Shown here piece after piece: positions 1 to 64,000 of a stretch of 64,000 bases of DNA. This DNA comes from Macrocystis pyrifera. Lineage: Eukaryota; Sar; Phaeophyceae; Laminariales; Laminariaceae. The stretch is taken from the NCBI GenBank assembly GCA_031763025.1, contig JASSKH010000009.1, forward strand, positions 8,125,305 to 8,189,304, written 5' to 3'. Each line of letters begins with the position of its first letter. Positions within the stretch are counted from its first letter, which is position 1. The position numbers were made by a program, and so were the translations under genes. Under the pieces are notes generated by a model that saw only the letters and a program-made list of their open reading frames with translations, had not been told where the DNA came from and ran no database searches.

Positions 1-689
1 CGTGTACCTGCTATTTACGTCACTGATCTTTGTAGTGTTGGCGAGTGGATACCCTCCATGGGCGAATGACCCCCGCAATTATCAAGGACGTGGTATCACA
101 TAGATGTGCTGTACCTTTGGTCAGGGAGTCCGGGAAGACATAACGACCATTGATATTTGTAAGGTACCTTTCGGTTCGACTGTTCTTGTTTCACCGTATG
201 TCGGCGAGTCATCATTTGACAGCACCCCAGCCAGCAGGCGATTTTCTCTCTGTGTTCACGACTGCCGTGAGTTTCGTGCGGTGTCGGCAGCACTCCAGAC
301 AGCAACCGCTGTAGTCAGTAACCACGAGTTTGTTAGTTGTGGGCACGGGGGGGATATATGGTGTGGATAGGTGGGTACCCCTGGCCATCTCAATAATAGT
401 CCAGCTTGAACATTGAGTACATCTCATGTGTGAGAGTTCGTCTCGTGTATTTCTAGGTCGGAAGCGTCGTTTGTCCGAGCGGAATAATTTATTATGTCTT
501 CCGAGGGCTCCACCAAGCTTTCTTTGTGTCACTACAACATTCTTGATTTAAGAGTTAATTTGATATCAACAGCAACAGAACAGCAAAACAACATCATCAA
601 CAACAACATAAACAGCAACACCAACCACGACAACAACCCAAAAATAACAACATCAACAATAACAACGTCAACCAAAACGTATACATGTG

Positions 690-775
690 TGCACTCGGTG
701 AGGATTGCACCCTCCAAAATGACTCATGTAAGCACCAGAACCATATTTGTATCAATACCAAGCCATCCGAGACGT
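690..775 (-). repeat. SINE tRNA-like head, degenerate
   Basis: Read on the minus strand, this has the order seen in the better copies: GATGGCTTGGTA (A-box region), then a changed B-box region, then CACCGAGTGCA. The B box is GGTGCAATCC instead of GGTTCGAGTC, so it is a decayed head. The same element is at 49,964-50,053 in the right copy, so the insertion predates the duplication. Confidence 0.6.
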
Positions 776-1405
776 CGGGCTATACGCCGCAGTGGCAGAA
801 GTAACGTCTCGAGGAATCGAGCCTCAGGGTTCCGTATTCAACCACGAAATGTTTCAACCATCGATGATTTCAATGTGTTCCATGTACGAGTATGAAGGCT
901 GAAAAGCTCTGCACATTTTTTCATCATCACAATCTAAAAATCACTTTTGCTTTCCAGGGGTGTTTCGTCGGAAGTTTTTCCGTCAGCGACCTTCTGGACC
1001 TTACCGTGGTCACAGCTGTTGCCCCCACTCCAAAATTGGCCACGACTCGTGACGTTTGAAATACGTTGGGAAAAGGCATGCATTTCGTGTATGAACGCTG
1101 ATTGGGAGGAGGTTAAGATATATATGTTTCTATACGCACAAATATATATGGTGCTTCTTCGTCCTGAAATTAGTCCGGGATGATAAACGTCTGACGTACA
1201 GAATATATAAAAACACAAAATACCCCACTATTTTTAACGTGGACTGATTAAACGATTGGTAATCAATTTAGCAACCTGTGTAATACTTGTTATGCAGAAC
1301 AATTTTCAGAAAGCAACGTGTCATACAAGACCACGCGTAGAGCATCACTTTTACTTTCCAGGTTGACTCGTACCAGGTAGGAGTTTTTACCCTTATTTAA
1401 AGTGT

Positions 1406-1680
1406 GATCTTCTGGACAAGCCGTGGTCACAGAGGCGTCGTCCCTTCTGCCCCCTGCCATATAGCTTCATTTATATCGGGCATAGGGATCATCAGCATTC
1501 TCACTGCCCGTCGATTGTTTGTTGTTGCTGACTCACACTCTCGCAAATTCCGCAGGGAATTTTTTATGCAAGAAAACGTCCTACGAGTATGCACTCGGTG
1601 AGACTCGAACCCACGGAGTTGATCTTATTAATAGTAGGAACGCCGACCACCTACTACCCAGCCACCGGGAACGCTGTCTA
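1406..1680 (-). mobile_element. tRNA-derived SINE, nearly full length
   Basis: On the minus strand the element starts with a tRNA-like head: A-box region TGGCTGGGTAGTAGGTGG at 1,664-1,647 and B box GGGTTCGAGTCTC at 1,612-1,600. A body of about 190 bp follows and ends near GACCACGGCTTGTCCAGAAG. The same head-plus-body order occurs at 35,630-35,885 (+) and 50,709-50,975 (-). The head lacks a pairing acceptor stem, so it is not a working tRNA. A 6-nt TATTAA insertion at 1,626 is absent from the right copy. Confidence 0.7.
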
Positions 1681-2338
1681 CGAAGAAACGAACACACTGA
1701 TTTGCCAGGTACACGCATAATGTGCGATTTGTATTCAGAGCGTGTGTTACGCGCCCTCTGAGTACGTACTTGTATTGCATGCCTGAGAACACGTAAGATA
1801 ACACATCTCCTGGAACGATTTTCAGAGGGTTTTAGCCACAATCAGGTATACCTTGCCACTTCTGGGTCAAAATCAGTTACACTCTAAAACCAAGAACAAA
1901 TCACACACCAAGACCCCCGCAACAATGTTGGCCGGACTGCCATCGTATCCTAAAGAAACAAGGGCAGGTATACCTGGTTTTGTCTACCTTTGTCTCCAAC
2001 GTGACCCATCGTTGTTCAAAACCTTCCCGTCAAAGAGAAAAATGGACGCTGGCGGCGAAGAAATCGGGCTAGTGGTTAAGACGTCTTGAAGAAGCGGCAG
2101 AACAGTACATACATGGAGAGCTGGTGGAGAATGTAGCAAAAACGGCGAGCGCTTTAGGCATAAAATGACGACCAACTTAATCAAGACGCCGCTGGGCCTA
2201 AGGCCAGGGGGGGGGCTGCCTTGTAGGAGGCGTAGCAACAGCAGCTAGGCTGGTTGAGAAAGCGCCCAAACTTGGCACTGACTGTCTTTCTAGTTGAGAC
2301 TCCTGGTGACTACTGCCTGAGGCCGTTACTATTAGTAA

Positions 2339-2938
2339 TTGGTGGCAATGAGGCGCGACTTCAATGATACCAGGAGTTGTCATATTTGCGATGCATCATG
2401 CTGGCGCGAATGCGGATTATTCTGTGTTGTGTTGAATCAACACGAACGAACATCTACGCACTACGTAGGCGGTCGTATGAATGTATCTGTGACGTTTGGG
2501 CTCTCAGGGCATGTCCAAACAGGAATCGAAAATGGGAAATCGAAAATCGAAATGACAAATATGTACTTGGCGCTGATTGGTCCCTGGCCCAAACATGTTC
2601 CCGTTCGTTTTTTAGGTTCCGCGAAACTGAATGATTTAGTATTACAAGCCGATGCCAAAATCAAAACGTTGACTGCTGGAAACGAATATCATAGTTTTAA
2701 AATTCGAAAAGCATATCGAAAACACGAACAGCAACAATTCAGGGCGCCCCACTGGTCAGCGCAGCCACGTCAAAATATCACATCAGGACCGCCGTACACA
2801 ACATCCAACCCACAGCTAGCACGGCAACACAGCCGCGTAGACCCCCCCGTAAACGATCAGCTGGCGAACCACAACACCAGCCCCGACGTTATCAGGCCTT
2901 TGTTTCCCGGCGTTCGAGCCAAAGCGAATATAGTTTGA
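2339..2938 (+). CDS. Unidentified ORF, 199 codons
   Basis: An uninterrupted frame of 199 codons with an in-frame ATG lies at the left edge of the copy-specific block. The N-terminal third has a few Cys/His residues (HICDASC and similar). The middle is mixed alpha/beta-like, and the C-terminal third is rich in Gln, Pro, Asn and Arg, as in nucleic-acid-binding tails of retroelement proteins. I recognise no domain. The first codons lie on sequence bordering the duplication, so the true start could be downstream. It may be a fragment of a mobile-element protein or a chance ORF. Confidence 0.2.
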   Translation: MVAMRRDFNDTRSCHICDASCWRECGLFCVVLNQHERTSTHYVGGRMNVSVTFGLSGHVQTGIENGKSKIEMTNMYLALIGPWPKHVPVRFLGSAKLNDLVLQADAKIKTLTAGNEYHSFKIRKAYRKHEQQQFRAPHWSAQPRQNITSGPPYTTSNPQLARQHSRVDPPVNDQLANHNTSPDVIRPLFPGVRAKANIV

Positions 2939-2985
2939 GGGAAATTAACGTTGATGCCCTGCTCAACGAGGTCGGAAGTTCGTTT

Positions 2986-3835
2986 GAAGACGAAAAAATC
3001 TGCACCTGACATGCGTAGTCCAACAAGAAGAGCTTCCCGTAGCAGCAGGTTCCACCACTACTATTAATGCTGACGTACCACATCTACAACAGAACTTCTC
3101 CAGCAGCAAAACAGCAGCAGCAGCAGTAGCAGTAGGACACACTAGGCCAGCGTCAGCGTCGCTGTACGCTCGGCTTGTCAGTCTAACCCTCGAACCCTTA
3201 GTACACGTACTCGATTTTGCCGTGTGTTTCCTGGTTCCGAACTCAAACTTTCGCATAATAATTTGAAGACTAAAATTCTGCACGTGGCATGTTTAGTCTA
3301 ACGGAAAGAGCTTCTCGGAACACCAGGTGCCACCACTACTACTGATGTACGACATCTACAGCAGAGCTTCTCAGCAGCAAAACAGCGGCAGCAGTAGCAG
3401 TGGGACACACGAGGCCAGGGTCAGCGTCGCTGTACGCTCGGCTTGTCAGTCTCATCGTTGAACCTTGGGCGTAATTTGAGGACGAGAAATCTGCACCTGA
3501 CATGTTTTGTCCAACAGTGAGTGCTTCTCGTAGCGGGTGGCATCACTACTACTGATGTACGACATCTACAGCAGGGCTTCTCCAGCAACAAAACAGCAGC
3601 AGCAGAAGCGATAGCACACACGAGGCCAGGATCAGCGTCGCTGTACGCTCGGCTTGTGTTGATTTAAACTTTGAACCCTTTGAACACGTACTCGATGTTC
3701 TTGTGTGTTTCCTGGTTCCGCACTCACGTTTTTTGAAGACGTAAATCTACAACCTGACACGTGTCCAACAGAGCTTCTCGTAACAGATGCCACCACTGAT
3801 ACTATTGTACAACATCTACAGCAGATCTTCTACTG
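2986..3835. repeat. Diverged minisatellite, four units of about 210-280 bp
   Basis: Units start at about 2,986, 3,265, 3,478 and 3,735. Each begins with a GAAGACGAAAAATCTGCACC-like string and continues through a CATCTACA(G/A)CAGAGCTTCTC block, an AACAGCAGCAGCAG run and GTCGCTGTACGCTCGGCTTG. The last unit stops early. Spacing differs because units 2 and 3 lose segments of the full first unit. CAG triplets in each unit keep short frames open on both strands, and those frames should not be read as genes. Confidence 0.85.
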
Positions 3836-4242
3836 CTTCTCCGTCCCCTCATCAGTAGGAGGGTGGGCCTGAAAATACCACCTGCAGCATCTCTTGGGGA
3901 CATGGCCCGAACGTTGCTGTGGACAGACACGCACAGTCTGCCTACGATTACTCGTAGAGTTGGGATTCGTTAGGTAGACTCGAAAAACCAAACACCGTCA
4001 CGTGTGATATTTTACGGTTGTTGGTTCTGTTTATTTTAAGCATGGCCCAGCCCACGTTGCCGCACCTAGCTCGACGAGCTGTGAACGACCTACCACCACA
4101 CAAGCACGAGAAGGCTTCGTTTGTGTGTGTGCGTGCACAGAGCCCGCCGGGACTGGAATCGGTGCCGTGTGCGTTGAGTGCGGTCGGCAAACAAACGGTC
4201 CCGGAAAAAAAATGTTGAATAATGATGACTGACACACACATA
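3836..4242. other. No gene seen
   Basis: This stretch lies between the minisatellite and the R1 repeat. I found no conserved frame and no match to other parts of the window. Confidence 0.5.
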
Positions 4243-5412
4243 CACACATAGAACTACTTATAGATATCTCAACCTCTGAGCGTGCTTGGTTGGTACATCC
4301 CTGGCCTCTCAGAGCTCCCACTTGGGAATCGCCTCCGTTTATTACTTGCCGGACTGTTCCAGCGAGTCTTTGTTTTCTCCATTTATTTCTCGTCGTACTT
4401 TCAGTCCTTCTTTCCTTTTTGCTTCTTTCGTTTCGTGTGCGTGCGTGTACTCCGAGCACCGTTGCGCGGGCGAACCCGGCACCGTCGCGGGTGTCAGCGG
4501 ATGCTGGCGAGTAGAGGGGGGGTTGCAAGGAGCGCGGTCGCCGCTTTCGTGCCTCGGCGTAGCGTGTGCCTCGAGACACGAGGGATGCATCATTAGGCTC
4601 TGTCTGGCCTCCATTTGTGATTTTGGATAGAGTACGTACGAGTATTTAAGGGTCGTTTGGGATTGTAAGATAATATTCAAGTGGTGCTTATTTTTGCGAC
4701 CGGGCTGAGAGTCACAAGAGGGAGGTACCCCGAATGAGCACCAACATTGTCGAGCTTGCATCGAGGTCCACGGTGAGCACCGGGCTTCACGCGAGGCGGG
4801 CGACGGGGCTCACTGTGGAAGAGAGGGAGGGAAGCTTTACCCGGACTGAATCGGTGGCGAGATGGTCGCGAGAGTGGCGGGCGGCGTACGAGGTTGAGAG
4901 AGAAGCTCTGCTGTGATATTTTTTCTTTTTTTCTTTTTTCTTTTTTTGACTGGTATAAGGTGTTCCACTCAGGTATTAAATTATTACACGAAAGGGGACG
5001 GGGATTTTATTTCTTTTCGATTTTTTCGGTTTCATTTTCATTGCTTTCGCTGTGTTGCTGTGCCGTTCTGTGGTGCTTTATATTTCGTACATACGAGTAC
5101 ACAGACACAAAGCATATCGAAAGAAGAAAATAAGTACCCTACCTGGGGTATGTACGTATGTACGACGTGTGAGCGAGCGTAGCGGAAAGCCGCCCGCGAC
5201 GCGAAGCATATGTTGCGTCCGAGCTGTTTTCTCCTGGAGCATGTCGGCGGGACTCTTGGCATTATCAAGTCGCCAGTTAGCAGCTAACTACAGGGGCCAT
5301 AAAAAACACAATATTCAATCATGGACCTCTGTCCGCTTAGCATAATTTGATGTTTCCTTCCTGAGCGAGCGTAACGGGCGGCGTAGGCCGCCCGCGGAGC
5401 GAAGTGCCTTGT
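4243..5412 (+). repeat. Dispersed repeat R1, copy 1
   Basis: R1 is about 1.15 kb and occurs four times in one orientation: here, 19,372-20,520, about 43,920-44,903 and 63,024-64,000 (cut by the window end). Shared blocks, in order, are a pyrimidine-rich run, GTGTACTCCGAGCACGGTTC-like sequence and a 60-codon frame starting STNIVELA at 4,734-4,913. TACCCTACCTGGGGTATGTA-like sequence follows, then a GC-rich hairpin at the end. In this copy the 60-codon frame has a one-base loss and a later one-base gain that restore it. I do not recognise the product; a mobile-element origin is inferred. Confidence 0.75.
5363..5410. other. GC-rich hairpin at the 3' end of R1
   Basis: GAGCGAGCG is followed by GCGGGCGGC-like and GCCGCCCGC arms around a 3-4-nt loop, then GGAGCGAAG. 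The same structure ends the R1 copies at 20,470-20,518 and 44,852-44,900. Loop and arm bases vary (GTAGGCC or GTGGGCC) while the flanking GAGCGAGCG and GAGCGAAG are kept. It could be a transcript-end or replication structure of the repeat; that is inference. Confidence 0.6.
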
Positions 5413-8262
5413 ACATACATACTTACACACATACATACATACATACATACATACCTACATACATACATACATACATACATACATACATACATACATACAT
5501 ACATACATACATACATACATACATACATACATACATACCTACCTACCTACCTACCTACCTACATACTACCTACATACTACCTACATACATACATACATAC
5601 ATGCATGCATGCATACATACATACATACATACATACATACATACATACATACATACATACATACATACATACATACATACATACATACATACATACATAC
5701 ATACATACATACATACATACATACATACATACATACATACCTACCTACCTACCTACCTACCTACCTACCTACCTACCTACCTACCTACCTACCTACCTAC
5801 CTACCTACCTACCTACCTACCTACCTACCTACCTACCTACCTACCTACCTACCTACCTACCTACCTACCTACCTACCTACCTACCTACCTACCTACCTAC
5901 CTACCTACCTACCTACCTACCTACCTACCTACCTACCTACCTACCTACCTACCTACCTACCTACCTACCTACCTACCTACCTACCTACCTACCTACCTAC
6001 CTACCTACCTACCTACCTACCTACCTACCTACCTACCTACCTACCTACCTACCTACCTACCTACCTACCTACCTACCTACCTACCTACCTACCTACCTAC
6101 CTACCTACCTACCTACCTACCTACCTACCTACCTACCTACCTACCTACCTACCTACCTACCTACCTACCTACCTACCTACCTACCTACCTACCTACCTAC
6201 CTACCTACCTACCTACCTACCTACCTACCTACCTACCTACCTACCTACCTACCTACCTACCTACCTACCTACCTACCTACCTACCTACCTACCTACCTAC
6301 CTACCTACCTACCTACCTACCTACCTACCTACCTACCTACCTACCTACCTACCTACCTACCTACCTACCTACCTACCTACCTACCTACCTACCTACCTAC
6401 CTACCTACCTACCTACCTACCTACCTACCTACCTACCTACCTACCTACCTACCTACCTACCTACCTACCTACCTACCTACCTACCTACCTACCTACCTAC
6501 CTACCTACCTACCTACCTACCTACCTACCTACCTACCTACCTACTACCTACCTACCTACCTACCTACCTACCTACCTACCTACCTACCTACCTACCTACC
6601 TACCTACCTACCTACCTACCTACCTACCTACTACCTACCTACCTACCTACCTACCTACCTACCTACCTACCTACCTACCTACCTACCTACCTACCTACCT
6701 ACCTACCTACCTACCTACCTACCTACCTACCTACCTACCTACCTACCTACCTACTACCTACCTACCTACCTACCTACCCTACCTACCTACCTACCTACCT
6801 ACCTACCTACCTACCTACCTACCTACCTACCTACCTACCTACCTACCTACCTACCTACCTACCTACCTACCTACCTACCTACCTACCTACCTACCTACCT
6901 ACCTACCTACCTACCTACCTACCTACCTACCTACCTACCTACCTACCTACCTACCTACCTACCTACCTACCTACCTACCTACCTACCTACCTACCTACCT
7001 ACCTACCTACCTACCTACCTACCTACCTACCTACCTACCTACCTACCTACCTACCTACCTACCTACCTACCTACCTACCTACCTACCTACCTACCTACCT
7101 ACCTACCTACCTACCTACCTACCTACCTACCTACCTACCTACCTACCTACCTACCTACCTACCTACTACCTACCTACCTACCTACCTACCTACCTACCTA
7201 CCTACCTACCTACCTACCTACCTACCTACCTACCTACCTACCTACCTACCTACCTACCTACCTACCTACCTACCTACCTACCTACCTACCTACCTACCTA
7301 CCTACCTACCTACCTACCTACCTACCTACCTACCTACCTACCTACCTACCTACCTACCTACCTACCTACCTACCTACCTACCTACCTACCTACCTACCTA
7401 CCTACCTACCTACCTACCTACCTACCTACCTACCTACCTACCTACCTACCTACCTACCTACCTACCTACCTACCTACCTACATACATACATACATACATA
7501 CATACATACATACATACATACATACATACATACATACATACATACATACATACATACATACATACATACATACATACATACATACATACATACATACATA
7601 CATACATACATACATACATACATACATACATACATACATACATACATACATACATACATACATACATACATACATACATACATACATACATACATACATA
7701 CATACATACATACATACATACATACATACATACATACATACATACATACATACATACATACATACATACATACATACATACATACATACATACATACATA
7801 CATACATACATACATACATACATACATACATACATACATACATACATACATACATACATACATACATACATACATACATACATACATACATACATACATA
7901 CATACATACATACATACATACATACATACATACATACATACATACATACATACATACATACATACATACATACATACATACATACATACATACATACATA
8001 CATACATACATACATACATACATACATACATACATACATACATACATACATACATACATACATACATACATACATACATACATACATACATACATACATA
8101 CATACATACATACATACATACATACATACATACATACATACATACATACATACATACATACATACATACATACATACATACATACATACATACATACATA
8201 CATACATACATACATACATACATACATACATACATACATACATACATACATACATACATACA
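5413..8262. repeat. Compound tetranucleotide array, about 2.85 kb
   Basis: The array is built of two unit types. ACAT-type units run from about 5,413 to 5,537, mixed CTAC/ACAT with a short ATGC stretch runs to about 5,612, and ACAT continues to 5,740. CTAC units fill 5,741-7,480, and CATA units fill 7,481-8,262 without a break. The CTAC block has only a few phase slips (near 6,541, 6,629, 6,751, 6,776 and 7,165). Neither plus-strand unit contains a stop in any frame, so very long YIHT/YLPT reading frames arise by periodicity and are not genes. It abuts the 3' end of an R1 repeat. Confidence 0.98.
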
Positions 8263-8364
8263 AACAGAGAAACTCAAAACGAGGCACCCTATCCTCGTAT
8301 GCGAGTCGTTATGAAGAGGCTTTTTTTTTCCTTGTAAAACCAAGAAATAAAAGGCTCGAGCTGC

Positions 8365-10622
8365 GCCTCATTACAGTCCCTGGTATAAATATTTGATTTG
8401 GTTTTCCTAGGTTTGTGTGTTAGGATGCCCTATATTCGGTGTCAAGTCAATGGTAATCTCCCCCCCGTACCCTGTCATGTTCTGCGTCGGCTGCGTCACC
8501 TTGATTGTTGTACCTGTGTGACACTTTGCTATTTTACCTTCTCTCCCCGATACTGTTGACATTTCCCTTTTGGTCCGTCTGGATCTGTCCTCTTTTTGTC
8601 GATTGTGTCGTCCTTGGCTCACCAACTGATAAAACTGCTCATGTTTGTCTGTTGTTATTTATAGCTCTTTGTCTCTACCCTCTTCTTCTTTTTGTCTTCT
8701 CGCCTTCCGTCATGTATTCTTGTGGGCGTCCTTATATTGGTCCATCAGCTGGGCATGCCATACGACTGATCGTAACAGCAAACAGCAAACTTGTCCTCGG
8801 AACTCGGCCTGCGTCTTGAGTGTATGTTTGCGTCGTTGTTTTCCCTATTGTCTTCTCTCTCTGTCGTTTTTCCCTTTCATATTTTTTTTTCTCTGTTCGT
8901 GTTTTCCTTTCACTTTATTTTTTTTCGAGTGTATGTACATAACAGTACCATCGACATGTTCTTGGTTTTAGTTTATTGCAATTGATATAGGATTGTACAC
9001 CACACACAGCTCGTTAGTACCGTTTCCCTTGCGGAGTGGTATATATATATGGTACTGCCGTACCCGCTATTTCTTACTTGTTTGTTTTCTCCCGTCGAGA
9101 GGCTTTTTTTGCTATATATCCTGTTTTCGTGACCACAGCAGTACTCGTAGGCAGGATTTTTTGTTCAGGGAGGTGATCATCAACAACCAACCCTGTCTAT
9201 TATTAACAAGAGGTTTCAACTTATTTTGACGATTTTTGAACCACCCAGAAAGGCCGTACGTCCACTGTTATTTATCTGCGTATGGTTATGCGGTCCCTCC
9301 GCGACGCAACTCTTGTGTATAAACTCTGTTATCATACGTACGGATTTATGAATACATACGTACGCTGATTTTACTTTTTCTTATTTGTGGTCTTTGATGT
9401 GCTTCGGTTGTTATGATGTGTACTCTGTTCTTCCCACGGTCACAGGTGTCATATTACAGCACCACCGCCGTGGATACACACGGCAGTTCGTCTGCCCCAT
9501 TCCGTGTCGAGGTGGTCTCTGGTTTGGCACGGCAAAAAAAAGTCGTGCCGAGCAGGCGGTTTCTGCGAAGATGGTCGAGAATCTTCAAAGCTGGCAACTT
9601 GGGGGGGGCGCCACAATATATATTACGTTGGTGCTCCCACCGTGGCGAAACAAACAAAAGTTTATGAGCCTCTGCAGGTCCAAATGCAGGGAGCCCCTGG
9701 CACCTACTAACAAATCCGATGTTTGAGGCGACACGCTCAATGTTCGTGCGCAAACTAAAAACGTGTGTGATTTCTCATGGCCATTTCCAGAGTTTGTTTT
9801 TTACTTGGTTTCAGTATGTAACTTTTTTTGGCTCAAATGCAACAGGTGTACCTTATTTTGACTTTTGTTTCCCATTTTCAAAGCTGGGCTTCACGACAAC
9901 TGGGAGGGTGCCGAGCAATGCGCCTAAGCAAACTTCTCGACGAAATATTTCTAAAGCGACCATTTTCGTTGTGTGTGCCCGCATATTCTGGAGGAAACCG
10001 GGTCTGAAATTCGTGCCAGGGGGTGTTTTATCTTGACTATAGTATGACGGCGGCACTTTCACACACATACCGCCGTTACGCACCAGGGCACGACGTAATG
10101 TACAATCCATGCGGAATCGCAGGTTAGACTAGTTACTACTGCCTATATTGAGGTCGCGCTTCTATAATACGCTCTCTCGCATGTACGTAGCCGGTACCAA
10201 TGTCGGGACGAGCCAACACACACACAACACGGGAGGGGACAAACAGCAGGGGGAGTACGCGGTCTCAACACGACAAACAGCTGCTAGCAGTTGTTCTGCA
10301 CACGATATTCTTTAGACCTTTTAAGGTCATTTTATCGAGAGCGTTTTTCCAGAACTCTCAAAATTTGGAATTTGATAATTGTGACTCAAGATTCGGAGGC
10401 GTTCTGCGACAATTTTGGTGAACTTCTTCATAAGCATGAATATCAGGAATATTTTGAAAACACAATCAGGGAGTTCTGGAAGATTAAAAGAAAGCGCGAA
10501 CCAAAAATATGGAAACATAAATTTTTTCGTCCTTTTTCCGCCTGACGTTAGGTCTACCGAGAATACTTGAAGTAATACTGGCTGTACCAACGGTAGCACC
10601 GGTGTCATGTTAGAGCACCCAC
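8365..10622. repeat. Large duplication, left copy, no gene recognised
   Basis: This aligns with 51,610-53,857 at roughly 90-96% with small indels. It holds T-rich stretches (8,870-8,930) and many short frames that differ between copies. I saw no conserved coding pattern. If the first-exon model below is right, it is the start of a very long intron on the minus strand. A TACTCG insertion at 9,142 is absent from the right copy. Confidence 0.8.
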
Positions 10623-11538
10623 CTGAAATCAATAGTAGATCGTTTGCAGCGTGGTGCATGGAGATGCTACCCCAAGAGCAGAGGTCCCCAGGAGTGGTCC
10701 TTCCCATCTCGCTCAGCTCGTGTACCAATGAGGCAGCCATACTCCACTCCCTTTTGCGCAAAGCTCCCGCCGGGGTAGTGAGGTGCTCGCCGTTCGTCGC
10801 ACTGGGATCCGACCAAACGTTCGTAGAATGGAGATCAATCGACTCCGACATGAGGTCGTCCAGCAACTCAGCGATGAACGCGCCACTTCGAGACGAGTGT
10901 GCTGGCAGTGTGCCTGGCGACAACTCTAAGTGGAGGCCTCCCACGTTCTCCATGCGCATCGACTGTCCGTGGTTCGTCGCTAGTCTGGCCGGGCTCTGGC
11001 TGGGCTGGTCACCCAGAAAGCCATGATCCAAAACACCTGGAGCGATCTTCAGCGATGATGGAAAAGGCGCAATGCTGGTCAGTCCGATTTCGGGGTTGTC
11101 CGATATCGCTCGTGCTTCAGCATGCGACGCCGTCGCGATAAAGCAAGCCCCGTGAGCGCCTGAGTACGACACGGGGCGCACAGCCTCAGGCGATAGGAAC
11201 AGTTGAAGGCCACCGATGGTCCCGCGACCACGGCTATACTCGGTGCAGACCAGGTGCGGCGCGCGTGCATTGCCTCGATCGGCTGCGAGCCTGTCTCCGG
11301 TCCACTGCGCAGCCGCTTGGAACCCCTTGGCGTTGTCGGTGAAGGAATCCTTCGCCGTTGTCAATAGAGCTGTCTCTACCACACCCATCGAAGGATAAGG
11401 CAAGCTGGTCGACGAACCCCGTGACCAGGACGAGGAAGCCACTGAGGCCAGGAGCAACGCTCTCCTCATACCACGGTTCCTTGAAGACATCCCCCTCCTG
11501 GCGCGTGGAGTTGGAGGCACCGCCCTTTCGCAAATCAT
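10623..11538 (-). CDS. First exon of a secreted subtilase: leader plus propeptide-like region (left copy)
   Basis: The frame is open for 305 codons and ends at a consensus donor, ATTTCAG|GTGGGT (exon end 10,623), in phase 1. From an internal Met (codon 17) the protein has a basic start then ALLLASVASSSWSRG, a likely signal peptide, so that Met may be the real start. The rest (about residues 60-300) has no known fold signature but carries conserved blocks such as LSPGTLPAHS, LMSESIDLHSTNVWSD and CSWGSISMHHAANDLLLIS. The right copy at 53,858-54,773 has exactly the same length and about 92% DNA identity with no frameshift, which suggests selection. No downstream protease exons lie to its left inside the window. 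Confidence 0.6.
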
Positions 11539-12254
11539 GGATGCGAGCGTCGACTTTCAGTTTTTAGGCGGGGTGCAGTCCACGCGCGTTAGTTCGTGCT
11601 TCACCTTTGACCGTATCGCGGGTTTTTAGGTTTCGGGTTTTTGCGCTACATTGGTGCTTCTGCCGTGCATAGAAACTGTAAATATGTGTTTTATCCGACG
11701 TATTACTTTCAACTACATCTGGTATTCGGCAGTGCCCCTTCATCAATATACCTGCGTCCGAAACCTGATGTCACGCATACCCAAAATATAGCAACTTTTT
11801 TTTTTAATTTTAATTTTTTATCAACAGTATGAAATACGTAATATATCTACCGCAGGTACTATTAATAGCAATTTCTTCGTGCGAGTCGGTCGAACCCATG
11901 GCCTACATTCAGGTAGATGTGGTATTCAGTGGTAGTTCAGTGATGAAGATGTTCACACATCAGCGCCCTCTTCTGAAATCCAGCCTGCGGTCACAAAAAC
12001 AGGGTTTGACAAGCATGCATCTCCACGGGAGAAAGTAATCAACAAGTACAAAATAGTGCTCACGGCAGTGTCATACTAGTCTGTAAAGGAAACGGTGCTT
12101 AAGAGCTGTGGCATGTGTGTGTTATTCACAAATCAACGCCCTTTGACGTCCAAACCATCCGTAAACAACAGCTCTTCTTTGCGGGGGGCTTGGCACATCA
12201 AAGCAAGCAGCGATTGCCCAGTCAGGTAATATTCGGGAAGATGGCTGGCGTGAA
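11539..12254. other. Upstream region of the left first exon
   Basis: This is non-coding sequence between the protease first exon and the decayed frame to its right. It is conserved with 54,774-55,560 apart from the foldback insertion present only in the right copy. An A/T-rich stretch (11,795-11,822) and two short TATTAATA-type motifs are present. A promoter must lie here if the exon is transcribed, but no motif is clear enough to call. Confidence 0.5.
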
Positions 12255-12265
12255 AAACCCAAGAC

Positions 12266-12530
12266 TTGGTGGGCAGTTTAATACTTGCCATAGTCGAAGA
12301 CCTTGCGGAGTTCCGAGCCACGAAAGGGTCAACGGAACTCACCCTTAGTGTTTGGACCGACCTCTTGTCCACTGCAGCAAAAATGGCGGGAAAGTGGTAC
12401 CGGGGGGTCCTTGAAGCAGCCGAACGGTTCGTGGTGAAGTGGAACGAAGATGAGGCACAGCTGAGTAGGCAGCGCCACGCATCCGCCGTGGGTGGTGCTC
12501 CATGGAATGGGGCTGGGGGGGCAACAGCAG
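12266..12530 (+). pseudogene. Decayed unidentified coding fragment
   Basis: The left copy keeps a helical-looking frame containing VEDLAEFRATKGSTELTLSV and WYRGVLEAAERFVVKWNEDE. In the right copy (about 55,570-55,770) the same frame has a 2-nt deletion and in-frame stops (TGATACC, GAGGCATAG). The composition resembles capsid-like proteins of retroelements, but no diagnostic motif is present. I treat both as remnants. Confidence 0.45.
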
Positions 12531-12563
12531 GAGTGGATAGAAATCGGACGAAGGGAATGCGGC

Positions 12564-12581
12564 GGGGTGGGGGGGGGGGGG
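12564..12581. repeat. Poly-G run
   Basis: GGGG-T-G13 here matches an uninterrupted G25 at 55,864-55,888 in the right copy. Homopolymer growth between the copies is the simplest reading. Confidence 0.9.
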
Positions 12582-12584
12582 TAC

Positions 12585-13560
12585 TCATTTGTGGCTTGCC
12601 TTCGTCATTTGACTATTGACCACGCATCCCTTTCGAGACGGAGCACCGTTCCTACTCCTAATAGAGACACCTCCAACAATGATATGTTCATTACGTTGTT
12701 TCCATATTTTACATCGAAACGTTTTGCTAATCTTATCCCCTTCCTGTTTGGCCTCCTGTGGCCACCATCTACCTCCTAGGATAGCGATCGTTTTCTCGCT
12801 GCTATTCATTGTATCAGTTTTTCCCTGTCGCATTCGTCTATTTCCCTCGTCTCCTCTTCTGACACATCCCGTTCCTCCTAGTATTTTTTCACATTCTCCT
12901 ACTATGTGAGTTCTACTCTCTATTGCTTTGCCACTCGGGCACATCTGTGTATCTATTTCCTCCTCCTCCCGGCTATTGGTGTACCTCTTTCTGCTTTCTG
13001 GCAGGTCCAGGTCCCCTACACGAAATCGCAGTTTCAACGTTTTGGCGAAGTCGATTGAGCCATGCAAGTACTTTTCATTCCTATTCCTTCCGTCAATCCC
13101 CCGTATATCTCTAAGTGTTTTTCCGATTCCACCTTGTTTCTTAGCGCTAACCTCTCCCTTCTTTCTACGATTTCTTCTACTTCAGCCTTGTACCTCCCCA
13201 ACTTCCTGGCGGACATCATCTCTTCTTGGTTTCCCCCGATACCCTTCCATACTTTCTCAACTACGCCATCCCACCTTATTCCAGCTCGCCCTTTTGTTAC
13301 TTTCTCCCATACAGCTCCTGCACATTCTAGCATTGATACTATCACATTCATCAAGATACATCTCTTAACCCTAGTGTCAAGGCGCGAGTCTGTTAGGATC
13401 GCATCTATCTTGCCTACTTGAGCTTTACCCTTTCCTATTACTTTTGATGTATATGTATCCCAAGAGCAGTCTTTTGAAATCGGGGGGGGGGCGACAGAAG
13501 GAGGAGTACAAGGAAAACCGTGGTGGGCGAAAGTAGAAAGGAGATGGCAGACATTATAGA
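12585..13560 (-). mobile_element. LINE-type retrotransposon remnant, 3' part of ORF2
   Basis: Minus-strand frames contain blocks typical of the region after the reverse transcriptase in non-LTR elements: LTDSRLDTRVKRCILMNVIV, VWEKVTKGRAGIRWD, GRYKAEVEEIVERRERLAL and a Cys-His knuckle. Here the knuckle reads CPSGKAIESRTHIVGEC, with one Cys changed to Ser. No reverse transcriptase or endonuclease core is present, so the piece is 5'-truncated. Frames break near 13,050. The right copy (55,930-57,000) keeps about 200 bp that this copy has lost between the IVSML and WEKV blocks and has the intact CPCGK knuckle. Confidence 0.75.
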
Positions 13561-13755
13561 AAGGCACCAGGCAGAGGAGTAAAGGGAACATGTCTATGCC
13601 AGTCGTGCCGCTAACTGCTGCAGTCGATTGCAGTGTGGTCTTCCTTTGATATATTGCAAGGCACCAGGCAGAGGAGTAAAGGGAACATGTATATGCCAGT
13701 CGTGCCGCTAACTGCTGCAGTTGATTGCAGTGTGGTCTTCCTTTGATATATTAAT
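13561..13755. repeat. 97-bp tandem duplication
   Basis: AAGGCACCAGGCAGAGGAGT starts at 13,561 and again at 13,658, and each unit runs through GTCGTGCCGCTAACTGCTGC. The right copy has one unit only (about 57,073-57,165). The duplication is therefore younger than the large segmental duplication. Confidence 0.9.
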
Positions 13756-14460
13756 ATTTTAGCGCGTTGATCCTCCGTGATCATCTTATTGTTGCTTCTA
13801 TTTTTGTTTCTTCTTGCCCTTATGGAAGGAGTCGTGTGGCGTGGGTGAATGGCGAGCTTGCTTAGCTTGTTTCGAATTGTCTGACGCATCCTCTCTGGGG
13901 ATGGAGCAAAGTTGACGAGCGCAGGACGGAGACGGCAGACAGGGTAGCGAGGTACCAGGTCGACTATTAATAGTAGGTAAACCCTGGCTATGCTACTCGT
14001 ACCACACACTGCTTCGGCTCCCTGGAGGGTGCTTCTTGTTATATATTTGGTGTCCTTCAGCTTGCTTGGTATTGCCTTCGGTTCGTAGTCTTGCTCTGTA
14101 TGTAATGGTGTTGATTCTTTAGCTCATGTATTTTTTTATGTCTGCCACATCCCCTGCGTGGGGCCACGATAGTGTCCCCCTCCCTCTTCTCTTCCATTTT
14201 TTGTTTCTCTTGTTTCATCTCTTCCATATAATGCGTATGTCGTGCCTGTGTTATTCACTACGACAGCATGGCATTGCAGTGTCTACTCTGCCTACAGCAT
14301 AACAATGTAGTATCGCTGTGGCGGAGTTTTGTGACCACATAACTTGTATCTCCCTAATATTGGAGATCCGGCACGTACACTGGTTGTGTTGGATGTCAAT
14401 GGGTGAAACGGACGGTTTAATGTTATAAGGACACACAGCCAGGTACCTATTTTTCAATCC
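13650..14460 (-). repeat. Dispersed repeat R2, copy a
   Basis: R2 is about 0.5-0.8 kb. Read on the minus strand it contains, in order, GACATCCAACACAACCAGTG, GGGATGTGGCAGACAT, AGCACCCTCCAG, TGTGGTACGAGTAGCATA and a short basic reading frame with PERMRQTIRNK and TTPSIRARR. Other copies are 16,150-16,695 (+), 47,255-47,900 (+), 57,070-57,880 (-) and 59,570-60,110 (+), with a partial one at 21,590-21,870 (-). The basic frame stays aligned between diverged copies. The family is not one I recognise. Confidence 0.7.
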
Positions 14461-14492
14461 TGAAGAGATACAAGTTATGTGGTCACAGAACT
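14326..14492. repeat. Inverted repeat, 28-bp arms
   Basis: Arms at 14,326-14,353 and 14,465-14,492 are near-perfect inverted copies (AGATACAAGTTATGTGGTCA on one arm's strand), 111 bp apart. The same pair is at 57,746-57,773 and 57,885-57,912. They sit at the outer end of R2, where identity between the two large copies jumps. Confidence 0.75.
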
Positions 14493-15932
14493 ACCCCCCA
14501 GAGATACCACATTGTTCTGCAGCGATCAGATTAGACAACGCGACGTCATGTCATCATACAGTGGGCGGCCGGGTTGAAGAAATAATGTTGGGTTAAAAAA
14601 CAAAGGCTCAAATTGCCGAAAAAATATAAGAAATTGGGTGTAAGAAAGACAGATCAATGTAGGCAACATTGAGGCAGGGCAAAAGGACGGTGTGGGGGGA
14701 GGAGGTCGGGACGGGCGCTGACTCCAAATGTTTGCAACGCGGAGCTTTCAGCTTAGTGGGGGGTCAAGCTTTACGCGTTGGTCCACGTTGTGTAATACAG
14801 GCGTGCATTGGTACTCGAACTATATGTACTTCGTGTATGCATACCGTATGAATATGTTCGTAGGAAAGTGTAAGATGTGTTTGAGGAAGCTTTGAGTGTT
14901 CGTTCATTTCCAACATATTATATCCATCCAGGTCGTGATGGGTTCCGCAAATTGCGACTTCAGCCGGGCGTACCTGCAACGTTCAGCACATTTTTCTTGG
15001 TTGGGGAGCTCCAGAGAGGACCGTGAGACTATTCAATCGTGCAAATGTGCAATGCGTATGCGCCTCGTTGAGCCATGTATCTCGGTGCATTACGTCCCTT
15101 GATCTAGAGTTGGTGGACATTCCACGTGAAAGAATCTCCACCCCTGATGTGAAAGTAGTGAAGGATGTAATCGGGTTTTCTGTTTCAGCCGATTTGCGGT
15201 GATACAACTTCCCGTAATGTTGTGTGGTGCGTAGTTGGTAGGAATATGGGAACATTGCTTGATGTGGCATATCAGTCACTTTGTATACTGCTTTGATGCT
15301 CATGTCGGTAGTTCTTCCTATAGGTGTTTTATTGATACGTCAGGAGGGGCATCTGTGACAGTAGTGTTCTACAGTACTGTAGCACGCAAGGATACATATG
15401 TTCCCTTTGCCACTGGGGATAGTGTAATGTTGGCGTAATATGTGAAATAGAGGCCATCGTAGTGATGTGAGACATGCGAGTCTTGCATACACATTTGTTT
15501 GGACGGGGGATCGTCGCAGTGATGTGACCCATGAGAACTCCTCGGATTGCCAGTCGGAAAATAGCCAGAGGCGGTACATTACAGAGGATTTATTGGTGGA
15601 CACAACGTATTTGTGGACTATATACGAGGGAGACGTTCGGTACAAAAGAGTCAGGCGGGCAATTCTTGGTTCTCGTGTGTTTCGTTGGTGTTAGGATGAG
15701 CAAGGGAGGAGGAGAAGGGACCCTCCTCTCTCACTTCTTCTCTTCTCTATGACCCCCTTTCCCCACGGGACCGTCATGTATGTCCCGGGTGGTCCAATAC
15801 TATGTATCTTCTTTTTGTTCGTCTGCACGTCCCCATGGCATCGTAGAAGATTTATTATCTCGCGCCGAAATCATCCCTCAGGCTAGGATAAAAAGGGGAC
15901 AGCAGTCTCGGATAATCGTGCTGCGGTAAGGG

Positions 15933-16067
15933 ATGGATCTCTTTGCTTTGTCGGAATTCACGCAGGAGCAACGCGACGCCATGCACGCCTGGTTGACCGA
16001 GCAGCGTGCAGCATACCAGCAAGCCCAACGACAGCAGGCGATGCTAGTGAGGGCGCACACACCATAA
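15933..16067 (+). CDS. Small ORF, 44 codons, helical (gag-start-like)
   Basis: The frame reads MDLFALSEFTQEQRDAMHAW and then an Arg/Gln/Ala-rich helix, ending VRAHTP-stop. Acidic, hydrophobic and Gln-rich spacing predicts one or two amphipathic helices, like the first residues of many retrotransposon Gag proteins. Nothing downstream continues the frame: R2 follows at once and the next gene-like frame is on the other strand. The copy at 59,347-59,481 differs at two residues (Leu3 to His, Trp20 to Cys). It could be a truncated element protein or an independent small protein. Confidence 0.35.
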   Translation: MDLFALSEFTQEQRDAMHAWLTEQRAAYQQAQRQQAMLVRAHTP

Positions 16068-16149
16068 TACTTTGAGCCTGCACGCCAAATTGACGCTTGT
16101 TAAGACGGGGCGCCCACTGTACTCGATAAAGCAGTCACGACACACACAT

Positions 16150-16695
16150 TCTATGAAATAACGACAAGATAAAACAATCAAACACCCAGCAGAAAACAAA
16201 CTAATCGTAAGAGAAGAAGGGAAAACAAGAATAATCCGTGCCCCAGGGCAGTGGATGTGGCAGGCACTATAGGACGAGCTAATAAATCAATACCACTGCA
16301 TAGAAGCAGAGCAAGTCTAAAAACGAAGGGAAGCACGACGTAACAAAGCACCCTCCAGATACCCTCAGCACTTTGTGGTACGAGTAGCATACTGTAGACG
16401 GGTTCTGCTTGCTAGTTGGTCTGGCACCTTTTGTTACCCTATCTGCCCTCTCCATCTTCGTTTGTGAACTATGCCCCACCCCCGGAGAGAATGCATCAGG
16501 CAAAACAAAAAAAGCAAAGCAGGCTCGTGATCGACTCACGCGACAAGACTCCTGCCATAAGGACAAGAAGGAAGATATATCGAAACGAACGAGAAATAAA
16601 TCACGGAGAATCAAAGCTCAAAAGTATAAATAGCACAAAGGAAGACTACGTTCGAACCAGCTGCAGACGTTGGCGGCATGGACGTCATGGGAAAC
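16150..16695 (+). repeat. Dispersed repeat R2, copy b
   Basis: This is homologous to the minus strand of 13,650-14,240: GTGGATGTGGCAGGCACTAT, AGCACCCTCCAG, TTGTGGTACGAGTAGCATAC, then the basic frame with PERMHQAKQKK and TPAIRTRRK. With copy a it forms a large inverted pair about 1.7 kb apart. Its 3' end overlaps the end of the decayed gene on the minus strand. Confidence 0.7.
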
Positions 16696-17475
16696 CTTGC
16701 AGCCCTTGATGTAACTACACGACTTGAAATCGCGGAACGCGTGACTTAGGTTTGACTTGCTGCGTTTGGGCTCGGGTGTCGCCACTACCTCCTTTCCCCT
16801 CAGTTTCCCCGCGCCGCCTGTTGCCGCCCCACTACCGCTGCTGTCGGCCCGTAGTAGCTTGAACAGCGTGTCTTCCTCGCGGACAAACTCACGGAGCGCA
16901 GGGAATGCTGGCAAGGGAGGCATCTCGAAAACCGTCCCGGCCGGGGGTGGCGTGTCTGGCGAGTGATCGCCTTGGCCCCGGTGAGCTCACCAATCCACAA
17001 GCGAACATTTTCGGTGATAATGAAGCCGATGAATTTTTTTGGCGATCCCGCACCACTTGAGGATTCGATGTTTTTAAGCACGTGAGCCCGAAGGGCCAGC
17101 CCATCTTGACAAAGAGCGCGTCCAGCTTATGCACCCGCGTGAGGCCCAACACATCCACTGCCACGGTATCGTTCAGGCCCACGCCTAGGACAGACCCCAT
17201 AGCCTGCCGGAGTAGGTCAAAACGGTCCACTACCGGAATGTCGTGGTCGCTGACGGCTCCCATACGCGGGGCGAAATACAACATACCCAACCGCCCATCG
17301 ACCGTCACTGCAGTGTTATCTGATGTGTCACCTCGAGTATATCTGCCAGCAGCGCCTGCAGGTCCGAAACTGATTCGCCAGTAGCTGCTGGTATCTGACC
17401 GCGAAGAATCCAGTGCTTGCGGGGGGGCAACTTCCTCCACATCACAACCTCATTGCCAAGTTCGATCTTCTCCAT
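16618..17475 (-). pseudogene. Decayed unidentified gene, frames shifted
   Basis: A Met at 17,475 opens MEKIELGNEVVMWRKLPPRK in one frame. After a run of seven C the reading continues as VTVDGRLGMLYFAPRMGAVS and then HKLDALFVK. A second shift gives AHVLKNIESSSGAGSPKKF and ENVRLWIGELT, and a third gives FPALREFVREEDTLFKLL with a basic PKRSKS. Each piece looks like real protein, but they lie in three frames, so either short introns or frameshifts separate them. The right copy (60,035-60,892) shares every break and differs by about one residue, so the damage predates the recent homogenisation. No family recognised. Confidence 0.4.
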
Positions 17476-19371
17476 TTGCCGATATCGAGTATTTTTGCCT
17501 GCTAGATCTCCGCCCTATCCTTCTCCTCCGACTGTGTTCGAGATTCCATGCTGGACCCTATTTTGCGGATGATCGATCTGCCCGTGTAGCTTCCCTACCG
17601 TCTCTGTCACCTCACCGATCTGGCTCAACGCAGTCTGTCCAACATGTCCCTTGCTATGCCTATGTTGGAGGAGTGGGAGGCGCCCTCTATCTTGCTAGCA
17701 GCTCTTCATCATGCCTTACCCTTCCTGTTCCCTTCTCGTCACTAACGTCTCGCCACAAAAAGAACGCATACAATAGCTCCCCAAACGGTTGGCTCGAAAA
17801 CTTGGGAAATGTTCGCTTGATTGCTGCTTGTCTGCTCACAAAGCTCACGGCAAAGGCTGGTATTCGTTTGACTGCTTCTGAAATCACTGTTGTTGTAGTT
17901 CGCGTCGTTTGCATACCTCACGTACGTACATAAGCCTACTGCAAGATCTACATCCGTTCCGATCTACTATTTCTTACGTACGTACAAAACACATATACAC
18001 TATCTTGCTTTGCTGCGCTCCCCACGAGAATATTCCGCATTTCAAATACAAGCTTCGACAAAATTCACGGCACCAACATCTGACCAGTTCGTCCCGAAAA
18101 AATCTGCATGGGAAATGAGGTCGAATGTTAAAACCTGGTGCGAGCTGGTGTGTTGTGATGTCGTTTATACTGTGACAGTCGCAATATATATACCAGGTAT
18201 CAGGTACCGAATAAAGAATGTCTCTCGGAAATATTGACGCAATTATGCTGCAGCACTATATATATCATATTTACGTCTACAGCAGCAGCTGCCATCGCAT
18301 CATCTTCTTTTAACTCCTCGGCCTCCTACCCAGCGCCAGACCCATACTCGTCCACACCCACGAGTAGAGCTCCGTAAATTAATGTATGGTATTTTTCCTG
18401 TTATCTCAACCCTCCCTTGCCACTGTCTTCCCAGTTCAACCAGCTGAGCTCGCCGACAACTCTATGACCCTATTGCCCACCGCCTATTTTCAACGATTCA
18501 ATATCTCTCCACAAACCCCACATTTCCTCCGTTCAATATTCCACGTAAAAATGGTTTCGTCCTTGCGCGCGGCGCTTCAATTCATTTCGACGCATACATA
18601 TCCGTATTGACTATTGCTGCTCGGTTTACGTTACTGGTGTCCAAACTATTTAAGTACAAAATACGTAATAATACCAGGTACCAGGTAGGATATACACACC
18701 GGCAAAACTCCCCACTACGTACTGTTCTAAACATGATATTCGTCAAACGAAGAACTACCTGGTAAACCTGGTAGGAAGAGTAAGGCAAGATCGTGTTTTA
18801 GGAGCCGGTGATCGACTTTTCACACTTCAATGGTACTCGATCGATGTCGGCGTCGGATCTCCATTTTTTATTTTATTTCCAAATCATGGATCTTTAAATG
18901 AGAAATCGGCCAACAAACATTTTTGGCCATTTTCGCGTGTTGGGGCCGACAATACTTTGAGACTCAACGACTGATAAATATCCTTGCGAAAAGGAACCCG
19001 ATTTTTTTTATATTTCTTCTCAAGGGCTGTACGGCATCGGCGACCTCTTCCGATCAGACAGAAAATATCTGAAAAATAACGACGTTCCAGAATCACGAAA
19101 AGCTTCTGATATCGACTTTATTCTTGTTGACACGATGATAGTTCTTTGTTCACGAATACCAGGTAATATGTTTGGTGTTGTAGCAAGCTACAGCAGTACG
19201 TGCAACCTCCTTGGTATTCTTTTTTTTCAAATTTAGACACTTGGACACAAGAACTCCTAGGATTTTGCAGCTTCAGGTGTGGTCTTCCTCATATTCGGGA
19301 AATATGCTACATGAAGGGTATATGTAAATCTCGTAGCACGCGCTCGGTGGTAGTGATGATTATGGTGTTTA
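17476..19371. other. No gene seen; TA-flanked short motifs clustered
   Basis: No conserved coding frame is visible. The interval is rich in TACCAGGTA-type motifs (18,191, 18,672, 18,679, 18,756 and 19,157), two of them overlapping at a shared TA. A short match to 20,560-20,720 occurs at 19,200-19,330. Confidence 0.5.
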
Positions 19372-20520
19372 AATACATAGAACCACTTATTGACATCTCA
19401 CCCTCGGAGCGTGCGCGGTTGGTACATCCCTAGCCTCTTAGAGCTCCCACTTGGAAATCGCCTCCTTTTATTACTTGCCGGACCTTTCCAGCGGATCTTT
19501 CTTTGCTCCATTTCTATTTGCGCTTTCAGTCCTTCTTTCCTTTTTTTTCTTTCATTTCGTGTGCGTGCGTGTACTCCGAGCACGGTTCCGCGGGCGAGCT
19601 CGGCACCGTCGAGGGTGTCAGCGGGTGCTGGCAGGTAGAGGGGGATTGCAAGGAGTGCGGGCGCTGTTTTCGTGGCTGGGCGTCGCGTGTGCCTCTCGAC
19701 GCGAGGGAAGCATGAAGGGGCTCTGTCTGGGCTCCTGGTGTGGGTCCGGTTATACTATGTACGAGTATGTAAGGGTCGTTTCGATTAGCAAAATAAAATC
19801 AATTGGTGCTTATTTCTGCGACCAATATGAAATTCACCTAGAGAACTACGCAGTCTGAGCACCAACATTGTCGAGCTGGCAAACGAGGTCCACGGTGAGC
19901 ACCGGGCTTCACGCGAGGCGGGCGAGGGGCTCACTGTGGAAGAGGGAAAGGAAAGCTTTACCCGGACGGAATCGGTGACGAGATGGTCGCGAGAGGGGCG
20001 GGTGGCGTGCGAAGCTGAGAGAGATGCTCTGCTGTTTGTGTTTTTTCTTTGTTCCTTTTGACCCGTGTAAGGTGTCCCAAACAGGCAGGAGATTATTACA
20101 CGAGAAAGGACGGGGATTTCTTTGTTCTTTCCGATATTTTCGGTTTCATTTTCATTGTTTATCCGGTGCTGCTATGCCGTGCTGTGCTTAATCTTTCGTA
20201 CATACGAGTACAGATATGGAGCACATCGAAAAAAAAAGCAAGTACCCTACCTGGGGTATTTAAGTACGTACGGCGTGTAAGCGAGCGTAGCGGAAAACAG
20301 CCCGCGACGCGAAGCGTACGTGGCGTCCGAGTTGTTTTCTCCTGATGCATGGCGGCGGGACTCTTGGCATTGTCAAGTCGCCAGTTTGCAACTACATTCA
20401 ATCACGAAAACAACTATATTCATTCATGGACGTCTTTCCTCTTCGCATAATTTAATGTCCTTTTCCGTCCTGAGCGAGCGCAGCGGGCGGCGTGGGCCAC
20501 CCGCGGAGCGAAGCGCCTAG
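19372..20520 (+). repeat. Dispersed repeat R1, copy 2
   Basis: This R1 copy has the same block order as copy 1. A 135-codon frame (19,451-19,858) ends in YEIHLENYAV-stop, and the STNIVELANE frame follows out of phase, running through FTRTESVTRWSREGR. The terminal GC hairpin lies at 20,470-20,518. It is almost identical to copy 4 because both lie in the recently homogenised part of the duplication. Confidence 0.8.
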
Positions 20521-22979
20521 TATATCTTATGAAAAAGTACCATGTATAAAACATACACCGGACAAAATTCCCACTCGTGGCAAACTACGTACTTCCTCGG
20601 ATTTTTTTTTTCTAAATATAGACACACTCACTCCCCGTTTTCTACAGCTTCTGAAGGAGAATTTTCCTTCCTCATATGCCGACTGCTGCATACCCTGCAT
20701 GAGGCCATACAAAACCCATCGTACGCGCGATCGAGACATCACATACAACTTGCACAAACGGCTTTCGACGAAACCCTAGAGTTCACAGCTGTTGTTGATT
20801 ATTTATGCCACATATCTACCATGCCACCCAGCAGTAGCCAGTAGTCTATATACAGAGTCGCGGATTGGTATCATAGTCACCTGTAACAAATGGTCTACAG
20901 CAGCAGTACAAAGTGCTTCGGCAGGAAAGAAGTGCAGCGTGTTCAATGCCGATTCAGGAGGGTGCCGTGGAACTCCGTTGGATCAGTATTCCCAGGTTAC
21001 ATGCGGAAGAACCCCGAAATACAGTTTCGAGTTCAACAGAGGTTTTATTTTCGAGTTTTAGTTTTCACCTTATGCCGGGAGTTTTTTTAGACTTGATAGC
21101 TCCGTGACCGATAGACCGTGCTCGAGCATACTCGTCCTCTTCTCTTCACTTCTCTTACCTGCTCCTCCTCCTGCTCCTCCTCCTCCTCCTCCTCCTCCTC
21201 CTCTCCTCCTCCTCCTCCTCCTCCTCCTCCTCCTCCTCCTGTTCCTCCACTACGTCCTATACTGTCGGACAAGACCTATTATCGACACTGGCTCTGAGTG
21301 CCATTTTCTTGCCGATGTTCATCTGAGAGCTGGAGCTTGAACAACAACCTGCCGGTTCGACACCGGCTGAAGTGCTTACCTTTGAGGCGGGTTGCCAGAT
21401 CTAACTCAGGAGCCGTGCACACACGCCTACTTGCGGGGATTCCGCCAAGAACATACACATAATTCGGTTATACTGATTTCCGGAACTTCCTACGGCTCCA
21501 CCACCTTTGTGTTACCACGGACCCCTGGACTATAGAGGAAATGTGAAAGCAACAGCACAACAATAGGCTCGTACCAGTACCCCTTTTTTGTTGTTATTAT
21601 ATATGTTGTTTTTAGTTTTTCTCTCTTTCAACGCATCTCGATGGTTCGCATGTTGTATGCCGTGCCCGTTGTATCCAGAACCATGGCATGGCATTGCACT
21701 GTATTCCCTGCGCATTGCATTACAACCTCACGTCTGTAGTGCCTCTTTGGGTCGCGTTTTTGTGTCTACGGAGCTCGTATCTCTCTAAGATGAAGGATCG
21801 GTACAGCCGCTGGGTCCGCTGGATGTCGACGGGTAGAAAAAACGGGTTTTCAATGTCAAGAACATGCGCACGCACCTGAACGAAAAGTCGGAGAAAGTGC
21901 ATAGCTGTTTGAGACCGATGACAATCACTAATAGTAGGAATTGTCTGCCGCTCTGGTGGTCTATTCATAGTTGTACACTAGAATGCTGCTCAACAAGTTT
22001 ATTGCGTGAGTTAAAATCCCACCGCGGTTAGAATTTCGTTTTTCTATTCACAAGTATCAAGAAAACAAACAACTGCCGAGAGCGCGCGTCGTGGGTGGGC
22101 ACAATTCGACGTAAGTCGACGAAGGGAGAAAGGACTGAAGTGTTCTCGAGATAAAAATGAAGGCACGAACCGTAGTAAGGAGAGAGAGGGGAGTGCCTGC
22201 TGTATGACGCCGGATCTGAGTCACGACAATTAATAGGAAGGAGAGACAAAAGAAGAGCGAAGACAAAAAAAAATCGAAGAAAAAATAGAAACCAAGCATA
22301 CTCAACTTCGGAAATGTCGGTGGTACTCTTTATACGAGCTGGTCCAGTGGCAAAACACGTTTTCTCTTCGGTCGGCATTGTCGCCAACAGTTGTAAATTT
22401 TAGGATTCTACTATTGACCACGGCAGTTTACCAAGCGTAAACCGCAAATGCAGTCGTTAGAAATTTTCGAATCCGAATTGTACTCGTCGAGATAAGTCAT
22501 GTCGAGTATATCCCGAGACTTACATACGCAGGTGTCTCGATACTAGTTCCTGAACGAGTCCGCCAACTATGCACAATTATCATGCTTTTCATGGTATCCT
22601 CGTTTCCCCTTTAGTGCCGAGGAGGCGTGTTCATGGTGAATCATGCCAAAATAATACTTTACACAATCGCCCTGCTCATGAGAGCCCTCAGTGAGCCAGG
22701 AACGTGGGAATCATCGAGAAATGACATCAAACTCTGTGGGTAGGTGCACGCGTCTAACCCGACCTTCCTTACAGCAGTCGGGCCAGTTCCATACTGCCTC
22801 TTTTGCCATCCGGTAAGCAGCCTATATCCAGACACACTATCAAGCATAGCGTCGTCGCAGATATAGACTGAATAGATCGCGTGTGCTTGCTCTTTTTCCC
22901 GGGCCAAGGCTACGATAGCTTCGGCGAGGACTGTTGTTCGTTAATCTCTCTCGTTTTTTCTCTCTCCCTGATTTTTGTT
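20521..22979. other. No gene seen; mixed repeat fragments
   Basis: From 20,560 to 20,720 the sequence resembles 19,200-19,330, as if a second R1 flank began here. A CTC/CCT triplet tract lies at about 21,158-21,245. R2-like fragments (minus strand) lie at 21,590-21,870, and a further match to 47,990-48,090 lies at 22,140-22,240. Open frames here are short and follow repeats. Confidence 0.5.
21158..21245. repeat. Polypyrimidine triplet tract (CTC/CCT)n
   Basis: This is an almost pure run of CTC/CCT triplets with three small interruptions. It keeps Leu- and Pro-rich frames open on the plus strand and Glu/Gly-rich frames on the minus strand; these are not genes. Confidence 0.95.
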
Positions 22980-25900
22980 TCGATCTCCTCTTTATGGAAT
23001 GTTTCAGAGTGTTTTCCACCGGTTATGTCAGTAGCCTGTGCTGGTACCTTCCCCCCTACCCACATATCTTGCGTAGACACAGTAGAGGCCGCAACCCCAG
23101 AAGGCAATGACTGCGATGGTAGCGGTACTGGCGGCACAACACCTGCAGCAGTTTGCCTGTCTGCAGTCTCGGGCGAAGCCCCAGACCTGCTGGTGTATTT
23201 AGATCGAATTTGTGACACGTGTCGGAGTTCTTATCTGTACACCACTCTTGTTTGGGTCCCCCCTCCGTCCCTGGATCGCTCGGCCTCCGCATAACAACCC
23301 ACTCGCGAAACCACGCTGCTGCGGACACGCATTACTGACCGCTTCCCCAGCCTCGTGTGCCAACATAGCTCGAGACTCGTATGCTGATGTATGTTTGCCT
23401 CTAGACAGTAGTTTGTTGGAACTCTTCTCTCTCTTCGGTCTGGTAGCTTCACCAGCAATTCCCCACGGCCCCTCTTGCGGCCTGGTCACTCGTTCATCGT
23501 CGATCTCAGCTGTACGCTCCCCCGGCATGCTGACGTTTCTCTTGTGTGAGCCACCCACCACTCACATGCTTGATGACATCCCGACACCTCGGTCGGACTT
23601 GCCTGCTGTTGCAGCCAATGTTCTCGATGTCAATTTGGCGTTGTCGATCGCACGGTCAGGTGTGATCGTTGACAATTGGATGCATATAGAAACGTCGTGC
23701 GAAAACATCGAACACTCTCACAAGCACCTGGCCTTCATGCACCCAAAACCCAAGGATTTGTCACTGCGGATACCCCGTTCCCAAACAAGCGCCATAGCAT
23801 CTCGCCTGTGTCAGCCTTAGGGCCCGTGACCGAGGACGTTACCACCGCGAACCAGAATAGTTGCCCTTCGCCGCGATGGCCTTGGGGCCATTGACCGATA
23901 ACGCTATTACCGCTGCCGCTTCGGACGACTTTGTTCCTCGAAACATTGTCAGCTCCCCAAACCCTCTTGTGCGTCACTCGCGACTTCGGGGAGACACGCC
24001 ATTTTTTTCCCGAATCTCGTGACCAGCCGCCACAGCCCCAATCGACGGCCTAGGCGGCTGTTGATCTTCCACGAGACGAGTCTCTGAACTGGCCGCACAG
24101 CCTGGTCTCCCAGATGATCTGCCTACCAGGCACACATACCCGGCCTGTTCGGAAAGCGATACCGCAACCACGTTCGCTCCCTTACAGTACTGCAGCACCG
24201 ACCACACATATTTTGGACGTCCAGCAGTACCTCTCGCTAATACTCTCGACCCTCCAAGCAGCAGTAGTTACAAATGAAACTCCCCTCGCCGCCCTTGAGC
24301 AGCCCCCTGACCCCGGAAGGTTGCCTCAATTATTGAGCCACACCTCGGCCTCCCTCATTCAGCGAGACCTGCGTAACATCTGGCGTTCTGCTTGAGCACA
24401 CGCTCGCCGTCAGCTGCACCCCAATATCTTGGACCCGCTTCAGGACGCTCCCGAACCGACTCCAGCCTCACTTGGTATTGGTACAGGCCGCCCAATGAGT
24501 GCATTTTCATTTAACCATAGTACTGCTGAGATCGTTCCAGCCCGCTACAACTCTCCAGACACCGCCTCCTCCTCCAAAATTGCTACGACCCTTCTTCACC
24601 ACCCCATGGACGTGGAGGGAACATTTATAGAGTCAGACGGCGACGCGCCGGACGAGCCCGTCAATCACCCTGCCGACCCGGTTCAACCGACTCCTAGACA
24701 ACTGAGGAGAGGACGTAGGACGACCCGGACAACACCCCTGCCGGCCCTGTCCCTGTCGTGTACTTGGAAGCGATCACGCCCGTCCAACGGGCGGCTTTAC
24801 CCGCGACGCTTCGCGGAGACATGACCAAGAAAGTCCCCCTGGCGATAAAACAGGTTCATGCGTTCGACAAGGAGGCACTGACGCTACAACGTCGCCTCGC
24901 AGACGAAGCTTCGGACGAGGCGATTTGACACGCGACTTACCTCCACAACAAGAGCCAGCGTACGATTGCGGTTCTGGACGACACCAAAGCTAAGCTCCGT
25001 CAGACAGACGCTGGTGGCGGCGAACAAAGAACTGCCGCGAATCTTATCTTCCACCGAGTCCTCTGACGGGGCCTTTGCGGCCGCAAAGCAGTTGGCGCGG
25101 TGCCTTGCGGCCAGTTGGCGCCGACCCCGGCAGGCAGGGTCTCCTGCACCCGGCGGGAGGCCTCATGTCTTCCCCCGACCGAGCTGTCGCTTCCCCTCCG
25201 CCACGGTCTTTTCGGGACGTCATTTCCCCGTCGTCAACCTCGTACAAGTGCCGCGCCGTGGAATTCGCTTTCATGGATATAATTATTCACGACTTCACCC
25301 GGCCCGAGCAACACAAACTCGGCGATGAAGCCTACTGTAATATGAAGACGGCCGCCGGGGCTCTACTCGATACTTTTGAGTGCTTCCCAGGCGAAACCTT
25401 CCGTTTGTTCTTCCAGCTGATCGATACGGCGCCAGCATCTTCGGAGCTGAGCTCGGCAGATCACGCCCTGGCGGACGTTCTGCGTAACATCGACAGCGTT
25501 TCCGGCCGCTGCATGGCGTGGCCCAACCGTTCCACCCCTCAGCACAGCTGCCGCTGCTTGTTAACCACGAACCTGACACGGCGCCTTCTCCCTCCTCCAC
25601 GGCCGCCGCGACAGTGGCCGACACGACCTCTCGAATGACGGTCCCAGCAACTCGTCCAACAGCAAACAGGCGGGGCAGAAGAAGAATCGGCGTGATGACT
25701 CGAGCCTCGGCGGCGATGGCGGCAGCAGCAGCAGCAGCAGCAGCATCCCAGCTCGGCGGACGATGATCGAGAAAGAGGAAACCGAAGATTCGAAGGACGC
25801 TACGGCATTGAAGACCCCCAGACAAGTGATGCCATTATTGATAGATATATCGTCCAGTGACATGTTGCAATCGCTTTCTCGTAGAGAATCTTATGCCGAC

Positions 25901-27520
25901 GAAGCCCTCCCGTTGTCCTCGTCGACAGCCCACGCTCGACAACATCAGACCAACGAGTCGACAACATCAGACCAACGAGATGATATTGCCGGTAATAACG
26001 CTTAGAATAAAGTCGTACAACGAAACTATATCACTATCGACTGGCACAGAGTCGACCGTGTGATCGCCCTTCCTGTCGGCTCTACAGTCGCTGCAACAGA
26101 AGCGGTACATCAACTCATTAGGAGCATAAAAAGGGCCGTGGCTGACATCGTAGTTTTAAGCGATGGCCGATGTATCAAAGGCCTCGTGATCGACGTCTGG
26201 ATCTGAGATGGGGAGCGGCCCTCCAGAAAGGTATTGGTTAAGGCAATTCTCGCTGACCACCCGTCCTCCTCCGACTCTACCACCGTGTTCGACGATTTAC
26301 TCGCCCAGGTAGAGGTGAGCCTTGATATCCACGCCAGCGGACCGGCGTTATCAATAGACTTCTTTGCTTTATCTGCAACCACTTTGACCACGGGAACGGG
26401 ACTACCGCATTCCAACGGTTACATGCCTTTAACATAGCCCACGGGTCCCCCTTCCATGATTATGTTTGGCCTGTGATACTGGTAGTTTATAGCGTTACGG
26501 GTGTCGAGAATTTTTTTTTACTTCAACAGCTTCGACGGTATAATATTTTGTTCGTCGTAGAGTAAATACCCAGTACCCCAGGCTCATGCCCACGTTTTTT
26601 TCGGGTGTGTTGGCCACTACGCCCACCCCTTTTGTCTCGATCGATGCCATGTGTTTGTCTTTCCAGGCTATCAGGGAGTAAATTCTGTTTGCTTGTCCCT
26701 TTCGGCGTGCCATTCTTTTCAATTGCATGCAGTCAATCGCACTCAGAGTAGGTCTACCAGCCCGTCGTTCGGCTCGAGACACATGGGTTTCTCACACAAC
26801 CCTGTTGGGATGAGCGTCACTCTTGTCGGCCATTATCATTCTGATCCGTTTTCCATAAATATAACCATTGACCGACCGACCCGTCTCACTCATAAAAGCA
26901 GTATTCCAATTCATGAATCGTTTCAGAACAATGACCCAGATTATGGACGCCGCCAAAGAGCGCGCGCAGGCTTTCCGTGACACCAAGGTTCACGGCTTGA
27001 ATGTCCACGGCGCCGGTCACCCCTTCCAGGCACTGCGCAAACATAATCACCAACGTTTGTGGCTGCTTTAACCCCCGAGTTAGGTCACCTCGGCGAGACT
27101 GGTGACGCCTACCGTCGTTGGTAGCAGCGCATGCGCTTCTACCATCGCCGTGCCCACGTTGTAGGCGGCGAAGAACACTATCGCCGTCTACCTTAAACCG
27201 TCGTGAAACTAATTTACGCAATAACAGCCGTATTACAATAATCACGAAGGCAACACGCACGCGCCTTCGCGAAATCATTCGCGTAACAAAAGACAAGGTA
27301 ACTACCAACACGGCTCGCCCGGCAACAACGGCTATACCGCGTCCCTGAGGTATTCTACGATAGAGGCGTCACATTTGGGAAACCACTGTCTGAGCCACCA
27401 AGACGTTCTCAACGGGCTCCAGTTGAAAGAGCTGCAGTACCACATCTCATGGGGGTATCTGTGCTAGCCACTGAAGACCGTTATCAGTCAGCCATTCGAG
27501 TGTGTCCTCCTCATTCCTGA
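22980..27520 (+). pseudogene. Decayed coding region, probable retroelement gag-like protein
   Basis: Plus-strand frames, each a few hundred bases long, follow one another with shifts and stops: a Ser/Pro/Thr-rich stretch (23,212-23,820) and a Pro- and acid-rich stretch (24,429-24,720). A helical block with VVYLEAITPVQRAALPATL and VHAFDKEALTLQRRLADEAS (about 24,760-24,930, then a TGA) follows. Next is a domain with YCNMKTAAGALLDTFECFPG and FRLFFQLIDTAP (25,240-25,500). Near 27,230-27,340 comes an Asn/Arg/Gly/His-rich tail (RNKRQGNYQHGSPGNNG), typical of RNA-binding ends. GC content is higher than in the flanks. No protease or polymerase signature was found, so the gag assignment rests on composition and order only. 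Confidence 0.4.
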
Positions 27521-28732
27521 AAAGGGGGGCTTCTAAAGCCTGGATCTACGTACGCAACATCGTTGGGATGCAATATCATGCTCTGACTACGGCATGGTTT
27601 GTTTGCATACCTACATTATTAGGGACATGGGAGTGTACCCCATCATAGGTAGTGTTTTTGGCAGCTTTAGGGTGAGATATAGAGCTCCTGGTGCCAGAAG
27701 GAGGAGAAGCCTCAGAACAGGTGCGTACTAGGTAACAGTTATGGGCCCACCCGCAGCGCACGTCTGCTCAGAACGACATATGAAACGTACGCGCCTACCA
27801 CTTATTACGCTTACTGCGATAGAGGTACGTAACTGTTTGGGGCAAAAGACGTGTTTGACCGAAGGGGCTCCTACGCTGTGGAATTACACCGAATGTCGTT
27901 GGCACATCATGTACGTTTTACGATATATTCGTTGCATTTACACCTGTATACAGGTCATGGAAATGTTCATCTTGGTTTGTTTGTTTGTGCTGCGCCAGCT
28001 TTTTGGGTGAGGTAGACAGAGATATCCTCAAGTGATGAGCCGTAGCACGCCGCTCATACGCTTGAGGGGCACCCATGGAGAGGGAGGGTGGCGATGAAAA
28101 TGACCCGTGTTTCTCGGGCCGGTAATGGTATCATATACTGAGCCCCGTGTTCCTATGTTTGGACACACTCAGCCCGAACGGTCTGCACACGATTTGGTGA
28201 AAGTCCAAGCTTAGGAGGCTTTGTTTCATGTCTGGAATCCCTCCACCGTTGCCGCCTCTTCGACACGCACTCTTGCCTAACACGTCGTCGTAGCTGGGAC
28301 GTCTACTCTCTGCTAGTAATCGCTCATTTTGTTGCGACTCTCTCAGATACGGCAACACGTCTTGAACACGAGCTTCGACTTGGTTGATGTGACAGCACAA
28401 GGTTGATGCAAAGACGGTGAGCGTCAGTGCGAAGCGTTTTCACCGCGGCTGTTAAGGTGAGCGGCGAGCGCAAGCTCTCGAAGGAGGCCAGAGTGTCAAG
28501 ACCGCGAATGACTGATCATTTTGAGCATGTTCACTCTGGCGCATGTTCTCGCTAACAATTATGTTCCAAGGGATGTATACCACATAGTACCGTTGCGGCT
28601 TATAGGGTGCAGCTGTATCATTTTACTTAGGGTGTTGGAGTCAATGACTACCGAGCACCACTACAGTGGAAAATACAGCCCTTCTGTGGATACTCTTTTT
28701 CTCGCCCACAATGCCGCATGTTTTCCCGGCAG
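27521..28732. other. No gene seen
   Basis: Only short frames are present. None repeats elsewhere in the window and no motif stands out. Confidence 0.45.
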
Positions 28733-29190
28733 GCTCTGCTCATCGACAGCACTAACATCATGGGACGAAGTTCAGCCGGGCAGATTATGCGGCTTCGGAC
28801 GGATGCACCAGGAGATGGGGATGCCACTGGGCGGGGAAGTAAGCTTGAGCCTTTTCGTGGCGGACTCTTCATATACTTGCTTGCCAAGATGCAGTTCGCT
28901 AGATTTCTTTTTCGACGTCGACGCGTCTTCTCGCTAACTCTCAGAGCTATTCCCTCGTCGTCAACGGGGCCATCATCTACTCCCGGTCGGAACCTTTCTA
29001 CTCCCCCGCGTTCTCTGCTGCCCCGACAAGTTGCCCCGCTGGCGAAAGCACCGACTCTGTCCCTCGATATCGTCCTCGTCGGTGTCTCTGGCGGCTCTCG
29101 TCGTCTATGCGGTGGCATAATCGACGATCGCTGCAGCTGCTGCTTGCGCGGCTTGAACGCGACCCTGGCTTGGTCGAGACTAGAGTGTTT
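28733..29190 (+). pseudogene. Broken copy of the subtilase C-terminal exon
   Basis: This matches the last exon of the protease at 34,597-35,091 but on the opposite strand. It starts at a retained acceptor, GGCAG|GCTCTGCTC, and reads ALLIDSTNIMGRSS. After a frameshift it reads GFGRMHQEMGMPLGGE and LSLFVADSS, then FFFDVDAS. About 270 bp of the parent (FRATISW to QR) are missing before SYSLVVNGAIIYS in a third frame. Retention of the intron boundary shows a DNA-level duplication, not a processed copy. Unlike the parent, the frame continues well past NGAI without a stop. Confidence 0.8.
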
Positions 29191-29220
29191 GGAAAAAAAA
29201 AAAAACAAACAAACAAACAA

Positions 29221-30060
29221 ACTTTACCCAGGGTGGGGTGCTCAGGGTGGGTGCTCATGGTGGTGCTTCCAGGAATTGGAAAAATTTCAAACAAATAAAA
29301 ACAAAAATATGCTCAGGGTGGGAGGAGGAATGACATGACGTGGACCTGCGTTCAAGCTTCCTGATTTTTCACAGCAAGCTTCGAGCATCGTGCAGTCGAC
29401 CGCCGCGTGTTCCACCACCTTTCGCCCCGACCTACCCCTCCCGCTCCTCGATCACTACAACACGATTACTACCGTCGCTGTCCTCTCAGCCGCCACCCAG
29501 CTCGAGGTTGCGTGTCTTCGTTTCGTGTGCAGCGTGATGTGCTTCTATTTATCGAGCTGCTGCTGCTCCAGGACCTGCTCAATTCGCCTCGCCTGCTGCG
29601 ATTACAGCAGTACTACTTGTAGCCCCATCACAACCAACCGCGTACTCTTGGTAGAGAAGGTGGTGCGCCCGGTTGCCCCAACGCTTTGGCGAGTGGTCGT
29701 CCGCCTCGCGTACCTTCTACGCCATCACCGCCCTCCTCACCGTCACGCGGTGTGAGTTTGCTAGGTCGCTGGTGTTCATTTTTTTCTGAAAAATATGCAT
29801 GCTCCACCTACCTCTTTGCCTGCTGAGATTGCCGAAGGTACACTGTACTTCCTCGCCGCCAAAGAATCACGAACCAAAAGACGACTGATTCGAGATGATG
29901 GCGCGCCTTGTCGCCCTAAGCTATGGTGGTGAGTCAGTATCAGTCCCGGGCTGCTTGTGTGACGGTACGGACATCCTTTACTACTTACGCTCTGTGCCAT
30001 GACCACCACCCTGAGCAGCTTCTTTGCTCAGGGTGAAGCCCTGTTTTGCAGCCCGTAACT
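29221..30060. repeat. Cluster of CACCCTGAGCA motifs, inverted ends
   Basis: TGCTCAGGGTGGGTGCTCAT at about 29,239 and ATGCTCAGGGTGGG at about 29,309 face CACCCTGAGCA copies near 30,007, about 0.75 kb away in inverted orientation. The enclosed sequence holds a 45-codon frame (29,795-29,932, MHAPPTSLPAEIAEGTLYFL) and other short frames I do not recognise. It may be a small element with repeated ends; target duplications were not found. Confidence 0.4.
30007..30035. other. Perfect 11-bp hairpin
   Basis: CACCCTGAGCA and TGCTCAGGGTG are separated by seven bases (GCTTCTT). It lies at the right edge of the CACCCTGAGCA cluster. Confidence 0.8.
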
Positions 30061-32427
30061 CTGAGCATCTGGAAAAAAAAAATCCGTAAAGGAAAAAAAA
30101 TAGCCGTCAACGTCTCTTATGCGGCGAGACTTCGACAAACCCTGACCCTGAGCGCTTTTCTTGGGTGTTTTTGTTCCCGAAAATCTCAACAAACAGGGAG
30201 GTGGGCTCCAGGGTCGGTGTGGCAACTCTTCGTGAGGATCGCGTGCGTGCACCCGTATATAGGCATATTGAAACAGAACCTTGATTTGTTGGGGAGGATG
30301 TAGACTGCCTTAGAACTATCGGGAACAGCGGTGACCTCGTGTATGCGCTGGTCGATTCCGGCAGATGCGGAACGAGTAGTGAGCGGAGGTAGAGTTAGTG
30401 TAAGTACGTTCACCATATGCAAACATTGTCGTGTAGGAACGTGCTGCGTGACCCGACGACCGAGGCACACGGCATTGTGCGCTTAACGCTGTAGTCCGTA
30501 CTATTGAGGAAGGCTGCTGTAGAGGACGAGACACAATGTAGCCGAGGGATACGTGTGATCGAATATTCACCATCCCCCGGCGTTGTGGCTGGTCTGTATA
30601 CCAGGGTACACCAACATTCAGTTTCTATCTAGAGTGCGTGCTTCCATCCTCTTGAATGGCATGCTGCGGAGTGGCTACAACAATGAAACTATGTATAATG
30701 CATGGTTTCGACGTTTTGCTCCCAATCACTGACTGGAATTGTTGCTTTCTTCGTGACAGGTGGTCAGGGCGCCCCTCATCACGCGTCTGTACATATGGAT
30801 GGTCTTCGCCAGGCCGCATTTTCTCGCCGTCGTCTGCACCGTGCTATTCCTTCTTGGTACACAAGCTTTCCTTTGTATGCCTTGCTCACTTTCCGCCCGT
30901 TTCGTTCCGAATGGTTCGCCGGTTGTCGGAAACCCGGTTCGTGATGGCCGGGGGTGTCGGTCTGAGCTGTGGAGTGCCCGTGTTCGTCGCTGATGTCTCT
31001 TCTATTTAGATACATCGGCATATCTTTATGTTGACCTAAGCGGGGGCTATTCGTGTATTTACAATAATACGGTGCTTCAGGGCGCGGGCTACACATTCAT
31101 TTCGAGTAGAAGGGTTTGATTGTCATGGAAGCAAACAGGTGTAGTATGCGTTTGCTGCGGAATCAGTAGATATGCAGCATCGCAGCGTGCTGTAGATCAG
31201 TTGCACCACACAAACCGAAAGCATGTTTGCAGTTTATGCACCGGAGAGCAGTTCAATGTTTGGCAGTAGGCGTAGAAAATAGTCAGTTTTTATTCAGCAG
31301 GAACAACTAGTAATAGTATCGTAGTAGTGTAGTAGTAACAGCTGACGTCAATCTGCCCGTTCTGACGAAGTTTCTTCCGACGTGCCCAAATAACGTTATG
31401 ATGTTATGATGTGGGAGGGTTTGGTCACGAAACTGTACGGAATTCCGCATGGTGAGATTATTTCCGGTTTCGGATAACGGCGGCCACCACCCATCCCCGC
31501 GGAACTCCAACCCTCACCCTAACCTCAACCAGAGGCCTGTTTGTTGTGCCAGCTGGTCGTTTTGCTTGGAAATGCTATATTTTGCTGTGCGGACACGCAT
31601 AAGGAAGGTCGACTGAACTTCCAGAGCTACGCAAATATGTGGTAGTAGAGTACTATAGCAGTAGTGTAACTACAGTAGTAGAAGGAGCACTTTGGGACAT
31701 GATAGCTAGCAAGATGTCCAATTATCATACATAGCGCGAAACGTCGAGGCTCTACACAGGTCATGTCATTACTGTCATGGCGAAAGCATATCAATCTGAA
31801 ACGCGCCTGAAGGTTTCCGGTGTGGCCTGCTGCATCGCACATATTTACATCCTCCTAGTAAATGTCACTACCAACAACTTTGAAAATGCTTAGAGGTATT
31901 TACCGGTGTTAACTACTGAAGTTACGCTAAAACGTATGCGCAGTTTATTAGGAGGTTCTGAGGCGGAAAGCCCACACGCGTGCGACCGATTCACGGAAAG
32001 ATAGAAAATAGTATACCGGGAGTGTTTTGGCGCTAGTAAACTGTGTAGGAGCGATCCATCACCTAATATAATATCCAAATGCATACTTGGCATTTAATAA
32101 AAAGCAAAACCATTCATGATTTACACACCGGAAGCAATCTCCAATCGTAGCAAGCTACCTGGAACCTCGCAAAATTCCTGAGCTTATCAGGCCCAATATA
32201 TCTCAATGTGTCTCAGTGCGTGACGCTGAGCGCCGCCGCGAGTTTCTTCTATCCGTCTCGGAAGTCGCCCGGGGTTCTTGCCGTCGAACTCTCCTGATGG
32301 GCGTTGGTGGGGTTGTCACTTTTGGTGGAATTTGTTCATGGTAGTACTTCGTAGAACATTCGTGTTTAATACCATACCCGCAGTCGTTGTTGGAGTATCG
32401 TTGTAGAACGAACACCCGTTTAACTAG
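30061..32427. other. No gene seen
   Basis: Short frames only. CCAACCCTCACCCTAACCTC at 31,509-31,528 is a weak telomere-like string. TAGTAG-rich clusters lie at 31,310-31,335 and 31,640-31,685. Confidence 0.45.
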
Positions 32428-32893
32428 ATGCGTGGTGCTGTGGAGATACAAAGTGTTTTTAATCTCCAGTCTGTGGCTAATGACGCTCATGAATTTTGCG
32501 TCGAGTTCAATATCTCGGGAACCCAGGGAGTTGCGCCTTCAACGTTCCTCCTCAAAACTCGAAAACAGAGCTCCTGTCAGAATTTTATTTGCGTACACCT
32601 GTCGCCCAGGTCCAGTCTCGCGATCCACAGTTCAGTTCTCGTGGACTGCGTGAAGCAATGTTCCCAACCACGGCATGCTTGTCGAAGTGTACTTCAGTTC
32701 GAAGTTGTTTTTTGGGGTCGCACTACGACGAGCAACAGCGGTTACGCAATTTTGCGATCAATGGAAGCAACCACACATCTTGGAACCTCATCCTGTCAGC
32801 ATACAAATAGGAATTCCCGACGATGATCTTCCGGCTTTGTTTAATCTGCGCGACACCCCAAAGAATCCAAGCCAACCACATCCCAAACGCTAA
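32428..32893 (+). pseudogene. Decayed unidentified coding fragment
   Basis: Three overlapping plus-strand frames give plausible protein pieces in succession: HEFCVEFNISGTQGVAPSTF, then VQSRDPQFSSRGLREAMFP, then CDQWKQPHILEPHPVSIQIG with DDDLPALFNLRDTPKNPSQP. The frames do not join without shifts. No family is recognised; a mobile-element origin is likely given the surroundings. Confidence 0.3.
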
Positions 32894-33254
32894 CCTTGTA
32901 CGCCTATACCAGGTATGTTTTAAAATATACGAAACTATTACGTCAAACGAAATCGCTCGCTCCCTCGACTCGATCGCGCCACCGTCGCTCCATTTAGGAA
33001 GTTTTGCTATCCGCTGAAAAAAACGTCGCAATGCCAAAACGTTCTCGTATATTGAAAGAACACCTCCATGTGGCCCAGGTTCCCGTCACGCCTCTCCCGC
33101 GGTTCCTGCACGCTTCCACCCCTTCGGAACCACGGCCACATCCGGGGCTGAAACGCCCTGGGAAGGCGCACCAGCGAAGTCGCACTATTCTAAGAATGAA
33201 GCCTCCGACATACGACGACAAGGGCGATGATGAAACCGATACCAGAAGGTTGTA

Positions 33255-33372
33255 TATATGTGATATATATGGCACATGCTACGATATGTGTTATATATGA
33301 CACATGCTACGATATATGATATCTATATGGCGCATGCTACGATATATGATACATGTGACAAATGCTGCGATA
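33255..33372. repeat. Short tandem repeat, about 28-30-bp unit
   Basis: Four diverged units share GATATATATGGCACATGCTA-like sequence, each ending CATGCTAC or AATGCTGC. Confidence 0.8.
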
Positions 33373-33499
33373 GGGGTGCGTCTACATTTTATGAGACTCC
33401 TAGATTCAAGAATTCCTTAGCTCACCCACACGCTGACTTGAAGGAAAAAAAGGAAGTCCAATCCGATGGCCTAGGCAAACAACGAAAAACATAGTAAAA

Positions 33500-33770
33500 C
33501 AACCAAAATAGCGCTCGAACGATATTGGGAGGTTCTCGGTTGAAGAGCCCCGGGAGTCAGAGAACATTTGGGCAGAACAAATTGCCTCTAATGTCGCCCG
33601 CGTCATATACAGGCGGATAGTGCCGTGCATTGCGAACCCAGATTCCCAGCAAAGTCCAGTGAATGCAGACGCATCGTGGCCCAAAAAGCGAACCAGTCGG
33701 AAATTGAAGGGTAAAAGAAAAAAGCAACGAGTCGTTGAAGTAGATATTGGTCGCCCTTTAATCACCTGAG
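33500..33770 (+). pseudogene. Decayed unidentified coding fragment
   Basis: One frame gives ALERYWEVLG followed by a stop. The next frame continues EEPRESENIWAEQIASNVAR, VIYRRIVPCIANPDS, a Lys/Arg-rich stretch (RKLKGKRKKQR) and VVEVDIGRPLIT-stop. A single shift near 33,540 would join them. The basic region suggests nucleic-acid binding. I do not recognise a family. Confidence 0.3.
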
Positions 33771-34596
33771 AGGATAAACGCCGGGCTTTCGAGTACTTCC
33801 CAGCCCGCCATAAGAATCAAAGCAACGGAGAAGTAACGAAACCACAAAACATCAACCTTCCAACACTCGATATGAATGACACAGAGAACGTACAACTTCG
33901 TTTACGATCAAATACATACCTGACGTGCCCCAAGCCCGCACAGCAGTATATCACGCACCGGTAGGAATTGGAAAAAACAAGTTGTCAGAGAAAATACCGC
34001 GCCAGGCATAAGGCTGGAATAGGAACCTACCAATATTCCAACCCGACGGCGAAGTTATATATAGTCTTCGACGAAAATCTGTAACACGCTGTGCGGTGGA
34101 TTGCGGTCTCTACCGTGATCTTCCTCTCTCGTCTGTCATGTACCGACGTCTACTCGAGCAGTTGAACGCCCCTTGCTGTCTGTCTATACGTCGCCTAGCG
34201 ATGGCAGAGGATACCTTAAACGACAGCGTTAGTTTAGAAGTATGATACACTTACGTTCATTCCGTTTTGCCCCGCACACGACTTACTGCGTAAGCATCAA
34301 TATCGAACCGTGGACGGCATACGAAATCACTCGCTCTCCTAAAACCACTCTTGTGGCCGTACCCGTTGGTCCCGAAAAGCATGGTCGCGAGGTTCCGTTT
34401 ACATTCTTACCGGCGTCGACTTCACTAGGACACACCCTCGAGCACCCACAAAGCCTTCTTCATGTTCCGAACGCGAGCCGCCGGCTCACACAGCGTAAGA
34501 AGCAGCGATAATCTATACTAAGGCACCTATGAGAAGAGCCATCGGTGCTAACGGCGTGGACGTCATCATCCCTGTCGATGAGGAGGGGAGAGCTTC

Positions 34597-37500
34597 CTAC
34601 GAGGACAGCACGATGGCCCCGTTGACGACGAGAGAATACCTCTGAACGTCAGTGATAAGACCTTTAGTCGATACGCGGACCGTCCAGGCCCCGCTTTCCA
34701 CATCTGCAGCGGCAACAATCACCCTCTCATTCACGTTTCTGGTGTCCACGTCGCCCGACGTCATCCACATGATGTGCGTCGCCCCAGTGGGAGAAACGAC
34801 TTCAAGGTCCAGGTCGTGGACCAACTGAACCGCTGCATATACAGTGGAAGGGGGGTCGATCCAGGATATCGTGGCTCGGAAGTCAAACCCAGCCCCGGCG
34901 TCGACGTCGAAGACGAACTCATGCGAGCTGAACTCGGGCAAGAAGTTGTCGGCGGAATCGGCCACGAAAAGAGCCAAGCTTCCTTCCCCGTCCAGCGGCA
35001 TCCCCATTTCAAGGTGTACCCGCCCGAAGCCGCGAAATTCGTCCGGCTCCGAGCTTCCTCCCATCAGATTTGCGCTGTTGATGAGCAGGGCCTGAACGGC
35101 AAAGGATTTGGTAAGTAAATCGTGCAAGCGGCGACATTGAAGCGAATATTGCCCACGGTAAGTAGCATTGTCGAGGCTGTCCTCGGCTCTCACAATCCGA
35201 GTAAGGCCATGGATCTGCAGAGCCCACCGTATTTTGCAACAGGACTGGCATGCACACAACATTCAAGCTGACCTCAAAACGCTCACCCCGTGGATCAACT
35301 GTGTATATAACAAAATTGCGTCAATCTCAAAGCGTTCACAGTCGAATCGAGCTTGTGACCTTGACAGATATAAAACTAGGCGAGCATGGTCATACCTTTA
35401 CCGTCGCTGACGAGGGTGAAAATGCTTCGCACGAGCACGCGGCATCGTTACACCAACCGCGCGCTGTCACATCAGCAGCGTAGAAGCTCTCATCCGAGAA
35501 GTACTGCCGTACCTGGGAATTGAGGTGAATCGATGCAAGATCACAACGATGCCAGCGTTAGGCATGTAGCGACGTGTACGTAGCAAGATATTGTTAAAAG
35601 CTGCTGAACATCGCGGGCATTCCTAACCGAAGCGTCTCCGATGGCTTGGTAAGTGGTCCGCGTGCCTATCAAGATCATTTTCGTTGGTTCGAGTCTTACC
35701 GAGTGCATGTTCGTAAGGACTTAAGAGACGATTAACGGCAAGCGCGAGAGCGTGGGTTAGCTACATTCGATGAAAATCGCCGAGCAGTGGCAATGATGAG
35801 CCCTATACACAACAGAATAGAATGGCACGTCTCGGGCGGGAAAAGGAACGATACCTGTAACCATGGCTTGTAAACATGATTGCTGAGGGTATAACATCCT
35901 ACAAGTTAGGCTGGAAAGTAAACAAGTTGTGACGATCAAAATAAAAAAACAAACAAAAGCTGGGCCAACCGGCTACAGACCTCGAGAAGCACGACAGTAG
36001 CGCGTATACAGCTTTTCGGTTGCATGCATTAACGCCTGACACACCGCAGTGCCCGTTACGTGACACTACCGTGAATCCCACTGTTAAACGTACGTCGTTT
36101 TTTTTTTTTTTTTCGTCGATCACGCGCTCAAACGATGGTGTCCAGCACACCCCGAACGTGTACTTTCATTCGTAGACAAGAGAGAAAAGGCCTGGATTCT
36201 GAACAGAAGAGCTTACCATGGCCGATGCTCCCGCCACGATAGGGCACGACATAGACGTGCCCGCGATAGCCTGCAGCCCGCAAGAATGGGTGTCCGTAGC
36301 GTCGCTTCTGGCAGAGTATATCTGTCAAACAGGCAAACGCATCAGATGAGAGTCTTCGCATGCGAGCCGTCACCGACATGCCTACATGAACAGCTAAGTT
36401 TGACGACTTACCATCGTCATCAAGATTCTATGTGCAATTCTCTGATACCAGGTACACCCACGAAACTTCCTGCCACATCACTCGTACACAGGTGGCCGCG
36501 AACCCGCGTTGTCCAATGTAATTGTGAATATCAGCTTGGAGACATTGATCATTGTAGCGAACACCACAAGATATCGACAACCTAAGTGTGGTACAATATT
36601 TAGTGCGTCCACAACGAGTTTCATACGCCGACATTGTGCCACAGGGGACTCCCGGCCACCTGTGTGCTTACTCCACCGACGTGTGGTCAACGGATGGGAT
36701 GCTGCTGGCTTAGAACGAACCAGATTATGTGGGAAGTCTTCAGATATGTGAATGATATTGGGAATAGAACGGGCATGCTTACCGTGTCGCCCGGAGCCAC
36801 GACCTCAGGCTTGATGCGGCCGTCCCGGGTAAAACCGTACGAGCTGAAAACAGCCACCGTGTCCACGTCCGCGAATCCGTTTGCGCCGCTGAAACTTTCG
36901 CCGTCCGCGCCGGTTGTGGTTATCCGTGTCTCTCCCGACGACGTGGCTCCAACGGCGAGAGAGTTCTTACCAATCGCTGGGGAGTTTATAGTGCACACTG
37001 TGCGCCCGTCGTTGATGTCACCCTCGTTGCCAGCAGCGAAAATCAGCAGATTCTCTGGATTCTATGCGGAGCCGAAGAGCACAGCGCGTGAAAAGGGGGT
37101 GTAGGCAAACGGTGCTGGGCGATGTATTTTTTGCACTGAAGTTGATACCATACAGGGCGGGCCACGCTTGTGCTGTGGGCGAAGGTACTACAGATGGGCG
37201 AGTTCGACCACAAGCGCTCCAACGCAACAACGTTCGGCAAAGCATTCAGAGACAAATACGGCTAGTGCAGGAAGGCAGGAGGTTGATTTGTTAGGGCGGT
37301 CAGGTAGGGTCTATGTCTCTCATCTAGTCGTGGCATGGACAATGTTTCGGCTGCAGCTCACCTTGTACATGAAGTCATCGTACTCGATATCTATTGGGCG
37401 CAACCAACAAAAGAAGTCAACACCAGCCGACACGGAGTGAATTTTGCAGCCTGCCTCCAAGCACGGCGCCCACAGTCCGTTTCCAGGACTCTCTGTTAGC

Positions 37501-39931
37501 CCGTGCAGGCCGGCGAAAGCATCGAAGACCGCAAGCTTTGCACCTTGAGCCATGCCTCCATTCTCGGTGAGGGTCTGGATCACGTCGTCCCGTAGGCACC
37601 GAGGATCAACCGTATTGTTGCACCCGAGCATCGGGCAGAATCGGTCGATATTTCCAGCAGAAGATGCACTGTCGGAAGATGACGGGTTCAGATCATCGCT
37701 GAACCCCGGCAAATCGGGGCCAACACAACCACCTGCGCAGCCTAGTTCCTTCGCTTCGCTGCATGCTACCGTCTCGGCGGGGGTGTTGAGCGTAGCCCCC
37801 GCTGCCGACCCTGCGACGTGGGTACCGTGTCCGATCACATCATCATTCTCGAAGTAGAATCCCGGGAGCCACGGCTGTCGTCCACCTTCACTGGTTGTAT
37901 AAGATTCCCCGTGTGAGCCAGGGACGGAGTCTGTCTTGACCATATTGATATACTGGATGATCTGCATGAACCAGCATTGCGAGGAAAAAGAAGACGGTGG
38001 TCGAAACATGTCGAAGAAACACCCACGGGCACATGCTCTGTGTCGGTCTGAAATGTCGGCGAGATGGGTTACGCCTCAAAGATGTAATATGTTCGGATTC
38101 GCGCGGGTGCATGTTGGGTGGGTACGTGGCTAAAGCCAGAAAGGTGACACTTCGAGAAAAAAACATTCGCCCCGTCTTGGACGGAACATTTCCGGCTACA
38201 AGAGCTAAAGAAGCTACGAAAGCTATGAAAGCTACATGCGATACAAGACGCTCCCACGGGCACATGCTCTGTATCGGTCGGAATCGTCGGCGAGATAGGT
38301 AATGCCCCAAATATGTAATCTGTTCGGATCCGCGCGGGTGCATACTGGGTGGGTGTGTGGTGAAAGACGTAACGGTGACACTTAGAGAAACCACTATTCG
38401 CCCGTCTTCGACGGAACGTATCCAGAAACAAGAGCTAAAAGAGCGGCGAGAGCTACGAAAGCTACAGGGGATATAAGTGGTACAAGAGCTTCACGAGCAC
38501 GGAGGGAAGCATAAAAAACAAATCATTTGTTGTGTTGGGTCTTCACCGAGACTATACCACAGGAGTACAACCTACCAAAATATACCAGCTCGTGAGCTGT
38601 ACGGTCTGGAGCTCAGGAATGCTTAACGTAGCAGCCAAACGTGTTTCCGAGGACGGTGTTGTCAGCCGTTTGCTGGGAGCGCGCAGCAGTAGCGCGACTA
38701 CAGTAGTATCCTTGTAAACGCATGTCGGATACACACCTTGTTGAGTTACCGTTCGGACACGCCTGCTTTGCGCGATCGATACTGTCAAGCGCCGCTCGTT
38801 TGAGACACCGCTTCCTCTCTAGTTCCCAGTGCAGATTAAGCAACTGAACTATGGTTTGACATATTCCTCCAGCTGTGTGCCGTACGGACCCCGCCTCCCT
38901 CACGAGGAATGCATGGCAGCACCGACAAACGGGGTGATGCGCGCTCACCTTGCGGCGGTCTGGGTAACTCGTGAAGTCGCCGCCCTCGAAGATGTTGAGT
39001 CCAGGAATAGTGGGAGAAGGCGTGTATGAGGTCGAGAAAGGTGAAGAAGTAGGTGAACTTGTTTCTGAAAAATCAGACGTGTTCGAGGAAGATGACAGTA
39101 CAGGCGGAGGCGTCATATAGCCTAGCTCTTCATAGTAGTGGCCATGGGTCACCTCCTGGCCATCGTCGTCAACGAAAAAGCACGATGTCTCGTCCACTCC
39201 AGTGTCGACGACCTGGTGGAGTACACGAGTATGGTCATATCAGTTCGATTAAAGATACCAAAAAGATTTACGACTGAGTACCTCATGGTCTTCTCGGGCC
39301 GCAAAACGAGGGTATTTTCAGCTCGGGCCGCCAAGCGATGCATAATTTTCTACGGCGTTTGTTCAAAGTGTTTCGAGAGCTGGATTATCGGTCTGCTAGT
39401 TTTTCGTGAGGTATGCAAGGCTTGTCTCTGTCCTAATTGTGTCTGCAAAAACGCGAGGGTAATCGTTCCGGCGATACTGCTGTAAGTAACCCGAAAAGAG
39501 GTGAAACATACACGGGAGGTCAACCGACATTTTATAAGAGATATATATTTACAACAATCTTGCTGTTTAGTATAAGGTATCGATGAAAATGTTTGGATGT
39601 CTTGCCTGTAGATTTCTATTCACCGTTTGTTGTCGCCGGACGTCAAGACCGAAAAACCTGGCGCCCCTTTGAAAACAACTCACTTGGATTATCTGACCCG
39701 TGCCGTCCAATCCCGCGGTGGTTAGCCGGGCTTCCGTCAGCGTGGCACTCTGGATCATCGTTCGGGCGGCTGCGTTTAGAAGACGTGCTGTGTGCCTGGC
39801 CGAGACTCGCAAGACCTCCAGCTTGCTAGACAGGAATGAAACAAGACCCATGAAGCACGCTACGCGCAACTCCGTCGACTCTTCGTCTCTCCTCATGGCC
39901 TCGCCCCCTGTGTACAGGAGGTGGTCCAGGC
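34597..39931 (-). CDS. Subtilisin-like serine protease (S8), catalytic body, seven exons
   Basis: This is an endopeptidase using the Asp-His-Ser triad, probably secreted. Exons (minus strand): 39,931-39,684; 39,212-38,949; 37,961-37,362; 37,061-36,783; 36,321-36,217; 35,512-35,396; 35,091-34,597. All introns are GT-AG; the internal junctions are phase 0. The body is about 702 residues. Visible sites are Asp in VVDTGVD (about residue 86), His in GHGTHVAG (about 216), the oxyanion Asn in FAAGNEG (about 383) and Ser in GTSMSCPIVAG (about 487). Then come VRQYFSDE, ALLINSAN and a C-terminal jelly-roll-like domain (DLEVVSPTG to YSLVVNGAIVLSS). The first exon of this set begins in phase 1 (G|GC CTG GAC), so an upstream exon is required; the one at 53,858-54,773 fits. 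The stop after VLSS could be bypassed if CTC|GTAGGA is a donor. Confidence 0.9.
35630..35885 (+). mobile_element. tRNA-derived SINE inside a protease intron
   Basis: A-box region TGGCTTGGTAAGTGG is at 35,642-35,656 and B box GGTTCGAGTCTTA at 35,686-35,698, about 30 bp apart as in a tRNA. The body then matches the minus-strand copies at 1,406-1,680 and 50,709-50,975 (GCGAGAGCGTGGGTTAGC, CGAGCAGTGGCAATGATGAG, ACCATGGCTTGTAAACATGA). It lies in the 35,513-36,216 intron, antisense to the gene. Without an acceptor stem it is not a functional tRNA. Confidence 0.7.
38022..38484. repeat. 231-bp tandem duplication in a protease intron
   Basis: CCCACGGGCACATGCTCTGT begins at 38,022 and again at 38,253. 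Each unit contains GCGCGGGTGCAT and ends with a run of AAAGCTAC-type short repeats. Both units lie inside the 37,962-38,948 intron. Confidence 0.85.
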
Positions 39932-41207
39932 CTGTCCGGCGCAACGAGGATAGAGATTCGTGAGTGAATCATAACAGGTGAAACACGCCTTGGTAACATT
40001 CAATCAACATAGAAATAGCATGCCAATGGAAATCTACGGCAGACAGGACATGATATAGGGTGTCTCAGCAACACCTAGAGTTTTAGGTTGCAGACTCATT
40101 CGGTGCCTAGCGTTCGGCATGAAATTAGTTGAGCCTCTCAACATGAACATTTCCTTGTGAGGGGAAACGTCAAACGAATATCGACTTGCATTGTGTCACA
40201 TTGAACGTTCTTTGGTCGCTCTCCGTCGACTTCATGTTTCGCGCTTGTAAACTTCGTCCTAACAAATAGCCACTGCTGCGCATTACTTTGATGCACCATC
40301 TTGAGTACAAATGCAGCCCCAGAAAAACATCACTGCGATACCACAATTTGACTGTGTGGCAGTCGTGAACACTACGTTTCGCAGGCAGAAACAAGGCAGA
40401 CGTAATTCGCAAGACGAGGGCAACAAATCAGGTGGTAGGCGACGACGGTTTTCGATAGAGAAAAAACAATGCCTCTATCCTATTGCGAGATGACTACACC
40501 TGGTATGAAGGATGTTAGTGATGAAGCTGGGGTTGCACCGATCTGAATAGGTGCACGCAGGGAAGGGTTGCTATTATATTACTCGTCGAACTTGAGTAGC
40601 CTAGTATTTGTTTTGCTGCTGTCATCTGTATTGTTTCCATCGTTTTTTCTTTCTCGATACGATTTGGGGTTTCCATACTTTGGGCGGGTTCCCGTAATAC
40701 CTCCCACGTTGTTCAAAACTAGGCAACCTGCGTTTATTTTGGTCCTGGTAATGTTAAGCAGTCCACCTAGTCAACGCACAGTAGCACGAAGTGCTACTGT
40801 AAGGAAGAAGTAGAAGCACAACGGTCAGTAGTATGAGGACGATCCATGTACGGCTTTGAAGTAAACGTTCGAGTATCGGTATTATGCGAGGGAACAAAGT
40901 CTACTGGGATTTCGGTACATTCCCGTAGAACTTTATACTGCTGCTGTGGCCCACCAGCTACTCCCTACAGGCGACTCTGATCCCGATCAGGGACTCGGTA
41001 TTGACCACGGGTTACTGCTGGGTAGCGTTGTACGAGTTAGTTGCTCTTCTTAACGAGAAGGCTCAGAAAACAACGGCGCTACAAGGTATGTACCCCTCTA
41101 TCATCGCTATTCTACCTACCTGTTGTCGAACAGCCTCAGAGTCTGCTGCTGTGTAAACTACTTTACGTTTGTCCTTTCCTTAGTATCACTTGAATATGAA
41201 CTACCTT
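39932..41207. other. No gene seen; possible long first intron
   Basis: No protease propeptide exon like those at 10.6 and 53.9 kb is found here, although the exon at 39,931 needs one upstream. Only short frames are present. Confidence 0.5.
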
Positions 41208-41648
41208 ACGTCTATCGTTTTCTCAAAATCACTTGATTATAAGAACCTGCTTCGCGCTCACCGAGACTACCACGACTTTTTGACGCTTCTACGATCTTTG
41301 CTTTCATCGCGTTCTTTGCTTTCTATGCGTGCTTGCTTCTCGTGACACATTTTTTTTTCCCGGGAAATAGAGAAAAAATATCTCGGACCAAAGAAAAGGT
41401 CGATTTAGTTTTTTCGGGTAGGTTCTTTACGTCTATCGTTTTCTCAAAATCACTTGATTATAAGCACCTGCTTCGCGGTCACCGAGAGTCTACCACGACT
41501 TTTTGACGCTTCTACGATCTTTGCTTTCATCGCGTTCTTTGCTTTCTATGCGTGCTTGCTTCACGTGACACATTTTTTTCCCGGGAAATAAAGAAAAAAT
41601 ATCTCGGACTAAAGAAAAGGTCGATTTAGTTTTTTCGGGTAGGTTCTG
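41208..41648. repeat. 220-bp tandem duplication
   Basis: TACGTCTATCGTTTTCTCAA begins at 41,208 and again at 41,428. The two units are about 97% alike and both end near TTTTTTCGGGTAGGTTCT. Confidence 0.92.
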
Positions 41649-41685
41649 CAATCTGCGAGCTAGGAGTTTCAGGGGTGTTTTTCAC

Positions 41686-42152
41686 TCCTGCGCTGTTGGA
41701 CCACCTTCTTCTGCAACTTTTGACAGGTGTGTGCTTGATGTGTTTTTTTCACATTTCAAGAGCAGAAGAGGCCAAGAACATGTGCGATAGTGAGATTCAC
41801 CAACAAACACGTACTTGTACGTCAAAACCTGCTGCAACGTTTAGAGGGAGTATTTAAAATTTCCAGTGTCTTGGTGTGCATGTCACGTGTGAACTGCTGT
41901 AAACCAACTTTCGATTCTCTTGTGTACCCCGGCCCTCATGCGTCGATCTGCTGCTTCAGTGCGCGAAAGGGTATTGGTCGATATTAGTTGGAAATCGAGC
42001 CAGGTGTAAGTAATATCGTCTCGTCGACCCTGGTGGCATCCAAGGGAGTCACTGGCCAGTAGTCAATCGCGAGGGAATTAATGGGAAACGCGCCAACGGT
42101 TGACGCAGCTTGCAAATTTCAGTATCGACCGATCGGTTGAACTCACATCTGA
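41686..42152 (+). repeat. Direct repeat R3, copy a (decayed frame)
   Basis: This is about 88-90% identical to 43,187-43,642. The frame starting RFTNKHVLV is colinear with that copy without any frameshift but has two in-frame stops, after GIGRY and after GVTGQ. About 1.03 kb separates the copies. Confidence 0.8.
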
Positions 42153-43186
42153 CGTGTTTCTTTATTGTCTTTAAAAATCATCAAGCTCTCGAAGTCGGCC
42201 CCAAGGGGGAGCTCGAGCCACCCTTAATTATATTGAAAGTGGCCGACAATGGTCACTGCAGTGCTCCCCATTGTCAAGTTTCGACCATCCGGGGGCTCAA
42301 GTAGCGCCAGAGGGGACACGAACCATCGTTTCTGCTCTAAGAAGATACATGTATCGGGCTTCCTTGTGTAGTTGCTTTCAAGAATTCGGTGTTTTATTAT
42401 CAGCTACTACTGCAGTACACATACCGGTATGAACGACGTACTAATAGCAAGATTGGTAGCTTGGTACTGCTGTAGTGTGAAAATCCAGATACAACATACC
42501 AAGTAACCCTGATCAGATGATACGTCCTTTTTTTTGTTTATCCTCCGGCGAATTGGTAAAAATAAAGCTTAAGCTCACCACACTTCCACGTTCCAATTTC
42601 GTGTCGTGTGTCAATTTAGCCCATAGCGCCCGTTCTAACATCAGAACAGACTGTTGTTACCTCTTTTGGGTACGTTGACCCGACCTGACCCCCAAGAGAA
42701 GCAGGTGCGGTGGAGACAGCTATCCGAGAGAGTCATCCCTCCCGGGTAGTGTGTGGGACTTGCGCGAGCTCACCCACTAACAAAGACCGAGGCTATGAGG
42801 CCTTCCCGCCGGACTTGGTCCAGTTACGGTCCACCCTACTCGGTGGTGCGTTTGTCCTCAGATGATACGTCCTTGGCCATTATTTCGGTGTACATCCATG
42901 CACAAGGATCTGCAAACTCTTCCAATCAATATCCGGACCAAATTCAAGGACCGGATTTCGTTGAGAGTCGAGATAATCAACACGACAAGAGGCTGTAGAG
43001 TGACGCTCGAGTTCAGTTTTAGCTTTTGTTTCCATCTTCTTGGCATCGTGTGGAGGGGGAGCTTTCGGATCCAGCTCTCGTGATCGTATTGCCTGGTAGA
43101 AGAACGTCTGAGATGGAACAAGGAGCTGAATGATCGAAATGCGCCACTCGCCAACCTGCCTGCAGAAAACACGAACATCACCGCCT
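42153..43186. other. Spacer between R3 copies, no gene seen
   Basis: CAGATGATACGTCCTT occurs at about 42,515 and again at about 42,858. No retroelement primer-binding site or polypurine tract could be assigned, so an LTR reading of R3 is not supported. Confidence 0.4.
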
Positions 43187-43642
43187 GCGCTGTTGGATCA
43201 CCTTCTGCATTTTTACAGGTGTGTGCTTGATGTGTTCATATATATCAAGAGCAGAAGAGGCCAAGAACATGTACGATGGTGAGATTCACCAACAAACACG
43301 TACTTGTAGGTCAAGACCTGCTGCAACATTTACAGGGAGTATTTGAAATTTCCAATGTCTCGGTGTGCATGTCACGTGTGAACTGCTGTAAACCAACTTT
43401 CGATTGTCTTGTGTACACCGGCCCTCACGTGTCAATCTACTGTTTCAGTGCGCGAAATGGTGCTGGCCGAAATCTATTGGAAATCGAACCAGCTGTAAGT
43501 ATTATCTTGTCGTCGACCCTGGTGGCATTCAGGGGAGTCACTGGCCAGTTGTTAATCGCGAGGGAAATAATGGGAAACGCGCCAACGGTTCACGCAGCTT
43601 GCAAATTTCAGTATCGACCGATCGGTTGAACTCACAGCTGAC
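43187..43642 (+). repeat. Direct repeat R3, copy b, with an open 117-codon frame
   Basis: The frame 43,276-43,629 begins MVRFTNKHVLVGQDLLQHLQ and contains a Cys-rich segment (VCMSRVNCCKPTFDCLVYTG) and then LLIAREIMGNAPTVHAACKF. It is open here and colinear in copy a. No domain is recognised. It could be an exon of an unidentified gene or of a mobile element. A run of A follows at about 43,664-43,677. Confidence 0.4.
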
Positions 43643-43747
43643 GAGGTTTTTATGTTTTTATATAAAAAAAAAAAAAATGCGCAGCGCGGTCTGCACTTCG
43701 GAACTGTCGTCCGCAATAATTCAGCAAGGTCCTGGTTGGGTGCAAAC

Positions 43748-43770
43748 GCGGCGCAGCCGCGTTTATTGCC
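43748..43770. other. 9-bp hairpin
   Basis: AAACGCGGC and GCCGCGTTT flank GCA as near-perfect arms, just left of a telomere-like tract. Confidence 0.7.
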
Positions 43771-43805
43771 AGTTTTGGTCCGTGTTGGCTGCGGTTTGGA
43801 GTCAG

Positions 43806-43836
43806 AGTTAGGGTTAGGGTTGGGGGTTGGGTTGGG
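43806..43836. repeat. Interstitial telomere-like tract
   Basis: GTTAGGGTTAGGGTTG gives two TTAGGG units, followed by degenerate GGGGTTGGGTTGGG. TTAGGG is a telomere repeat in many eukaryotes. It is too short to be a telomere and lies between R3 and R1. Confidence 0.6.
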
Positions 43837-43919
43837 TCTTCGCCCGTACCTCGATCCCAACAGGGACCAACGTACCTGCGCAGCCTACCAACCTGAAGAT
43901 CCGAGCTCACAGATTGTAG

Positions 43920-44903
43920 TAGGATCTCGTTTTTTCAGCGGTTTGGCAGGCTCTCTTTCGCTTTTTTTCACAAGCGTGTTGAAGTTTCTTTGGCACTTTC
44001 AGATATGCTTTCCTGTTTTCTTGTTTCGTTTCGTGTGCGCGCGTGTACTCGGAGCACGGCGCCGCGGGTGAGCACGGCATCGTCGCGAGCGTTTGGCGGA
44101 TGCTGGCGAGTAGCGGGGGCGTTGCAAGGAGCGCGGTCGCCGTTGTCGTGGCTAGAAGTCGTGCGTGCCTCGAGGCACGAGGCAAGCATGAAAGGGCTAT
44201 GTCTGGGCTCCATCTGAAACAATTGACTGAGTATGTACGAGTCCATAATGGTCGTTCGGGATTTCAAGATAATATTCAAGAGGTGCTTATGTTTGCGAAC
44301 GAAGCTGAACTATACAGAGAGACGTACGCAGTCTGAGCACCAACATTGTCGAGCTGGCGAACGAGGACGGGCTTCACACGGGACGGGCAACGGGGTTCAC
44401 GGTGAAAGAGAGGGAGGAAAACTTTACCCGGACCGAATCGGTATTGAGGTGGTCGCGAGAGGGGCGGGCGGTGTGCGAGGTTAAGAGAGAAGCTCTGCTG
44501 TTAATTTTTGTCCATTTTTCACTGGTGTAAGGTGTTCCAATAAGGCAGAAAATTATTAAATGAGACGGGACGGGGATTTTTGTTCTTTCCGAAATTTTCT
44601 GTTTCATTTTCAATGTTCTTGCGGTGCTGCTGCTGTGCCGTGCTCTGCTGTCTCTTTCGTACATACCAGGTGCATACATCATGTCAAAAGAAGAAAATAA
44701 ATACCCTTTCTGGGGTTTGTATGTACGTACGGCATGTGACTCGTAGCATTATCAAGTCGCCAGATTGCAACTACAAAAACCATTAATATATATATATATT
44801 TAATCACCGACTTTCTGTCCGAGTCGCGTAATTTGATGTACTTTTCCTTCCTGAGCGAGCGTACCGGGCGTCGTAGGCCGCCCGCGGAGCGAAGCGCCTT
44901 GTA
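43920..44903 (+). repeat. Dispersed repeat R1, copy 3 (most diverged)
   Basis: This copy has the R1 block order, with a shorter 5' part. The frame ending ELYRETYAV-stop (44,043-44,336) parallels YEIHLENYAV in copies 2 and 4. The STNIVELANE frame then continues with a net in-frame loss of a few codons and stays open to REALL. The terminal GC hairpin is at 44,852-44,900. Confidence 0.75.
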
Positions 44904-47254
44904 CAACATACTAACACTACTTCGCTCTGTGATTCATTGCTGTACCGTTCGGTGCTAATATTCCCGTCGGCATCTACAGTTTCGTTGACGGGTCTAAAGT
45001 GTCTGACCCGTCGAGGTCCGTTTGGACTAAATATTTTATGTTTGTGTGTGGGAAGTTCCTTTCCCGGCTGTCCACCAAAAGGAAAATAGTTGGAGACGCC
45101 ATCGGGCTCAGCATCAGTCGTACCATGGGTTCCCCCACGGAAACATCGCGCCCCATGTTGCAATTGATTCCATCGTTTATGCCATGGAATGTAAAGCTGT
45201 TGTATGGTGTACCCCATATAGCATCCCACGGTGCACGCCATGGATGGGGTTTCCTGCTTTACAAGTATGGGGCGGCATTGCGCCATGGTAGCCATTGGTT
45301 CCCCGCTCGACTCGCGTCGAATGTACCCACAATACCTGGTATGGCCCACAGCAGTGGTGGTATCATTTAAAGAGATGAGTGTGCCAGGCCCGTTTCACCT
45401 TTCTGAAACCCGATCTTTACAGTAAGTAGGTATTGCCGGAATACTGTGAGTAAACACCCCCCACGGTGATCGCCCCCCAGGCGCTATTTTCGGCCCTATT
45501 TTCTGCGAAAGTGAGCAAAACCTAAGATAAACACTCTTTGTCATAACGGGAAACGCGAAAACACCCCGGCCTCACAGATCCCCCCTCACATTGCCATTCA
45601 TTGTTTTGGGTAAACGCCCCTAGCCCGAGCTGGCATGTCGCTTGAGTGTGAGAGCTGGAGCTGTTTTCGAAGCAGCCAGAGGCGTGCTATACATAAAAGC
45701 ATTTTCGTGGGATGAAGGTAGGTACATGTGTTGCACAACAACAAAACAGAATAAGTCAGACGCGGACACAGAGCCAAACGTGTTTTAGGCGCTTCGCCTA
45801 AAAAAAAGATGAGTGCTACCCTGCCAGTCGAATGCCTCATCGCCCTGAGCTTCGTCGCCTTTTGCTTAGATCTGCCGCCACTCCCGCCGCCCTGAACGCC
45901 CCAGTTCAAGTGTCGAGCGTAAACGCAAGAGGGATTGGTCCGCGCCGTACCACATGAGCAACAAGCGCGGAAAATGGGACCATCGTACCCTTTCTCGCAT
46001 ACGCCGCTTCACCAGGACCACGCAAGTTTCCCCAATAGTTTGATTGATCGTTAGTGTTTTCATCGGTGATTGAAGCCTTGTCGACGTTGCTGGGTTCCAG
46101 TATCATCAACGCCTGCTGCTGCTTTGCTGTCGTAGAGTGCGTGTGCGAGGTGTGGGCCTTTTCTCTTGGTGTTTTTTATCGTCCCGTGTGTGAAAGGTTT
46201 GTTTTTTTTTGTCGTATCTCCCCGGGGGGTTAAGATGCCTGACATCTTGATTCAGAGAACGCCTCGGTTTCGTAGTACGCGCTCCGACGCGTGCATTTTT
46301 GCCCGCAAAACTAGAGCGCCGCGGGCGTTTACTCGCACTGGTACGGCTTTTAAGATACGCACCTGAACCACTGAGCTATCCGCCAGCGCTGACATTTAGC
46401 TCAGGGGTTCAGGTGCGTATCTAACTAAAACACTTCCCGAGGTGGAATGGTTGCTGTACTGGACCCCAGGTGCAACCACATCCATTAACACCGCCGTGTG
46501 AAGATGAACTCAGGCTCGTACTGATGGAGGAGCCTCGTGTATACGGAACTAATAATATTTCATCGTGCTTATGCCATGTTCAAGTCATAACATGACTTTC
46601 AGCTACTGTTGTATGCACGTTCTTTGATAAAAGGCAAGACGAACAACGGGTCGATTGGATCTTGGGATTGTGTTTTCGTTATAGAAGTACCAACAACCAT
46701 TAAGACCCAAGTGGGACCCAAGAGTCTCCTGGCCCCCGGATTCTCGGTTTCTCTAATATCTAGATGTTTTATCTGAACAGAAAAAAAGCATCCCTATCTT
46801 ATCACGCTGCGTGTAGAACTTCCACTGGTTCGTGCTTACCGGGGAGCGACAGTGATTTAGGAAGGGTTCATAACAGCAGATTGTGTTTCTCTCGAAATCG
46901 ATGTCACGTAGGTTCTCAACTGAGGGCCTGCACCTCGACATAAAGGTCGAAATTGGTCGAAAATTGGGGTGGACAAAATGAGACGAAAAACACCCCCCAC
47001 ATGAAAGTGTGCACTTGACCTGCAACTTGTTGACTGAACCACGTTAGTTGACTGGCTAGGAGGGAACTCCAGCCTACTCACAGCCCTACTGTAGATCATG
47101 AGACGACTTATCCTACGAAAAGAGGTACCTGGTACAAAGTGTGTCGTCACAGACACAATGATATAGGCAAAAACAAAAAATATTCGCGAATTAATCAAGG
47201 TGATAAAGTAATGTGGACGTCCAATGCATGCGTGTCCTTCACAATATACCGATT
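44904..47254. other. No gene seen
   Basis: A cluster of CCATGG/GCCATGG words occurs at 45,120-45,300 in both orientations without forming one clear hairpin. Apart from the tRNA-like inverted pair at 46,353-46,422, nothing is supported. Confidence 0.45.
46353..46422. repeat. Inverted pair of tRNA 5'-half-like segments
   Basis: The minus-strand arm (46,378-46,353) reads TAGCTCAGTGGTTCAGGTGC, and the plus-strand arm (46,397-46,422) reads TAGCTCAGGGGTTCAGGTGC. Both continue GTATCT. TAGCTCAGTGG fits a tRNA D-arm/A box, and GGCGGA just precedes it on the minus strand, as in a tRNA start. No anticodon arm, T arm or acceptor partner follows. It is a pseudo-tRNA foldback. Confidence 0.6.
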
Positions 47255-47900
47255 ATGTTACTTGTCGACATCCAGCACATCCAGTGTCCGCGCCGATTCT
47301 TCAACCCTAGAAAGATACAAGCTCTGAGATCAGAAAACTACGATACAGAGACACCTGACTATAGTGTCATTAGGTAAGCAGACTAGACAGTGCAATGTCA
47401 GGATATCGTACAAGGTACGACAGGTACGACATACACATCCTTCGTCGTATAAATGATGGAAACATCGAAGCAAGAAAAACGAAAAAATGATCGAAGATAT
47501 ATATTTTTAATGCGTGGTGCCCCTCATAAGGAGATGTGGCAGACAACAAAAAAACAGGCAAATAAAAAAAACCATCACATATAAACGAAATATCACTACG
47601 AGCCTAAAGAAAGAACAGGCAAGCCGAAGCACAGCGAACCAGACGAAGACACACCCTCCACACAGCTGCAGCAGTTTGTGGTACGGGTACGTGTAGCATA
47701 GACAGGTTCCACCTCCAAGTTGGTATAGCACCTTGCTATCCTGTCTGTCCTCTCCTTCTTGCTTTGGTCAACAGTTCCCCACCTCCGGATAAGATGCGTC
47801 AGAAAATCTAAAAATAAATCAAACAGGTTCGTCATCTACCCACCAAACGATATTTTATATGTTAACGGGCAAGGTAGAGGGAACCAGAACGTAACGGTAA
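47255..47900 (+). repeat. Dispersed repeat R2, copy c
   Basis: Blocks in order are GACATCCAGCACATCCAGTG (47,268), GATGTGGCAGACA (47,533), ACACCCTCCACAC (47,650), TTTGTGGTACGGGTACGTGT (47,675) and a frame with ALVNSSPPPDKMRQKI that then stops. It is the only R2 copy outside the large duplications that spans the whole element. Confidence 0.65.
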
Positions 47901-49097
47901 CCACCCCTGCTACACTAACAGACAGCCGGGGACGAGTAGCTGCTGCTGTATGCGAGTCGCTGGGGGAAGGAAGTGCTCCACGCTTCTTTCCTTAAACAAA
48001 ATACGTGTCTTAGTGGGGAGGAGGGACAAGAGCCTGCTTTATGACCCCGGATTATCCGAGTTACGAATACCAGGCGATTCTTGAGAGAAACAGGGCCAAA
48101 CATAATAACGGGAATGAAACATAAATAAGATCAGATAAAATTGTACGTCGTATTGTAGGTGACCTTCGGAACTGCACCGCAATCTGTTAGTGCCTGAAAT
48201 GTAGAGTTTGGTACCCGGCATCATTTTGTTGTTGTTGCTCATCCCTACAACATTCCAGCTTCCATGCATCACGTGGTCACAGGTGGTCTCGTCCCATCTC
48301 CCCCCCGGTACAGGCCTTCATGTGTATCGCGCGTAGGGTTCAGCATTCCCGCTGCTCGTCGAAATTACCTAATGCTGCTAACTCAGGCTCACGCTTAACG
48401 CCAATGATTTGGTTTACTCAGGGAAACTCCTCACGTATATACAGGTATTCGTGCATACCTCCGTTCCCCTCCCTGCCTTGGCAAGGCACGCTGCGGAGCA
48501 TGCCATAACGAGTGGTGTAGGTATTTCTGGAAGGTGCAAGACCGTATTCACCCTGAAAGAGTGAACACCGTTCGCTGCTCCCTGTGGTCGCGAGGGTTAG
48601 TCTTGGCAGTAGAGCTTGGCCGTACGTGGTGCGTCAGGCACGGACACCTGCGTCTTTACTAGGCCGCTGCCACTGCAGAGCAGCAGTGCGAAATCGGAGG
48701 GTCCGTACGCGGAGGCAGGCACCACCACAGGGCAAACTATGGCACAGTCTAGCTGCGCCGGTAGGAGGCAGGACTCGAGGAAGAAGGAGTCAGATCGTCG
48801 ACGAGGGGGGAAAAGACGGATTGATTTCACCCAGCGCGAGATCTTTTTTTCCTAAATCAGAACCGCAAGTAAGTGGGAGGAGCGGTCTGTTTTAGGGACG
48901 GAGGAAAAGAGGAAAATGCTGGAAATAAGTGGCAACGAGAGCACGTTCGAAAGGGCGGGCCGAATGGGCGAAGGCAATGAGGCGGCCATGGAGAACGGCA
49001 GCAGGACGGCACACAGAGACCCCCGACCGGAGCACAAACCACCACGAGAGAAGCAGTCATCGTTTTTTGTTTACGATTTGATTTATGAGGCAGTAGC
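47901..49097. other. No gene seen; SINE body fragment
   Basis: From 48,268 to about 48,400 the sequence matches the SINE body on the minus strand (ends in GTGACCACG), but no tRNA-like head is found to its right. From 47,990 to 48,090 it resembles 22,140-22,240. Frames at 48,584-49,260 are not supported by anything else. Confidence 0.5.
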
Positions 49098-49824
49098 ATG
49101 TACATGTTTTTTACGCCACTGGTCTTTGTATTGTTGGCGAGTAGATGCCCTTGATGTGCGAATGACCCCCGCAATTTTCAAGGACGTGGTATCAAATAGA
49201 TGTGCTGCACCTTTTGTCAGAGAGTCCGGGAAGACATGTCGATCATTGTTAACTGTATAGTGGTTTTTTGGTTCGCCTGTTCTTTTTTCACCGCACGTCC
49301 ACGAGTCCCCACTTTAACAGCACCCCAGACAGCACAGGCACATTCTTCTCTGTGTTCACGACTGCCGCGCGTTTCGCAAGGTGCAGGCGGCTCTCCAGAC
49401 AGCAACCGCTGTAGTAGTTAGTAGCCACGAATTTGTTAATTGTGGGAACGAAGAGAAATATATGGTGTAGATATTGTAATAAGTGGGTACCCGCGGCCAT
49501 GTTATTAATAGTCCAGTTTGCACATTGGGTTCATTTAACGTGTGAACGTTTGTCATGTGTATTTCTAGGTCGTAAGCGTCGTGCGTCCGGACCGAATGAC
49601 GTATTATTAAGCATTTTCGGATTTTCCTAGGGCTCCAGCAATTAAGTTTCTCTGTGTGACCGCGGACTACTTGATTTGAGAGTAAATTTGATATCAACAA
49701 CAGAACACCATCCTTTACAACAACAAAAACAACAACACCTATGACAACACGGAAATGACACAATAACAACAACAACATCAACGACGACAGCAGCAGCGAC
49801 ATCAACAACAAGAACAACACCTAC

Positions 49825-49928
49825 TACGGGGGACCATAGTAAATAGGACCAAATGTTGTTGCTAAAAATAGGTAAATATTAAGGTTTTCGTGTGTACCGT
49901 AGGTCCTATTGACTATGGACCCCCGTAA
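49825..49928. mobile_element. 104-bp MITE-like element with 26-bp terminal inverted repeats
   Basis: The left end reads TACGGGGGACCATAGTAAAT and the right end is its inverse (24 of 26 match), ending GACTATGGACCCCCGTA. The flanking TA on both sides fits a TA target duplication, as in Tc1/mariner-type elements. The corresponding place in the left copy (about 640-680) lacks it, so this is a real insertion. It is too short to encode a transposase. Confidence 0.8.
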
Positions 49929-49963
49929 TATTAACAGAACATCAACGACAACATATTAATAAG

Positions 49964-50053
49964 TGCACTCGGTGAGGATTGACCTCTCGAAAATGACTCC
50001 ATTCATGTAGGCACGAGAACCATATTTGTATCAATACCAAGCCATCGGAGACG
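49964..50053 (-). repeat. SINE tRNA-like head, degenerate (right copy)
   Basis: This is the counterpart of 690-775. The minus strand keeps GATGGCTTGGTATTGATAC and CACCGAGTGCAC with a damaged B box. It lies 35 bp from the MITE-like element. Confidence 0.55.
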
Positions 50054-50708
50054 TCGGGCTATACGCCGCAGTGGCAGAAGCAACGTATCAAGGAATCGAG
50101 CCTCAGGATTCCGTATCAACCGCGAAAGCTTTCAAGCTTCGACGATTTCAATGCGTTCCATGCATAGGCTGAAAAGCTCTGCATTTGTATTTTCTTTATA
50201 ATCTAAATCATCACTTTTGCTTTCCAGGGAAGGGTGTTTCGTAGGAAGTTTTTCCGTCCGCGTTCTTCTGGACCTTACCGGGGTCACACGTGTGGTCCCC
50301 TCTCCAGACTAGCCACGACTCATGACCTTTGAAAAACGTTTGTAAAACTCCTGCATTTCGTATATGAAGGTTGATGGGGTAATGGGCAAGCAATATATGT
50401 ACATGTACCAGTATGCATCAACAGTATATATATGTAGGTGTTTGTTCGTCCTGAGATTAGTCGGAGATAATCACCCAATAAGTACACACCTATTATTAAC
50501 AAATTCTGACGTATGTATTTTATAAAATTACGAAATACGCCAGATGTTATTAGGATGAACTGATTTAATGATTGGCAATCAACTTTGCGGCCTGCGTAAT
50601 ACTTATTTGGAACAATTTTATCAAAACATGGTGTCCTATAAAATCACGCGCAGACCATCACTTTTACTTGCAGGTTGACTCGTAGGAGGTTCTACCCTCA
50701 GTAATTAC

Positions 50709-50975
50709 GATCTTCTGGTCAAGACGTGGACACAGGCGTCGTCCCTTCTGCGCCCGGCCGTATGACTTCATTTATATCGCGCATAGGGATCAGTATTCTC
50801 ACTGCTCGTCGATTCTTGGTTGTTGTTGACTCACGCTCTCGCGAATCCCGCCAGGAAAATTCTATGCAAGAAAACGTCCTCCGAGTGTGCACTCGGTGAA
50901 ACTCGAAGCCACGGAGTTGATCTTAGTAGGCACGCGGACCACCTACCAAGCCGCCGGGAACGCTGTCTACGAAGG
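50709..50975 (-). mobile_element. tRNA-derived SINE, right copy
   Basis: Minus strand: A-box region GGCGGCTTGGTAGGTGG (50,955-50,939), B box GGCTTCGAGTTTC (50,910-50,898) and then the SINE body to about 50,709. It lacks the TATTAA insertion that splits the head in the left copy, and its head is closest to the intronic copy at 35,630. Confidence 0.7.
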
Positions 50976-53857
50976 TACGAACACACTGCTTGACACGCAT
51001 GTTGTGGGATTAGGTATCCAGACGTGCGTTATGCGCCCTCTGAGTACGTACTTGTATTGCCTAGCTTACAACACGTAAGATAACACACCCCCCTCCGGCG
51101 ATTTTTGAAAGTGTGTGGGCAATACAATTAGGTGTGCCTGGCCAGGTTTGGGTCAAAATCAGTTACACTCTAAAACCAAGGACAAATCACTCGCCAAGAC
51201 CGCCGCTATATTGGCCAGCCTGACATCGTATCCGAAATACAAAAACAAAACTCCAGGTATACCTGGTTTTGTCTACACTTGTCTCCAACACGACCCATCG
51301 TTATTCAACCTTCCCGTCCAAGAGAACAATGGACGCTGGCGGGGGTAGGTAGTGTTTGAGACGTGTTGAGGGAGCGGCAGAGCAGCACATGGAGCGTTGG
51401 TGGAGAATATTGCGAAACGACGAGCGCTTGAGATATAATGACGATCAATTTCATCAAGACACCGTCGGGACCACGGCCAGTGGGAAGGGGGGAGGAATCA
51501 CGTTGAAGGAGGCGTGACAACAGCAGCTAGGTCGGTAAAGAAAGTGAAGGCATCCGCCCAAATTTGGCACTGGCCGTCTCTCTCGTTGGGACTCTCCCAG
51601 CGCTTACTAAGCTGTGATACAAGCCCTGGTATATTGTTTTGATTTTGCTTCGTTTGTTCGTCGTGATGCCCTATGCCGTGCCAAGTCGATAGTAACCCCC
51701 CTCCCTCCGTCGGCTACGTCACCTTGGTTGCAATACTTGTTTGTGTGACCCTTTGCTATTCTACCTTTGTTCCCCGATTCTGTAGACATTTCGTTTGGTC
51801 CGTCTGGCTCTGTCCTCTTTTTGTCGATTGTGTCGTGCTTGGCCCACCAACTGGACGTAGAACTGCTCAATCCTATATGTTTTGTCGTCGATAGCTCGTT
51901 GTCTCTACCCTCTTCTTGTCTTCTTGCCTTCCGTCTTGTCTTCTTGTGGCGTCCATATGTTGATTCATCTGCTGGAAATATCATACGACTGATTGTGCCA
52001 GCAAACAGCAAACTTGTCCTTGGAACTCGGCCTGCGTCTTGAGCGCATGTTTGCGTCGTTGTTATCCCTATTGTCTTCTCTCTCTGTCGTTTGTCCCTTC
52101 ATTCTTGTTCGTTTTTTTCTCTGTTCTTGTTTTCCTTTCACTTTATTTTTTTTCGAGTGTATGTACATAATAGTACCATCGACATGTTCTTGGTTTTTGT
52201 TTATTGCAATTGATATGGGATTGTACACCACACACAGCTCGTTAGTACCGTTTCCCTTGCGGAGTGGTATATATATATATGGTACTGCCATGCCTTCTAT
52301 TTCTTACTTGTTTGTTTTCTCCTGTCGAGAGGCTTTTTAGCTATATATCCTGTTTTCGTGACCACAGCAGTAGGCAGGATTTTTTGTTCAGGGAGGTGAT
52401 CATCAACAACAAACCCTGTATATTATTAACAATAGGTTTCAACTTATTTTGACGATTTTTGAACCACCCAGAAAGGCCGTACGTCCACTGTTAAATATCT
52501 GCGCATGGTTCTGCGGTCCCTCCGACGCAACTCTTGTGTATAAACTCTGTACTCATACCGTACGTACGCATTTTTGCATGCATACGTACGCTGACTGCAC
52601 TTTTTCTTATTTGGGGCGTTCGATGTGCTTCAGTTGTTCTGTTCTGTTCCTTTCTATGGTCACAGGAGGAGTCATATTACAACACCGTGGATACACACGG
52701 CAGCCCGTCTCCCCCACTCCGTGTCGAGGTGGTCTCTGGTTTGGTACGGCAAAAAATATCGTGCCGAGCAAGCGGTTTCCACTAGGATGATCGAGAATCT
52801 TTCGAAGCTAGGAACTGGGGGAGGGCGCCAGAGTATATACTCTTGGTGCTCCCACCGTGGTGAAACAAACTAATCCCGGATACTCTCTACAGGTCCGACT
52901 GGAGCGAGCCCTTGGCACCTATATGATACGTCATACATCCTAAAGAAAGCAAAACAAATCCTATTTTTGAAGCCACACGCTCGACGTTCGGGCGCAAACA
53001 AAATGTGCTCGTGATTTCTCATGTCCACTCGCGGCGTTTCCGTTTTACTTAGTTTCAGTATGTAAATGCTTTTGGCTTAAATGCAAAAGGTGTACCTTAT
53101 TTTGGATTTTTCCACATTTTTTTCAAGCTGGGTTTCTCGACAACGTGGAGGGTGCCGAGCAATGCGCCTATGCATACTTCTTGACGAAATATTTCTGAAG
53201 CGACCATTTTGGTTGTGTGTGCCCGCATGTTCTGGGGGAAACCGGGTCTGAAATTCGTGCCAGGGTGTGTTTTATCTTGATGATAGTATTACGGTGGCAC
53301 CTTCACACACATACCGCCGTTGCGCACCAGGGCACGGCGTGATGTACATCCACGCAGATTCGCAGAGTAGACTCTTTAGTATTGCCTATATTGAGGTCGC
53401 GCTTCAATATTACGCTCTCTTGTATGTACGTAGTCCGTATCAATGTCGGGACAAGCAACAACACACACAACACTGGAGGGGACAAGCAGGAGGAGTACGG
53501 CCTCAACACGACAAACAGCATTGGTTCCGCACACGATACATGTAGACGTTTTAGGTAATTTATCGAAAGCCTTCTTTCATAATTTCTGAAGCTTGGAATT
53601 GTGAAGATAAGAAATCAAGGTATGGAGGCGTTCTGCGACAATTTTAGTGAACTTATTTTCAGGCATAAATGCGATGAGTATTTGGAAAACAAGTTCAGGA
53701 AAGTCTGGAAGATTTTATAGGAAGCGCTAAAAAAATATGGAAATCATGGAAATATATAGTTCTTCGCCCTTCTCCGCCTGACTTAGGTCTATCGAGAATA
53801 CCTGAAGTAATGATGGATGTACAAACAGTAACACCTGTCTCATGTTAGAGCACGCAC

Positions 53858-54773
53858 CTGAAATGAATAGTAGATCGTTTGCCGCGTGGTGCATGGAGAT
53901 GCTACCCCAAGAGCAGAGATCCCCAGGAGTGGTCCTTCCAACCACGCTCAGCTCGTGTACCAATGAGGCAGCCATGCTCCACTCCCTTTTGCGCAAAGCT
54001 CCTGCCGGGGTAGTGAGGCGCTCGCCGTTTGTCCAACTGGGATCCGACCAAACGTTTGTAGAATGGAGATCAATCGACTCCGACATGAGATCGTCCAGCA
54101 ACTGGGCGATATACGCGCCAGCTTGAGGCGAGTGTGCCGGCAGTGTGCCCGGCGACAACTCTACGTCGAGGCCTTCCACGTTCCCTATGCGCATCGCCTG
54201 TCCGTAGGTTGTCCCTAGTCTGGCCGGGCTCTGGCTAGGCTGATCATGACTAGAGCCATGATCCAACACATCTGGGGCGACCTTCATCGACGATGGAAAA
54301 GGCGCAATGCTGGTCAGTCCGATTTGGGCGTTGTCCGATATCGCTTGTGCTTCGGCATGCGACGCCGTCGCAATAAAGCAAGCCCCGTGAGCACCTGAGT
54401 AAGACACGGGGCGCACAGCTTCATGCGATAGGAACCGTTGGAGGCCACCGATGGCCCTGCGACCACGGCCATACTCGGTGCAGACCAGGTGCGGTGCGCG
54501 TGCATTGCCTTGATCTGCTGCGAGCCTGTCTCCTGTCCACTGCGCAGCTGCTTGGAGCCCCTTGGCATTGTCGGCGAATGAATCCTTCGCCGTCGTAATA
54601 AGGGCTGTCTCTACCACACTCAGCGAAGGGTGAGGCAAGCTGGTCGCCAAACCTCGTGACCAGGACGAGGAAGCCACCGCGGCCAAGAGCAACGTCCTCC
54701 ACGTATCAAGGTTCCTTGACGACATCCCCCTCTTGGCACGCGGAGTTAGAGGCATCGCGCTTTCGCAAACCAT
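53858..54773 (-). CDS. First exon of a secreted subtilase: leader plus propeptide-like region (right copy)
   Basis: 305 codons are open to a consensus donor TTTCAG|GTGCGT (exon end 53,858) in phase 1. The leader reads MSSRNLDTWRTLLLAAVASS from an internal Met at codon 17. Blocks GLDVELSPGTLPAHS, LMSESIDLHSTNVWSD and SMHHAANDLLFIS match the left copy. Joining this donor to the acceptor at 39,931 gives FIS-G-LDHLLYTGGEAMRR in frame, with a 13.9-kb intron. This is the only first exon upstream of, and on the same strand as, the protease body. The pairing is inferred from phase, orientation and the missing first exon of the body; the propeptide role is likewise inferred. Confidence 0.65.
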
Positions 54774-55206
54774 GGGTGCGAGCTTCGGCGTTCAGTTCTG
54801 AGGGTGGGTGCGGTCCACGCGCGTTCGTTCGTGCTCCACCGTTGGCTGTATCGCGGGTTTTTAGGTTACGGGTTTTTGCGCTATACTGGTGCTTCTGCCG
54901 TTTATGTAAACTGTGAACATGTGTTTTATCCGACGTATTACTTGTAACTACAACGGGTATTCGGCAGTACCCCTTCAGCAATATACCTGCGCCCGAAACC
55001 TGATGCCACGCATACCCAAAATATACTAACAGTATGAAATACGTAACATATCTACCGCAGGTATTATTAATAGGTATTTCTTCGTGCGTGTCGGTCGAAC
55101 CGATGGCCTACATTCAGGCAGATGTGGTGTTCAGTGGTACTTCAGTGATGATGATGTTCTCACATTAGCGCCCTCCTCTGCAATCCTGCCGGCGGTCACA
55201 AAAAAA

Positions 55207-55309
55207 GGCTTTAACCCCTTTAGTACCGCAGTCCCGATTTGGGGACAAACCACTTTAATTCCAAGTGGTTTGTCCCCTAAACGGGACTGCGTTACTAAAA
55301 GGCTTTAAC
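55207..55309. mobile_element. 85-bp foldback element with 9-bp target duplication
   Basis: GGCTTTAAC occurs at 55,207-55,215 and 55,301-55,309, flanking 85 bp that are almost wholly an inverted repeat. The left arm carries GCAGTCCCGATTTGGGGAC and CAAACCACTT. The right arm is its inverse, around a 7-nt loop (TAATTCC). The left copy (about 11,998-12,012) has one uninterrupted related site. Nine-base duplications are typical of Mutator-like elements; that assignment is inference. No coding capacity. Confidence 0.85.
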
Positions 55310-55569
55310 AAGAACGAATCTCCAAGGGCGAAAGTAGTACAAAATAGTGCCAACGGCAGTGTCATACCAGTCTGTAAGGGAAACGGTTCTTAAGAGCTGT
55401 GGCATGTGTGTGTTATTCGCAAATCAACCGTTCTTTCTATCCGTCGACGTCTAAACCATCCTTAAACAACAGCTCTTTTTTGCGGGGGGCGTGGCACATC
55501 AACACAAGGAGCGATTGCCCAGTCTGGAAATATTCGGGACAATGGCTGGCGTGAAAAACCCGAGACCTG

Positions 55570-55770
55570 GTAGGCAGTTTAAGACTTGCCATAGTCGAAG
55601 ACCTTGCGGAGTTCCGAGCCACGAAAGGGTCAACGGAACTCGCCCTTGGTGTGACCGACCTTTTGTCCACTGCAGCAAAAATAGCGGGAAAGTGATACCG
55701 GGGGGTCCTTGAGGCAGCCTCACGGTTCGTGGTGAGCTGGAACGAGGATGAGGCATAGCTGAGAAGGCAA
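55570..55770 (+). pseudogene. Decayed coding fragment, right copy
   Basis: Counterpart of 12,266-12,530. EDLAEFRATKGSTEL is still readable, but a 2-nt loss and later TGA and TAG codons end it. Confidence 0.45.
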
Positions 55771-55863
55771 CGCCGCGCATCCGCCGTGGGTGGTGCTCAA
55801 TGGAATGGGGCTGAAGGGCCAACATCAAGAGTGGAAAGATAACCGACCAAGGGAATGCGGCGC

Positions 55864-55888
55864 GGGGGGGGGGGGGGGGGGGGGGGGG
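55864..55888. repeat. Poly-G run of 25
   Basis: This is an uninterrupted G25. The left copy has G4-T-G13. It may be length-variable and prone to assembly error. Confidence 0.9.
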
Positions 55889-55929
55889 TACTCATTCGTT
55901 GCTTGCCTTGGTCATTTGACCATTGACCG

Positions 55930-57000
55930 CGCATCCCTTTTGAGACGGAGCACCGTTCCTACTCCTAATAGAGACACCTCCATCAATTGGGCGCTCATTA
56001 CGTTGTTTCCGTATTACATAGAAACGTTTTGCTAATATTATCCCCTTCCTGTTTGGCCTCCTGTGGCCACCGTCTACCTCCCTAGGATAGCGATCGTTTT
56101 CTCGCTGCTATTCATTTTTTCAAATCCCTCCATGTCACACTGGTCTATTTCCCTCGTCTCCTCTTCTAACACGTCCCGTTCCTCTTTGTATATTTCACAT
56201 TCTCCTACTCTATGAGTTCTACTCCCTATTGCTTTGCCACACGGGCACATTTGTGTGTCTACTTACTCCTCCTCCGGGCTGCTGGTGTACCTCTTTCTTC
56301 TTTCTGGCAGGTCCAGGTCCCTACACGAAAGCACAGTTTCAGCGTTTTCGCGAAGTCCATTGAGCCATGCAAATACGTTTTCATTCCTATTCCTTCCCTC
56401 AATCCCCCCTATATCTCGAAGTGTATTTCCGATTCCACCTTGTTTCTTAGCGCTAGTCTTTCCCTTCTTTCTATCATTTCTTCTACTTCAGCCTTGTACC
56501 TCCCAAACTTCCCGGCGGACATCACCTCTTGTTGGTTTCCCCCTATATCCTTCCATGCACTATCAACTACACCATCCCACCTTATTCCAGCTCGCTCTTG
56601 TGTTACTTTCTCCCATACAGCTCTATCAACTATTGCTGGCAACCTCTTTTTTGGCATGTTCCTTACTTTGTATTGCCAGTTCAACTTTGATGTGTCTCTA
56701 GTTGTCTTGAGTGGGTGCATTCCCAGTTCTGCTCTTAATACTGTATTACTAGTCGTACTTGAGCATCTTAGGATTTTGAAGCTGCTGTCATTTGTACTGT
56801 TTCCAACTGCTTTACGAGTTTCGCGTTCCCTTCCCATACTTCTAGATGACACTATCACATCATCAGGATAAATCTCTTAATCCTAGTGTCAAGGTGCGAG
56901 TCTGTTAAGCTCGCATCCATCTTGCCTACTTGTGCCATACCCTTTCCTATTACTTTTGATATATGTGTATCCCAAGAGCAGTCTTTTGAGATCGGGGGGG
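55930..57000 (-). mobile_element. LINE-type retrotransposon remnant, 3' part of ORF2 (right copy)
   Basis: The minus strand reads ILRCSSTTSNTVLRAELGMH, WQYKVRNMPKKRLPAIVDRA, VWEKVTQERAGIRWDGVV and GRYKAEVEEMIERRERLAL. A Cys-His knuckle CPCGKAIGSRTHRVGEC follows at about 56,250, then NSSEKTIAILGR and a stop. A shift lies near 56,370. It is more complete than the left copy but still lacks reverse transcriptase and endonuclease domains. Confidence 0.75.
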
Positions 57001-57069
57001 GGGCAACAGAACGATAGGTATAAGGGAAACCGTGGTGGGCGAAAGTAGACAGGAGATGGCAGACAGTGT

Positions 57070-57880
57070 AGCAAGGCACCAGGCAGACGAGTAAACGGAA
57101 CATGTCTATGCCAGTCGTGCCGCAAACTGCTGCAATTGGTTCCAGTGTGGTCTTCCTTTGTTATAATTTTATTTTAGCGTTTTGATCCTCCGTGATTAGC
57201 TTAGTGTTGCTTCTATGTTTACTTCTTCTTTCCCTTATGGAAGGAGTCGTGTGGCGTGGGTGGATGACGTGCTTGGTTTGCTTGTTTCGAATTGTCTGAC
57301 GCATCCTCTCTGGGGATGGAGCAAAGTTGACGAACGCAGGACGGAGACGGCAGACAGGGTAGCAAGGTACCAGATCGACTAGTAGGTAAACCCTGGCTAT
57401 GCTACTCGTACCACACACTGCTTCGGCTCCCTGGAGGGTGATTGTTGTTATATATTTGGTGCCCTTCAGCTTGCTTGGTATTGCCTTCGGTTCGTAGTCT
57501 TACTCTGTATGTAATGTTGTTGATTCTTTAGCTCATGTATTTTTTTATGTCTGCCACATCCCCTGCGTGGGGCCACGACAGTGTTTTCCCCCCCCCTCTT
57601 CTCTTCCATTTTTTGTTTCTCTTGTTTCATCTCTTCCATATAATGCGTATGTCGTGCCTGTCTTATTCACTATGATAGCATGGCATTGCAATGCAATGTC
57701 TACTCTGCCTACAGCATAACAATGTAGTATCGCTGTGGCGGAGTTTTTGTGACCACATAACTTGTATCTCCCTAATATTGGAGATTCGGCACGGACACTG
57801 GTTGTGTTGGATGTCAATGGGTGAAACGGACGGTTTAATGTTATAAGGCACACAGCCAAGTACCTATTTTTCAATCCTGA
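57070..57880 (-). repeat. Dispersed repeat R2, copy a' (right)
   Basis: Counterpart of 13,650-14,460. The basic frame is FVNFAPSPERMRQTIRNK, then TTPSIRERRSKHR. It has only one unit of the 97-bp sequence duplicated on the left. The inverted arms at 57,746-57,773 and 57,885-57,912 are preserved. Confidence 0.7.
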
Positions 57881-59346
57881 AGAGATACAAGTTATGTGGT
57901 CACAGAACTACCCCCCAGAGATACCACATTGTTCTGCAGCGATCAGATTAGACAACGCGACGTCATGTCATCATACAGTGGGCGGCCGGGTTGAAGAAAT
58001 AATGTTGGGTTAAAAAACAAAGGCTCAAATTGCCGAAAAAATATAAGAAATTGGGTGTAAGAAAGACAGATCAATGTAGGCAACATTGAGGCAGGGCAAA
58101 AGGACGGTGTGGGGAGGTCGGGACGGGCGCTGACTCCAAATGTTTGCAACGCGGAGCTTTCAGCTTAGTGGGGGGTCAAGCTTTACGCGTTGGTCCACGT
58201 TGTGTAATACAGGCGTGCATTGGTACTCGAACTATATGTACTTCGTGTATGCATACCGTATGAATATGTTCGTAGGAAAGTGTAAGATGTGTTTGAGGAA
58301 GCTTTGAGTGTTCGTTCATTTCCAACATATTATATCCATCCAGGTCGTGATGGGTTCCGCAAATTGCGACTTCAGCCGGGCGTACCTGCAACGTGCAGCA
58401 CATTGTTCTTGGTTGGGGAGCTCCAGAGAGGACCGTGAGATTATTCAATCGTGCAAATGTGCAATGCGTATGCGCCTCGTTGAGTCATGTATCTCGGTGC
58501 ATTACGTCCCTTGATCTAGAGTTGGTGGACATTCCACGTGAAAGAATCTCCACCCCTGATGTGAAAGTAGTGAAGGATGTAATCGGGTTTTCTGTTTCAG
58601 CCGATTTGCGGTGATACAACTTCCCGTAATGTTGTGTGGTGCGTAGTTGGTAGGAATATGGGAACATTGCTTGATGTGGCATATCAGTCACTTTGTATAC
58701 TGCTTTGATGCTCATGTCGGTAGTTCTTCCTATAGGTGTTTTATTGATACGTCAGGAGGGGCATCTGTGACAGTAGTGTTCTACAGTACTGTAGCACGCA
58801 AGGATACATATGTTCCCTTTGCCACTGGGGATAGTGTAATGTTGGCGTAATATGTGAAATAGAGGCCATCGTAGTGATGTGAGACATGCGAGTCTTGCAT
58901 ACACATTTGTTTGGACGGGGGATCGTCGCAGTGATGTGACCCATGATAACTCCTCGGATTGCCAGTCGGAAAATAGCCAGAGGCGGTACATTACAGAGGA
59001 TTTATTGGTGGACACAACGTATTTGTGGACTATATACGAGGGAGACGTTCGGTACAAAAGAGTCAGGCGGGCAATTCTTGGTTCTCGTGTGTTTCGTTGG
59101 TGTTAGGATGAGCAAGGGAGGAGGAGAAGGGACCCTCCTCTCTCACTTCTTCTCTTCTCGATGACCCCCTTTCCCCACGGGACCGTCATGTATGTCCCGG
59201 GTGGTCCAATACTATGTATCTTCTTTTTGTTCGTCTGCACGTCCCCATGTCATCGTAGAAGATTTATTATCTCGCGCCGAAATCATCCCCCAGGCTAGGA
59301 TAAAAAAAGGGGACAGCAGTCTCGGATAATCGTGCTGCGGTAAGGG

Positions 59347-59481
59347 ATGGATCACTTTGCTTTGTCGGAATTCACGCAGGAGCAACGCGACGCCATGCAC
59401 GCCTGTTTGACCGAGCAGCGTGCAGCATACCAGCAAGCCCAACGACAGCAGGCGATGCTAGTGAGGGCGCACACACCATAA
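59347..59481 (+). CDS. Small ORF, 44 codons, helical (right copy)
   Basis: MDHFALSEFTQEQRDAMHAC then an Arg/Gln/Ala-rich helix and VRAHTP-stop. It differs from the left copy at two residues, both non-synonymous, which speaks against strong current constraint. Confidence 0.35.
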   Translation: MDHFALSEFTQEQRDAMHACLTEQRAAYQQAQRQQAMLVRAHTP

Positions 59482-59569
59482 TACTTTGAGCCTGCACGCC
59501 AAATTGACGCTTGTTAAGACGGGGCGCCCACTGTACTCGATAAAGCAGTCACGACACACACATTCTATG

Positions 59570-60110
59570 AAATAACGACAAGATAAAACAATCAAACACC
59601 CAGCAGAAAACAAACTAACCGTAAGAGAAGAAGGGAAAACAAGAATAATCCGTGCCCCCCGGCAGTGGATGTGGCAGGCACTATAGGACGAGCTAATAAA
59701 TCAATACCACTGCATAGAAGCAGAGCAAGACTAAAAACGAAGGGAAGCACGACGTAACAAAGCACCCTCCAGATACCCTCAGCACTTTGTGGTACGAGTA
59801 GCATACTACTGTAGACGGGTTCTGCTTGCTAGTTGGTCTGGCACCTTTTGTTATCCTATCTGCCCCCTCCATCTTCGTTTGTGAACTATGCCCCACCCCC
59901 GGAGAGAATGCATCAGGCAAAACAAAAAAAGCAAAGCAGGCTCGTGATCGACTCACGCGACAAGACTCCTGCCATAAGGACAAGAAGGAAGATATATCGA
60001 AACGAACGAGAAATAAATCACGGAGAATCAAAGCTCAAAAGTACAAATAGCACAAAGGAAGACTACGTTCGAACCAGCTGCAGACGTTGGCGGCATGGAC
60101 GTCATGGGAA
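59570..60110 (+). repeat. Dispersed repeat R2, copy b' (right)
   Basis: Near-identical to 16,150-16,695. One 3-nt TAC insertion at about 59,809 and several single-base changes separate them. Confidence 0.7.
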
Positions 60111-60892
60111 ACCTTGCAGCCCTTGATGTAACTACACGACTTGAAATCGCGGAACGCGTGACTTAGGTTTGACTTGCTGCGTTTGGGCTCGGGTGTCGCC
60201 ACTACCTCCTTTCCCCTCAGTTTCCCCGCGCCGCCTGTTGCCGCCCCACTACCGCTGCTGTCGGCCCGTAGTAGCTTGAACAGCGTGTCTTCCTCGCGGA
60301 CAAACTCACGGAGCGCAGGGAATGCTGGCAAGGGAGGCATCTCGAAAACCGTCCCGGCCGGGGGTGGCGTGTCTGGCGAGTGATCGCCTTGGCCCCGGTG
60401 AGCTCACCAATCCACAAGCGAACATTTTCGGTGATAATGAAGCCGATGAATTTTTTTGGCGATCCCGCACCACTTGAGGATTCGATGTTTTTAAGCACGT
60501 GAGCCCGAAGGGCCAGCCCATCTTGACAAAGAGCGCGTCCAGCTTATGCACCCGCGTGAGGCCCAACACATCCACTGCCACGGTATCGTTCAGGCCCACG
60601 CCTAGGACAGACCCCATAGCCTGCCGGAGTAGGTCAAAACGGTCCACTACCGGAATGTCGTGGTCGCTGACGGCTCCCATACGCGGGGCGAAATACAACA
60701 TACCCAACCGCCCATCGACCGTCACTGTAGTGTTATCTGATGTGTCACCTCGAGTATATCTGCCAGCAGCGCCTGCAGGTCCGAAACTGATTCGCCAGTA
60801 GCTGCTGGTATCTGACCGCGAAGAATCCAGTGCTTGCGGGGGGGCAACTTCCTCCACATCACAACCTCATTGCCAAGTTCGATCTTCTCCAT
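60035..60892 (-). pseudogene. Decayed unidentified gene, right copy
   Basis: Same three-frame structure as 16,618-17,475, with the seven-C run and both later shifts preserved. One coding difference (Ala to Thr in the DNTAVTV block) was noticed. Confidence 0.4.
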
Positions 60893-63023
60893 TTGCCGAT
60901 ATCGAGTATTTTTGCCTGCTAGATCTCCGCCCTATCCTTCTCCTCCGACTGTGTTCGAGATTCCATGCTGGACCCTATTTTGCGGATGATCGATCTGCCC
61001 GTGTAGCTTCCCTACCGTCTCTGTCACCTCACCGATCTGGCTCAACGCAGTCTGTCCAACATGTCCCTTGCTATGCCTATGTTGGAGGAGTGGGAGGCAC
61101 CCTCTATCTTTCTAGCAGCTCTTCATCATGCCTTACCCTTCCTGTTCCCTTCTCGCCACTAACGTCTCGCCACAAAAAGAACGCATACAATAGCTCCCCA
61201 AACGGTTGGCTCGAAAACTTGGGAAATGTTCGCTTGATTGCTGCTTGTCTGCTCACAAAGCTCACGGCAAAGGTTAGTATTCGTTTGACTGCTTCTGAAA
61301 TCACTGTTGTTGTAGTTCGCGTCGTTTGCATACCTCACGTACGTACGTAAGCCTACTGCAAGATCTACATCCGTTCCGATCTACTATTTCTTACGTACGT
61401 ACAAAACACATATACACTATCTTGCTTTGCTGCGCTCCCCACGAGAATATTCCGCATTTCAAATACAAGCTTCGACAAAATTCACGGCACCAACATCTGA
61501 CCAGTTCGTCCCGAAAAAATCTGCATGGGAAATGAGGTCTATGGCCTCTGCCAGATGATATCAGCAAGAGGGCTTCCAGCGAGGGACTCCACCAGTCTCG
61601 CTGGCCTCGCACTCAGTAAGTCTTGTTCTTAGAGCTTGTATTATCACGGAGTGATCCTCATCGGACCACGAGCCAGGTGGCTAGGGGACATCACACAGGA
61701 TCCCCGGCCACTGCTCCACTCACACATGCGATTACACTGAAACCTCCACGGCTTGGTATCTTGGCTACAGGTCGAATGTTAAAACCTGGTGCGAGCTGGT
61801 GTATTGTGATGTCGTTTATACTGTGACAGTCGCAATATATATACCAGGTATCAGGTACCGAATAAAGAATGTCTCTCGGAAATATTGACGCAATTATGCT
61901 GCAGCACTATATACATCATATTTACGTCTACAGCAGCAGCTGCCATCGCATCATCTTCTTTTAACTCCTCGGCCTCCTACCCAGCGCCAGACCCATACTC
62001 GTCCACACCCACGAGTAGAGCTCCGTAAATTAATGTATGGTATTTTTCCTGTTATCTCAACCCTCCCTTGCCACTGTCTTCCCAGTTCAACCAGCTGAGC
62101 TCGCCGACAACTCTATGACCCTATTGCCCACCGCCTATTTTCAACGATTAAATATCTCTCCACAAACCCCACATTTCCTCCGTTCAATATTCCACGTAAA
62201 AAATGGTTTCGTCCTTGCGCGCGGCGCTTCAATTCATTTCGACGCATACATATCAGTATTGACTATTGCTGCTCGGTTTACGTTACTGGTGTCCAAACTA
62301 TTTAAGTACAAAATACGTAATAATACCAGGTACCAGGTAGGATATACACACCGGCAAAACTCCCCACTACGTACTGTTCTAAACATGATATTCGTCAAAC
62401 GAAGAACTACCTGGTAAACCTGGTAGGAAGAGTAAGGCAAGATCGTGTTTTAGGAGCCGGTGATCGACTTTTCACACTTCAATGGTACTCGATCGATGTC
62501 GGCGTCGGATCTCCATTTTTTATTTTATTTCCAAATCATGGATCTTTAAATGAGAAATCGGCCAACAAACATTTTTGGCCATTTTCGCGTGTTGGGGCCG
62601 ACAATACTTTGAGACTCAACGACTGATAAATATCCTTGCGAAAAGGAACCCGATTTTTTTTATATTTCTTCTCAAGGGCTGCACGGCATCGGCGACCTCT
62701 TCCGATCAGACTGAAAATATCTGAAAAATAACGACGTTCCAGAATCACGAAAAGCTTCTGATATCGGCTTTATTCTTGTTGACACGATGATAGTTCTTTG
62801 TTCACGAATACCAGGTAATATGTTTGGTGTTGTAGCAAGCTACAGCAGTACGTGCAACCTCCTTGGTATTCTTTTTTTTCAAATTTAGACACTTGGACAC
62901 AAGAACTCCTAGGATTTTGCAGCTTCAGGTGTGGTCTTCCTCATATTCGGGAAATATGCTACATGAAGGGTATATGTAAATCTCGTAGCACGCGCTCGGT
63001 GGTAGTGATGATTATGGTGTCTA
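60893..63023. other. No gene seen apart from the 229-bp insertion
   Basis: Counterpart of 17,476-19,371, with the same TACCAGGTA cluster. No coding frame is supported. Confidence 0.5.
61535..61773. mobile_element. 229-bp insertion with 5-bp target duplication
   Basis: AGGTC at 61,535-61,539 and 61,769-61,773 flanks 229 bp (starts TATGGCCTCTGCC, ends TTGGCTAC). The left copy has one AGGTC at 18,118-18,122 and no insert. Terminal symmetry is weak (TATGGCC against GTAGCC). It could be a solo LTR or a small non-autonomous element. No open frame of note. Confidence 0.8.
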
Positions 63024-64000
63024 AATACATAGAACCACTTATTGACATCTCACCCTCGGAGCGTGCGCGGTTGGTACATCCCTAGCCTCTTAGAGCTCCC
63101 ACTTGGAAATCGCCTCCTTTTATTACTTGCCGGACCTTTCGAGCGGATCTTTCTTTTCTCCATTTCTCTTTGCGCTTTCAGTCCTTCTTTCCTTTTTTTT
63201 CTTTCGTTTCGTGTGCGTGCGTGTACTCCGAGCACGGTTCCGCGGGCGAGCTCGGCACCGTCGAGGGTGTCAGCGGGTGCTGGCAGGTAGAGGGGGATTG
63301 CAAGGAGTGCGGGCGCTGTTTTCGTGGCTGGGCGTCGCGTGTGCCTCTCGACGCGAGGGAAGCATGAAGGGGCTCTGTCTGGGCTCCTGGTGTGGGTCCG
63401 GTTATACTATGTACGAGTATGTAAGGGTCGTTTCGATTAGCAAAATAAAATCAATTGGTGCTTATTTCTGCGACCAATATGAAATTCACCTAGAGAACTA
63501 CGCAGTCTGAGCACCAACATTGTCGAGCTGGCAAACGAGGTCCACGGTGAGCACCGGGCTTCACGCGAGGCGGGCGAGGGGCTCACTGTGGAAGAGGGAA
63601 AGGAAAGCTTTACCCGGACGGAATCGGTGACGAGATGGTCGCGAGAGGGACGGCAGGCGTGCGAAGCTGAGAGAGACGCTCTGCTGTTTGTTTGTGTTTT
63701 TTCTTTTGTTCCTTTTGACCCGTGTAAGGTGTCCCAAACAGGCAGGAGATTATTACACGAGAAAGGACGGGGATTTCTTTGTTCTTTCCGATATTTTCGG
63801 TTTCATTTTCATTGTCTATCCGGTGCTGCTATGCCGTGCTGTGCTTAATCTTTCGTACATACGAGTACAGATATGGAGCACATCGAAAAAAAAGCAAGTA
63901 CCCTACCTGGGGTATTTAAGTACGTACGGCGTGTAAGCGAGCGTAGCGGAAAACAGCCCGCGACGCGAAGCGTACGTGGCGTCCGAGTTGTTTTCTCCTG
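63024..64000 (+). repeat. Dispersed repeat R1, copy 4, cut by the window end
   Basis: Near-identical to copy 2 (19,372-20,344), including the 135-codon frame ending YEIHLENYAV (63,103-63,510) and the STNIVELANE frame. The terminal hairpin lies beyond the window. Confidence 0.8.

Follow-up and report, generated by a model that had tools for sequence, protein, structure and literature searches.

The genome of the kelp Macrocystis pyrifera carries a large excess of short units in which two TA dinucleotides enclose a core of three to six nucleotides. These TA-N(3-6)-TA units are probably end-joining footprints of short, TA-duplicating cut-and-paste elements, most likely MITEs of the Tc1/mariner type. 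Such an origin had been proposed in an earlier note on a 64,000-nucleotide stretch of contig C223 (8125305-8189304), hereafter the window, on the basis of eight TA indels and ten occurrences of one recurrent 9-mer. The present analysis covers the window, the whole assembly (537,376,219 bases in 223 contigs; 537 Mb), a 200-kb sample drawn from contig C223 only, with one piece per 400 kb (L009-L028), and a 288-kb set that includes the window, with 28 loci, eight of them 3 kb long; two pairs of these 3-kb loci overlap.

All ten positions at which TACCAGGTA or TACCTGGTA had been reported are exact (Table 1), and five more matches lie in the right-hand recent duplicate, for a total of 15 in the window. 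The earlier estimate that about 0.5 would be expected by chance was recomputed as approximately 0.39 (P = 1.7e-11), with the TACC array and the recent duplicate masked ahead of the window and pooled word counts. No other 9-mer of the window ranks higher, simple repeats aside.

Table 1. TA units, TA indels and a MITE copy in the window (positions are those of the window)
Feature	Position	Strand	Remark
TACGAGTA	885..892	.	left-only; flanks messy
TACCAGGTA	1371..1379	.	insertion relative to ~50685
TATTAATA	1626..1633	.	insertion; present in 1/3 aligned copies
TACATACAT	2106		tandem slippage fits equally well
TACTCGTA	9142..9149	.	indel relative to ~52372
TATTAATA	13965..13972	.	insertion; present in 1/5 aligned copies
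TACCAGGTA	18191..18199	.	exact 9-mer match
Two TACCAGGTA units with one TA in common	18672..18687	.	exact 9-mer matches
TACCTGGTA	18756..18764	.	exact 9-mer match
TACCAGGTA	19157..19165	.	exact 9-mer match
TACCAGGTA	32907..32915	.	exact 9-mer match
TACCAGGTA	36446..36454	.	exact 9-mer match
TACCTGGTA	45333..45341	.	exact 9-mer match
TACCTGGTA	47126..47134	.	exact 9-mer match
TACGTGTA (TACACGTA on minus strand)	47688..47695	.	insertion, 1/5 aligned copies; absent from the earlier note's list
TATTGTAATA	49472..49481	.	right-only
KM1 copy	49822..49930	+	109-bp MITE edged by TA on either side, with inverted ends YTACGGGGGACCATAG
TACTACT	59809		tandem slippage fits equally well

The same word is abundant far beyond the window. 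TACCAGGTACC occurs 16,599 times in the genome (8,284 + 8,315 hits), compared with 188 (90 and 98) for the reversed sequence used as a control, an excess of ~88-fold. In the 200-kb sample, TACCTGGTA has 48 occurrences where 1.3 would be expected, and only words of a tandem GGGTC-type repeat rank above it among 9-mers. The 58 occurrences of TACCAGGTA in the masked window and sample have 58 different flank pairs, and the 23 occurrences of TACAGCAGTA have 23. When over-represented 7-11-mers in varied flanking sequence were listed without bias, 20 of 25 words proved to be a TA unit or to overlap one; the remaining five are AAGCGCGA, AAAACAAAA, CCCTCTCCC, ATCCGGCCC and CTGCTGTG.

Judged against 20 order-3 simulations of the 200-kb sample, five unit classes are over-represented by 3 to 29 times: TA-CCWGG-TA (48 versus 1.6), TA-CAGCAG-TA (19 versus 1.0), TA-TTAA-TA (23 versus 3.7), TA-CTCG-TA (27 versus 6.7) and TA-CWG-TA (72 versus 23.8). 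Combined, they amount to 189 units per 200 kb where 36.8 are expected. Seven pairs of units with a common TA are present in the sample and none in the simulations. The window P value, the genome counts, the sample counts and the simulations together rule out a chance origin. TACGTA is over-represented in the window too (48 versus 19.1, both strands), and TACCCGGGTACC occurs seven times in the masked window and sample; both are possible further unit classes.

Several units can be polarized as insertions. TATTAA at 13965 is found in one of five copies in a repeat alignment, where another copy has a unique TACACG, and TATTAA at 1626 is found in one of three copies of a second repeat; both are therefore insertions. 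Of the eight TA indels listed previously, five hold up as clean TA duplications (1371, 1626, 9142, 13965 and 49471-49481), whereas the one at 885 is messy and those at 2106 and 59809 could equally result from slippage. A TA duplicated around a short insert, as in excision footprints of Tc1/mariner elements, is thus seen in window indels, in repeat alignments and in the KM1 element described below.

Abundant palindromic units with varied flanks might also be expected if TACCWGGTA and the other units were short functional motifs, such as binding sites, maintained by selection. However, the units arise as insertions within repeat and MITE copies, a polarity that opposes selection as their main origin, and their unrelated cores have nothing in common but the TA borders. 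We attach almost no probability to this explanation. No tRNA genes or known RNAs were found at the unit sites, and a search of viral contigs gave no match. A coding explanation was rejected when 20 window ORFs compared with Pfam yielded a single sub-threshold peptidase S8 match.

Other features of the window were recorded. Subtilase-like gene pieces, with a Pfam S8 match under the curated cut-off, lie on the minus strand at 34597-38009. The (TACC)n array (5432-8261; 2.8 kb) is confined to the left copy. A near-perfect 70-bp palindrome with a tRNA-like AGCTCAG stretch is located at 46353-46422, and a similar palindrome occurs at L010:2587-2650. Inverted repeat arms of ~340 bp (13703-14041 and 16341-16678, plus right-hand copies) are 73% alike and 2.3 kb apart, with further copies at 47267-47843. 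An insertion of ~230 bp in the right copy (61539-61769), with a GGTC duplication at its flanks, is missing at 18118-18122.

A census of small indels shows a preference for TA. Among repeats in the 288-kb set, we found 203 distinct 4-12-bp indels with clean flanks. End homology is shorter than two bases in 119 of the 203, so the majority of the small indels in these data are of another kind. The count suggested by the earlier note, of TA-flanked indels against those at other dinucleotides, was made on 4-12-bp indels whose end homology is exactly 2 nt, excluding tandem and simple repeats. TA is the site of 8 of 33 such indels, compared with 5.2% expected (P = 2.4e-4). Outside the window the fraction is 6 of 24 (P = 1.2e-3), and among indels with two or three bases of homology, 16 of 49 contain TA (P = 1.6e-5).

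A sharper view of this preference comes from KM1, an abundant 109-bp MITE that came to light in a scan for TA-flanked inverted repeats, is represented by 25 copies or fragments in the 288-kb set, and served as a trap for inserts. Three copies carry inserts. One has both TATTAA and TACCTGG, a second has TACCTGG where the first has it, and a third, which aligns poorly, has TACAG. The pattern AAATATATAN{2,14}TAGGTTTTTG, which spans one KM1 TA, matches 530 places in the genome, and its reversed control matches none. The pattern GGTTTTTGTGN{2,14}TGTGTACCGT, which spans a TG site ~10 bp downstream, matches nine, of which at least four are plain TG repeats. With 19 fixed bases in the first pattern and 20 in the second, the comparison is between a single TA and a single non-TA site. 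Because unfilled sequences of the TA and TG sites number four and three in the 28 loci, the chance of detecting an insert should be about equal at both. Thus, as required of Tc1/mariner footprints, TA is preferred over other sites both among the indels (8 of 33) and within KM1 (530 versus 9).

The inserts at this one TA are ragged. In a tally of the first 100 of the 530 matches, 18 inserts are AT repeats, 27 are CCTGG, 10 CCAGG, 7 CTGG, 4 CCGG, 3 CCAG and 3 CCCTGG, and 28 units appear once each, including CCATGG, CCG and CGG. The AT repeats aside, 82 inserts are listed, and some of them fall outside the CC..GG series (for example, GGT, GGTA, TTTA, CAAG and GCGG). Most of these 82 form a ragged series of the kind expected from rejoining of CCA...TGG ends after excision. 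Judging by its own ends (TTACGGGGG, TT/AA), KM1 is a possible source of TATTAATA.

Simple-repeat slippage would account for the 18 AT repeats among the 100 listed inserts, as for the two indels at 2106 and 59809, which are tandem. The main cores, however, are not tandem copies of their own flanks, which excludes slippage for the main units and leaves it a negligible overall probability. Direct micro-insertion into TA, whether by transposase and loose ends or by filling of TA breaks with a fixed oligomer, would require that no full element was ever present, in keeping with the great surplus of units over candidate elements and with the fact that none of the scarred sites seen holds an intact element. 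Yet the series CCATGG, CCTGG, CCGG, CTGG, CCAG and CCG is easier to obtain from rejoined ends than from a single oligomer, and we know of no mechanism for such insertion; we regard it as quite improbable.

Excision followed by end joining, the reading that we favor, would proceed as follows. After an element has inserted at TA, cleavage by a transposase would follow at a later time, a few bases within each end of the element, so that the two flanks carry an identical short overhang. The flanks are then joined by the cell, and both TAs are retained along with a few terminal bases of the element. For the commonest core, CC-A/T-GG, ends of the form CCA...TGG would overlap by one base, placing A opposite A, and repair would give CCAGG or CCTGG. 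Rarer joins of the same ends would give CCATGG, CCGG, CTGG, CCAG and CCG. On joining CCA to TGG, no base would be lost in CCATGG, one in CCTGG or CCAGG, two in CCGG, CTGG or CCAG, and three in CCG or CGG. The dominance of one-base-lost joins with a central A or T appears to fit an overlap of one base in which A is mismatched with A.

The remaining cores (TTAA, CAG/CTG, CAGCAG/CTGCTG and CTCG/CGAG) would come from other element families. CCWGG, TTAA and CAGCAG are largely self-pairing, CTCG in its outer bases only, and CAG by inspection; this self-pairing of most cores, a post hoc observation, would fit annealing of identical overhangs, as in Sleeping Beauty. The bases next to the units also differ: T just precedes CCWGG in only 4% of cases, whereas C just precedes TTAA units in 52%. 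Flanks are symmetric because both strands were counted. Differing flanks favor several families, and the earlier proposal of several families agrees with the several core classes and their flank preferences.

The leading candidate source of the scars is KM2, a Stowaway-like MITE represented by two related copies of 83 and 81 bp (L018:798-880 and L023:5079-5159) that start with TACCA and end with TGG. L018:798-880 is short and has inverted ends and TA at both edges, as Stowaway elements do; L023:5079-5159 has CA at one edge. The KM2 termini are CCACTC/CCAGTC, and the terminal CTCCCT of Stowaway elements, always present in those of carrot (PMC3695323), is absent. A CTCTGTCC stretch in KM2 nevertheless resembles the carrot Stowaway primer TACTCCCTCCGTCCC (PMC3695323). 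Only two KM2 copies are present in 288 kb, whereas the masked window and sample together contain 58 CCWGG units.

A PF13358 profile search of the genome for DDE_3 transposases scored three candidates and gave no match; because PF13358 alone was searched, we claim only that the elements work like Tc1/mariner. No high-copy element starting with TACCAGG or TACCTGG was seen, and TA directly follows 116 of 194 such words. Inverted repeats flanked by TA (35) are hardly in excess of those flanked by AT (31), CG (31) or GC (26). L016:8472-8684 was first read as a CCAGG MITE, a reading since dropped. Two other elements were observed. A hairpin MITE with TTAA flanks and ends CCCCTTTAGTACCG (window 55210-55308), which looks piggyBac-like, is missing from the left copy. 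A 345-bp insertion at TA (L011:7108-7452), taken from among those in a noisy list of large insertions, has weakly inverted ends, TA-CTTGTGAAGG...CCTTATCACA-TA, and a paralogue with an empty site.

The lack of a DDE_3 match in the PF13358 search of the genome and the variable core length, from three to six, might instead indicate TA-targeting elements outside Tc1/mariner. We consider this unlikely, because mariner and Stowaway elements are described as duplicating TA and leaving some of their end bases behind (PMC4561436, PMC1925063), and Mariner-Tc1 elements are common in the brown alga Ectocarpus, with 17 families and ~12,000 copies (PMC12477816). Overall, the excision reading of the earlier note is supported: TA-flanked indels and the 9-mer both exceed their controls, so neither outcome that it had named against this reading occurred.

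The units resemble the footprints of Sleeping Beauty and Tc1, in which TA is kept on both sides of a short, end-derived core after end joining; Sleeping Beauty footprints correspond to its 3' overhangs (PMC7827188). The kelp source is a candidate element, and Sleeping Beauty cuts three bases in (PMC7827188), whereas the main kelp core has five (CCWGG), alongside 3-, 4- and 6-base cores. Stowaway and Osmar MITEs of grasses, studied also in yeast assays, similarly leave 1-4 bp of end sequence at TA, with several variants per site (PMC1925063, PMC3660474, PMC4561436). The grass footprints are described at single loci, and the candidate kelp MITE starts with CCACTC/CCAGTC rather than CTCCCT. As in our analysis, excision products of mariner elements were surveyed at genome scale in rice, but there insertions exceed excisions by 2.6-2.8 to 1 (PMC4423477), whereas kelp units greatly exceed candidate elements. 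Ectocarpus, likewise a brown alga, is also rich in MITEs of the TA type; neither "footprint" nor "excision" appears in the available text of that study (PMC12477816). In the open literature searched, scars of this kind were not described for any brown alga, nor did word searches of the available texts of PMC12477816 and PMC10498591 reveal one; "DNA transposon" and "Tc1" are absent from the latter.

If the one sampled contig is typical, extrapolation from the five classes gives roughly 400,000 excess units per genome. The surprising part is that scars are far more numerous than the candidate elements now visible. Elements may have been lost, scars may have multiplied through duplication, families of elements may have been missed, or excision may be very efficient; any one of these could produce the surplus. 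A bolder and rather doubtful possibility is that TA elements are removed nearly as fully as they are inserted, through near-quantitative germline excision, perhaps host-driven with imprecise repair, so that few elements remain beside scars numbering in the hundreds of thousands. Ciliates, which remove TA-bounded elements, offer a loose parallel to such host-driven clearing.

If the excision reading is right, these scars would be among the commonest marks in the Macrocystis pyrifera genome. At a single site in a MITE, what is seemingly one break would then have been repaired naturally in hundreds of recorded instances, constituting a record of end joining in brown algae, and the scars would make it possible to count jumps by elements that have since disappeared from view.
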